This document shows positions 1 to 64,000 of a stretch of 64,000 nt of DNA, in pieces. Both the position numbers and the translations under genes were made by a program. Position 1 is the first letter of the stretch. Each line of letters opens with the position of its first letter. The stretch comes from Gracilariopsis chorda (Eukaryota > Rhodophyta > Florideophyceae > Gracilariales > Gracilariaceae): contig NBIV01000147.1 in NCBI GenBank assembly GCA_003194525.1, positions 124,001 through 188,000 on the forward strand, in the 5' to 3' direction. The notes under the pieces are model-generated. The model saw only the letters and a program-made list of their open reading frames with translations, did no database searches and was not told the origin of the DNA.

Positions 1-992
1 AACCGTGCGCTGCTTTTCACAAGTATCGGTTCCGAAGAATGATCAGAATTTTTCCCGCTAAAACCCATTCATGAGGACTGAGGTCGCCCTAACCTCGGTC
101 ACCTTTTCAGCATCCTCACGACACGGTTCTACAGAGCCGAACCGGTCGGCGTAGGCTCTGGTGGACGGAAAGAGCTTCTGAAATCCATTTCTAAACAACC
201 AAAAATTAGAAGCATCCTAACCCAAGTGTGATTAGATCAGTTGGAGTACAGTGGGCAATATAAAATATTTTTATTAATATTGGGAAACAACTATGCATTA
301 CAAGCACAGCAAACACGCTGTACTCGTCTCCAAAAACCAAGCGCCGACAAAGTGCAGACTATCGCATCTATCGCATCACCGCTAACCGTTCCATGGTAGT
401 AACCACATTACCCTTAGCTGAGTCTGAAAGGAAGACGTGATAGCAAACGTTCTCACGAAACCCCTTTACCGCGATCGATGACGACAGATATGCAAAAAGA
501 GCTGAACGTCATTCCCCCCCCTCGAATGAAAACGAGTCACACCAACCGACGGCTTTCGAACAACAATCTAGCCGTGCCCTGTCGTGCCTTATTATTAGGC
601 TGGCTAACAGCACTAAATTTCGTTTGTTTATTCGGGTCTTTTTTATGTTCCAATAAACACTTTCTAGACCACTTCCCGCCTCCAGGTGGCAGCTGACTGT
701 TGGACGTTGGGAAGGGGAGAACAATGGAATCTCTTTGCGCTTGGCCCCACATTTGCGTTCCAATGCTCTGTGGGCGGCTCCATTCGGAGACACGCATGCG
801 CCGAAGGTTTTATCGTACCAACGGAGCAATGAACAAAGCGGGTCTCCACGCCCGCGTGCCTCTGCGGCGGTATTTGTAACTAAAATACTAAAGGCTGGTT
901 CTCATGTGGCAAGAAAACGTACCTCCCCGATGTCGCTGAATTTGGCGAGAAATGCGAACAAGATTGATATAGGAGAGGTTTGAGATATACGT
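1..992. other. no gene recognised
   Basis: No reading frame here shows a recognisable domain and the longest open frames are about 100 codons on overlapping strands. I see nothing repetitive. It may hold the promoter and 5' leader of the gene starting at 993. Confidence 0.5.
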
Positions 993-2192
993 ATGGGCTT
1001 TGCCTCACCTCTGCAATACGCGAACACTGGATCATCGACGAAGTTCTCAGGTAGCATTATGAGTTGGGTACTCGGCGCACACTGGGCTCTTGTTCGGAAG
1101 CAGTTTGCGACTGCTGCGCACCAGACCAACCCCAGTCATGTTTGTGAACCTACATCTTCTGCTGCAAATCCGCCTGTACTTGGATCTCTAGCGCAAATAC
1201 CCTCTACCGACGACGACACAAAAGGCTCCGCAAGAAAAGCTTCCCAAGGAAAGTTAGTAATAGGTGAAGATGACCACGAAGCAACGGAAACGAGGAAGGT
1301 CAGCACGGCCCATACTCATGACACTACTGAAGTCCCAGAGCAAAATCCTGAACTCACACCTCTCGTTTTAGTTGTTGATGGACCCGGTCCCACGAGTATT
1401 GGCTTGGATGGTTCGAAAGCACAGCAGATCGTTTCCCCAACGGAAGGTATCAGGGATGGCGACTTAGATCCTGAAAAGGATAAATTCATTGTCTTTTGGA
1501 AGCCCAAGGTCGAGCTGATTGTAACTAAAGGCTTTGCATCAAGCTCTTTTGTCGACGTGAAGAACGGAGACCTATCTATCAGTGATGAGGCCATCGTCGG
1601 AAAAACAACAGCAGATAACTACAAGTTGGCGGTGTCCTTCGATGATCTGAATGGTAACTACTTCATAGGAATGTGTTTCGTTGATGGAACTTCGCTGTCG
1701 TTCATCCCGCTGAGTGGCTGCTTTCTCAGCACACTAGGAGACCTCCTAGGCTTTCTAGAATTTGGAGAGAATAAATGTTTTCGAATGTGTGAGAAAGGAC
1801 GGCAAAACAGTTTTCAAAATTTCGTTCAGATCCGAGTTCCGCTAAAGGAGTATCGTGCTATCTTCATGAGAATTGAAAAAGAGATTGATGGAGGCATGAT
1901 CATCGAAAACTCAGTCAGAAGGTATAAGGGATTTGCGTGGATACTTTGTGAAGTTGAAGAGTTCACAGATTTTCACATGTTTCGCGAGGGAAAGGAGACG
2001 GCGATCAATATTCACGAGATCACGTCTAACATCTCAAGAAACTGGAACCTTTACGGAACGGCATATCTGCTGCTTCGTGTTTTTCCAACACCTGAAGGTC
2101 TCCAGTTGAAGTTTCGCTTTCGCGACTTCCATTTGAGGAAGTACAGGCCGTGTTTGGTGCGTGGCAGCAAGAGAAACCTCATTCACTACTAA
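993..2192 (+). CDS. hypothetical protein, 399 aa
   Basis: I do not recognise this protein. It is a 399-codon uninterrupted frame in otherwise stop-rich DNA, which is the main argument for its being real. The first ~150 residues are polar and Ser/Thr/Glu-rich and look disordered. From about residue 165 the sequence becomes mixed hydrophobic and charged, as in a folded domain, including a stretch with several Cys and Phe (about residues 220-265) and a basic C-terminus. No signal peptide, transmembrane segment or catalytic motif is evident. The ATG at 993 is the first in frame; ATG at 1059 is an alternative. Nothing in the neighbourhood suggests a function. It could also be a captured or decayed transposon gene. 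Confidence 0.5.
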   Translation: MGFASPLQYANTGSSTKFSGSIMSWVLGAHWALVRKQFATAAHQTNPSHVCEPTSSAANPPVLGSLAQIPSTDDDTKGSARKASQGKLVIGEDDHEATETRKVSTAHTHDTTEVPEQNPELTPLVLVVDGPGPTSIGLDGSKAQQIVSPTEGIRDGDLDPEKDKFIVFWKPKVELIVTKGFASSSFVDVKNGDLSISDEAIVGKTTADNYKLAVSFDDLNGNYFIGMCFVDGTSLSFIPLSGCFLSTLGDLLGFLEFGENKCFRMCEKGRQNSFQNFVQIRVPLKEYRAIFMRIEKEIDGGMIIENSVRRYKGFAWILCEVEEFTDFHMFREGKETAINIHEITSNISRNWNLYGTAYLLLRVFPTPEGLQLKFRFRDFHLRKYRPCLVRGSKRNLIHY

Positions 2193-2957
2193 TGAACCGT
2201 CTGCTCATATCGAACGATGGGCGAGTAGTCGCAATTCTTCTTGAAGGAATATAGAGAATGCTACAAGGAGATGAGAAATAGTACCGAGCTTTCTACTGTC
2301 GGTGTCCAGCACGTTCTGTAGGTAGACCCTACGTTTCTTGGTAGCCTCTTCAAATCTCGTTCTTTGGTGTCAGATTCTTGCTTCAGATTCCCGCGTGCTT
2401 CCAGTCTTTTCTTTTCTTCTTACGATCCTCAGAGAAGTAAAAGCTTTTATCGTTGAAGTGCAAGTGGTCTGATGACTTCACGTTTGTCTTCACAAATAGC
2501 CCGATATTTGTTCCTCAAACTTCATGTTAAAATCCTGCCTCATTCTGCAGGCAGACTAGAAACAATACTTCCGTGCTACAGGTATTGCGACTGAAACGCG
2601 CGTAAGATGTGAATGAAATTTGCTAAAGAACCCCGCAATGTGGAATTATAACCCCAAAATGAGATGTTGTTCATATTGTTCTATATTCGGCAAGATATGT
2701 TCGGCCATTTTAAAGTAGCTAAGCTACAAAATTAGCGCTGAAGCACGTTTGATGATTGCTACTATCTGTTTGACAAGAGTGATCTCTCCCTCCAAGAGCT
2801 AAAGTACACTCCTCGGACACCACTGCTGTTCATCAAGTTTTATTGATCACCGCTGTGTATCGGGTCATTGTGTTTTTCTAGCAAAGAGAGGTACCCATAT
2901 TGACTCGATGAATGTGTGAGACATCTTAGATCATATCTCAGGTGTGCCCCAAACGTG
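2193..2957. other. intergenic, no feature seen
   Basis: This AT-rich stretch lies between two convergent genes (993-2192 plus, 2958-3689 minus). It probably holds both 3' ends. I see no repeat or ORF of note. Confidence 0.4.
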
Positions 2958-3689
2958 TTACCTTCTCCCTCTTTTACTACCACTGCATTGTGCAGAGTGC
3001 TGGACTTGCAAGTTTCTAGCAACCTGTTTTCCGCATTTGCCACATTTCCGCGAGGCATGAACAGTCTCCATGTGCTTCTTAAAGGTATGGAAATCGAATG
3101 ATTTAAAAGTGCATTTGTAACACCAGTTCTCTCCTGGTTTTCGATGCTTGGAATTCACATGATACATGAGATTTGCCTCCCGAGCAAGAACTGTTTTGCA
3201 GTAGATGCATTGATGTGACTCCAGGCCGTGCATGTTTGCTCTATGACTTTTGATTGCTGAGTAGGTTGAGAATCGGGCACCACATTGCGGAAATGAACAA
3301 ACGTAATTCTGTTGATTGGATTCCCGGGCACTTGTTCCGACACCTCCAGTGCTTCGTGGATGCAAATTGCTGCCAGATCGTGGCGGACTATTGAGAATAT
3401 TGCTAATACTCATCCTTCTCTCCCCAACCGGATCAGGAGTTGGCGAGTTGACATGTTCCCTGACTGCAAGAGAAGTCGTTCTTCGAAGTGGCGGAATTCC
3501 TTCAGATCTCGGAACAGGTTCTTGATCTACGATGTAGCCAATGTTCATCTTCGAAGTGTGAGAACGGCTTGACGATTCCAAACAGTGACCAATAGATCCG
3601 TTGCCTGAAGAACGATGGGAAGAGCCGGAATTGCTCGATCCATTGCGCGAAGACTTTCCCCTCTTCAGGTGATGGGAAGAAGTACTCAT
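2958..3689 (-). CDS. C2H2 zinc-finger protein, 243 aa
   Basis: Probable sequence-specific nuclear DNA-binding protein. The N-terminal ~125 residues are Ser/Arg/Asn-rich and low complexity, with a short SISNIL motif at 94-99. Three C2H2 fingers follow: C131-x4-C136...H149-x4-H154, C161-x2-C164...H177-x4-H182, and C190-x2-C193...H206-x4-H211. A fourth, degenerate CxxC...H...C module (about 216-235) precedes a basic tail (KRGRR). The fingers lack the usual TGEKP linkers, so they resemble transcription-factor fingers of protists more than tandem animal KRAB-type arrays. The start is ATG at 3689; the frame also runs upstream through a GTG at 3701, but no earlier ATG in frame is obvious. A 5' exon further upstream cannot be excluded. 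It shares the SI-x-x-(I/V)-L motif, at nearly the same residue number, with the zinc-finger gene at 8029. Confidence 0.8.
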   Translation of the reverse strand: MSTSSHHLKRGKSSRNGSSNSGSSHRSSGNGSIGHCLESSSRSHTSKMNIGYIVDQEPVPRSEGIPPLRRTTSLAVREHVNSPTPDPVGERRMSISNILNSPPRSGSNLHPRSTGGVGTSARESNQQNYVCSFPQCGARFSTYSAIKSHRANMHGLESHQCIYCKTVLAREANLMYHVNSKHRKPGENWCYKCTFKSFDFHTFKKHMETVHASRKCGKCGKQVARNLQVQHSAQCSGSKRGRR

Positions 3690-4434
3690 ATTGATGGACA
3701 CCAGAATGCTCAGCGGGAGGAAACACGGCTGGTTTCTGGTCTTACTCTCGGTTATTTATGACTAGAGTTTGTCAACTTGAATTCTTCGTGGCCCGCGAAG
3801 GAAAGGATCACAACACGCAGGATGTGAAACTGTTGAAAACAGAACTGTTTACTTGTTGTTGACATGAAGGCATCCTGAGGACAGGGGGGAGTACCAACGC
3901 TTGCGGTTGTTCCGAACCAAAGGTTTTTGCACAAACTGCCCAATTTTTGGTTCATTATATGGCGCAACGAGACTCGCTGACAGCAGCTTTACAAACCTAA
4001 GTTATGTTTGTACTTTCAGGATCCTGAAAAGAGCAGGCTCGCGTCGGAAGTTTCAGTTACCTGTAAGAGAATGAATGGAACAAGCCAGGGTTGGAAAAAC
4101 ATGTTTACTTTAGTTTGAGCGGCAGTGACATTACCGATGGCTAGAATAGGACATAGCTAATGCTCCTCTAGGATGTCTATATGCACAACCTCAGACGCCA
4201 TGGTCTCGTTCACCATGAACGGGTGCGTAATTTCGTGTCCATTACGTGGACGGATGCCATTCTACACTGTACTACAGTACCCTTTTAAGATTTGTTTCCA
4301 TCTTTTTTAAAATTCATGAGAGCAGGTTCGATAAGTGCACGGTACTGAAATCTCTCAGCTCGATGAGCCGATGATCTCCAATATTCTTTATGGCCTCAGA
4401 AGCAATCCTGCGTTAGAAATAAAAAGTTCAGGCA
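3690..4434. other. intergenic, no feature seen
   Basis: Only short overlapping frames are present. It should hold the promoter of the minus-strand zinc-finger gene, but I see no clear TATA element. Confidence 0.4.
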
Positions 4435-4692
4435 TTGAATCCCTTCTCAATAAAGGTAGTTATTCACGAAAACATAGAACGCAATTTAAGATTCCCATTT
4501 TGGCGGGTGGTGAGATTAAACCTGCGAAGCTCAGGCCTAATTGCAATCACAGGATTCGTTGTACCCTTGGTAGCTGAGATTTTCGAACTTTCTTGGAACA
4601 CGGCAAAGAACTGGCTGATCAATAGGAAGGCGTTTACGTTCCCTAAGGAGAGAAGACGGTTCTTCCCTGGTATGTATAAGTCAACGGACTAG
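4435..4692 (+). other. possible homeodomain helix-3 fragment
   Basis: An 85-codon frame contains, near residues 47-69, LVAEIFELS followed by NTAKNWLINRK. This resembles helices 2-3 of a homeodomain (LA...LS...QV-NWF-N-R) with the invariant Trp and Asn spaced correctly, but Leu replaces the usual Phe after Trp. The upstream sequence does not form a convincing N-terminal arm or helix 1, even when a short GTGAGA...CACAG intron (about 43 nt) is tried. It is either a divergent or decayed homeobox exon or chance similarity. Confidence 0.2.
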
Positions 4693-5472
4693 CGACAGCT
4701 TTACATATTGGACTGTCTTCTATTGCGACCTCTAGACTTGTCTATCCTCTACCAGATACGTGAAGAACAAGCTTATATCACTTTACCTTGTCAGAATGCT
4801 AGGTTTCTTCAGTTTGTCCTATTTCGATTAGACTGGTTTCACAGGGCAGAGGTATGACAATCCTCTTTCCTTCAAGGTCTTAAAGCGATCGTTATTGTTT
4901 TTGGTATTACCTCTATCAATCTAGTTCAGTAATGACCGCCGACTGGCCAGAGGCGAGCGCTAAAGGCCGCTGTGGAAGTGGAAGAGGGCACTGAATCCAA
5001 AGGATCTCTGCCGTACTGTAGGAGGGAGCTTATGAAGGCCTACCTGCGGTGTTGTCCGGACGCTGGGAACATTAATAGCAAGCCCAGTGCAGCATATGCG
5101 AGCAGTGAGGCCAGCGTATCCCGCTTTCTCTTGGTGCAGATAAAACGGCTTCTTCATACCGCGAAATAATCATGGAACTCAGTGCGAGCTCCTTTTAAAA
5201 GGCTGTTATGATGTGTTCTAAGGATTGTTCACCTTTCCAAGAAAAAGCTGGATAGGGGGGTGTTAGAGCCGTAGCCATTTTCCCGACCCCCCTGTACCTA
5301 TGTACCCCTTGTATCCTTAATAATCCCTACCTTACCGGTAAACAGATAGTGTTACTCTGCGGGATCTAACCAAGCTCACTACACCCGGGTACGATACCAT
5401 ACTCACTTCAGAAAAGGTCGGAATAATTGCGAAGTGGGAATTCTGTGGAAATCGGATAAGGTCGGGCGCTTA
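4693..5472. other. intergenic, no feature seen
   Basis: Nothing convincing on either strand; it includes the 3' flank of the minus-strand gene that ends at 5473. Confidence 0.4.
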
Positions 5473-6567
5473 CTAATAGACGCTCATAGCTCTCCACGAC
5501 GATTTCGAGTGCTTCTTTTCGAACGATACGCTGCTAACGCTTCTAACAAGTCCAGTAAGTACGCGCTCATCATGCTGAGGTTGCGCGAAGAGAGAGTCGA
5601 CCTCAAAACGCTCTCTCATAGCGGTTTCAATAGATACATCGCGCTCTGTTACAGCAAATTCTGGAAGGGTTTCACGACCCAAGGCTCTGTTGAGCGTATG
5701 GCCTAGCAGTCCCAGATACTGGTGAGTGGGATGGGGCTCGCCGACAAGTGTGACTTCAATATCAAGATGACGTCTTTTCTTGTCTTCAAAACGAGCCGCA
5801 CGGAACACGAACTGAGTCTCGCGAGTGGTGACAGTAAACGAGTGATCATGTGTATCAGTTAAAATATGTGCTTGATCAAGATACACGTCGTGTTGAACCT
5901 CGTCTCCATTCAATTCAAGTACAGGATGCCAACTATCACCATGACCATCATCAAGCTTCAGGGAAACGGAAATCAAATCATTCGAGTTCAAAACACGAAG
6001 TCCAAACTGATCAAAATAAGTTTTCTCAATGCCATTCTTCGCCCATTGCTTGGCGGATCGAATCTTGGTAACAAGTACATCGCCTCCTAAACGCCCGAAC
6101 AAGGAATAAAAACGTCCATGAACTCCATGAAAGTCAAAGGTATGTCCATCAAACCCAGTCAAATGAGGATCTCCTCTTCCGCCCGGTACGACGCAAGTCT
6201 CCGTGGTCTTTCCCCAACAGACGACGCTGCACTTGTGACGAACAGCAGTTCGAGTAATGAGCTTCTTTATCTTTTTGCCCCGACGAGATTTGATGACTAG
6301 TTTTGAAACCCGTTCACGGATCTTGGTGATTTTCTTACTTGTAGATGCGCACTGCGGTTTCATTCTACACACGGCTCCATGATTACACGCCCTGTACACA
6401 ACGCACTTGGAACGCGCCTTATCACAAGCAGCTTTCCGGGAATGGGCCTTGGCTCTAGCGACAGAACCCGTGCGACACGAGCAAGATCCATACCCAGCAT
6501 TCACCAGCGGCGCGCAGAACAAGACGATAGCGACGGAGAAGAGGGTGAGAAGGGCTTGGAAGCGCAT
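5473..6567 (-). CDS. secreted von Willebrand D-like domain protein, 364 aa
   Basis: Predicted extracellular or cell-wall protein. A clear signal peptide (Met-Arg, hydrophobic core at residues 5-22, Ala-x-Ala-like end near 24) is followed by a Cys-rich, basic region (about 28-118, ten or more Cys). A D-type module begins at about residue 131 with the hallmark GDPH, then FDGHTFDFHG at 139-148, the pattern shared by vWD domains and plant root-cap/LEA-like proteins. The rest of the module continues as beta-rich sequence to about residue 300, with a Ser/Lys-rich tail. No transmembrane segment follows the signal peptide. In known families this fold mediates extracellular assembly; a structural role here is inference. 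The ATG at 6567 is chosen because the signal peptide begins directly after it. The gene appears intronless. Confidence 0.8.
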   Translation of the reverse strand: MRFQALLTLFSVAIVLFCAPLVNAGYGSCSCRTGSVARAKAHSRKAACDKARSKCVVYRACNHGAVCRMKPQCASTSKKITKIRERVSKLVIKSRRGKKIKKLITRTAVRHKCSVVCWGKTTETCVVPGGRGDPHLTGFDGHTFDFHGVHGRFYSLFGRLGGDVLVTKIRSAKQWAKNGIEKTYFDQFGLRVLNSNDLISVSLKLDDGHGDSWHPVLELNGDEVQHDVYLDQAHILTDTHDHSFTVTTRETQFVFRAARFEDKKRRHLDIEVTLVGEPHPTHQYLGLLGHTLNRALGRETLPEFAVTERDVSIETAMRERFEVDSLFAQPQHDERVLTGLVRSVSSVSFEKKHSKSSWRAMSVY

Positions 6568-8028
6568 TTCGGAACGTAGGAGGAAGCAGATATTGGTGGA
6601 GGTCCGAACGACGAGTTGCGCAATTCATCGTTGAGTTTATGTAGGGCGGCAGCGGGAGGTGGGTTAGGGAGGCGGGAGTAAAAGGGAAGGCTCGTACGAT
6701 GGCCATCCGCGTCATCATCGCCGCGCCGGATGCAACTCATTCCGACTACCCTTATAGCACTGCTGGGCGCTGAGCGGGCTAACGTCGTGGAGCGTCACGC
6801 ATCGCTGCCCCATCTGATCGGACTGTGACACAGTCTGTCAGCTGTCAGCTGTCAGCCGCGTTCGTGTACTCGCGTCCAGCTGTGCAACGTTCCATCGTGA
6901 GTGCTGTGGACAGCTGCGCTCGATGCATATGTTGCCAGCAATTCCGATTTGAAATCGAAAAGTCAAACGCCACGCGCCACTGATCACGTAACATGCCACC
7001 GACCTCAGCTCACTCGCAAGCCGCTTCGAGAGAACACCTTTCTTGCCCTCCGCTCCCACTTGCGTGTGCTCTATCTCCCTGCATATACACCCTCCTCCCC
7101 TCAATAGTTTGGTTTGTGCGCGTTCATCTCGTTAGCACAGCTGGGTCGGCATCCTTTCCGCGTTACATTTTCCGAAGCAGCTCACGCTGCAGAACTTTTC
7201 TTCTTCCACTACGCTTGGTACGTCTTTTTCCAGCTCTTAGACAAATCCTCCACCCCATTCGGCCGTCCTGGAAAACGCCTGCACACCCCACTTGGCTTCA
7301 AAAAATCTCAAATGAGCGTTGTATTCCGCCAGCTCCATTCTCCCCATCTTTCGTCAACGACCCTAACCCTCAGCCAGCCTAACTATTGTGCGGCCCATTT
7401 ACCCTTCTCCCTCCTGGCCTTAGGTTAACAAAAGACCTTCATTAACACCCGCCCCAGGTTAATCAACGTCTCCACAAGCGCATTCGCGTTCCCTGCTTGC
7501 GCCCAAATCTAAACGTAAGGTTACATCGCTTGGACGCAAACCGCAAACTTCTACAGCTCATAGACGCAATCATTTTGTATCGTGCCGCAACGCTTTCCAC
7601 ATTGCACCATCACATGTAAAACTACACTTCGCTCACACGACATGCCACACATCTCATCATATCAGTTTACATGCTGTATGATACACAGCTTCCTCCACTT
7701 GTTGTTTATGAGTCCCTCATGAGAAAACGTCAACATGATCTCTCACCCAAAGGCTCCATTCAACTTTGCTCGCCCTTTTTCCCACCCCTCCCCTCCCCCC
7801 TTCTCCCCCTCCCAACTCCCTCCTCCTCTACCGAAGTCGGACGCGCCGTTTGCTTTCATCGAAACCTTACTTTGGGCCCCAACCAGCTCATCCTCACCTG
7901 GTTTTCCCACTTAAATGCCCTGCGGGTGCCAACCTCTTGTAGTGTTCTACCCGTTTTGAACGTCTACGTAGGTTTTCAACTGCCATCTCACCAAACATCC
8001 TACTTGCCCGTTCTTCTGTGTATATTCC
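6568..8028. other. divergent intergenic region, pyrimidine-rich toward 8028
   Basis: This is the shared upstream region of the minus-strand vWD gene and the plus-strand zinc-finger gene. From about 7000 the plus strand is strongly C+T-biased, with an almost pure pyrimidine tract at about 7780-7830. Long open frames here are a by-product of that bias and show no domains. A short direct triplication (CAGCTGTCAGCTGTCAGC) lies at about 6838-6855. Promoter function is inferred only from position. Confidence 0.45.
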
Positions 8029-8825
8029 ATGTCCGATAAGCGTCACAATCCTCTTCCGAGTATCTCCGCCTGGCTTAGAGATCCAAAGCAACCACATTCC
8101 TCATCTTCTCGACCCAGTCAGAATCAGCCGTCTCGCTCGTTCAGACATCCCACAGCACCGCAGTCTTCCTCTTCCAAACCCTATGAACATCCTCACCGCT
8201 CAAACTCAAAACGAACCAAAGACGAAGCAAAACTCCGCAGAACAGCGTCTGTCCGAGTTTCATCTTCTCGGACTTCCAATCTTCATTTTGATGTCGCTCC
8301 ACTGCCCTCCATCAGGGATGTTTTGAGAGGTTCTGGACATGATGGAGATCCGTCCAAACCAAAACGCGCTCAGTCTATTCACCCAGATTTACATCGCAGT
8401 CCAGACTACTCGCACCCTCACTCGCCAAGCGACCGCTCTCGAAACATCGCAAAGCCGAAACGGCCTTTGTTTTACTGCTCGCGCTGTCCTCAAACATTCA
8501 CCAGAAAGTCGGACGCAAACAAACATGAACGCGTTGTCCACGACAAACTTATTGAAAGTGAATGTGGCATCTGCAATCGACAATTTACGCGGAAAGATTA
8601 CTGCTTTGTATGTACATATACTTCTTCCCACTTTCTGAAGCTCATATCTCATGTGATTTCAACCGCAAGAGCAATCCAAACAATAACTAACTGTTAGAGA
8701 CTTGCTTGAAAAACTATTATCTTTCACAGAAGCACATCAAATCGGTTCATGGACTTGAACCTACCCCAGACCTTTATCGGCTCAGAACACATGGTATAGG
8801 AGAAGGGGGCAAATCCGGACTGTGA
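8029..8825 (+). CDS. C2H2 zinc-finger protein, spliced, 224 aa
   Basis: Two exons, 8029-8607 and 8730-8825. Splicing is required to complete the second zinc finger, which supports the model strongly. Finger 1 is C150-x2-C153-x12-H166-x4-H171. Finger 2 is C179-x2-C182-x12-H195-x4-H200, with its two Cys in exon 1 and its two His in exon 2. Both fingers have the F-T-R-K core. The N-terminal part is Ser/Pro/Arg-rich and contains LPSIS near residue 9 and LPSIRDVL at 92-99, a short hydrophobic motif that looks like a co-factor docking element. Probably a nuclear transcription regulator; target unknown. ATG 8029 lies just after a pyrimidine-rich leader. The protein ends shortly after the second finger. 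Confidence 0.8.
8608..8729 (+). other. spliceosomal intron, 122 nt
   Basis: Begins GTATGT and ends TTTCACAG. It lies in phase 0 between the Cys pair and the His pair of the second zinc finger. Unspliced, the frame ends at a TAG within the intron and loses both His ligands. It is the only intron I could place in this window. Confidence 0.85.
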
Positions 8826-11800
8826 ATAGACTATTTCGTCCTCCGAAAAGCATGAGCAATTGTATCTCTTTGTAAAGCTAAGCTCTCTTTGTCCACTTTT
8901 CTCACATTCAACTCATTCTATCGTTAAGCCGTCCTTTCATTTGTGACACTCTTCCTCCTCATACACACTAAATCTTACGAATAGTCGTAAACATGTCGAG
9001 AGCATGTCAAACGGACAATATCCCAACTTTCATTCCCAAACGGAATTTCAAACGTCTATGCAAAGAAGACTTCGCTCCTTAGTATCGGCGATAGCTAGCC
9101 CTGCAAGGGGATCGCAGTTTGTCCAAGATATTATCTCAAAAGCTTTCTGACGTCAGAAAAGAGGCGTTTGTGAACCATAGTTCGGCGTCGTACAGAGATG
9201 GATCCATACGGAAGGGCACTGAATTACGGAAAAGAATGAAAGGCCTCCTTCCCATTGTCTCAGATCCGTCGCTGTAACTTTGCTGTATTTCTGAAAGGGA
9301 GCCTACTGTAGCTTGTAGGCTTGTACGCTCTCTCGCTGCGCCCCACATCAAGAATGAGGAATTTGCCAATTCAAACAGTGCTTGCCCGTGCCAACCTTGA
9401 TCATGAGGAGCGGAAGGTGAACGTAGCTCAGTTGAATTGCCAGTCTCGACGCCCTTCATCATAGGAGTATTCCAGCTATTATTAGACGTCACCTCCTACG
9501 TGAAACCTCGACTTCCAAGATGGATATGTGGGGACACGTATACTATACTTAATTTGAAAGCTGGGATTGAAGAGAACACCACATAGCACAGAAGGATGAA
9601 GACTCTCACTCAGTCCTTTGTGATGCGTCCAAAGCACACGAGCGTATGAGAATAAGTACGCCACCTAATGCTCGTGGGTAAGTCATGGAGTGTTGCCTCC
9701 TCAACCAAACCGTTGTAGACAGCCACGTCATAAGCTGTGAAAGCTCTGCTGCCTCGTAAACTCTTGGCGAGTTGCATGTGTCCGCGACGGTAATCCTATA
9801 TTTAGAAAAGCCATTGGTCACCTAGTCACACCATCGTGGCCCAGGTCTCGCTCTGACACATTCCGCACAAACCTGTACACTGATGAGCCTGCACAAATGA
9901 CTTCTGAAGACCTCCGGGAGGTGTAAGAGCCGCCTGACGACGCGCGTCAACCCAGAAAACCAGATCACGCTCTGTCACCAGTTATCTGGAAGAAATAAGA
10001 ATGGATATGGTGATGCCTTATTTTTCATATAAAACTGGAGGTGCCCCAGACTAGTGTTACTCTCTATGCGCGAACGTTGGAGATGACATGCGTATCACAG
10101 CACTCTTTCAGAGCTTCCTGGAGAGAAAAACAAAGAATTACATTGCGCAAAGAAAGTGATCGCAGCAAGAAGAATAGGTGGCTTTCGAGACGATCAACTA
10201 GAAAGCGTTCCAAATGGATAACTTTACCCAGAGACAGTCCACTCCACTTACCAAACGCTACCAGATTGTGCCAGTCAAATGGGAGCCATGCATCCGAAAT
10301 CAGTGGCAGCCCGACTCATCCTTGGCTCGAGCATCCAATCAAAGCCTTAATCCGAGCTCTTCCATAGCGGTCTTATGGTACGAATGGAAATACTGCCATT
10401 ATCATGAATCAGTATTCTAGATTTGATTTGATCATTCTTTTCCCTTGAGACGAAATACGTGGTCGCAGAGCCAACGTTTGAGCAGTTTCAAGGCAGAAGC
10501 CTGGCCTTTCGTCCCCTTACATGATTATCGTACTGCTGGTGAAATGCAGTCCACATCTCATGATGGCAGGCTTCAATTGGTGGAAGAGGACCAGGTTGGC
10601 GTGTGTTTGAGTAGGAAGCTCAGGAATGGCATCCTAATCAAAAATATTTTGAACATTCACTGATGACCTAGGGGTGAACCATATGTGAGTCTGCACCATT
10701 TCTTGTCTCTGGTTTCGAGTGGGACAGATGGTCGAATAGCTGAATCAAGTGCATTTGCGGTCGCTTTGCAAGACTATGCAAGAAAAAAGCATCTTCTGAA
10801 TTAGGGACAGGAAACTGAAAGGGAGAGGAAATCAAACGTTTCCCTTTAATAAACACTCGGATTGCCTCAAATAGTCTCCAATGCTTTGCACTTCAAAAAC
10901 ATCGCACCACTGACTCACTATATGAGGTTAGGTCACTTGGAAGAATCGACCGTCGGGTGTCTCTCCGCAGAAAACTGGAAAAAGTAGCAGGGATTGGTGC
11001 CGTTGGTACAACTCTAGATTCCGGAGGTATACCTGGAGTCCAGAATGAAAGAGAACAAGAACAGTTTGCATAGTACTGGCAACATTCATCGAAGCTGTCA
11101 AGCGTGTTTGCAAATCAGTTGTTGCTGTCCAGGTTATGAACAACTACAGCGATGTTTTTGACCAGTAGAATCACAGGAACCCCCGCGTTATTCGATGTAT
11201 ATATAAGACCCTACTGAATTGCTTCATAAACGCTCAGTTGACATTTTTAAGACATGTATCTTTGTTTGACGAGAAGTTCTCTTCTGACTGAGAAAAGAAG
11301 AAGTTCTGTCCACTACGCGCCTTTCAACAATCCCTTTTCCGGAGGAAGTCTAGTCCGACCAGAATCTTGACCTTATTGCACGACAAAACAACGGATTTCT
11401 CGTGAGAGTATGCTGGATGGCATCACACTCAACCACAACCCAAGTTTCGTTCACGTACTACAGATCTTTGCTTAGGACGTATGGTAACATATGTACTTTA
11501 TGAATTCATACATATAGAGATTCCTTCCCACCTCTGCCGATGCAGCTGACCACAAAATCAGTGTCTCGAAGATTACTCTTTGTAATCCTCGATATAAATT
11601 TACCACGTGCAAAGAAAAGGGACATAGAGCACCTAAGTATTTTTGATTCTATGAGGATGAACACGAAGCCCAGTTGGTATCTAGGAAGCGGAACGAATGA
11701 AACGATAGATGAGGTCATCATTTTTTATCTGTCAAACGCGAAATTATGTAAGCTCTGTTGTACATAATGGAGACAAAAGCTGTCCATCGGGACTCGATGT

Positions 11801-13657
11801 CTCATCAAATGTTTTCCAGTTATGAAAGCTTCAGACAGCGTACATGTGTGGAGCATATGAAGAAGGCCTGAAAGGACTTGGTGGTCCAAGTGCGCTATCA
11901 TACAAGGTCCTATGCTCAGAGATACGTGTGCGCTTGCAATTTGCACTACGTCGTGGTCTGAGCTCCACCACCTGAGCGGAACAGCTACCGAGCGGTATCC
12001 ACGTTCACGTAAGAGACCATCCAAGTGACGTGTTTCACAGAGGTTCGAAATGAATGCCACGTGGATACGTGCGCATTTGCGTTCGCTTCAGTATGACATC
12101 TGGCGAGTGCGACGCACATCTACGGCTTGCCTCGAGAACCCCTAAAGCTCTCGCGAGCAAAACAGAGACGCACATGATCCCAACGTCTTTACTAGAGCGT
12201 ATTCACATTGATCTTTCTCCCGCGAAGCCCCGAATGTGATAACTCTTGCATTGCATTTGTATTCAACTTGAAACACGTAATGCGTGCTCTCGGCGACCTA
12301 AATCGATGGGTAAAGCTATGCGGTGCTGGTGCGAAATCTCACGGGAGTTCTCGTGAATTGATCTCAACCAACAACTCTGTATTCTGTGCTATCCATTTCG
12401 TAAGACTAGAGTGCCTCCTCTGCCACCAGAATCGAAGGCAAACTTTGAAGCTCTATTTGGGCAACACTAAATACTTTCTACCTCAAGATAACTTTACCTT
12501 TCCTCTCTAGCATCCATGCTCATTTGTTTGGTAAGAACTATGCACATAACGTGTGGTTCTCGTTAGAAAAGCGCAGTCTGCTTCAACCGAAGTGTAAACA
12601 AACAGGGAAGAAATGAGGTTGTTAGTAACAATATTGTTACGAGGGGCCGAGCTGGGTGTCTTACGTGTGCGTTGGGCTTTTTGCATTTCTGTACAGTTCT
12701 GTCGTACCACGCAGGAGTGAATTGGGTACAACGGTACCAAGGATGCGATTGTAGAGACACGACAGAAGATTTCTGTGACAACACAAGCTAATTCGTACTA
12801 TAAATAGTTCCCTGATTCCACAACTCATCTTAAATCGCTGCGAGAGTAGTTCACCCTTCTTGAGAGGTTTCGCAACATGACGTTGGCATTGATTCAAGTC
12901 TAACGTTTTCTGTCCTTGTATCCCGCAGTTTCAGACACCAAAATGAAAGGAGTTAAAGACTGCATCTGTACTCACAAATCCTGTATTCTTGTTCGTGGGG
13001 TGTTGAATCAGTCTGAGGTAACTGACTGCGGCAATCTCACCATATAATAGTAGGGTACACGATCTCGGCTGACTTATATTCCTATGCTAATGTGGTGGTA
13101 GTACTTGTACGGATCAACAATCAATTCCCACCGCAGAGATAAGGTTAGAATAGCACAGTGTTACGAGAGCTCTTGACTATTCCGTAGTAACCCTATTCTC
13201 AAAATGAACTGTATCCCTCACGAGAAGCTATGATGGTTACCCAGATCAACACTTTCAGCGTAATGATCTTCGGCGGCGGACATTCCTCTCTGAAGCTATG
13301 GTTTCTTGAATCCGATACCCAGATTCTCTGACTAAGACAAGGTGAAGAATTATAGGAATAAAAGTTCCTTGGAGTAGTGTTTACTGCTCGCAAGTGCGAT
13401 CGCATTCCGACCTGCACAAACTCTTGGACACCCTGATGTAAGCTTCTGTCATACTTTCAAAACTAGCAGTGTGGCATAAACACAACTACAAGCTCTCTAT
13501 TCCGTATATAGAAGGGAAGATGTTTATGAAAACACGTCACTTGCGTCTAAGAAGGAACTACAAGAACCTAAGCACATCACAAATTCCCCTTCAAGTACTG
13601 ACGATTGGCATAGCTGTTTCTAGCTTAGAAAGCGGTTTGTAGTGTGCTGGGGGGAGT
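8826..13657. other. gene-poor region, no feature recognised
   Basis: About 4.8 kb with only short frames (under about 120 codons) on all six frames and no recognisable domain, RNA gene or repeat. Balanced base composition and dense stop codons argue against missed single-exon genes; multi-exon genes with small exons cannot be excluded. Confidence 0.5.
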
Positions 13658-13735
13658 GGCCGTGGCAGGACTCGATCCCGGCTTCACGGTCTTTTGTAAA
13701 AAGTACTCACGGTGCTTACCAGCTGAGCTACGGCC
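13658..13735 (-). tRNA. tRNA-like sequence, probably a tRNA pseudogene or SINE head
   Basis: On the minus strand the 78-nt segment opens with an A-box-like TAGCTCAGCTGGTA and closes with a B-box-like GGGATCGAGTCC, with near-complementary ends (GGCCGT and ACGGCC). The anticodon arm does not fold cleanly: ACCGTG occurs twice as a direct rather than inverted repeat, and the T stem has a mismatch. No anticodon can be assigned. A degenerate tRNA, an intron-containing tRNA or a tRNA-derived SINE are all possible. Confidence 0.35.
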
Positions 13736-15162
13736 TCTCATGCACTTGCCCAGGTCACATGGCTGGGGATGTTAAAGTACTGATAGCGTCATCGACGTGC
13801 AGCTTTCTGACACTACACGGTTGCTGAATGGAGAGGAGTACGATTTGAGTAACTTAAGCCGTCTGCAAATGCCTTTAGTGGCCATGGTCATGAAAGCAGT
13901 TTAAAACGCTCCTCCAACAACTGTGTGAACTGTGTGGATGTAACGTGCCGAGCGGAGTTCGAACTCTTGGTCTAGTCAGGTCTTTTTATCGCCATGGGTG
14001 GCATGGTTGTAGAGAACATATTTCAAAGAAATCACGAACTTGCATCGTGGAACATGTTCCTTATCGGGAGCTCTCACGAGAGCTGTGGAAACGTGTTTGT
14101 AAAATAGAGTTGTGTTTGAAGAAAAGGTACCTTGGTGTCTATCTGTACTACGAACATTCAAAAAGGGTCTTTCCGAACGATGAAATATATGTGTTTGTGT
14201 TGGATATCGTTGATTCGGAATGACTTTGTTGCGATGATGCCAAAGAAGTCAAAGAATTGCTCAATTTTGGACCTGGTTTGAACACTACAGACCTGGAGCA
14301 GACGATCTGTAATCCTAAAATGGCAAATAAAGTTCATGCAGTGGGGCGTTTCAGGAATCGAGCTGCTTCTTTGCAACTCGATACCAGCTCTTTTGGCGTC
14401 ATTGCCGATATACATAGCGCATTAGTATTGGTTAGATTATCAGAGAAGTGGAATTCGGCAATACTATTGTTATCCTCTCTCCGATTGTGGCTTGAAGGCT
14501 TCTCAAGAAAACCCCATAGCCTTCCTGCTTGAATAGTTATAGATAGGGGTTGTTTACCGTTTACGGCGAAAGCTGGGGTAAGCACTGCCTCGTCGAGGAC
14601 TCGGGAAGCTGCACGTCACAAACATCACCTTTCCTTAAACCCTCATCTTCTGACAACTTAGGGTAACAAGTTGAGAGTACTGCTGTTCGTCAAGATGGGT
14701 GTTGGAACTGTCCCCTTCAAACTATGCTATCCATAGGCAAGGTAACAGGCAAAGAAGACCTTGGAAGCTCCAAAGATGCTTCTGACTATCGGGTATTGTT
14801 TCCGGAGTCGAGTATTTATTCTGCCTCCTTCGGTGCCAATACCAGAGAAGAACTTCCTTCTTTGGATCCAATAGTTGAACTGTTATCTCGGGCAAGTGGC
14901 ACCTATGCCCCAGCCTTTGCCTGGCATAGCAGATTACTCCTTGAAATATAGTTTCCAATCGCACCTACATCTACATTGGTGCGTAGCCACCAACAAATGT
15001 CTATTCCCTTTACCGTCACCACCCCGAAGGGGTATTGCGATTGTTGAGGGGCCTTAAGGACATATAGCACGGCCATCTAATTTGCAGCTTGTAGGCTTGT
15101 AGATAGAATTGTCTCTCCCACACGAAACGGGATAGAAGCAATACTCTGTGTTTTACAACGTT
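13736..15162. other. no feature recognised
   Basis: Short frames only; the best (13945-14223 plus, 92 codons) has no recognisable domain. Confidence 0.45.
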
Positions 15163-15351
15163 TGTAATAGATTAACACCCGCTTAGCATTACGACCATTC
15201 CATATGATTACATACCACCGTACAAGTAGTATACGTACAAAGGTCACTGATGGAGTGACGCTCTGCTGTGTTCCAGTCATCGGCAGTGTGTCGATCCTGG
15301 TTCTATTAAAGATGTTCAGTACCAGTTTGCATCAGCCTTCATTATATTACA
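15163..15351 (-). mobile_element. MITE copy 1, 189 bp, with 5-bp target duplication
   Basis: Non-coding element with short inverted ends TGTAATA...TATTACA, flanked on both sides by ACGTT (15158-15162 and 15352-15356). It is the reverse-complement orientation of the copies at 17149 and 17774, with which it shares nearly its whole length. The matched flanking duplication defines the ends. Confidence 0.75.
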
Positions 15352-15597
15352 ACGTTCTTCTCCGCCTTCGTGCTCGAGACAAAATTAGATATTCATTGTT
15401 TGGTTATCAGAAAGGTAAGGCATTAGCTTATAAATGCCTTTTGGCAGAACGAACCGCCCAAAGGCAACATTTTGGATATAGAGAAATGCTTCTGGAGTGT
15501 AGGTGCTGATTGTACATACACTATATGTCATATAGATCGTGTGTAGTTGGAGAATGCGGGAGAGTCTTTTTGGCTAACATGCACTGAACAAAGATTC

Positions 15598-15620
15598 ACT
15601 TCTCTCTCTCTCTCTCTTTT
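15598..15620. repeat. (CT)n microsatellite
   Basis: Pure CT dinucleotide run just below the 3' end of the LINE-like fragment; on the minus strand it would lie 3' of that fragment. Confidence 0.8.
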
Positions 15621-15670
15621 ACGAGCCCGCATACATTAATTCCTCGTAGCGTGAAGCTGAAGGAGAGCTT

Positions 15671-15922
15671 TCAGTAAAAGCTTTCTCTTCTCAGGAAGGC
15701 CAAGAACTTCAGTGGCTCATGTCGGATCAACCGCTGTATATTTTCCTTACATTTTCTTGGGAGACCAGCTAACATCTCTCTACGGGCTGCATTTGTTCGA
15801 GGGCATCGGTACACAACGTGCTCACAGTCTTTCTTCACGTTCGTTCCCCAGTCACATCTCAAGGTTCTGTTTTCGAGAATCGTCGCCACATGATGTAGGG
15901 TGGAAACGTGTTTGGAGAACAT
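15671..15922 (-). pseudogene. LINE-like ORF2 C-terminal (RNase H/zinc-knuckle) fragment
   Basis: An 83-codon minus-strand frame contains LRCDWGTNVKKDCEH, then VVYRCPRTNAARREML. This is the C...C/W...EH...CP...R pattern seen at the C-terminus of many non-LTR retrotransposon polyproteins (after RNase H). Upstream frames (16084-16440 minus) are broken and not recognisable. It is probably a 5'-truncated LINE relic; a chance match is possible because only this short motif is visible. Confidence 0.4.
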
Positions 15923-17148
15923 GTAGAATTGTGCAAGCGTTACTTCAGCGTTTCTTACTCCTATACCGCAGCCTCAAACTACAAACCAGCAGCCATGCTA
16001 CACTCACTGGGCTACATATGATACGAAGAAAGCATTAGGTCCCGTAGGTGTTTTCAACCGCTGAAGCGTTTCGTTTCCGACGACTATCGTCTTCTTCTCT
16101 GCACCTCTTCATTCACCCTCTGGAGATCGTCGGTTAAGGGGCATACCACGAGAAGGCGCTTCGCATGTACCACAGTGGCCGCCATAGAAACCATTGACGA
16201 CGTCCCTTCGCCCAATCCTGATATCATCGGCGAGATCAGGCAAAAGAACCGGCGCGTAGCTTGCATCATCATCCGACCCAAGCGTAGTCCCCCGAGAAAG
16301 CGCTGGAAAACCCGCGTGCAGAGGCTCCTTTGGAGCTCTTCCTTCGAGGGAAAACATTCAGGGAAACGGTGATTGGATCTTCTTCTGACAACAGGCTCGT
16401 GACCGACTGCGTACGTGCAGTTAGACCGGGGCCTTTTCAAGACTTTCCAGCCTGGTCCACGACCGGCAAGCTGACGATCGCCTGGATGAGTTTAACGAGC
16501 TCCCGGGTCACACATACTCACTTGCAGTGTATGCAAAGCATCATGCATGATACAAAGTGAACGAACTTCGTTGAGCTTGTATCAGGCCGGTAACCAGCAA
16601 CGTTGAACGAAGAGAGAGTTGACTGGTTGCTGGTCACACGGGTGCGAATGTGTTTACTCATGTTTTTGGGGAAATCCATTTCGGAGCGTCGTGCTGATCA
16701 GGGTTTAAAATTGTGTGCCTGTTTGCTCAGCAATTCACAAGAGGCAGGTGCTGTGGGGGCGCTTTGCCACGGATTGCGATACTCATATGACAATAGAAAA
16801 GTGCCGAAGCAGTGCAGAATGGGCATAGTGGTTGTAAGAACAGAAGGCAGAAGGTTGATGAAGATGTGATTTATTACTTTTGTCCTACAGTTTCGGTCCG
16901 AACTAGACAACTTCAAAGCGCAGCGATGAGCAGGCTTGTCAGCGAATAGTGGTCACGCAGCCCAAAACAGGTACTGGGCCTTGGAGATGAAAATTTCATA
17001 AGCCGTTGAGTGCTCTGCCAGGCTGCGTGGCACCCGCCTCCCTGGTAGCCTTTTTGGCAGATGGCTGAGGCCAGGACTCATATGGCCGAGAGAAAGTAAT
17101 GATATTGTGAACATTTATCACTTGGGTGAAGCATCTCTAGAAGGTAGC
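15923..17148. other. no feature recognised
   Basis: Could include decayed upstream parts of the LINE-like relic, but no motif was found. Confidence 0.4.
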
Positions 17149-17337
17149 TGTAATATAATGAAGGCTGATGCAAACTGGTACTGAATATCTTTAACAGAAC
17201 CAGGATCGACACATTGCCGATGACTGGAACAAAGCAGAGCGTCACTCCATCAGTGACCTCTGTACTTATACTACTTGTACGGTGGTATGTAATCATATGG
17301 AATGGTGGTAATGCTAAGCGGGTGTTATTCTATTACA
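17149..17337 (+). mobile_element. MITE copy 2, 189 bp
   Basis: Nearly identical to copy 3 and to the reverse complement of copy 1. Ends TGTAATA (17149) and TATTACA (17337). Its own two flanks do not match each other; its left flank GTAGC instead matches the right flank of copy 3. Confidence 0.75.
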
Positions 17338-17773
17338 TTCACCCCATTCCTAGAATCGATGTCCGCATCGATTCGACATTCTAGAACCACTTCCCTTTTC
17401 ATACCGTTTTGCCATTAGGTCTTACATCAGACACTTGAATTTCTAAGTGCCAAACTTCACTACTCATTAGCGTTTTCAAAACGAGATTCGAAGGTACCCT
17501 GCGTAACAGCGAGTTATAATTCTTCAGTATCACAAGTCGTTCCTCACACTTCCACCGAATCCTAGCGGTCAAAAGTGGAGTTCAGGTTCTTCCGTTTCAG
17601 CGCCTCTGACCTACACTAGGTTCTTGCGCAATTAGCACACTGTCTCTCACAGGTTTGCCTTATACAACGGACTATGCTCTGCAACGACGGCTTCAATGAT
17701 ACTCGGTTTTCCGTTCTTTCTTAGCGTAACTGGACGATTCAAGCGGCATGAATCGACCGTAGATGCTACCATA

Positions 17774-17965
17774 TGTAATATAAGGAAGGCTGATGCAAAC
17801 TGGTACTGAACATGTTTAACAGAACCAGGATCGACACATTGCCGATGACTGGAACAAAGCAGAGCGTCACTCCATCAGTGACCTCTGTACTTAACCTACA
17901 TGTACGGTGGTATGTAATCATATGGAATGGTGGTCGTAATGCTAAGCGGGTGTTATTGTATTACA
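17774..17965 (+). mobile_element. MITE copy 3, 192 bp
   Basis: Direct-orientation sibling of copy 2. Differs from it by a few substitutions and a 3-nt insertion near the right end. Right flank is GTAGC. Confidence 0.75.
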
Positions 17966-18867
17966 GTAGCAGGTTGTGTTTTTATTTTCACGTGGCACTT
18001 GGTAGTAGTACCAAGTTGGTACTTGTACAAATTGGTACTACATGCTCATCTGACTTGACTGATAGTGGAGAAAGGGGGGGGGGGGGATGAGCAGATGGGA
18101 GGACGTTCAGAAATGGAGCTCATGGTAGAAACCATGTTGAAGATAAATGGAGGGGTGGCACGCTGCTGGAGTAAAGGCAAGCATGAAGATGTGCAGCGTG
18201 GTGAGCGTTGGAAAGTGGCGCTCCCAATAGCAAAGTAGGTAGAAGGCGCTAATGGAGAGGCACAACTCGCACAAAAATAGCAAACAAGCAACAAGGCTTT
18301 TGTTGATGGAGTGTACACGAAGGTACTTTCTGCGCGCAAAGCGTCTCGAGACGGTAGATTGCTGTAAAGGAAAACGGGGCCGACGGAGGTGTGAAACAGA
18401 GGCAATCGCTGTTGGGAAGGCACGTGAAGCACAGTTTGCAAGGCGTCGGAAGGTGCGCGGAGCAGCTCCGTTGTGTTTTGACAAAGAGTTGCTCTTTTCT
18501 GCGTGGGGTGTCAGTCGATAATGGAATGTGTATATATTGTTACAGTTGGGCATGGAATTGTCATATTGCAGCTTTGTAAAGATACAGAAGGCTTCATCGT
18601 GGACGCGCGTGTAGATACTCGATACGCGGCGCGTGGCTTAAGCAGCAAGAAAAGAAATAGAAACGAAAAAGAAAAAGAAAAAAAGGATGGTTTCGAGAGC
18701 AAGCGCCAAAAAAAAAAAAGACGCGTATCGCTTTGGTAAAAAGTGCAGCCATTCGCATGGTAGACTGGCATGGTGCATGATGCAACAAAAAGAAAAGACA
18801 CGCCTCTCGTGATTGCATGGTTCGCGTGTGCTCGGGGGCGTTGGGGGCGGTTTCGGTGCAGTGTTGT
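17966..18867. other. transition into the GC-rich block; poly-G run
   Basis: No gene recognised. It contains a 13-G run at about 18074-18086 and an A/G-rich tract at about 18648-18720. Open frames here follow composition bias. Confidence 0.45.
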
Positions 18868-19875
18868 TTATTGACGGCGGGGTGGAGAAAGATGGGTAGT
18901 GTGAGATGTGTTGATTTTGGAACGGCGGGAGCATTGTTGCGGATGATGATGAGGCAAATGAGCAAGCGGTTTCAACAAGTCCATCAACAGTTCATAAGGC
19001 GGCAGTTGATGCGGTTGCAAGCTCCTGACAGTGCGCAGAAAGGGCTGAAAGTGGGGCAGATGCTCGCAAATGCGTTTGACAGACATGCGCCTCTTGATGG
19101 TTCGACAGCGGTGCCAATCGTGCTCAGAAAGCCACGGCAGCTGATTGGTGAAGAGGTGCAGCAGGGTGTACGCCAGGCTCTCCAAGTCGTCTCTGGGCCT
19201 CGGCGAATGACCGCGGCGCACGTGCATGGAGGCGTACACGGGTGTGCCGGCGTAGTTGGAGTTGCGCGGCGGCGGCTTGAGGTTGGCGCCGTCGTCGAGC
19301 AGCTTGTAGGCGAGCCCAAAGTCGATGAGGTACAGTTGGGTGACGTTGGCACTGCCGTGCGGGAAGAGTAGGTTGGACGGCTTGACGTCGCGGTGAACGT
19401 AGCCCGCGTGGTGCACGATGCTGAGCAGGTAGATGACGCGAAGGCCGATTTGGACGATTTGGGCGTTTGTAAAGGGCTGGGCGTAGGAGAGCATCATGGC
19501 GTGGACGGAGGGCCCCATGAGGTCCATGGCGAGGAAGGCGACGGAGGCGGAGGCGGAGGCGGAGGCGGAGAAGGCATGCACAGTGGGGAAGGCATGGCGC
19601 TGGCGAGCGCGTTGGGTGACGAGCGCGAGGTGTACGTAGGCGATGTACTCGTTGAGCAGCGACGAGTTGCGCGCGCGCGAGTGGTCCACCTTGAGGGCGA
19701 CCAGGCGCTTGAGCGTGCGGTCGTACGCGGCGTACACGGTTCCGAAGGCGCCGGCGCCGAGGCGGTGCGCGATGCGCCAGTTGCGCTGGAAGAGCGAGCC
19801 GGGCGCGAGCGCGTCGGCGGGGCGGGGGCGGGGGCGGGGGCGGGGGCGGGCGGGAGGGCGGTGGGTGGCGGTCAT
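18868..19875 (-). CDS. casein kinase 1-like protein kinase, 335 aa
   Basis: Ser/Thr protein kinase. Visible motifs: glycine loop GAGAFGTV at 40-47, ATP-binding Lys62 in VALKVD, catalytic HRDVKPSN at 161-168 (Asp163, Lys165, Asn168) and DFG at 185-187. The segment GTPVYAS...RDDLESLAY (about 210-236) is typical of the CK1/TTBK group, which lacks the usual APE motif. CK1 kinases are soluble, constitutively active regulators; the target is unknown. Low-complexity insertions are encoded by repeats: an (RP)n run near residues 10-19 and an (AS)n run near 102-112 inside the N-lobe. The C-terminal tail is short and His/Pro-rich. The ATG at 19875 is chosen over ATG 19902 because a TATA-like element lies between them. 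No intron. Confidence 0.85.
   Translation of the reverse strand: MTATHRPPARPRPRPRPRPADALAPGSLFQRNWRIAHRLGAGAFGTVYAAYDRTLKRLVALKVDHSRARNSSLLNEYIAYVHLALVTQRARQRHAFPTVHAFSASASASASVAFLAMDLMGPSVHAMMLSYAQPFTNAQIVQIGLRVIYLLSIVHHAGYVHRDVKPSNLLFPHGSANVTQLYLIDFGLAYKLLDDGANLKPPPRNSNYAGTPVYASMHVRRGHSPRPRDDLESLAYTLLHLFTNQLPWLSEHDWHRCRTIKRRMSVKRICEHLPHFQPFLRTVRSLQPHQLPPYELLMDLLKPLAHLPHHHPQQCSRRSKINTSHTTHLSPPRRQ
19533..19570. repeat. (GGCGGA)n hexamer repeat inside the kinase gene
   Basis: About six tandem hexamers encode the alternating Ala/Ser stretch on the minus strand, in the kinase N-lobe just before the hinge. Copy number could vary without a frameshift. Confidence 0.8.
19815..19852. repeat. (GGGGCG)n G-rich repeat inside the kinase gene
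   Basis: At least five runs of four or five Gs separated by single C on the plus strand (template for the minus-strand gene). It encodes Arg-Pro repeats and has clear potential to form G-quadruplexes. Confidence 0.8.
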
Positions 19876-19902
19876 TAAAATGTTTGGGACTTTTGGGTAC
19901 AA

Positions 19903-19913
19903 GAATATATAAT
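19903..19913 (-). promoter_or_regulatory. TATA-like element of the kinase gene
   Basis: ATTATATATTC on the minus strand, about 30 nt upstream of ATG 19875, in a GC-rich setting where such a run is unlikely by chance. If used, the 5' leader is very short. Confidence 0.45.
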
Positions 19914-20401
19914 GTTTTCAATGTTTTGGTGTGCTTTTGGTGGGGCGTACAGTGGCGTTGGTGGGGGGGGGGAGGGGGGGCGCGCGCATAAATAAATGGG
20001 CAGCGACACGGTGCAAACGGCGGCGCCGTTTTGAGGCGGGGCGGAGCGAAGAGGTGGCGACGCGCGAAAAAGGGGCCGTGTGGGGGGCACAAATTCACAC
20101 AAAGCGCGCAAACAAAAAGCAGAACGGAGTGCGACGTGAAATTGACAGACGGCCGTTGCGCAACGTTTTTTTGTTTTTTTTTTGGTATACGGCGATGAGG
20201 TTATACACATTGGGGCGGCGCATACAGGGCGCTGACGTATGTAGTATGTAATAACGGGCGGCGGCGAGAGGGGAGGCGGTCAAAGCGGGTGGATAAGCAA
20301 CTGGTGTAGGGGTTTTTTAGCATTTCAAAGGTGTAGAGTAGGAACAGTAAAGCTAGCACCAAGTAGTAAACAAGGTACACGTATGTAATGGAGGTAGTGC
20401 G
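19914..20401. other. intergenic, GC-rich, no gene seen
   Basis: Contains G-runs at about 19970-19980 and a T-run near 20166-20181. No domain in any frame. Confidence 0.45.
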
Positions 20402-20617
20402 CTACGAGTAGCAGCGTAGCGTGTAAAGCGCTTGCGGATGCGCGCAGCGGTCGCTGTAGTACACTGTAAGTCTTTTTTTTTTTTTCTGTGCGGCGCTTGG
20501 GCGCGCTTGTGTAAGCGATTGCGCGCGCTCCTTTTTCGCTTTTTCGGCCAGAAGCTTGCGCACCGTTTCGGGTAGTTGCAAGTAGAAGAGACCCTCTTCT
20601 ATTACGGGGCGCGCCAT
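20402..20617 (-). CDS. possible small protein, 71 aa
   Basis: The frame from ATG 20617 encodes a 71-residue protein with an acidic/hydrophobic start (PVIEEGLFYLQLPETVRKLL), then a Lys/Ala-rich, probably helical stretch and a basic tail. The frame continues upstream to 20959 with a composition-driven, Ala/Arg/Cys-rich sequence that looks non-coding. No family is recognised. Evidence is only the ordinary-looking composition compared with its surroundings. Confidence 0.25.
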   Translation of the reverse strand: MARPVIEEGLFYLQLPETVRKLLAEKAKKERAQSLTQARPSAAQKKKKRLTVYYSDRCAHPQALYTLRCYS

Positions 20618-20971
20618 CGGAGAGATGCTCTCATTTTGCGGTGCGGAAAGCTCCGCGGGCGGAGACTCGCGCCGCTGAAGGTACAGCCAGCACAACACGG
20701 ACAGCGTCTCGCGACTGCGCCACCGCGCACACAACACGCAAAACAGCACAACAACAGAGCTGCGCTTCGGCGCTGAATTTGCGGCGCACGCCGCAGCGTC
20801 CGCGCAGGACGGCACGTGACTGACGCTGTTTACAGCGCGCGCGCAGTGTATGCGGAATACAGCGCGCGGCGCGCGAGCACGACACGCGCAGTGAGTGGCG
20901 CCCCCCCCCCGCCACCTGCCTGCTGGCAGCGCATCATGGCTCTCATGGCGCAGCGCCACATTGTATTACCG

Positions 20972-21060
20972 CTCTTTGTTCACAAACACACACACTTGTA
21001 TCCTACGTGAAAAAAGCATTGTGCCACTCTTTGTTTACAAACACACACTTATCCTACATG
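20972..21060. repeat. imperfect direct repeat, two ~36-bp units
   Basis: CTCTTTGTT(C/T)ACAAACACAC followed by ...TATCCTAC(G/A)TG occurs at 20972-21009 and again at 21027-21060. No coding potential. It may be a duplicated upstream or downstream element of the neighbouring minus-strand genes. Confidence 0.65.
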
Positions 21061-21171
21061 GTAGCAGAAGTAGAGGAAAAAAAAAAAAGCTTGCAAAACG
21101 GATGCAAACTGGGGCGCGTTCGCGCTTCCATTCACTCGCTCACTCACACACACACGCGCAGTCCAACAGCG

Positions 21172-21639
21172 CTAGTGCACACGGTTGTAGCGCGCCAGAC
21201 GCTCCTTCCTCACATCGCCCACCATGCGTCGGTACGTCGGCGCCACGCTCGGCTTGACCAGCCCGCGCGTGACCACCAGCGCCAGCTTGGCCACCAGTCG
21301 TCGCAGCGCGGTGAGGTTGCCCAGCACGGGGTCCATGTTGTCGCCGATCTGTCCGGGCTTGAGCACCAGGCACGTGCGCACAATGATGGTCAGCTTCACC
21401 AGGATGGAGCGCGACGAGACGGCGCCGGAGCAGTCCGACGCGCTGAAGGCGGGGCACTCGGCCGGCGCCGCGCCCAGCGACGACGCGTAGCTGCACGCGC
21501 ACTTGACGTCGGAGAGCACCGACGTGGCGGAGCACGTCGGGTTGAACACGATCAGCGTGGAGCCGGAGGCGGCCGCCGCGCTCAGCAGCAGCACCACCAC
21601 CAGCGCGCGCAGGGAGCTCATACACGAAGCACGCATCAT
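21172..21639 (-). CDS. small secreted protein, 155 aa
   Basis: Not assignable to a family. From ATG 21639 it opens with a signal peptide: basic start, a run of Leu/Val/Ala at about residues 11-19, and an Ala-Ala-Ser-Gly cleavage region near 22-24. Five or six Cys follow within residues 30-65 (C-ACSYASS...CPAFSASDC pattern), then a Cys-poor helical region with many Leu/Val and a basic C-terminus. The frame also runs upstream to 21852, but that part is low complexity, and the TATA-like element at 21761 argues for the later start. It sits between the kinase and the secreted FAD oxidase, all on the minus strand but widely spaced, so each likely has its own promoter. Confidence 0.6.
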   Translation of the reverse strand: MMRASCMSSLRALVVVLLLSAAAASGSTLIVFNPTCSATSVLSDVKCACSYASSLGAAPAECPAFSASDCSGAVSSRSILVKLTIIVRTCLVLKPGQIGDNMDPVLGNLTALRRLVAKLALVVTRGLVKPSVAPTYRRMVGDVRKERLARYNRVH

Positions 21640-21760
21640 CTTTTTGTGAGCAGAGAGTTGGGAGAAGCTTGGAGTGGGGGGGGGGGGGTGTGTGTGCAGA
21701 GGTGCGGGAGGGGAGGCGTCGATGGCGGGGACACTGCAGCCGATGAGCAACGAGCGCGCC

Positions 21761-21770
21761 CTTTTATGCG
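21761..21770 (-). promoter_or_regulatory. TATA-like element of the small secreted protein gene
   Basis: CGCATAAAAG on the minus strand, about 120 nt upstream of ATG 21639. Confidence 0.35.
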
Positions 21771-21971
21771 CCGCAGCAGCGATGGCGGTGCGCAGTGTGT
21801 GGAGGGTGCCGCATCTCCATGCGCGAGCGGAATATTGCGGAGTGCGCAGCAAATCACAGCTGAGGTGTCATTCATTTGGCGCGGCGCTGCGACTTGCCCA
21901 AATTCGGCGCCATGGATGAGAGAAGAGGAGCAAACGGGGGAACAAAAAAAAGGCACCCGCGTGCATATATT

Positions 21972-22010
21972 TGCGCCAGCGCCAGCGCCAGCGCCAGCGC
22001 CAGCGCCACG
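21972..22010. repeat. (GCGCCA)n hexamer array
   Basis: About six tandem hexamers, noncoding; the third hexamer array of this GC-rich block. Confidence 0.8.
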
Positions 22011-22295
22011 CGCGCATCGCAGCGCAAATTCGGCGCGCGCAAAGCAACAAAACCAAAAAGAAAAAAAGAAAACCAAAAAAAAGAAAACGCTCTCAAGCGG
22101 CTATTTTTGTGCGTGCGCATGCGCGCCGCCGCGCTGGAAAAAAATGCGCCCGCCCGACGCCGACAGTCGCCACCGCGTGGCGCCGACAAACAGCCGTAAA
22201 GTTTACACCCCACACCTGGCGCTGTCATCCGCGCCGGCAACACAGCACCGCGCTGCAAACGCTCACCACCCCCTTTTTCTACAAGCCGCGCAAAG

Positions 22296-23963
22296 TTACA
22301 CCGGGATCGGCTGCGCGTTCAGAAAGAACAGGTACGGGTCGTAACGCCGCTTGAGCCGTTGCAGCCGCTGCAGGCTGCTTCCCCAATACGCGCTCGCGTA
22401 CCGCCGCAGTCGCAGCTCCGGGTAATTCACGTACACGCCCGACGTGTACGCCGCCAGGTGTCGCCGCATCCACTCGTACAGCCGCACCTGCTCCTCCACG
22501 CTGCCGCCGCCAATGATGTAGTGCGTGATCAGCCGCGCCTCACGGTGAGCAAATGAATTGTTGCGTCTCCTATCAATCGCGTTGTTAAACAAATTCATCT
22601 CGCACACCACGAATTCCACCCCCCTCCCGCCCACGGGACGTCCGCAGAACTCCGCATACCGCTGCCAGAACCACACCGGCGGCGCGTGCCCCGGCCCCCA
22701 CTTCAGAAACGTCGACTGGTACAGCCGGTCGTTGCCGGCGTTCGCCCCGCGGTACTTCTGCACCCGCAACGCCTTCGATATGTCCACCGCCCGCTCGCGC
22801 CCCCACCGCCCCTCCGGCCCGAAGAATGCGTGCACGTCCAGTGCGTTGATGCTTTCGCCGAACAATATCGTGCGACGCCCCTTCACATGGAAGAAAGCAT
22901 TCCTGGCGAGCCGAGTCCAACACTCGTCCTTCCCGCCCGTCACGTTGTAACACGCCCCGAATCCATGTAGCCCGCCATCCCCCAGTCGATCCAGGTACAT
23001 CTCCACCCGGAACCACACATCTCCCCCGGCCTCATCGTACTGTTGCCATCCATGCAACACCTGCCCCGCCACAGCCGTTGGCCACTTGAACCGGAACACC
23101 ACCGCCTTGTCAAACGGCGCAGACGACGCCGTCCTCACCCTGAAATTCGTCACTATCCCAAATTGACTGCCCCCCGCCCCGAGCACCCCCCAGTACAGCT
23201 CCTCGTTCTGCGTCTCGCTGGCCACTATCACCCGTCCGAAGCGGTCAATCATGCGCACTTGCTCCACCGAGTCGCACCCCAGCCCGAGCCGACCCTCGTA
23301 CGGCCCGTGCCCACCGCCCAGCGTGTACCCGCCCATGCCCACCGCCGGGCACACCCCCGCCGCATACCACCGTCCAAACTTGTGCACGCCCCACAACACG
23401 TCGCCCATCGTCGCCCCCGGCCCGATGTCGAACACGTCACCACCCACGTGCGTTACATGTTCTATTGAACCCACGTCCACAACAATGCCCTGACACAGCG
23501 ACTTGCCCACCAGCGAGTGTCCGCCCGCCCGCGCGCACACCGGAATTCTCAGCGCCTGCGCGCAGAACAACACCAGTTGAACGTCGCCTTCTTTGCGCGC
23601 CTCCACAAACGCCATGGGCGCCGATCGGTTCGACTGGTACGACCGCTGTCGACGCATTTCATACTCGGGCGACCCGAATATCGTCACGGCCGGCCCGGAA
23701 AGCGGTCGCGGAAGGCATCGCAGAAAGTGGTGAAGCGTTGATAACGGCGGCGGCGCAGTTGCGGCTAGAATCTGCGCGGTTAGTGGTCGCGGCGGATTCG
23801 GATCGCTTGCAGAGTACAGCGATACGGGCCCGTGGGGCGCCAGCGGAGGCAGAGGCGGCACGGGATGCGACTGTAACAGCGGGTGGTTGTAGTACGCCAC
23901 GCAAGTTGGCACCACAAGCGACAGCAGCAGTAGCACCATCGTGGCGGTTAGCGAAGCGCCCAT
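22296..23963 (-). CDS. secreted FAD-linked oxidase, berberine bridge enzyme type, 555 aa
   Basis: Flavoprotein oxidase of the PCMH/BBE class, likely exported. A signal peptide covers residues 1-23. The FAD-binding domain shows ARAGGHSLVG at 144-153, where His149 is the expected 8-alpha covalent FAD site. GVCPAVGMGGYTLGGGHG at 203-220 supplies Cys205, the expected second covalent link (6-S-cysteinyl), so bicovalent flavin attachment is likely. The substrate domain follows, and a typical BBE tail (YVNYPEL...YWGSSLQRLQRLK...YDP) occupies about 511-545. Length fits the family (about 500-560). Members oxidise carbohydrates, alkaloids or monolignols and release peroxide; the substrate here cannot be inferred. 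A TATA element lies about 70 nt upstream. The ATG at 23963 directly precedes the signal peptide. No intron. Confidence 0.9.
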   Translation of the reverse strand: MGASLTATMVLLLLSLVVPTCVAYYNHPLLQSHPVPPLPPLAPHGPVSLYSASDPNPPRPLTAQILAATAPPPLSTLHHFLRCLPRPLSGPAVTIFGSPEYEMRRQRSYQSNRSAPMAFVEARKEGDVQLVLFCAQALRIPVCARAGGHSLVGKSLCQGIVVDVGSIEHVTHVGGDVFDIGPGATMGDVLWGVHKFGRWYAAGVCPAVGMGGYTLGGGHGPYEGRLGLGCDSVEQVRMIDRFGRVIVASETQNEELYWGVLGAGGSQFGIVTNFRVRTASSAPFDKAVVFRFKWPTAVAGQVLHGWQQYDEAGGDVWFRVEMYLDRLGDGGLHGFGACYNVTGGKDECWTRLARNAFFHVKGRRTILFGESINALDVHAFFGPEGRWGRERAVDISKALRVQKYRGANAGNDRLYQSTFLKWGPGHAPPVWFWQRYAEFCGRPVGGRGVEFVVCEMNLFNNAIDRRRNNSFAHREARLITHYIIGGGSVEEQVRLYEWMRRHLAAYTSGVYVNYPELRLRRYASAYWGSSLQRLQRLKRRYDPYLFFLNAQPIPV

Positions 23964-24029
23964 GGCTGGCAGATGTGCTCTTCAGTACGTGAGCAATGGG
24001 GCACATGCGGCAGGCGAACAGGCCGCCGC

Positions 24030-24037
24030 TTATAAAG
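24030..24037 (-). promoter_or_regulatory. TATA-like element of the FAD oxidase gene
   Basis: CTTTATAAGC on the minus strand, about 70 nt upstream of ATG 23963, leaving room for a leader of about 40 nt. Confidence 0.5.
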
Positions 24038-24356
24038 GGGGGTGAAGCGACTCACGGCGATACGCGCCGCCGCAGCCTAAGCCGCCACGCGACCCTCGCG
24101 GCGACACCCGCTTGAACAGCTTGAACAGTCGGTGGTGTCCATCGTCAGAGCGCTGCGGTCGCACAACGTACGTCGAGCACACGGCTCAACGTGGACGTTG
24201 TTCCAGGCGCATCCCTCGCCACGTGGAGCGGCTGCGAGCAAAATGTGCTCCCTCGCGACGGAGCGCCGCACCACGTCGCGAGACGTCATTGGCTTCGCCC
24301 GCGTACACCCCAACCGATAAAACATAAATGACGAAAAGAAGCGCGAAACGCTGGCG
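24038..24356. other. intergenic between FAD oxidase promoter and tRNA-Pro
   Basis: GC-rich; no ORF or repeat of note. Confidence 0.4.
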
Positions 24357-24429
24357 GGCGTCTACCGGGGTTCGAACCCGGGACCTCTTCCACCCTAAGG
24401 AAGAATCTTACCTCTAGACCATAGACGCC
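24357..24429 (-). tRNA. tRNA-Pro (anticodon AGG)
   Basis: The 73-nt minus-strand sequence folds as a standard cloverleaf. Acceptor GGCGTCT pairs with AGACGCC; the D arm carries the A box TGGTCTAGAGG; the anticodon stem CTTCC/GGAAG closes the loop TTAGGGT with anticodon AGG; the T arm CCGGG-TTCGAAC-CCCGG is perfect and provides the B box. No intron and no encoded CCA, as expected for a eukaryotic nuclear tRNA. A34 would be converted to inosine to read CCU, CCC and CCA. Confidence 0.93.
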
Positions 24430-26351
24430 TGGAGGAGCCCGTCTGTCAGCTGTCACACGTGCGCCGTCGTCTCTCCCACCCGTATTTCAAATTGCCCGCG
24501 CTCTCTCGCTCCACCACCGCCGCTCATCTCAAGTCTCGTGTTCAACCTCTCCACACTTCCTCGTAAATACGTATCTTGATACGGGTGCGATGGCGTGCCG
24601 GTACCAAACTGCTCGATCTACGTGCTGGCAAACTTCAAACTTCGCTCGCAGCTTCCACTCCGGCCTGCCGTTATTCGCACACAACGTCCAAGTATCCATG
24701 GGTAACATAAGAGCGATACAACGCGCATCGCTTCGCCTCGAACAATCGCTCAAACAACCGCTCCAACAGCGCTCACCACTTGAGCTGTAATCCGATACGT
24801 CCTCCTCCCCATGTACCCGCAGTCGTGCCAGTCCCGCGTCTTAGCACCACAACCGTCTGTCCGGACACAATCACGCTACTTTCATCAACAAAAACTTGTT
24901 CCCACACCCTACGCCCACAACATCAACATCACTTATCCCCACCGCGCAAATCCCTTGCCGACTCGTCATCCATTCACTCCGTTCCATGCGCGTCGCCATG
25001 CACCCTCTTCACAACTCAATTCGTGTTGAAACTTCCTGACAGCTAGCCTTGTCACCCTCAGTATACCTTCAACTGAGCGAGAACATAAGTTACGCAACGT
25101 TATCGTCTCAACAACTAGCACATATTGCACCCGTATCTTCAGCCGGCAAATTTCGTTTCTCACGCACACTCTCGGGACATAATCTCTCGCGATGCCATCT
25201 GTGCCCGTTCACTCACAATTCATCCCAGCATCCTCCCTTCCCATGGTGCGCAACTAAGAGCCAAAAATAACCTCGTATTCACTCGTAAGACCTCCATAAT
25301 CCTATTTTTTACTCTACTGATCCACAACTGCGAGCAGTATTGGCAGCTTTCATCATCGTCAACCCGCCACGCGTAAAACCCCCTCCGTCATGAACCCAAA
25401 ATGCCGCACGCTGGAAATCTTTACTCGCATACTCATTCTTACAGCGAGGTCACCGTTGGCATGTTATTTGGTGCTTACGGGCCGTGGCCCTAATTCCGAA
25501 GCACCAATATTAACCACTATGATTTACAAGACCAATCATGCTCTCGATGACCAACTTCCCACAATTCACCCATTCGCATCTCCATCTGGCTTCTTCGATT
25601 CAGCGGTGTTCGTTCACTGAGCCCTTACCTCGAATAGAAACTAACAACACATAACATCCATGTTGCAGTTTATCAAAATCATGAACTGCAGAACTGTGGA
25701 AGTCGTTTTCCAAACAAATGACTAGGATGGTGGACGACTTTAGAGAAACACAAGACCTTCAACAACATTTATCTATTCGCACGAAGACTTCTTTTCATAA
25801 TGACGAGATATGGCCCGGCAGAGCCCTATTTAGAGTGGAGAAGTGGTGTTTTGGTTTAGGTGAGCTGCCGTTATGAGCTGCATTGCTAGCTCTCCTCTTC
25901 AAACGCAAAAGGAGAGTTTTGTATCTATTGCTCTAAGATTAATCAATTCTCTACCATTCAAACGGAGAGTTTGCCTTTTCTGGAGAGTTCTGGGTAGTAA
26001 CTTTCGCCCATAGAATCAGAACTTTGATTTCTGGTCCACTGTTGCGTTCTTTATCGTGTACCGTTCACAAAAGGCTGGTTTTGGAAAAAGGTCGATCCCG
26101 GAAACTATAATTGTCCAGCCGATATCTTTGAGCCATTGCATTGGCTCTCAAATCTCATCTGACCATTTGCTTTGTCTCACTGAGACGAAGAGAACAATGT
26201 AGAAAAGGCGCTACATTCAAACAACATACGCGCAGAGCCAATAAAAACCTCGATGAGGATGATGTGTTTATTGTCGATGTTCATCTTCTAACTTCTCCTT
26301 GCCTTTGCACGCATCGCTCTCGGGACTCCCAACTCACCACACATTTTCTCA
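24430..26351. other. no gene recognised; C-rich plus strand at 24.4-25.6 kb
   Basis: The plus strand from about 24430 to 25600 is poor in G and rich in C, T and A, giving long but meaningless frames. From 25.6 to 26.35 kb the sequence is AT-rich and may contain the 5' flank of the pogo relic. No inverted terminal repeat was found. Confidence 0.45.
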
Positions 26352-27899
26352 ATGGCATTGTCCATGCGGAAACAGACCATTCGTCCTAAACGAGCCCAAG
26401 CCAGAGCCAAGCACCTGCATCAAATGAAGCACGTAGCAGTATCTATGCTGCAGCACAAGAAGAGCAAATATAAGATTTGCGACATCGCCAAACGAACACG
26501 ATTAAGCAAAAGCACAATCTATAATCTCAAAAACCTTGTAGACACACAAAACAAAGAGAAGCTACTCCAAATTCTCAGCGATGAGACCTATTTAAAACTA
26601 GATAGTCCTACTGTTCTAACATCAGATGAAGAGAAACTTCTTATTGTGAGCAGAATGTTAAAACCCGCTGAACTTGGATTTGTGGTAGATAATGACACAT
26701 TGAAGTACTTCATGGGGCGTGTAGCTCCCGACGAGCGAGCTGGATGGACGAATTGCACTCCATCTGAGTACGCTATTAGGTCATTTCGCGCAAGACACCG
26801 TGAGCTGAGATACAAAACGCATCACCCAAAATACAACCCGAAACTGAAAGGAAAATCTTATGAGCACATAAAAACTTTCTTCGATGTTTTTGAAAATCTT
26901 GAAGCCAAGCATCCTAGTATCCTTCAAGATCCTTCACGCATCTGGAACACGGACGAGACGGCTGTAGACGGCACGTGAGTTGACGCTCCGAAGGCTTACG
27001 GATAGGCCACATCCAAACATGGAGGCTGCAGGGTCGCTTAAAAGGTACAAGGCGCAAATAAGCACATTTCTGCCGTGTTTGTGTACTCTGCATTTGGGTT
27101 GAAAGCACCACCATTCTTCATAAACGCCGGGAAGAATGTTATGAACAATTGGTTCCATCCAGTTCCAAATATCTACACAAAAAGCTTCACCGATTACAAT
27201 GAGTTTCAGAGATCTCTCTGGATGCCACGTGATGCTGTCGTGAAGGGCACAGAACATGGATCAATGGACAGTCAGATTATTGAAGTGTTTATGAAACATA
27301 TTAACAAGTTTGTACATAAGCACATCCCTGCATCCGAATCATACCTGCTAACTCTGAACGGTGCTTTTTGTCGCAAAGGGATCCGGTGGGTGATGTAGTG
27401 CGAATAAAACGATTTTATCCCTGTTCTGAAGCCGAAAAACACTTCTCACATACTGCCGCCATGTGACAGAAGAATCAACATAACCTTCAAAGTGTCCATG
27501 AGGTATTTGTGAGACCACTTTGGCCGCTTCGCCGTGTCTGAGACCAGAGTTCCGCGGTTCAATCTCGGGTGTGCTGTGTATTCACATGCTACTATATCCG
27601 CGCAAGTAATCAAGAATTCATTCGAGGACACTTGGTTATATCCTTTTAGCCCAGCATTTTCAAATAGTTACAAGGTGGAAGACCTGGAAGGTTGCTCCAT
27701 AACACAGTCCAAGTGTGACAGTATTGCAGACAGGAATCTTCGTGTCCACATAAGAGGAAGCGATGCAGAAGTCTGCAAAAAAGCGCGAGACATATTTGAG
27801 AACGAACAAAGTGATACAGTGAGATCTGGCTACATGGGCAGTGCAACGCGCGCTAGACCAATTGATGAGTGTGCCACATGGGTGACACTGGCTAACTAA
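26352..27899 (+). pseudogene. pogo-like (Tc1/mariner superfamily) transposase relic
   Basis: Three in-order fragments. 26352-26978 has a helix-turn-helix (KICDIAKRTRLSKSTIYNLK, about residues 41-60) and ends in WNTDETAVDGT, the N-x-DE motif of the first catalytic Asp. 27051-27398 has SAFGLKAPPFFINAGK and then LLTLNGAF, where the family has LLLDGH, so the second Asp is replaced by Asn. A third piece to 27899 contains SHILPPCDRRIN (third Asp region, PLD in the family) and SFEDTWLYPFSP. Stops and frameshifts separate the pieces, so it cannot encode an active enzyme. No terminal inverted repeats located. Confidence 0.75.
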
Positions 27900-27952
27900 T
27901 TAATTGACTTATTTATTTATTTATTTTAGATAGGTAGTGAAACCCCGCTACT

Positions 27953-28056
27953 GTGGTGTGGGGGCATACCACTAGGACCAGCCCCAACCTATGTCACGTA
28001 GCCAAGTGCACCTGAAGTTAAGCCTCGCTCACCCATAAGGTCGGTGCAGCACTCCC
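27953..28056 (+). pseudogene. 5S rRNA-like fragment (weak)
   Basis: About 104 nt with two blocks resembling 5S rRNA in the right order: GGGGGCATACCACTAGGACC near the 5' end and GAAGTTAAGC at 28014-28023 (internal promoter A-block region), then GGTGCAGCAC near the end, which can pair with the start. The GGGTGACC block is missing or rearranged, and the length is short. It may be a 5S pseudogene or the head of a 5S-derived SINE. The TIR transposon inserts four bases after it. Confidence 0.3.
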
Positions 28057-28060
28057 TTAC

Positions 28061-28274
28061 CCCCATGACACTTGGGTGACGAATTTTCGTCACCGTATTT
28101 TTTGGGTGAACTGGGTGATTCGGTCCCACTGCACCCTGCGTCGGTGACGGTGCGTGATGCTTGGGTGAACATCACCGACCGTCGGTGAATTCACCCAGCA
28201 TGTCACCCTGGAATGAGCTTGACTAGACGGGCTTTTCGGCTCTTCTACGAAACTTTGGCCAGTTCCGTGCCCTT
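28061..28274. repeat. left terminal inverted repeat, 214 bp
   Basis: Matches the reverse complement of 32436-32649 with few mismatches. It contains several copies of GGGTGA/TCACCC and a palindrome CACCGACCGTCGGTG, likely transposase binding sites. Confidence 0.9.
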
Positions 28275-28488
28275 TACGATCGCTCAATACAACGAATCTA
28301 ATCAACGTCAAGAGCTTTGCGGTGTAACAACGTGAATTGTCGACAACGCGACCTGGTTTATTGCCCACAACTCTATAATTGCGCACAATACATCATCTCT
28401 TTTACATGATGAATACCCTCGCAGAAGAGGCCTTATAATGTACTTTTTTTCAGCTTTTCGAGTTCATGTCTTGGAATTGTTGCTCTGA

Positions 28489-31400
28489 CTAACACGCGAT
28501 CACTGTGCCATGAATTCCAACATGCAGAACATATTGCCTGCCTACATGTGCGGCACCATTGTGTTTGCCTTGAACCTCCCTTTTTCTATATTGCTTCCCA
28601 TTCTTACGAATTGTGTGACTGTACGAACACAAGCAACAGTATGAAGGTTTTGATTTGACCTTTTCATGTGGTAGTGAGCGCGACAAACGTCGTTGTGTTT
28701 CATCAATCCTGTTGTACTTCTCGACCACATTCCGTTTGAACAGTGGAGCAATATTGCTCTCACGCGATTGCTCTTGTACACTTTGAACTATGTTTTGACT
28801 TCGACATGTCTGCTTTGAACACTCCTTTTGCCATAAAACTTTGAATTCTTTTGCAAGTTGACGAGCATAATCTGCGAATGATGATGATCTCGAAACATTA
28901 TGACGAAGCTCCCGATACCCGTACGTGTTCGCAACTTTACAAACGTCGTCAGGGAGCGCACCGCTATTTTTCGCTCGCGATAATCTATGCACCACTGCTG
29001 CATTGTTCACCTGGGCACACAAAAGTCTTCCGATGATGCTCACGATTGGGTTTTCAGAAGCATTTGTTAAACAAAGCGAGGTTAGTGCGCGACTGAACTC
29101 GTCAACGCCACGTTTCAGGTGATTCCAATAGACTAGAACGGTCGGTCTAATCATACGAGCGGGTGGAAGTGTACCTTGCTGCCTGACCAGAGCTCGGTAC
29201 GCCTGGCTGAGGCTGTAGTAAGTTGCGTAAGAATGAAGATCTGTCGCATGCGACGATCTTAACATAGAATCGTATTCTTCAGGAATATGTCGGGCTTCTT
29301 TCCCAATCCAATTAAAGGCAGTTGCACGTATTGCTGCTAATATATAGCTATAACTTGAAAGTATCGACGGAACAAACTCAATAAGAGCGACATAAATTAT
29401 CTCTCCCATTCCACAGTTACTTCCTTTGGCTACAACAAAGCACACCGTTTTCGTTTGAAGGCACATGGCATGGTGCAAGCATTGTAGTCGGTATTCTGTT
29501 GATGGAACCAGGTCATGAAATACCTTTGCAGCATCTGCACTGCGCCCAACCTCAAGAATAAAATTTGCAGCACCGTATCTACGTCGGACATTTCTTGCAG
29601 ATTCGATAGTACGCAAAGCGCTCATGGTCTTGACCTCCAAAGCACATACTGTGCGACATTGTTCATCATCAATGTAAACCATTAAACCGTCTGGACTGTC
29701 GAAAACCATTGCATCAAATCGCGACGCGACCAGCCCTACCGTCCTAATGTAGTCCACGACAAGTTTGCGTTCTCCTTGATTCACCGTTTTTGAACTCCAT
29801 ACTTTGACATGAGAGCAATCAAAAAACTGCGGTAATGCCTTAAGGACCTGTGCCTCATTGAATGTACCTTCCTTCATTCCAGCCGTGCTGACAAGCGGTT
29901 TCATCACCCAGGACTCCAACGACCTGCTGTACAAGTCTTCCCGTAGCTTCTTCATTTCGGCCTGCGTTTGCTGCTCCTCCGAAAGGGGCTCCGAGATAGT
30001 TTCATGTAGCGCAACAGCTCCGCTTTGAACATCAGCTTGCAGCTTGATGATCTTGTCAATGACTTCCCCTTTTCTTAGTGCGCCAGAAAGGGAACAACCA
30101 ATACGGTTCATGGCTGACAAAAGGTCTGCTTTTGTCTTCCTGTTTAGTTCTGCAACGGTAGAGGACAAGAGAAAAGCCTTAGTTTCCTGAAATGGACTTT
30201 CTGCAGTAGCAGACGCAGTATTCATATTAAGAACTTCACATAGACTTTGGAAGCGCAATCGTAAAACGCTCTTAGCCTCTTCGGAACTTTCCGGGAAACA
30301 TGACATACCGTATCCTGTTAGCTTACCCCACACATGCTCCGCTAACGCCCGGATATTGATCTCATAGTTGTTTGCAAGAACGCGAAGAAAATTGCTCGTT
30401 GTTCGCGAAGTATACTGAAAGGCCCTTGCCAAAAACCATCCAGGATCTTCGGATTGCAGCACGGTGATTTCAGTCACCCCAGCGAGTACTTGTGCCACTT
30501 TTGATCGGGATTGATAGGGTAGAAGGACGCCGTTTTGGTATGGGGCGACATTGTGCTCTGCAACTCTCTCATACACACGATGAAATTCTTCAAGATGTTC
30601 CCGGCACTTGAATAATCTGAATCCGGTCTTCGGTATTGGCGTGAACTTTGATGCTTTAAACATTTCATCGTTGTTGTGGTAAACAGCAGCAACACGCCCA
30701 CTATAACTCTCCCGGTAGACAATAGCCTCCACTGGGCGGCCAGAGACAGTATGAGGCTTACGTCGGGCTGAGTAAACTGCACGACAGCCCTTTTCACTCA
30801 CTTCAACACCCTTATGCCGTTTCCGTAATGGTCCGTCGCCGAAAATGAATGGATAGTCCAAAGAGCGTTTGTGTGTGCCAAGCACAGTAGCACCCAGTCT
30901 GTCATTCAGAAAGTCAATTGCGCATTGATGACTATAACCACGATCAGCGGCAAAGGTATGGTCAGTCATCGGTCGAATAGGCCCCGTGGTTGGTACCCCT
31001 TGAAGCAATCGTATGAGTCTCTCCCATATATCGATTGACTTTTCACCTGTTCGTGAATAGTGACTGGCAAGAAAGACAGGGTTCAGAGCAGAACAAATTG
31101 CATTGTTGACTGGACCTAATGCCTTTTTCGGATTGTTCACGTGACTCATTGCCGTCAATTGGGCTACAGCTCTAGATCGTAATCTCTGATGATCGTCGTC
31201 GAGACTGAGAATTGTCTGTTGCGAGATTAACAAGAAAAGCCTATTGATTGCAGCAAACTCGTCTTCCAACTCCGTCGCCAAAGAGTTCGCTCGAAGGGGT
31301 ATATTTGACCAACCACTACCACACTGTTCTACTCGCTGTCTTCTGCCAACAGTACAGCAGAGCGCAGACCACACTTGGTTGTATCGTTCTCCATTTATGC

Positions 31401-31893
31401 CAATCTGAAAGAAGAACTCTTTGTTTTCCCGGGAGGTCATGGTAGAAACACATGAAGAATAAGAAGCTGCCAGAATATGCAGAATTATGATTCCTTTCAG
31501 CTCAACTGAGGAGGTGCTCTCTTGCCTCCTTGCTTTCAAAACTCTGTTCACATTCGTGGCTATCTTTGCCAATATGTATTCTGGTAGAAAAACGTCAAAT
31601 ATAGCTAGGCGGGAAAGATCACATTCACTAACGCCTCTCTTGTCTTCTGATACCTCCCTTATTTCTTTCGTTACGCTTCGAAGAATTGCGTTCGCTTCAT
31701 AAACAAATTGGCGACCAAGTTGGACATTGATTCCGTCAACATCTATCTCGATCGAATCAAAAGGAGAGGAATATGTCCAGTCTTTCAACCCTTGTCCGAG
31801 ATTGCCTCTGTTGCTACCATCAGTACTGTTTGAATTATTCTCCGGCTCTAAGACATCATTGGAATCCAAGCTGAAATCCATGGTGCAGTCCAT
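28489..31893 (-). CDS. piggyBac-type transposase with nested SAP-like and PD-(D/E)XK nuclease domains, 1134 aa
   Basis: Likely nuclear DNA transposase. RNase H-type core: first Asp in LSLDDDHQRLRSR (232-234), then PKKALGPVNNA (255-265), second Asp317 in AADRGY, and GTHKRSLDYPF (339-349). The third Asp931 lies in YWNHLKRGVDEFS, equivalent to the piggyBac YN...GGVD motif, followed by VNNAAVVHRL like the family's N-A helix. A Cys/His tail (CCLC at 1086-1089, then H1111, H1116, H1124, H1128, C1134) matches the position of the piggyBac Cys-rich domain. Asp317 to Asp931 is 614 residues, against about 100 in insect piggyBac. The insertion holds a SAP-like helix pair (584-618, LNRKTKADLL...SGALRKGEVIDKI) and a PD-(D/E)XK set: E680, D727, E753-V-K755 and Q804, in the YqaJ/lambda-exonuclease style. 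All motif residues look intact. The upstream ORF is in the same frame. Confidence 0.8.
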   Translation of the reverse strand: MDCTMDFSLDSNDVLEPENNSNSTDGSNRGNLGQGLKDWTYSSPFDSIEIDVDGINVQLGRQFVYEANAILRSVTKEIREVSEDKRGVSECDLSRLAIFDVFLPEYILAKIATNVNRVLKARRQESTSSVELKGIIILHILAASYSSCVSTMTSRENKEFFFQIGINGERYNQVWSALCCTVGRRQRVEQCGSGWSNIPLRANSLATELEDEFAAINRLFLLISQQTILSLDDDHQRLRSRAVAQLTAMSHVNNPKKALGPVNNAICSALNPVFLASHYSRTGEKSIDIWERLIRLLQGVPTTGPIRPMTDHTFAADRGYSHQCAIDFLNDRLGATVLGTHKRSLDYPFIFGDGPLRKRHKGVEVSEKGCRAVYSARRKPHTVSGRPVEAIVYRESYSGRVAAVYHNNDEMFKASKFTPIPKTGFRLFKCREHLEEFHRVYERVAEHNVAPYQNGVLLPYQSRSKVAQVLAGVTEITVLQSEDPGWFLARAFQYTSRTTSNFLRVLANNYEINIRALAEHVWGKLTGYGMSCFPESSEEAKSVLRLRFQSLCEVLNMNTASATAESPFQETKAFLLSSTVAELNRKTKADLLSAMNRIGCSLSGALRKGEVIDKIIKLQADVQSGAVALHETISEPLSEEQQTQAEMKKLREDLYSRSLESWVMKPLVSTAGMKEGTFNEAQVLKALPQFFDCSHVKVWSSKTVNQGERKLVVDYIRTVGLVASRFDAMVFDSPDGLMVYIDDEQCRTVCALEVKTMSALRTIESARNVRRRYGAANFILEVGRSADAAKVFHDLVPSTEYRLQCLHHAMCLQTKTVCFVVAKGSNCGMGEIIYVALIEFVPSILSSYSYILAAIRATAFNWIGKEARHIPEEYDSMLRSSHATDLHSYATYYSLSQAYRALVRQQGTLPPARMIRPTVLVYWNHLKRGVDEFSRALTSLCLTNASENPIVSIIGRLLCAQVNNAAVVHRLSRAKNSGALPDDVCKVANTYGYRELRHNVSRSSSFADYARQLAKEFKVLWQKECSKQTCRSQNIVQSVQEQSRESNIAPLFKRNVVEKYNRIDETQRRLSRSLPHEKVKSKPSYCCLCSYSHTIRKNGKQYRKREVQGKHNGAAHVGRQYVLHVGIHGTVIAC

Positions 31894-31956
31894 CTCGTTG
31901 CTGAATAGCGATGACCAGACGTCTTCTACGGCAACAGTACGTGCTTCAACAGCATT

Positions 31957-32421
31957 TCATGTTTTGTACTGAGTATTGTCATTTGTTCTGTTGTCAAACT
32001 CCGCTTTAAGGAGGCGGATTTCTTCTTCAGGTATAACATGATTGTGATTACGTTGCTCGGTTTGTGACAGACTTGAAGAACTTTCTGACTGGTTAATGTC
32101 GAGATTGTTGTACTCAAATGAAGGGTCATCATCGCTATTGAAAGAATCATTTGCAGTAGATTCAATACTGTTGATGAATTGCTGAAGATTTTGTTCTGAA
32201 ACGTTTGAAGGCAGTACTGCAAGACCATTTTCTGGAGCGCTTTTGTCAGAAATATTAAAGGAAATTGGAGACAAGCTGTTCTGGATGGGTGAGGATAGTG
32301 ACTGCTGATCATGTGCTTCAGATGTACTGTTTCGCGAGATGGTTAAGTGATCTTGTGAAGCAGAACAACTGGATTTCTTGAGAGGGCTTGGCACAAATGT
32401 GTCAACTTTACGTCGACTCAT
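31957..32421 (-). CDS. N-terminal segment of the transposon gene, 154 aa, ends at in-frame TGA
   Basis: Starts at ATG 32421, only 15 bp inside the right TIR, so it is the natural start of the element's gene. The product is Ser/Asn/Asp-rich and mostly disordered. Its TGA (31957-31959) is in the same frame as the 1134-aa ORF, and the 21 codons between that stop and ATG 31893 are open. Possible readings are one gene with a nonsense mutation, stop-codon readthrough or a selenocysteine codon, or two separate ORFs. No plausible intron spans the stop: the only GT...AG nearby is about 15 nt. Confidence 0.6.
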   Translation of the reverse strand: MSRRKVDTFVPSPLKKSSCSASQDHLTISRNSTSEAHDQQSLSSPIQNSLSPISFNISDKSAPENGLAVLPSNVSEQNLQQFINSIESTANDSFNSDDDPSFEYNNLDINQSESSSSLSQTEQRNHNHVIPEEEIRLLKAEFDNRTNDNTQYKT

Positions 32422-32435
32422 TTTGAACGATGATG

Positions 32436-32649
32436 AAGGGCACGAAACTGGCCAAAGTTTCGTAGAAGAGCCAAAAAGCCCGTCTAGTCAAGCTCATTCC
32501 AGGGTGACATGCTGGGTGAATTCACCGACGATCGGTGATGATCACCCAAGCATCGCGCACCGTCACCGACGCAGGGTGCAGTGGGACCGAATCACCCAGT
32601 GCACCCAAAAAATACGGTGACGAAAATTCGTCACCCAAGTGTCATGGGG
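32436..32649. repeat. right terminal inverted repeat, 214 bp
   Basis: Reverse complement of the left TIR. It ends GTGTCATGGGG and is followed by TTAC. It likely carries the promoter of the gene whose ATG is at 32421. Confidence 0.9.
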
Positions 32650-32653
32650 TTAC

Positions 32654-34044
32654 TAAACATGGTAAAGGTAAGCAGCTCTTGGCTAAGTGTGATATCAACT
32701 GGTTCCTACAGTCACCCTCATGGTTTAGCTAAAAACATTCAGGGTTTACTAACCCGTGCGCGCCGTACTACCAACACTATCAATCGGTTACGGTAAGCCT
32801 GCCTAGTTATCTTGCGCCCCTAGTGTTTTCCTGCTGCCACACCGATTCGGTTACCCAAATTCCACCCTTGAGGTCAAGCGCTCGTCACGATCCCGCCAAA
32901 AGTTTTGCAAACGAATTACCGTGCTGGGAATTGACACCCAATAGCCGATACCACACTAAAATGAGTTTTTGATCATTCACCAGCTCTCAATGCTGTTTAG
33001 AAGTGCAGAAACGCTAAGCAGTATACTTATGGAAGCCATACCTTTACTCAAGACAGAACGAGAGTTGATTGGATTAGGTTTATCTCTTTCGAAGCTGTTA
33101 TCACTCGATGTTCGTGCTCCAGCTAAAGATAAAACTTTTGCGCAAATATTGGAAAACTGCCTATGTAAGATGCCAAAAAGCAAGTAACAGAATGTCATGG
33201 AGCGTAACAACCAAGTTCAGGAGCAAAACGCAAATTAAAAAAGCTACAGAGACAGAGCCGTCGATCAGGGAAGAAAAAACAGCAGCTTCCTAGCGCTGGA
33301 AGAAGATTGCAAAAGCAGGCTACTCAGTTTGGTTAGTGCATTCGTACGTCCAAAGTAAGGGCTGCGAAGCATCAAAGGCATCGTATTGTAGCTCTAATTT
33401 GTAATAAACAGAAAAAGGAAGCGTTCGTGGCCTCAAATATCACCATAGACGTTTTTCAGGCGTTGTATGTGGCGCTCTTGGCATAGAACACTTTCCTAAA
33501 TCGAGCTTAGGTCTATGCTTTGGAGAGGCGCTGGATGAAGGGTATGCTTGAAATCTGGCTGGAGTTAGGATTGGTTTGGAAGCTTAGAAGCTGAGTTCCT
33601 AATGGAACAGAGGACGGCAAAGCCATTACGCATAGTTTTGAATTGCAAAACAAAACGGCTTTTGGGATACAGTAAAACCTTTGGAAATGTCTCCTAAATG
33701 AGCCTTTTGTGAATGGTACCGTTCATAAGAAGCTTGAACTGTACACTTTTTCAAATTTTCTCAAGATATCTCAGAAACTACTTTATTTTGGTGTTTGAAA
33801 TGTTGTGCAATCGCTCTGGCGTACAGTGCGCACAGCTTCTTAAAGCACACGCATCCACATCCAACTGGCAACGAAAGTGTTTTTTGTATGCAAGCATGAC
33901 ACAAATGATGCTTGCACGCACAAAACCGGGTTGTCAAAAATGACCTATAAAACCGTTTGCACTAGTTCCATATCATTTGGATCACAGGTGCAAATCATGC
34001 CGCGAAACATATTCATCCACGCCAAACAGTATATGACACACATA
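32654..34044. other. no gene recognised
   Basis: AT-rich; short frames only. TACAGTAAAACCT at about 33667-33679 resembles a Tc1/pogo-type terminal repeat and could be the 3' end of the Tc1 relic above it, but no matching partner was found. Confidence 0.4.
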
Positions 34045-34400
34045 CTAAAATAGAGACTCTTTATTCTTTTTGTACTTTGTAGCAATCTCACGTTTGTCCA
34101 TTTCAACCAACAGACATCTAGAAATAGATCGAAAAAGCCTTTGCATGTATTCTGCGGTCAAACTGCGAGAAACATTGACAATGGACTCTATCAAATATTC
34201 AAAATTGTCAAACTGCTTTACGTTGGCGTACACCATCCTAGCCATTAATCCCCAAACATTCTGTATAGTAGTTAGGTCCGGAGACTTATCGAGCCATGAT
34301 AGGTACGAACTTGGTGGTCATGTAGCCAGTTTTGCATATAATTAAAGTGATGAATGGAAGCATTTTCTTGTTGAAAGATCCAGGTTGACATTAGTATGGA
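34045..34400 (-). pseudogene. Tc1/mariner transposase relic, C-terminal third
   Basis: Minus strand, two frames joined by a single-base frameshift near 34300. First WIFQQENASIHHF (family W-FQQDNAPIHT; the second catalytic Asp appears as Glu), then W-x3-SPDLTTIQNVWGLM (family SPDLNPIENVW, with the third acidic residue changed to Gln). A C-terminal run ends in a KREIATKY-like motif (family KG--TKY). The N-terminal part is missing or unrecognisable. Catalytic losses and the frameshift mean it is inactive. Confidence 0.75.
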
Positions 34401-35233
34401 GCAATAACACTAGGCGGAAAACCCTCCCAAGGTGTTCGCAGCTTTGCTCTCTTGTGAGGTAGGCGCAGTGACAGGGCCCTCCGTACCACACGTTGTTCGG
34501 GTGTACAACCAAGGTAGCTTCCGGCAATACCGACGGAGGTGATACCAATGTTAGAATTAGTTACTATTTCTCTTTCTTTGAGTATAGTTGGTCTATCATC
34601 AGTTCTAACGTGCATAACCAGCTATTTTTATTCTAATCGATCTGCTGAAGAAATCCGTTACCCATTTTCCATACCAAACTTACCTCAAAGCCGAGTTGAC
34701 ATCTTCGTGACACCTTTTCAATATGACATGACAACATGTTCATTTCAAAGAAGTCTTGGTTGACCACGTGGACATATTGGCTCTAAAGTACACGTTGCCT
34801 ACTACTAACAACGTTGACAGACACTTCACACCGTACAGCAGGGATCGAACGGTCATGGAAGATTTCCGAGGGAGTTGTGCCAAGTCATCACTGGCACCCT
34901 GGGTTCATGCGAGATCATTAAGACCTTGTCCGATGACAAGGCATCAGCATTGATGGAATTTACCAAGTCATTAAACGACTACATCTGGCACTGAACCCGG
35001 TAAACCAGTCGCGTACGGTGGCCAGCACGAACCCCAAGCATCATACCGTTTAACTCGGACGAATTCTCATCGACTAGTGGCACTCATAGAACTAGAATAG
35101 AAACTCTATATAAACCCCAATGGATATTTCGAACTTCTAAGTCGGATCATCACCATCGACTTCCAACCAAATCAACCACGGCACCTCTGTTCCTAACATT
35201 TAATTCAATGGATGAAGAACACAAAAAATATGA
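34401..35233. other. no gene recognised
   Basis: May include decayed 5' parts of the Tc1 relic (to about 34530) and the 3' end of the Helitron. I could not identify a CTRR terminus with hairpin. Confidence 0.35.
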
Positions 35234-38200
35234 TTATGGTTGTGGAGGGATGCAGACCTGAATGGCTTCAGGCAGCACTGGGTTCATGAGAGCCACAGGC
35301 ATGGGATGAATTGTGTGCGCATTCGTGGACGTAAACTGCGGGTCATGCAGGAGCAGCACATGGTCGTTCGTTCGAACCGGCGACAATGCAACATACAACT
35401 GATCGGCGCAGATGAAGTTGGATCTCACATCCGCAACCAAGCCATCCAAGGTCTTTCCCTGTCCTTTTTGAATGGTAGCTGCAAACGCCAAACGAATGGG
35501 AAACTGCATTCGAATCATGCGAATGTGTGGGAAAGAAAACTCAAAGTCGATACAATGTAGGAGCTGTCGTTCCAGCACCTGTCTGTTTTCGTCAAATCGA
35601 GCCACCTGCATCGTAAATTGATCGACACGCACGACTACGAACAGCTTTCCGTTGACCACAGCGGGATTCATCACGTTTCGAATTACCATAACTGGCACAT
35701 CGATCTTCAAGTCCAGGTTATGAGGCGGTACTCCAGTAGGCGCATACTGATATGCAAACTCGGGGACCATAGTACTGGCGAAGTAAGACTCTGGGTTTTG
35801 TCCACAATCAGGTTGTAGAGTCGTCGCGGACGGAAAACTGAGGCACTCACCAGTAACCAGATCCAGCGCTGCCACATTATGTTATTCGACCAACTGGTTT
35901 GTGGATGCAATGAGCATTTTGCTAAGATCCACATCCTCCTTGCATCGTGTTGTGAGCCACTTACACAGGAATTTGTAGGTGGTTTGCATGCCACCGGTAG
36001 ATCTGAGTGGTAATGGAATGTTGTTGGATATTGTGTTTCGTGCAATGGAACGTAACAGTGACGCAAATGCCGGCTTTGCGTACTTTTTCGGTGAGATACA
36101 GCACTTGAACCGAGCACAACGTTTACAGATCACTCTTCCACGGCAAGTCTATAAGAATGTTTGTGTACACTCGTCTCACATTTCTACTTGGATCGGTCTC
36201 CATGCACACTTGCGGCACCACTGGAATCAACTGGGTGTAGTCGCCGGATAGAACGATGGTCAAGCTCCCAAATGGAGGGGGGTTTTCCATTCCACTGCAG
36301 TGAAGATCTTAGATCAACGCATCCATCAGTTCAAATATCTTTCGTGAGAGCATCGACGTCTCATCCAAGACGAGCAGTTGGCGTACCCTGACTGCAACGT
36401 TGACGCATTTGGTACCATTCGCCTGTCTCGAGTTGTTGTAGCTCGATTCGCCTCAGTCAATGCTGCATGATCCTGCTGTAGGTGTTGGAAGAAGAAGCTG
36501 TGATTGCGAAGCAGTTTTCCACCATGCCATTCTGGGATCTCCACCACACGTCGATACATTTCTTGCTTTCGTTACTGCTCATCTCCTGTATGTATGTCGG
36601 TACATAGCGCCTCCCAGTTCTCGACGGCCAATTTCTCTGGGTCTGCGCCTTGTTGGTATAGTGTGACAACCAGACATTCTAGCTCGGAGAACGTGCTGGA
36701 GATCTGCAATTCTTCTTGAAATGCAATATCAAAATCGGATCCGTCCGCGAGCAGTCCGATTGCAATCGCGGTTTCACTATAAGTTTCATACTGCTGTTCA
36801 TTGAAAGTCCTTGCGCCTTCATAAGAGCTCGAGCCGTGATTCATGAGCAGCAAGCGCAGATCAAATAGCTCAATGTCCCACGGTGAGACACCTCTGAGCT
36901 TTGCGACGCACTGCTCGTCTTCCGTGCGCTCTACCACGTACATGGGCAAATCGGAGTCGTCTTTGGTCACTTGAGTGCTTTCTACGTCGTATTGGTTAAG
37001 CATGCGGGCAGAAAAAGTGCGGTACGATCGCACGTTTTCGAATTATGCAACGTACTCGAGGTTCGCATATGCTTCGAGCCCTGCAAATTATTTCTCCAAC
37101 GTAGACGGCTGTGATGCGGAATGGATTTGATTTGTACCTCTGAGCAGAAATTTTCGCTCTCCTTCCAAGTGAATGGCCAGTCGCTCTACCTTTGGTACGA
37201 TTTGAACATGTCGAAACGCGAAAATTCTCCAAGCTGCATTGACAGCGCCCACCACACGCCCTCGCATGTATGCACAAATGTCGTTCTGCACTTTCGGCTC
37301 TTGTTGCTGCTCGTTCTGTTTACCTGTCTCATTAGCACCACTCACATTGAGCACCACTTTCTGAGCTTTGGGCTGCTTGGACGTTTACCTCATCAGATAA
37401 GCCACTGCGCCTCCTCGTTGCGTGCGTTATACGTTGATATGAGAGCTTTACTTCTTGTTCAAAGTTGGGTTTTACGTTTTACGCACAATCCTGGGGTCTT
37501 GTTGCCTTCTTCTGCCGTAGGTTACGCGATTCGTGCCTTTTTCAATGTACTTCTCTGGCACAATCATGTTGCTGTCTTATCCCAACTTGCACCACCCAGC
37601 GTGATTCCGGCAATAGAAGGAGTGGTGGTGCCTGTGCATGGAACGAATGAGGCCACAAAACGCGTCATCATCGCCCGAAAGGGGAAGTTCTGCACGAATC
37701 AGCTCGTCGATGACATCAACTTCTTCAATCACGCCTGCTTGGAGCCACACGAGCATGTGGTGATGAAACACATTGCGCTCTTGAAACTGGAGCCTTAATG
37801 CAGGCCCCAGGCACTTCATTCCAAAGATGTGCTACGAATTCTTCTACAAGTCCTTCATGAAGTCGTTTGCGTACTGTTTTTACACCCTTGCAAGCAGATT
37901 CGGTTGATGAAACGGTGGACGGCGGTTACTCTTTGCCGTAAACGCGCTCCGAATGCTGGTATCCATACCAAGGCACTGGATGTCGTCTCGCCAGATGTGC
38001 ATGTTGATTGTAATACACTGAGAAGGCGGTCGTCTCGGGGCCACTATTGCCTGTACATCCATGCACTTGTTATTTCTGTATGCTGCTGAGCTGACCAAGT
38101 CGTCGGGCAGAAAGATGCGTCCCATTTGTGCGAACTGTGATGATGAAACATGACCTGGTTGCTGTTGTGCTTGCTGGATCTTTTGCTCTTGTACAAAAAA

Positions 38201-39040
38201 GTGCCTTTTGTTCTCTATCCAAGAAATGTAGCTGCATGGCTTCAATGTTTGTGTGCGTGCGAAGCCTCCACATCTGCATCAACGGTCCACTGTTTAGGAG
38301 GATTTTGTCTGAGTACAGACTTCGCTTCGCGTTCTCAGCGCAGTTGAGGTTTTGTAGCTTCCACTCGTTGAAGCTGAGACCTGTGATTTGCTGTGTGGAG
38401 TTCCTTGCATCTAGAAACCGACCGATGTCAAACTGTTCAATATGATCACAGTACGGGTATAGAAGAGGGAAATTGCCCTTCTCTGCAAGTTTGGAGGTCG
38501 GTTTCAGAAGTCGGTATTGCACAAGCGCATTGTTTGCGGCATTAGCAATCGCCCCTGCTCCAGCAACAGTAGCAGTCGTCACTGCAGTGCGCTCTTCAGT
38601 AACGGTTCCTTCTACTAAGCACGGTACTTGAGACCCCATTCGGTACAGGCCAGTCGGATCAACCACGAGCGTTCACATCATGGGTGGCACCGCACCAGGA
38701 ACATCTTCAGGGAGAGGGCCAGCACCTGCATGAAGAGCACTGACTGTAGCAATTCTGGTTCCTTCGTATCCACGTACGACTACTCCTTGTTCCGCTGCTT
38801 TCAAGCTGATATGGATGGCGGTCTCTGCATTTTTTTGTTGTTGTTGTTGTTGCTGTTGCCTGTTAAGCATGGATCCTTAACGTTCGCCCAGAACGTCGGG
38901 CGTTGGCTGAATCCTATCGTACAACTTGGGTACGATTTCTCTTACATTGATGTCCTGAATGAACACACGCAGATTAGCACGCGCATAGTGAGATGGATCC
39001 AAGGAAGGCGGACCGGTGCCCAACAGAAAGCAGTATCGCG
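35234..39040 (-). pseudogene. Helitron Rep/helicase relic, 5' end cut by the copia array
   Basis: Minus-strand blocks in the Helitron order, broken by stops and frameshifts. Near 38.9-38.1 kb: N-terminal Rep-flanking region (LMQMWRLRTHTNIEAMQLHF), then GRIFLPDDL and RPPFHQPNLLARV. Near 37.8 kb: the HUH rolling-circle motif FHHHMLVWL. Near 37.2 kb: YMRGRVVGAVNAAWRIFAF (family RY---EA-WRI-F). Near 36.9 kb: SSSYEGARTFN, which precedes the helicase in Helitrons. Near 36.3 kb: Pif1 Walker-B LVLDETSMLS and VLSGDYTQ. The C-terminal helicase block GKTLDGLVADV...LYVALSPVR lies at 35.3-35.5 kb. At least three in-frame stops (38878-38880, 38673-38675, 35876-35884) are seen. Copia-1 sequence replaces it above about 39040. 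Confidence 0.85.
38832..38862. repeat. CAA/CAG repeat (poly-Gln on the minus strand)
   Basis: A TTG/CTG run encodes about eight Gln in the Helitron N-terminal region on the minus strand. Confidence 0.7.
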
Positions 39041-39433
39041 TGTTGTGCTGGTAGAAAACAAGCGTCAGTTGCGCTATCAACTGGCGAGGGGGAGTACTAT
39101 GCTCTGACTTTGGCTGCACGAGAAGTGGCATGGGTTGCTCGTGTGCTACGAGAATGGGGCTTTGACGTGAAAAGTTTGGTTCCTCTACACTTTGACAACC
39201 AGTGCGCATTGGAGTGGGCTGGTGGTGAAAGGTGCCCTTCTAGTAGTGCTAAGCACATTGATGTAAAGGTTCACTTTATCCTAGATCTTATAAGAGACAA
39301 TGTGATTAGTGTTCAATACGTCCCAAGTGAGCTGAACGATGCCCATTTACTCACCAAGCCATTGGGACGTATGAGTGTTAATGCAATTCTCAAACGTCTT
39401 GGTGTTGGACAGGAACTCGAGAAGGAGTGTTGA
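39041..39433 (+). pseudogene. Copia-1 copy 0: truncated RNase H end of pol
   Basis: Only the last ~130 codons of a Ty1/copia polyprotein. It starts at CCAGRKQASVALSTGEGEYY (RNase H), runs through KHIDVKVHFIL and ends LGVGQELEKEC. Unlike the downstream copies, it keeps TCA (Ser) in VALSTGE. The 5' side joins Helitron DNA directly within about 10 nt, so most of this copy is deleted. Confidence 0.8.
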
Positions 39434-40152
39434 ACTTTAGAAGTGGTCGACTGCCTGGCCAACCCCCACAGAAGGTCTCAGCTTGGTCTAAAACCAAACC
39501 TTTAGGGGACGATGGGCACTTTTGGAGCCCCTTGCTGCAAAAGCGCATATGCCCCTCTGCTCAAACATAACGTGAAACGGCAATGTGATTGGCTAGTGCA
39601 AAATGCTATATGCATTGTATACCGTACAAGTGTTATGGAGTGTATGGTACTGGATTGTAGATATGCACAAGTGGAGCAATGTGGTTGGTCCAAGTGTGCG
39701 CGCAGTAGACGGTTGTGCTGCAATGCTGAAGATGCGAATGGGAGCTGTATTGGGAGATTTGGGACAATGTGCGTTTGTGGGCTGCGCTGAGGGGTTGGAG
39801 TGCCAGGATGGAAATTGTTGATTTTTTAGAGCTGCTTCCAGACCAAGGGACTGGCAATGGATTTGCTGCATTGATTGATTGAGTTATTTGAAATTGTGAC
39901 CCTCTAAATTGTGCGCTCTTTTCGTGTACACCTGCACACACGAATAACGTGTAGTGTAATGGTGCGACCACCGCCGTCGCTTGCTGCGACGACGGTGAAG
40001 TGTGTGCAGTAGGGTATATCTAGATTAGCTTTGCCTGGCGTCGAGTACACTGGTCGACTAAGGCTGATAACCTTCCTTGTTTCACTTTCTTGTTTGTTCT
40101 TCCTCCCTTTATTTCGTACCTTTTGTTTTCATAACCAGCGTGAGTTGCGATA
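39428..40152 (+). repeat. Copia-1 LTR 1, ~725 bp
   Basis: Begins TGTTGAAC after the purine-rich GAGAAGGAG, which overlaps the pol stop. It is taken to end just before the primer binding site at 40153. The exact 3' end is uncertain because it reads GCGATA rather than the usual CA. It holds a U3 block shared with the Copia-2 LTR and a 12-bp-stem hairpin at 39969-39997. Confidence 0.6.
39969..39997. promoter_or_regulatory. LTR hairpin, 12-bp stem and 5-nt loop
   Basis: CACCGCCGTCGC and GCGACGACGGTG pair with one mismatch around loop TTGCT. It is conserved at 46602-46630 and 58556-58584. It could be an RNA element near the R region; function unknown. Confidence 0.6.
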
Positions 40153-40166
40153 GGTTATGGGCCCAG
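40153..40166 (+). other. Copia-1 primer binding site (half tRNA-iMet type)
   Basis: GGTTATGGGCCCAG is complementary to the anticodon-arm segment of initiator tRNA-Met, as in Drosophila copia, which primes from a 5' tRNA fragment. Copies 2 and 3 carry GGTTATCGGTCCAG (46786, 58740), weakening the pairing by two bases. Confidence 0.75.
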
Positions 40167-40938
40167 AGCGTTGACTTTTTGCAGACGTCGCACTCTACTG
40201 ATATCTATGTGGATTCTATGAAGACTGGTTTTTCTTTCGCGCAGGTACGCGTTGCGTTGCGAGCGAGCGAATCTTGTAGAAGTCGAGTGGCAGTGGTGAA
40301 AGTAGGCAAAGTGTTCAGGGACTCGTCTCTGGTAAACGGACCTGCGCCTGTTCCGATCCCTGCTTCTTTGCTCCAGCGCACAAGGACGACCACGCTATTT
40401 TCCGGCAAGGGTCTAGAAGGGGTTCACTGGTGAAAGCTTATCGCGTCAGCTACTAGCCTCCCTTGGACGTCTCGTACGGATTGTAAAGCCCCTCGCTCTG
40501 AAGTGCGTAGAGCAGGATTGGTCGCAGAAACCGCATCCCACCTGGAGAGAGTTACCAGGGACCAGAGGATTCGGATCTCTAGGGTAGCTGGGATTGTATC
40601 TCCTGCCATTGCGCCCGTCATAAGAAGTTATGTTTGTGTCCAGGCTCGTATCAGTACGTCCTGTGAGTATACTCTGGGCGTTGAGTACCCGAGCTCCGCC
40701 TGTGATCGCGTACAAGACGCGTCTTTACAAGCGTAGTAGACTTGGTTACAAGGTCTCCGCTGACGTTTTCGCTGTTGAGTGTTTGAGATTCCTCTCCACT
40801 CCAGTGTTTTTGGGTCTTTGTGTAACGGAAGCCTTGAAATCCCTCCTTCAGCTTCACTACATTGTGTGGATATCAATTCATTTGACATCTACATAGTTGC
40901 TTTTGTTGCTTTTCTTTGGTTCTAGTCCTGTAGGAACC

Positions 40939-43900
40939 ATGTCGCACTTCGACTTTGAAACGGAATCCACCTCTGGAATGAAAATTCCTCGTTTCCATGG
41001 TAAACGTGGTGATGCTTATATGCTGTGGCGTCACCGTCTTCGTGCTGCATGCCGTATTAATGGTGTCTGGAATGTCGTAAATCTCTCTGGGGTCCAATCT
41101 ACCACAGATATTTCAACTCAAGACACAACTACCGCAGGTAGTCGCACTGAAATAGCAACTCCACGTATCATTGCGAAACGAGAAAAGGCTTGTGTTATCA
41201 TCATCTGTGCTCTTGGTGATGCTCCATTACGCGTAGCCATGGACGTGGATGATGATCCTGCACGTATGTTGCAACTCTTGGATGGACGTTATGCCTCCAA
41301 TAGGACTGTATCTAGAATTGCAGTGCAGACACGATTGTTCCGAATGTCGTACAGCGGTGAGAACATGTCCAGCTATGTGGATCAATACACGGCATTGTTC
41401 GCTCAGTTAGACCGTATGGGCAAGGATGCTGCTATACCGGAGTCTCACAGGGCACCTATGCTACTTGCTTCCGTTGATCCGAACAGTTCGTTGGAGTCCA
41501 CGGCTGCTACACTACGTACAAAGTACATATCAGAACTCACTTGGGACTATGTGGCAACCACTTTAATCGATGATGTTGGCAGTAGTACCTGTGCTGTCAC
41601 TGAAAACCAAATGTTCCGGGGAGCATGGGCTGTTTTGCAGGGTACCTCTGCAAAAGCGCATATGCACGTGTGCGCGAACCCAACGTGAAACTGGCTTCTG
41701 ATTGGCTACTGCAAATGTACATATGCAACGTGGTGCGTACAAGTGGTATGGCATAACTGGATCGGTTGGACACACCCACGTGTCCAGCTACTACAGTGGT
41801 CACCGTGTACGTTGTGTGCAGGGGATACTGGTGAAGTGGTTGACACCTGGTACAAGTGGTACAGCAGTGGTTGGTACAATGGTAAGGTGCGCATGCACTG
41901 TCAACAGGTTTACCTATGCACGGGTATATTGATGACGTGGGTGTTGTGTGCATTGCCACTTGATGACATGGCAATAACACCACAGGTTACGTGCCGACTT
42001 ACCGTGACGTGTTGACTTACCGTGATGTGTTGGCATGTGCTGGCGTGTGTTGGAGTCGTGAATTTGTGCCTTGTCATGGTCATGTGTATGCACGTAACTA
42101 TTACGGAACGTTGGTGCGTTGTTGTGCGTTGATATAATGAGGTTGTGCTGAGCTTGCTATGTCATGTTAGAGGATGATTGGTAGTATTGAGTGTCCCTGC
42201 TTAGTGGTTTAGGTTTTACTTGTAGTTGGTGTTCCCGCGCAATTCGAGTTTAGAGTGGTATATAAGATGTGCCTGAAGGACCTCCAAGTAAATCCAAGCT
42301 AGAGCTGGCGAACTTCCCTTCCATCCCCTCAACTTCCTTACAACTTTCAACAGATGAGTACAATGCTCGTCTAATCAGTTCTTCTAGTTCTGGACGTACG
42401 CAAAGTCGAAAGAACAACAGAAGCAAAGGTTCTGGGGGTTCACGTGTGTCCCAAAACTGTAGTCACACTCACATCAGGGACGGAAGTGACTCTGATGATC
42501 GGCCAAGTACAGCTGGTAGAGCATACGTTGTGTCCAGTAACCGAACTTATCACTGTGAATTCTGTGATCGTGATGGTCACACAAAGCGCGTATGCCATGT
42601 GAATCCCAATAACCCAGATAATCACTTACCCAAACGCATCCTGGATAAGCTTAACATCATATCGAAGAGCAAATCTGGGACGTCCAAGTCTTGCAATAAG
42701 CCGGCTGGTAGTTCATCAAAGATTGCGTTATGTCGTATGGCACTGGAAAAGTCTTCCATCGTACCTCCCGACTGTTGCGATATGGACACGTATGCCGATA
42801 GTGGTGCTACATCACAATTTTTCATTCGGTGTCTGCGTTTATTCCCGAGTCCTTGCACAAAGTAGAAACTCGAACCATCATGCTTGCCGAGAACACTGAA
42901 TTATGTGCAACGCAGCGGGGTGACATAGTATTTCCATTTGAGTGCGCAAACCTAGGATTGACTGATGTCCTGTTCGTTCCAGAACTGGAATACAGTTTGG
43001 TGTCCGTAGGATGCTTGGCGGACAAGGGCATTGAATCCTTCTTTCGCTCAAGTGAAGTTCGTATCACCTTGGACGATGGGTTTGTAGTCGGCAGTGGCCA
43101 TGGCGATCGACGCTCGGGGTTGTACACCTTACCCGATCCGATATTGCAAGGTACCAACCCAACCTCACCCTCTTCACCAACTAGTGGAGATCATTGCATG
43201 AAGACATCGGAGTCCAGTATTGCTAATCTATGGCCTCGGCAACTTGCCCACATCAATGCGCGCGACCTCCAGTCAGCTTACAAACATGCTGAGTCGGTGC
43301 CGAAGATGTCGGAAATGGAGGAGATCTGCCACCCGTGTATGCTTGGTAAGGCGCATAAACTTCCGTTTCCTGACAAATACGACCGAGGATCAGCCGTAGG
43401 TGAGGTGTTACATTCCGATATACTAGGACCCCTTGTACCGTCATTCCCACAAATGTTTCAGTATGCCTCTACCTTCCTTGACGAGCATTCACGGTATGCA
43501 CTATTAGGCTTCATGACCCATAAAAGTGAAATTGTTGTATTCGATGCAGTTGAGCACACGTTCCAGCAGCTTGGAGGAGTGGCCATTGCGAAAGTGCACT
43601 CGGATACTGCCGAAATGTATATTGCGTTGCAGCTGAGCCCTGCTAACAATCTTCAAGACACTTCTTTCTCTCCTCCGTATACTCCGGAACACAATGCAAT
43701 AGCCGAGCGCATCAATCGCACTATGGAGGAAGCTGCTCGAGCTTTGCTCATACAGGCAAGTATCCCAGAGTGCTGGTGGCCATACGCATTAAAGCACGTC
43801 ATACATGTTTGCAACAGGTTTTGTCACTCAGCATCTGGAAGCAGCCCCTACCTTTTGATGACTGGTTCAAAACCATCCCTGAAGCATGTCAAAGTGTTTG

Positions 43901-46067
43901 GGTGTGCTGCGTTCGTGCTTAAGATGAAACCGGATACCAAGTTCGAGTCTCGTGCACTTGAGGGAGTGTACTTGCAGACTCTTGAGCATGGTGTGTATGA
44001 TGTTTTAGTCAATGATAATGATTAGATTCCACGCATTGTAAAGTCTCGGCATGTGACATTTGACGAGTCCAAGTTCCCTGGGGCATAATTTCTGGAACAT
44101 GTTATGAGTGATGAAGGTGCATCAGATGATACTTATGAATGCGCAGATCACTCTGAAATGGATACTGAGAGTGGTAGTATGGTTTCTGTGGACAATCCAT
44201 TCGACATTGAGAGTGATACGGAACATATTGAATCCACTCCTATACCAACGGCACAGAGCACTGAAAGCGGTGCCAAGCATCCAGATGATAGCGAGCATAC
44301 GTCTGATGACGATTCGGACTCAGACAATGATGTTGAGCATGCCCCAAGTGTTAGTCAACATACTTCGGACTCTGAACTCTTACAGAAATTTGACCCAGAA
44401 CCACGCTATCGTCACCGTACAGGACGTGCACAGGCTAAGTGGTGGTACATGGCCGGTATTGCAACGTCACAAATGGATATTACTACCACTGATGAACGTA
44501 CTCTGGGCGAAGCACTGTCTGCTACACCACTTGATCAGAGCCTTTGGAAGAATGCCATTGATGAAGAACTGACATCTCTGGAGGAGAAGAACACTTGGGA
44601 GGAGGACGAATCACCTGCCTCTCAGCCTCTTCCTACTCATCTCATTTTAAACGTCAAGCGCGATGCCAAAAGATCGGTTGATAGATTCAAGGCTAAGGCT
44701 GTGGCTGGTGGCAATCACCAGACATATGGGCAGAACTACATGGAGACATATGCCCCAGTGCGGCCATTTAGTCTGGTCTGCATGCTACTGTACGTTGCAA
44801 TTTGTCTTCAGATGTATGTGGCTTAAGTAGATGTTAAGATTGCATTTCTCAACGGTGAGCTTAAAGAAGACTTGTGGATGATGTCGCTGCGTGGTGTTCC
44901 TGGTGTGACTGCAAAGTGCTATAAGTTACTCAAGGCTATAAACGGTTTGAACAAGGCTCATCTAGTATGTCACAACAAGTTCAACGCAGACATGAAGAGG
45001 TTGGGTTTTGAGGAGCTACCCAGTGCACCGTGCGTATTCAAGCGAAAGGTTGGAGATGGCATGTATACCTACATACTCGTATACGTGGACGACATTCTGG
45101 TGTTCACGCCAACTCTGGAGCAACGGACTACATTGTTAGAGGAGCTCAAAACACTCTATGACCTCCGCATTGAGAACCGAATCACTCTGTAACTTGGCGT
45201 GGAGCTGTCATGGAAGATAGGTAGAGCCGGACAACTCCTTGGTGTCAAGCTGGGACAGTCGCTGTATATTGAAAGTATACCTCGACGATTTGGTCTCCAG
45301 AACGCTAAGCCAGGACCTAGCCCTATGGTAGAGTGCTTCTTCACATCTCTAGCAACGGAGGAAGGCAAATCACCAATGGATGTGCAGTTGTACCAGCAGA
45401 TGATCAGGTCTCTGCTGTACATGGCACTACGGACTAGGGTGGATATACTGGCTCCAGTTCTCATCCTGGCTCATTTTCAGAGTGCTTCTACCGCTTGGTT
45501 TCACAAAGCTGTGAGCGTGTGATCAGATATCTGTGTGGAATGTGACAGCATGGGCTATGCTAGAGGCCTGGATCGCTAGGTCTACATGGTTTTCTGGACT
45601 CTGACTACGCTGGAGAGACTACGAGTCGGAAGTCGATGTCCGGGTATATCGGTAAACTTTGGTCAGCAACCTGCTGGTATGGTGGTAGAAAACAAGCGTC
45701 AGTTGCGCTATAAACTGGCGAGGCGGAGTACTATGCTCTGACTTTGGCTGCACAAGAAGTGGTATGGGTTCCTGTTGTGCTACGGGAATGCGGTTTTGAC
45801 GTGAAAACTTTGGTTTCTCTACATTCTGACAGCCAGTGCGCATTGGAGTGGGCTGGTGGTGAAAGGTGCCCTTCTAGTCGTGCTAAGCACATTGATGTAA
45901 AGGTTCACTTTATCTTAGATCTCATAGGAGACAATGTGATTAGTGTTCAATACGTCCCAAGTGAGCTGAACGATGCCCATTTACTCACCAAGCTATTGGG
46001 ACGTATGAGTGTTAATGCAATTCTCAAACGTCTTGGTGTTGGACAGGAACTCGAGAAGGAGTGTTGA
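40939..46067 (+). pseudogene. Copia-1 copy 1 gag-pol, broken
   Basis: Ty1/copia order Gag-PR-IN-RT-RH. Gag opens MSHFDFETES; a zinc knuckle C-x2-C-x4-H-x4-C sits at about 42560-42601; protease DSGAT follows at about 42798. A -1 shift near 42826-42829 leads into integrase (HSDILGP; VHSDTAE; NAIAERINRT). RT shows VDVKIAFLNG and YVDDILVF (about 45084); RNase H ends LGVGQELEKEC. Inactivating changes include the Copia-2 solo LTR in gag, the frameshift, in-frame stops at 44023 (TAG), about 44086 (TAA), 44824 (TAA) and 45190 (TAA), further breaks at 45520-45640, and VAL-stop-TGE at about 45710. It cannot make an intact polyprotein. Confidence 0.85.
41574..42352 (+). mobile_element. solo LTR of Copia-2, 779 bp
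   Basis: TGTTGGCAG...TTTCAACA with 5-bp inverted tips (TGTTG/CAACA), flanked by GATGA on both sides (41569-41573, 42353-42357). The uninterrupted target is seen in copy 2 at about 48199-48210. It diverges slightly from the full-length element's LTRs, so it is an older insertion reduced by LTR-LTR recombination. Confidence 0.92.
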
Positions 46068-46785
46068 ACTTTAGAAGTGGTCGACTGCCTGGCCAACCCC
46101 CACAGAAGGTCTCAGCTTGGTCTAAAACCAAACCTTTAGGGGACGATGGGCTCGTTTGGAGCCCCTTGCTCCAAAAGCGCATATGCCCCTCTGCTCAAAC
46201 ACAACGTGAAACGGCAATGTGATTGGCTAGTGAAAATGCTATATGCATTTTATACCGTACAAGTGTTATGGAGTGTATGGTACTGGATTGTAGATATGCA
46301 CAAGTGGAGCAATGTGGTTGGTCCAAGTGTGCGCGCAGTAGACGGTTGTGCTGCAATGCTGAAGATGCGAATGGGAGCTGTATTGGGAGATTTGGGACAA
46401 TGTGCGTTTGTGGGCTGCGCTGAGGGGTTGGAGTGCCAGGATGGAAATTGTTGATTTTTTAGAGCTGCTTCCAGACCAAGGGACTGGCAATGGATTTGCT
46501 GCATTGATTGATTGAGTTATTTGAAATTGTGACCCTCTAAATTGTGCGCTCTTTTCGTGTACACCTGCACACACGAATAACGTGTAGTGTAATGGTGCGA
46601 CCACCGCCGTCGCTTGCTGCGACGACGGTGAAGTGTGTGCAGTAGGGTATATCTAGATTAGCTTTGCCTGGCATCGAGTAAACTGGTCGACTAAGGCTGA
46701 TAACCTTCCTTGTTTCACTTTCTTGTTTGTTCTTCCTCCCTTTATTTCGTACCTTTTGTTTTCATAACCAGCGTGAGTTGCGATA
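46062..46785 (+). repeat. Copia-1 LTR 2, ~724 bp
   Basis: Shared by copies 1 and 2 (internal-LTR-internal tandem form). Differs from LTR 1 by scattered substitutions and a 1-nt deletion; near-identical to LTR 3. Confidence 0.65.
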
Positions 46786-49261
46786 GGTTATCGGTCCAGA
46801 GCGTTGACTTTTTGCAGACGTCGCACTCTACTGATATCTATGTGGATTCTATGAAGACTGGTTTTTCTTTCGCGCAGGTACGCGTTGCGTTGCGAGCGAG
46901 CGAATCTTGTAGAAGTCGAGTGGCAGTGGTGAAAGTAGGCAAAGTGTTCAGGGACTCGTCTCTGGTAAACGGACCTGCACCTGTTCCGATCCCTGCTTCT
47001 TTGCTCCAGCGCACAAGGACGACCGCGCTATTTTCCGGCAAGGGACTAGAAGGGGTTAACTGGTGAAAGCTTGTCGCGTCAGCTACTAGCCTCCCTTGGA
47101 CGTCTCGTACGGATTGTAAAGCTCCTCGCTCTGAAGTGCGTAGAGCAGGATTGGTCGCAGAAACTGCATCCCGCCTGGAGAGAGTTACCAGGGACCAAAG
47201 GATTCGGATCTGGAGGGTAGCGGGGATAGTATCTCCTGCCATTGCGCCCGTCATAAGAAGTTATGTTTGTGTCCAGGCTCGTATCAGTATGCCCTGTGAG
47301 TATACTCTGGGCGTTGAGTACCCGAACTCCGCCTGTGATCGCGTACGAGACGCGTCTTTACAGGCGTAGTAGACTTGGTTACAAGGTCTCCGCTGATGTT
47401 TTCGCTGTTGAGTGCTTGAGATTCTTCTCCACTCCATTGTTTCTGGGTCTTTGTGTAACAGAAGCCTTGAAATCCCTCCTTCAGCTTCACTACATTGTGT
47501 GGATATCACTTCATTTGATATCTACATAGTTGCTTTTGTTGCTTTTCTTTGGTTCTAGTCCTGTAGGAACCATGTCGGACTTCGAAGTTGAAACGGAATC
47601 CAGTTCTGGAATGAAAATTCCTCGTTTCCATGGTAAACGTGGTAATGCTTATATGCTGTGGCGTCACCGTCTTCGTGCTGCATGCCGTAATAATGGTGTC
47701 TGGAATGTCGCGAATCCCTCTGGGGTTCAATCTACCACAGATATTTCAACTCAAGACACAACTACCGCAGGTAGTCGCACTGAAATAGCAACTCCCCGTA
47801 TCATTGCAAAACGAGAAAAGGCTTGTGTTATCATCATCTGTGCTCTTGGTGATGCTCCATTACGCGTAGTCATGGACGTGGATGATGATCCTGCACGTAT
47901 GTTGCAACTCTTGGATGGACGTTATGCCTCCAATAGAACTGTATCTAGAATTGCAGTGCAGACACGATTGTTCCGAATGGCGTACAGCGGTGAGAACATG
48001 TCCAGCTATGTGGATCAATACACGGCATTGTTCGCTCAGTTAGACCGTATGGGCAAGGATGCTGCTATACCGGAGTCTCACAGGGCACCTATGCTACTTG
48101 CTTCCGTTGATCCGAACAGTTCGTTGGAGTCCACTTCTGCAGCACTCCGTACCAAGGACATATCGGAACTGACTTGGGACTATGTGGCAACCACTTTGAT
48201 CGATGAGTACAATGCTCGTCTGGTCAGTTCTTCTAGTTCTCGACGTACGCGAAGTCGAAAGAACAACAGAAGCAAAGCTTCTGGTGGTCCACGTGTGTCC
48301 CAAAACTCTAGTCACACTCACATCAGGGACGGAAGTGACTCTGATGAACGGCCAATTACGGCTGGTAGAGCATACGTGGTGTCCAGTAACCGGACTTATC
48401 ACTGTGAATTCTGTGATCGTGATGGTCACACAAAGCACATATGCCATGTGAATCCCAATAACCCAGATAATCACTTACCCAAACGCATCCTGGACAAGCT
48501 TAACATCAAATCGAAGAGCAAATCTTGGGCGTCCAAGTCTTGCAATAAGCCGGCTGGTAGTTCATCAAAGATTGAGGTATGTGGTATGGCACTGGAAATG
48601 TCTTCCATCGTACCTCCCGACTGTTGCGATATGGACACGTATGCCGATAGTGGTGCTACATCACAATTTCTCATTCGGTGTCTGCGTTTATTCCCGAGTC
48701 CTTGCACAACGTAGAAACTCGAACCATCATGCTTGCCGACAACACTGAATTATGTGCAACGCAGCGGGGTGACATAGTATTTCCATTTGAGTGCACAAAC
48801 CTAGGATTGACTGATGTCCTGTTCGTTCCAGAACCGGAATACAGTTTGGTGTCCGTAGGATGCTTGGCGGACAAGGGCATTGAATCCTTCTTTCGCTCAA
48901 GTGAAGTTCGTCTCACCTTGGACAATGGGTTTGTAGTCGGCAGTGGCCATCGCGATCGACGCTCGGGGTTGTACACCTTACCCGATCCGATATTGCAAGG
49001 TACCAACCCAACCTCACCCTCTTCACCAACTAGTGGAGATCATTGCATGAAGGCATCGGAGTTCAGTATTGCTAATCTATGGCCTCGGCAACTTGCCCAC
49101 ATCAATGCGCGCGACCTCCAGTCAGCTTACAAACATGCTGAGGGGGTGCCGAAGATGTCGGAAATGGAGGAGATCTGCAACCTGTGTATGCTTGGTAAGG
49201 CGCATAAACTTCCGATTTCTGACGAATACGACCGAGGATCAGCCGTAGGTGAGGTGTTACA

Positions 49262-50040
49262 TGTTGGCAGTAGTACCTGTGCTGCCACTGAAAACCAAAT
49301 GTTCCGGGGAGCATGGGCTGTTTTAGAGGGTACCACTGCAAAAGCGCATATGCGCGTGTGCGCGAACCCAACGTGAAACTGGCTTCTGATTGGCTACTGC
49401 AAATGTACATATGCAACGTGGTGCGTACAAGTGGTATGGCATAACTGGATCGGTTGGACACACCCACGTGTCCAGCTACTACAGTGGTCACAGTATACGT
49501 TGTGTGCAGGGGATACTGATGAAGTGGTTGACAGCTGGTACAAGTGGTACAGCAGTGGTTGGTACAATGGTAAGGTGCGCATGCACTGTCAACAGGTTTA
49601 CACATGCACGGGTATATTGATGACGTGGGTGTTGTGTGCATTGCCACATGATGACATGGCACTAACACCACAGGTTACGTGCCGACTTACTGTGACGTGT
49701 TGACTTACCGTGATGTGTTGGCATATGCTGGCGTGTGTTGGAGTCGTGAATTTGTGCCTTGTCATGGTCATGTGTATGCACGTAACTATTACGGAACGTT
49801 GGTGCGTTGTTGTGCGTTGATGTAATGAGGTTGTGCTGAGCTGGCTATGTCATGTTAGATGATGATTGGTAGTATTGAGTGTCCCTGCTTAGTGGTTTAG
49901 GTTTTACTTGTAGTTGGTGTTCCCGCGCAATTCGAGTTTAGAATGGTACATAAGATGTGCCTGAAGGACCTCCAAGTAAATCCAAGCTAGAGCTGGCGAA
50001 CTTCCCTTCCATCCCCTCAACTTCCTTTCAACTTTCAACA
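49262..50040 (+). repeat. Copia-2 left LTR, 779 bp
   Basis: TGTTGGCAG...TTTCAACA. Contains the U3 block GCAAAAGCGCATATGC - AACGTGAAAC - TGATTGGCTA - CGTACAAGTG that is also present in Copia-1 LTRs. Confidence 0.92.
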
Positions 50041-50054
50041 GGTTATGGGCCCAG
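50041..50054 (+). other. Copia-2 primer binding site (half tRNA-iMet type)
   Basis: GGTTATGGGCCCAG directly follows the LTR's terminal CA, the same arrangement as Drosophila copia. Confidence 0.85.
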
Positions 50055-50416
50055 GCCCGCTGACCGCTGCCGCTATCCCTTTCCGTATCGTTCGTCTGTC
50101 GCCGCTCTCCCTCACCGCCGTTCATCCGTTTCGCTGTTGTTGCCTCTTTCGTCGTTGCGTCGGGTGTCTTGATCCCATTGTTGGTCGGTGTTGGTCATTC
50201 TCCTTTGGTTTGCGTTCCTCCCTGAGGGCGTTGTGGTGGTAGTGGTTCGACGTTTACTTCCTATCGTCGTAGAGAGCGACGCATCTTCTCCTTAGACGTA
50301 GGAGAGGGAAGACAGAAGAAGACGTCTTGTACCCGGAGCATCTCCGGGGGCCAGGAGTCCGACACCCTAGGGTAGCGGAGGTAGTTTCTCCCGTCAGTGC
50401 GCCCGAATTTGAAGTT

Positions 50417-50467
50417 TTGTTGTTGTTGTTGTCGTTGTTTTTGTTGTTATTGTTGTCGTTGTTGCCA
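50417..50467. repeat. (GTT)n-rich leader tract
   Basis: Imperfect TTG/GTT repeats in the untranslated leader about 70 nt before the gag start; repeated at 62369-62419. Confidence 0.8.
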
Positions 50468-50534
50468 TTTTTGTACTACTTAAGTGCCGTAGGTCTTTCA
50501 TCGCACCTGTGCTGTTTGTTGAAATCTACCAAGC

Positions 50535-53500
50535 ATGGATTCATTCGGTGGCATCAAGATTGAAAAGTTGGGCGAGGATAACTTCCATGTATGGAAGCAA
50601 AAGGTTGAGTTGCTGCTTGCACTCAAGGACCTCGATGACCATCTTGAATCAACCAGGTTTACGGACGATGACGAGTTGTCAGCATGGAAGAAGAAAGACG
50701 CCAAGGCCAGCGCTGTTATTGGTCTCAGCATCAGTGATGAGCATTTGGACCATGTGAGGGATACCGAGAATGCTGCGGAAATGTGGAAAGCCATTTGCGA
50801 TGTGTTCCATCGTAAAACGCTGCTCAACCGAATCAATGCAAGACGTGCCTTCTACACAGCCAAGATGCGAGATGATGAGAAAATGTTACACTTCATCAAT
50901 CGTGTTCGTCATCTTGCATCGGATCTGAAAAGCATGGACGTAGTGGTTGAGGAGGAAGACATCGCTATGGCAATCCTATGTGGGCTACCAGACCGCTTCG
51001 AACACCTCATTGTCGCTATTGACACCACGATTGGTGATCGTAAACTCGATTTAGAGTTTGTGAAGAGTCGTTTGCTGCAAGAGGAACAGCGAATGAACGA
51101 TCGTGCCAAGGAGGAGTCCGGAAGTGAAACGGCTTTGGTCGGTGCGCAGTCACGAAAAAAGTCCATGGTGTGCTACTACTGTGGTAAGAAGGGGCATATC
51201 CAGAGAAACTGTTTCAAGAGACAACGTGACGAAGCTAGCAAAGAGCAGAGTGCTGCCGCAAACCCAGCTGTGCAGACCGATCTCGGCAACGAGAAACGAG
51301 GATGTGACAGTGACTCTGACTTTGCTTGTCTCATTGCGACAGGTTCTGTGGAAGAAAGTATCAGTGACTGGATCATTGACTCTGGTGCCACCGCCCATAT
51401 GACGTATGACGAGTCCATGTTTGACAGTTATAGCAAAAGAGAGTCTGCCGGTGTGAGTATCGGCAATGACTCGAAGCTGGAGTCTCTTGGTCATGGCAGT
51501 GTCCACCTCGATCTCGCTGTTGAAGGGCGTAAGAGCAAGTGCCGGTTGGGTGAAGTAGTGCACGTACCGAATTTAAGGTATCATCTGCTGTCAGTATCTG
51601 CGATGTGTGACCGGGGTGCGCCAGTGGTGTTTGACAAAACCAAAGTATGTGTATACAAAGGCAACACCATGATCGCCCAGGGCCGTCGCATCAAAGGACT
51701 GTACTACCTATGTACCGCGATTGAAGTAGCAGAAGACATGGACAACGCACTTGTGACTGACCTGTCACTATGGCATGCTCGAATGGCTCATGTGAATGTG
51801 GATGGTAACAAACATATGGCTCGTAACGGTGTTGTGTCAGGGCTGAATGTGGACTTGAATCAATCGATGGATGTGTGTGACTCTTGTGTAGTGGGAAAAT
51901 CTACACGTGCTCCAACTCCCAAGCAAGGGGGGGAACGGGCTTTGCACCCATTGGACCTAGTGCATTCGGACATTTGTGGTCCAATCCAAGTAGGTTCCTT
52001 GGGAGGTTCACGCTACTTCGTCACATTCATCGATGATCACTCCCGTTTTTGCTTCTTGTACATGCTCAAGACCAAGGATGAGGTGTTCCACGTGTTCGTG
52101 AAGTGGCTCAAGATGGTTCAAAATCAGAGTGACCGACATGTGAAAACCATCACCGCACGTGAGTCTGTGCTACATGCGTTACGCACAGACAATGCTGGTG
52201 AATATGTGTCAAAGAAGTTTTCACAAGAGCTTGAACGTCACGGTATTGAACATCAGCGAACGGTGCCTTACAATCCACATCAGAATGGTCTGGCCGAACG
52301 GTTCAACCGAACACTCATGGACTTGGTGAGATCGATGCTGCATCACAAGAAACTGCCAAAGAGCTTTTGGGCTGAAGCATTGAACGTTGCAGTGTATGTG
52401 CGCAATCGAGTCACCTGCAAGGCCCTTCCGAGTGACGTGACACCACTCGAGATGTGGAGTGGATATGAACCTGACTTGAGCAATCTGCGTGTGTTCGGTA
52501 GCCGGTGCTGGTACAAAGTGGTGGACCACAAGCTGAAGAAGCTGGAGCAACGTGCCGTGGAGGCGATCTTTATTGGGTACACATCTGGATCGAACGGTTA
52601 TAAACTGTGGGATGCGCAAAAGAAGAAGGTGGTTGTGTCGAAAGATGTGAGGTTTGACGAATGTAGTGGTTCAGATCAAGGTACTGACCACGTTGATGAT
52701 GACGACTATGCTGAGATCGACATCTCGGACAAGCCGAAATCAAACATCACCTCCACCTCTACTAAACCCACCGATGCTGCCCAAGTTGAACCCGCTGCAC
52801 CAGATACTCCACCAGAAGAAGCTTCAGGCAGTGGCCACGATGAGCTCACAGCTGAGACAGAAGTTGAGCCAGACGTACCAGATCCACCACCACTTCGGAG
52901 ATCCACTCGTGAGCGTAGAGCGCATACCTCGTGGTGGCGCGGAACTGCCCTACTCACTGCCAGTGATGACGTCCCATCCTCATACTCCGATGCGGTGTCA
53001 CGTCCTGATTCAAAAGCGTGGACCAAGGCCATGAACAGTGAGTACGAGTCTCTGATGGAGCATGACACATGGGAGTTAGTGCCAAGGCCAGCTGACAGCA
53101 ACGTGATATCATCCAAGTGGGTACTTTTGCAAAAATATGAGGCTGGCGACAACGATGAACCGACAGTGAGGTACAAGGCTCGTGTGGTGGCTCGAGGGTT
53201 TCTGCAGATCGAAAGTGTAGACTTCTCCGAGACGTATGCACCAGTGGTCAAATTCACATCCATTAGAATGATTCTGTCCATTGTAGCAGTGCAGGACTAT
53301 CATCTGCACCAGATGGATGTGAAGACTGCATTCTTGAATGGCGACCTGGAAGAGACTGTGTACATGGAGCAGCCGGACGGATTCATCAAACCTGGGAGCA
53401 AGGACTTGGTATGCCTTCTCAAGAAAGCCATCTATGGGCTACGACAGGCATCAAGGCAGTGGTTTGCAAAGATGTACTTGTTCCTCGTTGGTTGGATGGG

Positions 53501-54560
53501 TCTGAAGCCAAACGTCGCAGACGAGTGCGTCTACACCGGAGAGGTACTGGGAGCGCTTGTGATCATTGCTCTTTATGTGGACGACTTGCTCATTGCGAGT
53601 CCAAGTATGGAGACAATGAATCGCGTAAAGCGTGAACTGTCAAAACGTTTTCAGATGAAGGATCTCAGTGAAGTGCGCATGGTACTTGGGTTCGAGATCC
53701 ATCGTGATCGATCCAAAAGACAGCTGTACCTGACACAGTCTGCATACACGCGTAAGGCCTTAGAAAGTTTTGGCATGTTGCAGTGCAAACCAATGGACAC
53801 TCCCATGGACTCCGGTGCTGACCTCACTAAGGTAGAAGAGCCTCTGACGAACATCCCGTATCGCCAGGTGATCGGTTGTCTGATGTATCTCTCTGTTGGC
53901 ACTCGACGGGACATCTCGTTTGCAGTGTCCAAGCTAGCCAAGTATGTCGAGAAACCTGGAGAGACTCATTGGAAAGCGTTCGAGCGTGTTCTGCGTTACC
54001 TCAATGGCACTCGCTCCCTCGGACTTACTTATGGCACCACGACTGATACTCAGCTGTATGGATACGTAGACTCTGACTGGGCAGGTGATACATCCAACCG
54101 CAAGTCCACCAGTGGGTATGTGTTCATGATGTGCGGTGCTCCTGTGTCTTGGAGCTCGCGCCAACAGGAAGTAGTTGCATTGTCTAGCGCTGAGGCTGAG
54201 TATGTGAGTCTGTGCAGTGGGACGAAGGAAGCGATCTGGCTGAGACGACTGTGGAGTGGCATTGGCAACGCAAGTGGACTACACGTGGATGAGTCAGTGA
54301 CGCTAATGGTTGAGCCCACAACTGTGTACGTGGACAACCAAGGTTGCATCGACCTTGCTCGAAATGAAGTTGTGAAAAAGCGTACTAAGCACATTGATAT
54401 TCGCTTTCACTTCACCAGAGAGGCTCTACGCGACAAAGCCGTCCAGTTGCAGTACTGTTCCACGGAAGACATGGTTGCCGATATGCTGACGAAAGCGCTC
54501 GGTCTAGTTAAGCTGGCAAGGTTCCGCGGTGACTGTGGCTTGCTCCCCTTAGACCTTTGA
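50535..54560 (+). CDS. Copia-2 gag-pol polyprotein, intact, 1341 aa
   Basis: Single open frame, with Gag and Pol translated together. Gag (UBN2-like) occupies residues 1-210; the zinc knuckle CYYCGKKGHIQRNC lies near 212-225; protease DSGATAHMT near 282. The integrase zinc domain (H...H...CDSCVVGK) is near 415-455 and the DDE core has LVHSDICGP (about Asp479), LRTDNAGEY (about Asp552) and NGLAERFNRT (about Glu587). RT has VDVKTAFLNGDLEETVYM and YVDDLLIAS (about 1013-1016). RNase H has YVDSDWAGD (about 1177), SSAEAEY and TKHIDIRFHF. All catalytic motifs are intact, and the length is normal for copia elements. ATG 50535 is the first long-frame ATG after the leader. Particles would assemble in the cytoplasm and integrate cDNA in the nucleus. 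Confidence 0.95.
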   Translation: MDSFGGIKIEKLGEDNFHVWKQKVELLLALKDLDDHLESTRFTDDDELSAWKKKDAKASAVIGLSISDEHLDHVRDTENAAEMWKAICDVFHRKTLLNRINARRAFYTAKMRDDEKMLHFINRVRHLASDLKSMDVVVEEEDIAMAILCGLPDRFEHLIVAIDTTIGDRKLDLEFVKSRLLQEEQRMNDRAKEESGSETALVGAQSRKKSMVCYYCGKKGHIQRNCFKRQRDEASKEQSAAANPAVQTDLGNEKRGCDSDSDFACLIATGSVEESISDWIIDSGATAHMTYDESMFDSYSKRESAGVSIGNDSKLESLGHGSVHLDLAVEGRKSKCRLGEVVHVPNLRYHLLSVSAMCDRGAPVVFDKTKVCVYKGNTMIAQGRRIKGLYYLCTAIEVAEDMDNALVTDLSLWHARMAHVNVDGNKHMARNGVVSGLNVDLNQSMDVCDSCVVGKSTRAPTPKQGGERALHPLDLVHSDICGPIQVGSLGGSRYFVTFIDDHSRFCFLYMLKTKDEVFHVFVKWLKMVQNQSDRHVKTITARESVLHALRTDNAGEYVSKKFSQELERHGIEHQRTVPYNPHQNGLAERFNRTLMDLVRSMLHHKKLPKSFWAEALNVAVYVRNRVTCKALPSDVTPLEMWSGYEPDLSNLRVFGSRCWYKVVDHKLKKLEQRAVEAIFIGYTSGSNGYKLWDAQKKKVVVSKDVRFDECSGSDQGTDHVDDDDYAEIDISDKPKSNITSTSTKPTDAAQVEPAAPDTPPEEASGSGHDELTAETEVEPDVPDPPPLRRSTRERRAHTSWWRGTALLTASDDVPSSYSDAVSRPDSKAWTKAMNSEYESLMEHDTWELVPRPADSNVISSKWVLLQKYEAGDNDEPTVRYKARVVARGFLQIESVDFSETYAPVVKFTSIRMILSIVAVQDYHLHQMDVKTAFLNGDLEETVYMEQPDGFIKPGSKDLVCLLKKAIYGLRQASRQWFAKMYLFLVGWMGLKPNVADECVYTGEVLGALVIIALYVDDLLIASPSMETMNRVKRELSKRFQMKDLSEVRMVLGFEIHRDRSKRQLYLTQSAYTRKALESFGMLQCKPMDTPMDSGADLTKVEEPLTNIPYRQVIGCLMYLSVGTRRDISFAVSKLAKYVEKPGETHWKAFERVLRYLNGTRSLGLTYGTTTDTQLYGYVDSDWAGDTSNRKSTSGYVFMMCGAPVSWSSRQQEVVALSSAEAEYVSLCSGTKEAIWLRRLWSGIGNASGLHVDESVTLMVEPTTVYVDNQGCIDLARNEVVKKRTKHIDIRFHFTREALRDKAVQLQYCSTEDMVADMLTKALGLVKLARFRGDCGLLPLDL

Positions 54561-54567
54561 AGTCAGT

Positions 54568-54580
54568 GACAGAGGGGGGG
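54568..54580 (+). other. Copia-2 polypurine tract
   Basis: GACAGAGGGGGGG immediately before the right LTR; expected plus-strand primer. Confidence 0.85.
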
Positions 54581-55359
54581 TGTTGGCAGTAGTACCTGTG
54601 CTGTCACTGAAAACCAAATGTTCCGGGGAGCATGGGCTGTTTTAGAGGGTACCACTGCAAAAGCGCATATGCGCGTATGCGCGAACCCAACGTGAAACTG
54701 GCTTCTGATTGGCTACTGCAAATGTACATATGCAACGTGGTGCGTACAAGTGGTATGGCATAACTGGATCGGTTGGACACACCCACGTGTCCAGCTACTA
54801 CAGTGGTCACAGTATACGTTGTGTGCAGGGGATACTGATGAAGTGGTTGACAGCTGGTACAAGTGGTACAGCAGTGGTTGGTACAATGGTAAGGTGCGCA
54901 TGCACTGTCAACAGGTTTACACATGCACGGGTATATTGATGACGTGGGTGTTGTGTGCATTGCCACATGATGACATGGCACTAACACCACAGGTTACGTG
55001 CCGACTTACTGTGACGTGTTGACTTACCGTGATGTGTTGGCATATGCTGGCGTGTGTTGGAGTCGTGAATTTGTGCCTTGTCATGGTCATGTGTATGCAC
55101 GTAACTATTACGCAACGTTGGTGCGTTGTTGTGCGTTGATGTAATGAGGTTGTGCTGAGCTGGCTATGTCATGTTAGATGATGATTGGTAGTATTGAGTG
55201 TCCCTGCTTAGTGGTTTAGGTTTTACTTGTAGTTGGTGTTCCCGCGCAATTCGAGTTTAGAATGGTACATAAGATGTGCCTGAAGGACCTCCAAGTAAAT
55301 CCAAGCTAGAGCTGGCGAACTTCCCTTCCATCCCCTCAACTTCCTTTCAACTTTCAACA
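54581..55359 (+). repeat. Copia-2 right LTR, 779 bp
   Basis: Differs from the left LTR by three substitutions that I could see (near left-LTR positions 49287, 49357 and 49793). Confidence 0.92.
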
Positions 55360-58015
55360 TACATTCCGATATAATAGGACCCCTTGTACCGTCATTCCCA
55401 CAAATGTTTCAGTATGCCTCTACCTTCCTTGACGAGCATTCAAGGTATGCACTAGTAGGCTTCCTGACCCATAAAAGTGAAATTGCTGTTGTATTCGATG
55501 CAGTTGAGCACACGTTCCAGCACCTTGGAAGAGTGGCCATTGCGAAAGTGCACTCGGATAATGCCGAAAATTATATTGCGTTGCAGCTGAGCCCTGCCAA
55601 CAATCTTCAAGACACTTCTTTCTCTCCTCCGTATACTCCGGAACACAATGCAATAGCCGAGCGCATCAATCGCACTATGGAGGAAGCTACTCGAGCTTTG
55701 CTCATACAGGCAAGTCTCCCAGAGTGCTTGTGGCCATACGCATTAAAGCACTTCATACATGTTCGCAACAGGTTTTGTCACTCAGCATCTGGAAGCAGCC
55801 CCTACCTTTTGATGACTGGTTCAAAACCATCCCTGAAGCATGTCAAAGTGTTTGGGTGTGCTGCGTTCGTGCTTAAGATGAAACCGGATACCAAGTTCGA
55901 GTCTCGTGCACTTGAGGGAGTGTACTTGCAGACTCTTGAGCATGGTGTGTATGATGTTTTAGTCAATGATAATGATTAGATTCCACGCATTGTAAAGTCT
56001 CGGCATGTGACATTTGACGAGTCCAAGTTCCCTGGGGCATAATTTCTGGAACATGTTATGAGTGATGAAGGTGCATCAGATGATACTTATGAATGCGCAG
56101 ATCACTCTGAAATGGATACTGAGAGTGGTAGTATGGTTTCTGTGGACAATCCATTCGACATTGAGAGTGATACGGAACATATTGAATCCACTCCTATACC
56201 AACGGCACAGAGCACTGAAAGCGGTGCCAAGCATCCAGATGATAGCGAGCATACGTCTGATGACGATTCGGACTCAGACAATGATGTTGAGCATGCCCCA
56301 AGTGTTAGTCAACATACTTCGGACTCTGAACTCTTACAGAAATTTGACCCAGAACCACGCTATCGTCACCGTACAGGACGTGCACAGGCTAAGTGGTGGT
56401 ACATGGCCGGTATTGCAACGTCACAAATGGATATTACTACCACTGATGAACGTACTCTGGGCGAAGCACTGTCTGCTACACCACTTGATCAGAGCCTTTG
56501 GAAGAATGCCATTGATCAAGAACTGACATCTCTGGAGGAGAAGAACACTTGGGAGGAGGACGAATCACCTGCCTCTCAGCCTCTTCCTACTCATCTCATT
56601 TTAAACGTCAAGCGCGATGCCAAAAGATCGGTTGATAGATTCAAGGCTAAGGCTGTGGCTGGTGGCAATCACCAGACATATGGGCAGAACTACATGGAGA
56701 CATATGCCCCAGTGCGGCCATTTAGTCTGGTCTGCATGCTACTGTACGTTGCAATTTGTCTTCAGATGTATGTGGCTTAAGTAGATGTTAAGATTGCATT
56801 TCTCAACGGTGAGCTTAAAGAAGACTTGTGGATGATGTCGCTGCGTGGTGTTCCTGGTGTGACTGCAAAGTGCTATAAGTTACTCAAGGCTATAAACGGT
56901 TTGAACAAGGCTCATCTAGTATGTCACAACAAGTTCAACGCAGACATGAAGAGGTTGGGTTTTGAGGAGCTACCCAGTGCACCGTGCGTATTCAAGCGAA
57001 AGGTTGGAGATGGCATGTATACCTACATACTCGTATACGTGGACGACATTCTGGTGTTCACGCCAACTCTGGAGCAACGGACTACATTGTTAGAGGAGCT
57101 CAAAACACTCTATGACCTCCGCATTGAGAACCGAATCACTCTGTAACTTGGCGTGGAGCTGTCATGGAAGATAGGTAGAGCCGGACAACTCCTTGGTGTC
57201 AAGCTGGGACAGTCGCTGTATATTGAAAGTATACCTCGACGATTTGGTCTCCAGAACGCTAAGCCAGGACCTAGCCCTATGGTAGAGTGCTTCTTCACAT
57301 CTCTAGCAACGGAGGAAGGCAAATCACCAATGGATGTGCAGTTGTACCAGCAGATGATCAGGTCTCTGCTGTACATGGCACTACGGACTAGGGTGGATAT
57401 ACTGGCTCCAGTTCTCATCCTGGCTCATTTTCAGAGTGCTTCTACCGCTTGGTTTCACAAAGCTGTGAGCGTGTGATCAGATATCTGTGTGGAATGTGAC
57501 AGCATGGGCTATGCTAGAGGCCTGGATCGCTAGGTCTACATGGTTTTCTGGACTCTGACTACGCTGGAGAGACTACGAGTCGGAAGTCGATGTCCGGGTA
57601 TATCGGTAAACTTTGGTCAGCAACCTGCTGGTATGGTGGTAGAAAACAAGCGTCAGTTGCGCTATAAACTGGCGAGGCGGAGTACTATGCTCTGACTTTG
57701 GCTGCACAAGAAGTGGTATGGGTTCCTGTTGTGCTACGGGAATGCGGTTTTGACGTGAAAACTTTGGTTTCTCTACATTCTGACAGCCAGTGCGCATTGG
57801 AGTGGGCTGGTGGTGAAAGGTGCCCTTCTAGTCGTGCTAAGCACATTGATGTAAAGGTTCACTTTATCTTAGATCTCATAGGAGACAATGTGATTAGTGT
57901 TCAATACGTCCCAAGTGAGCTGAACGATGCCCATTTACTCACCAAGCTATTGGGACGTATGAGTGTTAATGCAATTCTCAAACGTCTTGGTGTTGGACAG
58001 GAACTCGAGAAGGAG

Positions 58016-58739
58016 TGTTGAACTTTAGAAGTGGTCGACTGCCTGGCCAACCCCCACAGAAGGTCTCAGCTTGGTCTAAAACCAAACCTTTAGGGGACGA
58101 TGGGCTCGTTTGGAGCCCCTTGCTCCAAAAGCGCATATGCCCCTCTGCTCAAACACAACGTGAAACGGCAATGTGATTGGCTAGTGAAAATGCTATATGC
58201 ATTTTATACCGTACAAGTGTTATGGAGTGTATGGTACTGGATTGTAGATATGCACAAGTGGAGCAATGTGGTTGGTCCAAGTGTGCGCGCAGTAGACGGT
58301 TGTGCTGCAATGCTGAAGATGCGAATGGGAGCTGTATTGGGAGATTTGGGACAATGTGCGTTTGTGGGCTGCGCTGAGGGGTTGGAGTGCCAGGATGGAA
58401 ATTGTTGATTTTTTAGAGCTGCTTCCAGACCAAGGGACTGGCAATGGATTTGCTGCATTGATTGATTGAGTTATTTGAAATTGTGACCCTCTAAATTGTG
58501 CGCTCTTTTCGTGTACACCTGCACACACGAATAACGTGTAGTGTAATGGTGCGACCACCGCCGTCGCTTGCTGCGACGACGGTGAAGTGTGTGCAGTAGG
58601 GTATATCTAGATTAGCTTTGCCTGGCATCGAGTAAACTGGTCGACTAAGGCTGATAACCTTCCTTGTTTCACTTTCTTGTTTGTTCTTCCTCCCTTTATT
58701 TCGTACCTTTTGTTTTCATAACCAGCGTGAGTTGCGATA
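58016..58739 (+). repeat. Copia-1 LTR 3, ~724 bp
   Basis: Essentially identical to LTR 2 at a constant offset of 11954 bp; part of the tandem duplication. Confidence 0.65.
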
Positions 58740-59525
58740 GGTTATCGGTCCAGAGCGTTGACTTTTTGCAGACGTCGCACTCTACTGATATCTATGTGGA
58801 TTCTATGAAGACTGGTTTTTCTTTCGCGCAGGTACGCGTTGCGTTGCGAGCGAGCGAATCTTGTAGAAGTCGAGTGGCAGTGGTGAAAGTAGGCAAAGTG
58901 TTCAGGGACTCGTCTCTGGTAAACGGACCTGCACCTGTTCCGATCCCTGCTTCTTTGCTCCAGCGCACAAGGACGACCGCGCTATTTTCCGGCAAGGGAC
59001 TAGAAGGGGTTAACTGGTGAAAGCTTGTCGCGTCAGCTACTAGCCTCCCTTGGACGTCTCGTACGGATTGTAAAGCTCCTCGCTCTGAAGTGCGTAGAGC
59101 AGGATTGGTCGCAGAAACTGCATCCCGCCTGGAGAGAGTTACCAGGGACCAAAGGATTCGGATCTGGAGGGTAGCGGGGATAGTATCTCCTGCCATTGCG
59201 CCCGTCATAAGAAGTTATGTTTGTGTCCAGGCTCGTATCAGTATGCCCTGTGAGTATACTCTGGGCGTTGAGTACCCGAACTCCGCCTGTGATCGCGTAC
59301 GAGACGCGTCTTTACAGGCGTAGTAGACTTGGTTACAAGGTCTCCGCTGATGTTTTCGCTGTTGAGTGCTTGAGATTCTTCTCCACTCCATTGTTTCTGG
59401 GTCTTTGTGTAACAGAAGCCTTGAAATCCCTCCTTCAGCTTCACTACATTGTGTGGATATCACTTCATTTGATATCTACATAGTTGCTTTTGTTGCTTTT
59501 CTTTGGTTCTAGTCCTGTAGGAACC

Positions 59526-61215
59526 ATGTCGGACTTCGAAGTTGAAACGGAATCCAGTTCTGGAATGAAAATTCCTCGTTTCCATGGTAAACGTGGTAAT
59601 GCTTATATGCTGTGGCGTCACCGTCTTCGTGCTGCATGCCGTAATAATGGTGTCTGGAATGTCGCGAATCCCTCTGGGGTTCAATCTACCACAGATATTT
59701 CAACTCAAGACACAACTACCGCAGGTAGTCGCACTGAAATAGCAACTCCCCGTATCATTGCAAAACGAGAAAAGGCTTGTGTTATCATCATCTGTGCTCT
59801 TGGTGATGCTCCATTACGCGTAGTCATGGACGTGGATGATGATCCTGCACGTATGTTGCAACTCTTGGATGGACGTTATGCCTCCAATAGAACTGTATCT
59901 AGAATTGCAGTGCAGACACGATTGTTCCGAATGGCGTACAGCGGTGAGAACATGTCCAGCTATGTGGATCAATACACGGCATTGTTCGCTCAGTTAGACC
60001 GTATGGGCAAGGATGCTGCTATACTGGAGTCTCACAGGGCACCTATGCTACTTGCTTCCGTTGATCCGAACAGTTCGTTGGAGTCCACTTCTGCAGCACT
60101 CCGTACCAAGGACATATCGGAACTGACTTGGGACTATGTGGCAACCACTTTGATCGATGAGTACAATGCTCGTCTGGTCAGTTCTTCTAGTTCTCGACGT
60201 ACGCGAAGTCGAAAGAACAACAGAAGCAAAGCTTCTGGTGGTCCACGTGTGTCCCAAAACTCTAGTCACACTCACATCAGGGACGGAAGTGACTCTGATG
60301 AACGGCCAATTACGGCTGGTAGAGCATACGTGGTGTCCAGTAACCGGACTTATCACTGTGAATTCTGTGATCGTGATGGTCACACAAAGCACATATGCCA
60401 TGTGAATCCCAATAACCCAGATAATCACTTACCCAAACGCATCCTGGACAAGCTTAACATCAAATCGAAGAGCAAATCTTGGGCGTCCAAGTCTTGCAAT
60501 AAGCCGGCTGGTAGTTCATCAAAGATTGAGGTATGTGGTATGGCACTGGAAATGTCTTCCATCGTACCTCCCGACTGTTGCGATATGGACACGTATGCCG
60601 ATAGTGGTGCTACATCACAATTTCTCATTCGGTGTCTGCGTTTATTCCCGAGTCCTTGCACAACGTAGAAACTCGAACCATCATGCTTGCCGACAACACT
60701 GAATTATGTGCAACGCAGCGGGGTGACATAGTATTTCCATTTGAGTGCACAAACCTAGGATTGACTGATGTCCTGTTCGTTCCAGAACCGGAATACAGTT
60801 TGGTGTCCGTAGGATGCTTGGCGGACAAGGGCATTGAATCCTTCTTTCGCTCAAGTGAAGTTCGTCTCACCTTGGACAATGGGTTTGTAGTCGGCAGTGG
60901 CCATCGCGATCGACGCTCGGGGTTGTACACCTTACCCGATCCGATATTGCAAGGTACCAACCCAACCTCACCCTCTTCACCAACTAGTGGAGATCATTGC
61001 ATGAAGGCATCGGAGTTCAGTATTGCTAATCTATGGCCTCGGCAACTTGCCCACATCAATGCGCGCGACCTCCAGTCAGCTTACAAACATGCTGAGGGGG
61101 TGCCGAAGATGTCGGAAATGGAGGAGATCTGCAACCTGTGTATGCTTGGTAAGGCGCATAAACTTCCGATTTCTGACGAATACGACCGAGGATCAGCCGT
61201 AGGTGAGGTGTTACA
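59526..61215 (+). pseudogene. Copia-1 copy 3 gag-PR-IN fragment
   Basis: Duplicate of 47572-49261 at offset 11954. I noticed one substitution (48071 C to 60025 T, Pro to Leu in gag). It contains the same -1 shift after the protease motif and is interrupted at the same base by Copia-2. The remainder lies beyond the window. Confidence 0.85.
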
Positions 61216-64000
61216 TGTTGGCAGTAGTACCTGTGCTGCCACTGAAAACCAAATGTTCCGGGGAGCATGGGCTGTTTTAGAGGGTACCACTGCAAAAGCG
61301 CATATGCGCGTGTGCGCGAACCCAACGTGAAACTGGCTTCTGATTGGCTACTGCAAATGTACATATGCAACGTGGTGCGTACAAGTGGTATGGCATAACT
61401 GGATCGGTTGGACACACCCACGTGTCCAGCTACTACAGTGGTCACAGTATACGTTGTGTGCAGGGATACTGATGAAGTGGTTGACAGCTGGTACAAGTGG
61501 TACAGCAGTGGTTGGTACAATGGTAAGGTGCGCATGCACTGTCAACAGGTTTACACATGCACGGGTATATTGATGACGTGGGTGTTGTGTGCATTGCCAC
61601 ATGATGACATGGCACTAACACCACAGGTTACGTGCCGACTTACTGTGACGTGTTGACTTACCGTGATGTGTTGGCATATGCTGGCGTGTGTTGGAGTCGT
61701 GAATTTGTGCCTTGTCATGGTCATGTGTATGCACGTAACTATTACGGAACGTTGGTGCGTTGTTGTGCGTTGATGTAATGAGGTTGTGCTGAGCTGGCTA
61801 TGTCATGTTAGATGATGATTGGTAGTATTGAGTGTCCCTGCTTAGTGGTTTAGGTTTTACTTGTAGTTGGTGTTCCCGCGCAATTCGAGTTTAGAATGGT
61901 ACATAAGATGTGCCTGAAGGACCTCCAAGTAAATCCAAGCTAGAGCTGGCGAACTTCCCTTCCATCCCCTCAACTTCCTTTCAACTTTCAACAGGTTATG
62001 GGCCCAGGCCCGCTGACCGCTGCCGCTATCCCTTTCCGTATCGTTCGTCTGTCGCCGCTCTCCCTCACCGCCGTTCATCCGTTTCGCTGTTGTTGCCTCT
62101 TTCGTCGTTGCGTCGGGTGTCTTGATCCCATTGTTGGTCGGTGTTGGTCATTCTCCTTTGGTTTGCGTTCCTCCCTGAGGGCGTTGTGGTGGTAGTGGTT
62201 CGACGTTTACTTCCTATCGTCGTAGAGAGCGACGCATCTTCTCCTTAGACGTAGGAGAGGGAAGACAGAAGAAGACGTCTTGTACCCGGAGCATCTCCGG
62301 GGCCAGGAGTCCGACACCCTAGGGTAGCGGAGGTAGTTTCTCCCGTCAGTGCGCCCGAATTTGAAGTTTTGTTGTTGTTGTTGTCGTTGTTTTTGTTGTT
62401 ATTGTTGTCGTTGTTGCCATTTTTGTACTACTTAAGTGCCGTAGGTCTTTCATCGCACCTGTGCTGTTTGTTGAAATCTACCAAGCATGGATTCATTCGG
62501 TGGCATCAAGATTGAAAAGTTGGGCGAGGATAACTTCCATGTATGGAAGCAAAAGGTTGAGTTGCTGCTTGCACTCAAGGACCTCGATGACCATCTTGAA
62601 TCAACCAGGTTTACGGACGATGACGAGTTGTCAGCATGGAAGAAGAAAGACGCCAAGGCCAGCGCTGTTATTGGTCTCAGCATCAGTGATGAGCATTTGG
62701 ACCATGTGAGGGATACCGAGAATGCTGCGGAAATGTGGAAAGCCATTTGCGATGTGTTCCATCGTAAAACGCTGCTCAACCGAATCAATGCAAGACGTGC
62801 CTTCTACACAGCCAAGATGCGAGATGATGAGAAAATGTTACACTTCATCAATCGTGTTCGTCATCTTGCATCGGATCTGAAAAGCATGGACGTAGTGGTT
62901 GAGGAGGAAGACATCGCTATGGCAATCCTATGTGGGCTACCAGACCGCTTCGAACACCTCATTGTCGCTATTGACACCACGATTGGTGATCGTAAACTCG
63001 ATTTAGAGTTTGTGAAGAGTCGTTTGCTGCAAGAGGAACAGCGAATGAACGATCGTGCCAAGGAGGAGTCCGGAAGTGAAACGGCTTTGGTCGGTGCGCA
63101 GTCACGAAAAAAGTCCATGGTGTGCTACTACTGTGGTAAGAAGGGGCATATCCAGAGAAACTGTTTCAAGAGACAACGTGACGAAGCTAGCAAAGAGCAG
63201 AGTGCTGCCGCAAACCCAGCTGTGCAGACCGATCTCGGCAACGAGAAACGAGGATGTGACAGTGACTCTGACTTTGCTTGTCTCATTGCGACAGGTTCTG
63301 TGGAAGAAAGTATCAGTGACTGGATCATTGACTCTGGTGCCACCGCCCATATGACGTATGACGAGTCCATGTTTGACAGTTATAGCAAAAGAGAGTCTGC
63401 CGGTGTGAGTATCGGCAATGACTCGAAGCTGGAGTCTCTTGGTCATGGCAGTGTCCACCTCGATCTCGCTGTTGAAGGGCGTAAGAGCAAGTGCCGGTTG
63501 GGTGAAGTAGTGCACGTACCGAATTTAAGGTATCATCTGCTGTCAGTATCTGCGATGTGTGACCGGGGTGCGCCAGTGGTGTTTGACAAAACCAAAGTAT
63601 GTGTATACAAAGGCAACACCATGATCGCCCAGGGCCGTCGCATCAAAGGACTGTACTACCTATGTACCGCGATTGAAGTAGCAGAAGACATGGACAACGC
63701 ACTTGTGACTGACCTGTCACTATGGCATGCTCGAATGGCTCATGTGAATGTGGATGGTAACAAACATATGGCTCGTAACGGTGTTGTGTCAGGGCTGAAT
63801 GTGGACTTGAATCAATCGATGGATGTGTGTGACTCTTGTGTAGTGGGAAAATCTACACGTGCTCCAACTCCCAAGCAAGGGGGGGGAACGGGCTTTGCAC
63901 CCATTGGACCTAGTGCATTCGGACATTTGTGGTCCAATCCAAGTAGGTTCCTTGGGAGGTTCACGCTACTTCGTCACATTCATCGATGATCACTCCCGTT
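61216..64000 (+). mobile_element. second Copia-2 copy, partial at window end
   Basis: Left LTR 61216-61993 (778 bp, one G shorter), primer binding site at 61994, leader and the first third of gag-pol. It occupies exactly the same site in Copia-1 as the first copy, so it is a duplicate rather than an independent insertion. Confidence 0.9.
62487..63989 (+). pseudogene. Copia-2 copy 2 gag-pol, frameshifted in a G run
   Basis: Identical to the intact polyprotein for about the first 465 residues (Gag, zinc knuckle, protease, integrase zinc domain). At 63879-63886 there are eight Gs where the first copy has seven (51927-51933), so the frame shifts just before the integrase catalytic core and stops at 63989. 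Past the run the DNA continues to match the first copy to the window end. This may be a real mutation or a homopolymer sequencing error. Confidence 0.85.

Follow-up and report, generated by a model that had tools for sequence, protein, structure and literature searches.

Introduction

Nucleases of the lambda type are exonucleases. The piggyBac transposase performs all transposition steps with its RNase H site, and piggyBac ends are CC-rich. As its structural description presents it, the enzyme has an insertion domain between the second and third catalytic aspartates (Asp2 and Asp3), which lines the target-DNA channel and touches the hairpin (PMC7351741); the enzyme is described as opening its own end hairpins (PMC6900584, PMC7351741). 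In several transposon groups, among them ISL2EU and some Kolobok lineages, there is an exonuclease of unknown role. ISL2EU, of the PHIS superfamily, is described as carrying a YqaJ nuclease and as reported from animals only, and the functions of such additional transposon ORFs are stated there to be still unknown (PMC4482050). Kolobok makes 4-bp TTAA duplications, and KolobokE is described as a DDD/E transposon with a lambda-exonuclease-like PD-D/ExK nuclease (PMC9587614). In the window analysed here, a stretch of 64,000 nucleotides of a Gracilariopsis chorda contig, such a nuclease appears within the transposase polypeptide, at the position that lines the DNA channel in piggyBac.

Results

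The transposon and its relatives in the genome

The open frame at 28489-31893, whose strand is here corrected to minus after the open-frame listing, encodes the transposase of a transposon 4589 bp long, which has long inverted repeats and is flanked by a TTAC duplication (Table 1). The inverted repeats are 95% complementary over 230 nt (three flanking bases included), and the termini read CCC...GGG. Searched by tblastn against its own genome, the window protein gives 55 matches, with identity down to 34%. The frame is far beyond chance, because it lies inside inverted repeats and has these matches. The genome contains light-harvesting and phycobilisome-linker genes, and a fungal or oomycete host was rejected in favour of a probable red alga; elicitin and Zn_clus searches gave no hit, though they also gave none in any control genome and so carry no weight as evidence of absence.

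Table 1. Positions within the window of the transposon, its transposase and the residues discussed in the text.
Feature	Positions	Strand	Remark
Whole transposon, 4589 bp	28061..32649	.	ends CCCCATGACACTTGGG...
Left target site duplication	28057..28060	+	TTAC
Right target site duplication	32650..32653	+	TTAC
Terminal inverted repeat beside gene 3' end	28061..28287	+	
Terminal inverted repeat beside gene 5' end	32423..32649	-	
Transposase open frame	28489..31893	-	1134 aa
Upstream N-terminal coding stretch	31957..32421	-	same frame, cut off by in-frame stop
N-lobe of DDD core, residues 97-430	30604..31605	-	helical domain, Asp1, Asp2, insertion-domain start; bounds inferred
Asp232 codon	31198..31200	-	catalytic Asp 1
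Asp317 codon	30943..30945	-	catalytic Asp 2
Inserted nuclease module, residues ~478-850	29344..30462	-	bounds inferred
SAP-like helix-loop-helix, residues ~580-620	30034..30156	-	weak
Glu680 codon	29854..29856	-	nuclease (N-E)
Asp735 codon	29689..29691	-	nuclease (SPDG)
Glu753-x-Lys755 codons	29629..29637	-	nuclease
Gln804 codon	29482..29484	-	nuclease (YRLQCLHH)
C-lobe of DDD core, residues 905-1010	28864..29181	-	with YWNHLKRGVD
Asp931 codon	29101..29103	-	catalytic Asp 3
Cys-rich zinc domain, first half	28615..28638	-	CCLCSYSH, in frame
Cys-rich zinc domain, second half	28505..28558	-	WCRTCRQAICSACWNSWH, another frame in window copy

Homologues with the same domain order, for which the earlier note had proposed a search, occur in this genome in two divergent lineages. 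Lineage 1 has an intact paralogue of 1351 aa (L016). Lineage 2 comprises seven full copies of at least 99% identity, with the same order as lineage 1; one of its copies, L048, is a single open frame of 1115 aa. The two lineages align with E 9.4e-16 over a stretch that takes in the nuclease, the GVD motif and the first Cys pair. The architecture is present in intact, recently moved copies. That two adjacent genes or an assembly join were mistaken for one protein can be practically dismissed: nothing was found in its favour, the frames of 1134, 1351 and 1115 aa are each a single open one, copies on separate contigs keep the same order, near-identical copies occupy different sites, and the paralogues refute it.

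The window copy itself is damaged, by a frame break in the Cys-rich tail and by an upstream stop. About 176 codons upstream share the transposase frame and are separated from it by the in-frame stop at 31957-31959. Among six copies compared, the codon is sense in L009, L010, L011 and L014 and a stop in the window and in L012. The stop is common to the window and an element at another site, and therefore at least two copies came from the stop-bearing form; it may have been propagated by help in trans or by a downstream start. A 69-nt GT-AG intron, considered as a link between the main ORF and a 154-aa ORF upstream of it, was rejected, as four near copies have no interruption there.

A DDD core with widely separated aspartates

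Each residue singled out in the earlier note (D232-D234, D317 in ADRGY, E680, D727, E753-x-K755, Q804 and D931 in GVD) is found under its number. The DDD triad, with its third Asp in (G)VD, is in register with known piggyBac members. Asp1 and Asp2 are 79-85 residues apart in the nuclease-bearing transposases; the Asp2-Asp3 spacing is 504-622 residues in the five nuclease-bearing proteins measured and 122 residues in four ordinary piggyBac transposases of the same genome.

Profile comparison of the core with piggyBac gives a clear result for one lobe. Aligned by hhalign with ordinary piggyBac of the same genome, the N-lobe scores 35.1, a value reached by 0 of 194 answered column shuffles, with Asp1 and Asp2 in exact register; but for the C-lobe 60 of 200 shuffles attain the observed score, which is chance level. 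The first four profile comparisons with ordinary piggyBac gave no significance. DDE_Tnp_1_7 (PF13843, cut-off 22.4) gives 17.0 bits in the window, at residues 97-179, and 23.1 bits, above cut-off, in the lineage-1 copy L015; the tail of the profile (303-349) matches L048 at 844-889, behind YqaJ, with 13.4 bits, below cut-off. The profile matches 4 of the 66 segments of alignment A1 at all (A1 comprises the window plus 65 and omits the near copies L009, L010, L012, L014 and L018, as well as one of 66 listed segments, L028:4109-4297). For the C-part of lineage 2, piggyBac 6x67 is the best match in PDB (E 0.08), with its residue 447 aligned to the GVD Asp; in a whole-protein PDB search of L048, 6x67 (E 0.32) ranked behind 12 matches of the Arg/Gly-rich N-terminus. 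PDB searches with the window protein and with lineage-1 alignments gave nothing useful; two of them, profile searches with the lineage-1 lobes, found no match.

Could the core instead belong to a separate DDD superfamily that converged on the GVD motif, the Cys-rich tail and 4-bp duplications? Such an origin would fit profile matches to ordinary piggyBac that are weak or lack significance, a C-lobe at chance and relaxed or ATAT duplications. We consider it unlikely, given an N-lobe score unreached by shuffling with both Asp in register, the DDE_Tnp_1_7 match above cut-off in L015, the alignment of the GVD Asp to piggyBac residue 447, the zf-Tnp_2 matches that L048 and L050 show below cut-off, and the CCC ends. 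For a piggyBac-like core, the RNase H fold would be split, with the nuclease in the insertion domain.

The inserted nuclease

The central claim of the earlier note, that a piggyBac-type DDD core is interrupted between Asp2 and Asp3 by a PD-(D/E)XK nuclease of the lambda-exonuclease/YqaJ kind, is supported in two divergent lineages. In L048 of lineage 2, YqaJ (PF09588, cut-off 22) gives 31.3 bits over residues 565-745. Nine of the 12 YqaJ matches in the genome exceed the cut-off singly, seven of them being copies of the L048 element; in lineage 1 the profile stays below it (17.1 bits in L015, and 19.3 bits). The E, SPDG, E-x-K and Q of the insert correspond to motifs of the YqaJ/lambda exonuclease family. 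A phage tblastn returned two weak matches and nothing useful, and scans of viral contigs and genome contigs, and phrogs, gave nothing useful either. The insertion site had been regarded as an oddity, a view that falls away: the published description of the piggyBac structure has its insertion domain at just that place (PMC7351741).

One residue has to be reassigned. D727, first taken as the nuclease Asp, is kept in 15 of the 19 lineage-1 paralogues covering the site and is absent from intact L016; D735, in SPD(G/A), is kept in 18 of the 19 covering it, and is the nuclease Asp (these counts omit L002-L008, whose places coincide with loci among L009-L014). Of 19 lineage-1 copies, 4 have lost E753, which would suit a nuclease fold that catalyses nothing and serves only to support oligomerisation or hold DNA. 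We judge this highly improbable: E and SPD are found in all 10 rows compared, which come from both lineages, K and Q are each present in 9 and the E of E-x-K in 8, and the four copies without E753 carry stops. A candidate for a dead-nuclease element that still transposed, L017/L018, was discarded; the flanks align on one side too, so the two look like one duplicated stretch. Domain order and both predicted sets of catalytic residues are conserved in the two divergent lineages. Eight pairs compared across subfamilies have a nuclease dN of 0.16-0.56, with dS saturated in seven and 3.1 in one, and omega is 0.27 in L016/L026; in 11 close-copy pairs, omega values of 0.56-1.88 give no sign of selection.

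The name of the Pfam family, YqaJ-like viral recombinase domain, invites a different thought, that of a transposon-borne selfish defence module whose nuclease is turned against competing DNA such as that of viruses, rival elements or plasmids. This is very unlikely for a nuclease fused inside the transposase core with no separate gene; nor did an immunity-partner-like ORF stand out among ORFs of at least 80 aa in the window element, or among at most the three longest of at least 250 aa in L048.

The SAP-like patch and the Cys-rich tail

The SAP-like motif reported earlier keeps its place in the domain order, but every profile match to it is below cut-off: FANC_SAP has 17.2 bits in L016 (cut-off 23) and Rho_N 14.6 bits in the window (cut-off 24.9). 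No SAP or related profile exceeds its cut-off, and both FANC_SAP and Rho_N are absent from L013. In the window copy the C-terminal Cys/His tail is only half in frame, CCLC lying in the ORF frame but WCRTCRQAICSACWNSWH in another. Both halves share one frame in 6 of the 7 lineage-1 paralogue tails printed, and the Cys-rich pattern is in frame in L016 and L048. By pattern, the tail corresponds to the C-terminal Cys-rich zinc domain of the piggyBac superfamily. zf-Tnp_2 stays below its cut-off of 24 (16.0 bits in L050, 14.7 bits in L048) and has no match in the L016 or L013 tails, which match IBR instead (14.8 and 16 bits, below cut-off).

Target duplications and empty sites

Perfect duplications flank 8 of the 14 lineage-1 elements having both ends (a count that omits 7 of 21 places, L010, L017, L018 and L022-L025, where both ends were not found). 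They are TTAA and TTAG, twice each, and TTAC, TTAT, CTAG and ATAT. In lineage 2 the duplication is ATAT in all seven full copies and in both deletion derivatives. Perfect duplications are 4 bp with a central TA (TTAN, CTAG or ATAT). We speak of a piggyBac-like element because the duplication length fits piggyBac and the strict TTAA does not. The termini, CCCC... and CCCTAG... with inverted repeats, are CC-rich as in piggyBac. Paralogous empty sites were available for L048, L011 and L050, and at each the junction-adjacent flanks agree with the empty copy; L048 and L050 have an exact 4-bp duplication, and that of L011 has one mismatch (TTAA/CTAA). Integration at paralogous empty sites is exact, and the near-identical copies are recent.

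The exact 4-bp duplications at the empty sites examined disfavour target resection. They bear more widely on the idea that the nuclease joins the transposition chemistry, whether by trimming the 4-nt flap after hairpin opening, nicking the second strand or preparing the target. A nuclease in the insertion domain would be well placed for this, as that domain is described in piggyBac as lining the target-filled channel and touching the hairpin (PMC7351741). Target preference also differs by lineage, mostly TTAN versus ATAT. We nevertheless find such a role rather unlikely: piggyBac performs all steps with its RNase H site, lambda-type nucleases are exonucleases, and the flanks and duplications at the three empty sites are as given above. 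Hairpin processing by the nuclease would not be needed, since piggyBac opens its own end hairpins.

Discussion

Judged from its sequence, the protein is probably a piggyBac-like transposase with a YqaJ/lambda-exonuclease-type PD-(D/E)XK nuclease in its insertion domain, joined in one lineage by a SAP-like, putatively DNA-binding patch; donor-end resection would be the likeliest job of the nuclease. The DDD site would excise and integrate the element through end hairpins in piggyBac fashion, and the nuclease would hang beside what in piggyBac is the channel for flanking and target DNA. After excision, the nuclease would most likely degrade one strand of the broken donor ends, in the fashion of a lambda-type exonuclease. 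Such resection would keep the break from being resealed seamlessly and direct repair to a homologous template, which would restore the element at the donor, and a cut-and-paste element would thereby gain copies. More tentatively, and with some doubt on our part, the two active sites in one fold might place an exonuclease in the transpososome that couples excision to homology-directed donor refilling, in an insertion domain that has drifted to an ATAT target.

The role of a transposon exonuclease becomes testable here with one protein and one point change. The arrangement further suggests that DDE transposases can accommodate an entire second enzyme where the insertion domain lies. For work on what sets target choice, this piggyBac-like clade offers material in its ATAT target.

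Comparison with known systems

The red algal transposases share with piggyBac the third Asp in KGGVD, the place of the insertion domain, the C-terminal Cys-rich zinc domain, the 4-bp duplication and the CC-rich ends. Unlike in piggyBac, the duplications include TTAC, TTAG, TTAT, CTAG and ATAT besides TTAA. The DDD core and a similar Asp1-Asp2 distance are shared with Trichoplusia ni piggyBac (PDB 6X67/6X68; 78 residues, D268-D346), whereas Asp2 and Asp3 are 101 residues apart in the piggyBac described (D346-D447) and 504-622 here, with the nuclease between (PMC7351741). ISL2EU likewise carries a YqaJ nuclease, but as described it does so as a separate ORF beside a DDE transposase with THAP, with a 2-bp AT duplication and GG ends, whereas here there is one chain, a 4-bp duplication and CCC...GGG (PMC4482050); with ORF arrangement, duplication and ends all different, the element does not belong to ISL2EU. 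KolobokE likewise pairs a DDD/E transposase with a lambda-exonuclease-like nuclease, described as lying downstream of the transposase domain in an element with 5'-RR and YY-3' ends, and not between Asp2 and Asp3 (PMC9587614); its ends and nuclease position set Kolobok apart. Finally, the YqaJ/lambda exonuclease family (PF09588) shares the E, SPDG, E-x-K and Q motifs with the insert; it differs in that the nuclease here is inserted into the catalytic domain of another enzyme and that the lineage-1 module holds extra sequence and a SAP-like patch.

Two lineages with the same inserted nuclease

The earlier note placed a nuclease between the second and third catalytic aspartates of the window protein, an order that the analysis confirms. 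Asp2 and Asp3 are 504-622 residues apart in the five proteins compared here, against 122 in four ordinary piggyBac transposases of the same genome, and Asp1 and Asp2 are 79-85 residues apart, against 89-90. In piggyBac the insertion domain (residues 372-433) follows the fifth strand, between D346 and D447, and lines the DNA channel, according to PMC7351741.

The domain order read in the window protein recurs in homologues of a second lineage. Searched with the Pfam YqaJ family, the genome yielded 12 matches. One (C36:41468; 19.3 bits, below the cut-off of 22) is the nuclease of L015, a window-type copy (lineage 1), and seven more (32.7-35.0 bits) come from copies of a single 3.9-kb element, the L048 type (lineage 2). 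Two further matches, L049 (C67) and L050 (C130), were read as lineage-2 relatives, and the remaining two lie at C246:41843 and C134; a separate search added L068 (C374). All four (L048, L049, L050 and L068) present LDDD, then (A/T)DRxY, then the nuclease (NE, CSPDGI, VEIKT, Q). GVD and the Cys-rich tail follow in the same frame in L048 and L068 (altered tail in the latter) and in a second frame in L050, and the L049 frame stops short of both. The L048 element has seven recent full-length copies, itself included, with DNA identity of at least 99%, and its 1115-residue frame is free of stops in two of the seven (C19 and C18). Because the lineages align by hhalign across the nuclease, GVD and the first Cys pair (401 columns; probability 98.6, E 9.4e-16), the inserted design most likely predates their split.

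The window element and its paralogues

The gene is enclosed by 230-nt inverted repeats that are 95% complementary, and the catalytic residues listed in the earlier note are found at their positions in its long frame. The in-frame stop ahead of this frame is shared with L012, a window-type element at a different site; a sense codon stands there in four other copies (L009, L010, L011 and L014). An intron reading of the gap upstream of the long frame was dropped, as near copies read through that stretch. In the window copy a frame break puts the latter half of the Cys-rich domain in a different frame; both halves share a single frame in L009, L012, L013, L014, L016 and L017, and not in L011.

Features of the window, and conservation of catalytic residues in twenty lineage-1 places (L009-L028)
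Feature	Position	Strand	Size or kept/covered	Remark
Element	28061 (CCCC) to 32649 (GGGG)		4589 bp	TTAC at each flank
Long frame	28489-31893	minus	1134 aa	uninterrupted
First part of frame	32421-31957	minus		cut off from long ORF by in-frame stop 31957-31959
Repeat, three copies	15163-17965	both	190 nt	92-96% identical
Other DDE transposon remnants	26352-27900			directly beside element; broken frames; WNTDETAVDG; HTH matches below cut-off
Fragment QKGQGKTLDG...QLYVALSPVR	35234-36133			frames broken
Tandem repeat	43409-52047 and 55360-64000		8.6 kb	99.7% identical; within 39000-64000
Asp232			17/18
Asp317			16/19
E680			20/20
D727			15/19
D735			18/19
E753			15/19	lost in L012, L017, L018, L027
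K755			17/19
Q804			16/19
Asp931			19/19

A tblastn search with the window protein of its own genome (91.3 Mb, 1081 contigs; scores for the best candidates only) gave 55 matches, several per element, on many contigs and at 34-96% identity, the window itself excepted. Among the matches listed, L016 (C177) is the only one besides the window ORF that covers query residues 35-1105 without an internal stop. The E-x-K and Q residues of the nuclease persist in most lineage-1 places that cover them. D727, proposed in the earlier note as the nuclease aspartate, gives way to the better-kept D735 of the SPDG motif. Stops interrupt the aligned stretch in 19 of the 20 places, and residue losses are therefore expected. 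Across 15 divergent copies the mean column identity to the window is 0.50, with 0.66 for residues 216-350, 0.60 for 905-1000, 0.46 for the nuclease region (670-850) and 0.34 for the SAP-like stretch.

Elsewhere, the two inverted repeats of one window-type element (G000:C37:221101-241353) lie 20 kb apart, and this element therefore probably contains a large nested insertion. Within the window, the 190-nt repeat is possibly a MITE, and the QKGQGKTLDG fragment resembles what we take to be a Helitron/PIF1-like helicase C-terminus. The tandem repeat lies among ORFs that are presumably of a Copia-type retrotransposon; it is either a recent duplication with a 12-kb period or an assembly repeat. The genome also contains fifteen light-harvesting family matches, of which some are broken or cover single exons, and seven phycobilisome-linker matches, and its host is on this ground probably a red alga. 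Elicitin and Zn_clus searches of the genome returned no match; as they returned none in any control genome either, this does not demonstrate absence.

Selection on the nuclease

For 22 pairs, codon differences were estimated by simple counting. The eight pairs that join different subfamilies have nuclease dN values of 0.16-0.56; their dS is past saturation in seven and 3.1 in one, and they favor selection as far as saturated counts can. Omega for L016/L026 is 0.29 in the core and 0.27 in the nuclease, and nuclease omega for L016/L024 is 0.15, on 109 codons. Eleven close pairs give nuclease omegas of 0.56-1.88, and therefore look like decay after insertion and lend selection no support. L017/L018 has zero synonymous changes in the nuclease.

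Relation of the core to piggyBac

The piggyBac-type core claimed earlier draws support from its N-lobe and its aspartate register; the C-lobe score was at shuffle level. The N-lobe of both lineages aligns to ordinary piggyBac of the same genome with a score of 35.1, reached by none of 194 scored shuffles (of 200; reversed control 16.4), and Asp1 and Asp2 fall on their canonical counterparts. The C-lobe score is reached by 60 of 200 shuffles, yet its Asp aligns to the canonical third Asp. Pfam DDE_Tnp_1_7 matches the window (profile 4-90, 17.0 bits), L015 (4-101, 23.1 bits, over the cut-off of 22.4) and, behind the nuclease, L048 (303-349, 13.4 bits). It is found in 4, and YqaJ in 3, of 66 segments of the lineage-1 alignment, many of which do not cover those domains. 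The tails of L048 and L050 give zf-Tnp_2 matches and those of L016 and L013 give IBR instead, all below cut-off. In a PDB search the best of four matches to the lineage-2 C-part was piggyBac (6x67; E 0.08), its residue 447 paired with the GVD Asp; lineage-1 lobe profiles gave no PDB matches, and hhalign against the first canonical alignment no significant match. The core is piggyBac-like, and probably piggyBac itself.

Target sites and mobility

Element ends read CCC...GGG. Both ends were located in 14 of 21 lineage-1 places (window and L009-L028), with perfect 4-bp duplications in eight (TTAC, CTAG, TTAG, TTAG, ATAT, TTAA, TTAA, TTAT), one-base differences in five and two in one. L011 (TTAA/CTAA) lies at the TTAA of a repeat that is found elsewhere with this site intact, 11 times as an exact match and 23 times when up to two mismatches are allowed; the reversed pattern, used as control, gave 0. 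L011 and L016, different elements, occupy the same TTAA in separate copies of a shared host repeat and point in opposite directions.

Lineage 2 duplicates ATAT in 7/7 full copies and in both 855-bp deletion derivatives. L048 disrupts a repeat (presumably carrying a Harbinger-like ORF) that has a single ATAT in all five uninserted copies fetched, taken from the 98%-identical matches; right of the junction 17-20 bases including ATAT match these copies, and then the repeat ends. L050 sits at the ATAT center of TGACCTCATATGAGGTCA, a sequence found in 7/7 copies of another element family. The target side was therefore not resected at the sites examined.

Ordinary piggyBac-type elements on several contigs (L035-L041; DDE_Tnp_1_7 about 170 bits) carry TGACCTCATATGAGGTCA palindromes close to their borders, the palindrome center being the target of a lineage-2 element; TTAACCC/GGGTTAA pairs were looked for at their ends and not found.

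The 855-bp derivatives, L072 (C202) and L073 (C21), are internal deletions of the lineage-2 element that break at a short repeated motif. They are 99% identical at different sites, with ATAT flanks on both, and are therefore probably a non-autonomous form mobilized in trans.

Y439 and N440 of piggyBac touch the hairpin formed from TTAA, according to PMC7351741. By position their counterparts are W923/N924 in the window protein and Y and S in L048; that this change goes with ATAT use in L048 is suggestive only.

A possible role for the nuclease

As PMC6900584 and PMC7351741 describe, piggyBac forms a hairpin on the excised end that is reopened ahead of integration. The exact target duplications argue against action of the nuclease on the target. 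Its putative role is in processing the donor. A nuclease at the flanking-DNA channel would process donor ends once the element is excised, would ruin the complementary 4-nt overhangs needed for seamless repair, and repair of the donor site from a homologous copy would be favored.

Among the open PMC papers listed by targeted searches, judged by title and opening lines of the abstract, none reports a piggyBac transposase with a nuclease built into it. Transposons with an accessory exonuclease are not new in themselves: they are already known in ISL2EU (PMC4482050) and in Kolobok lineages (PMC9587614).
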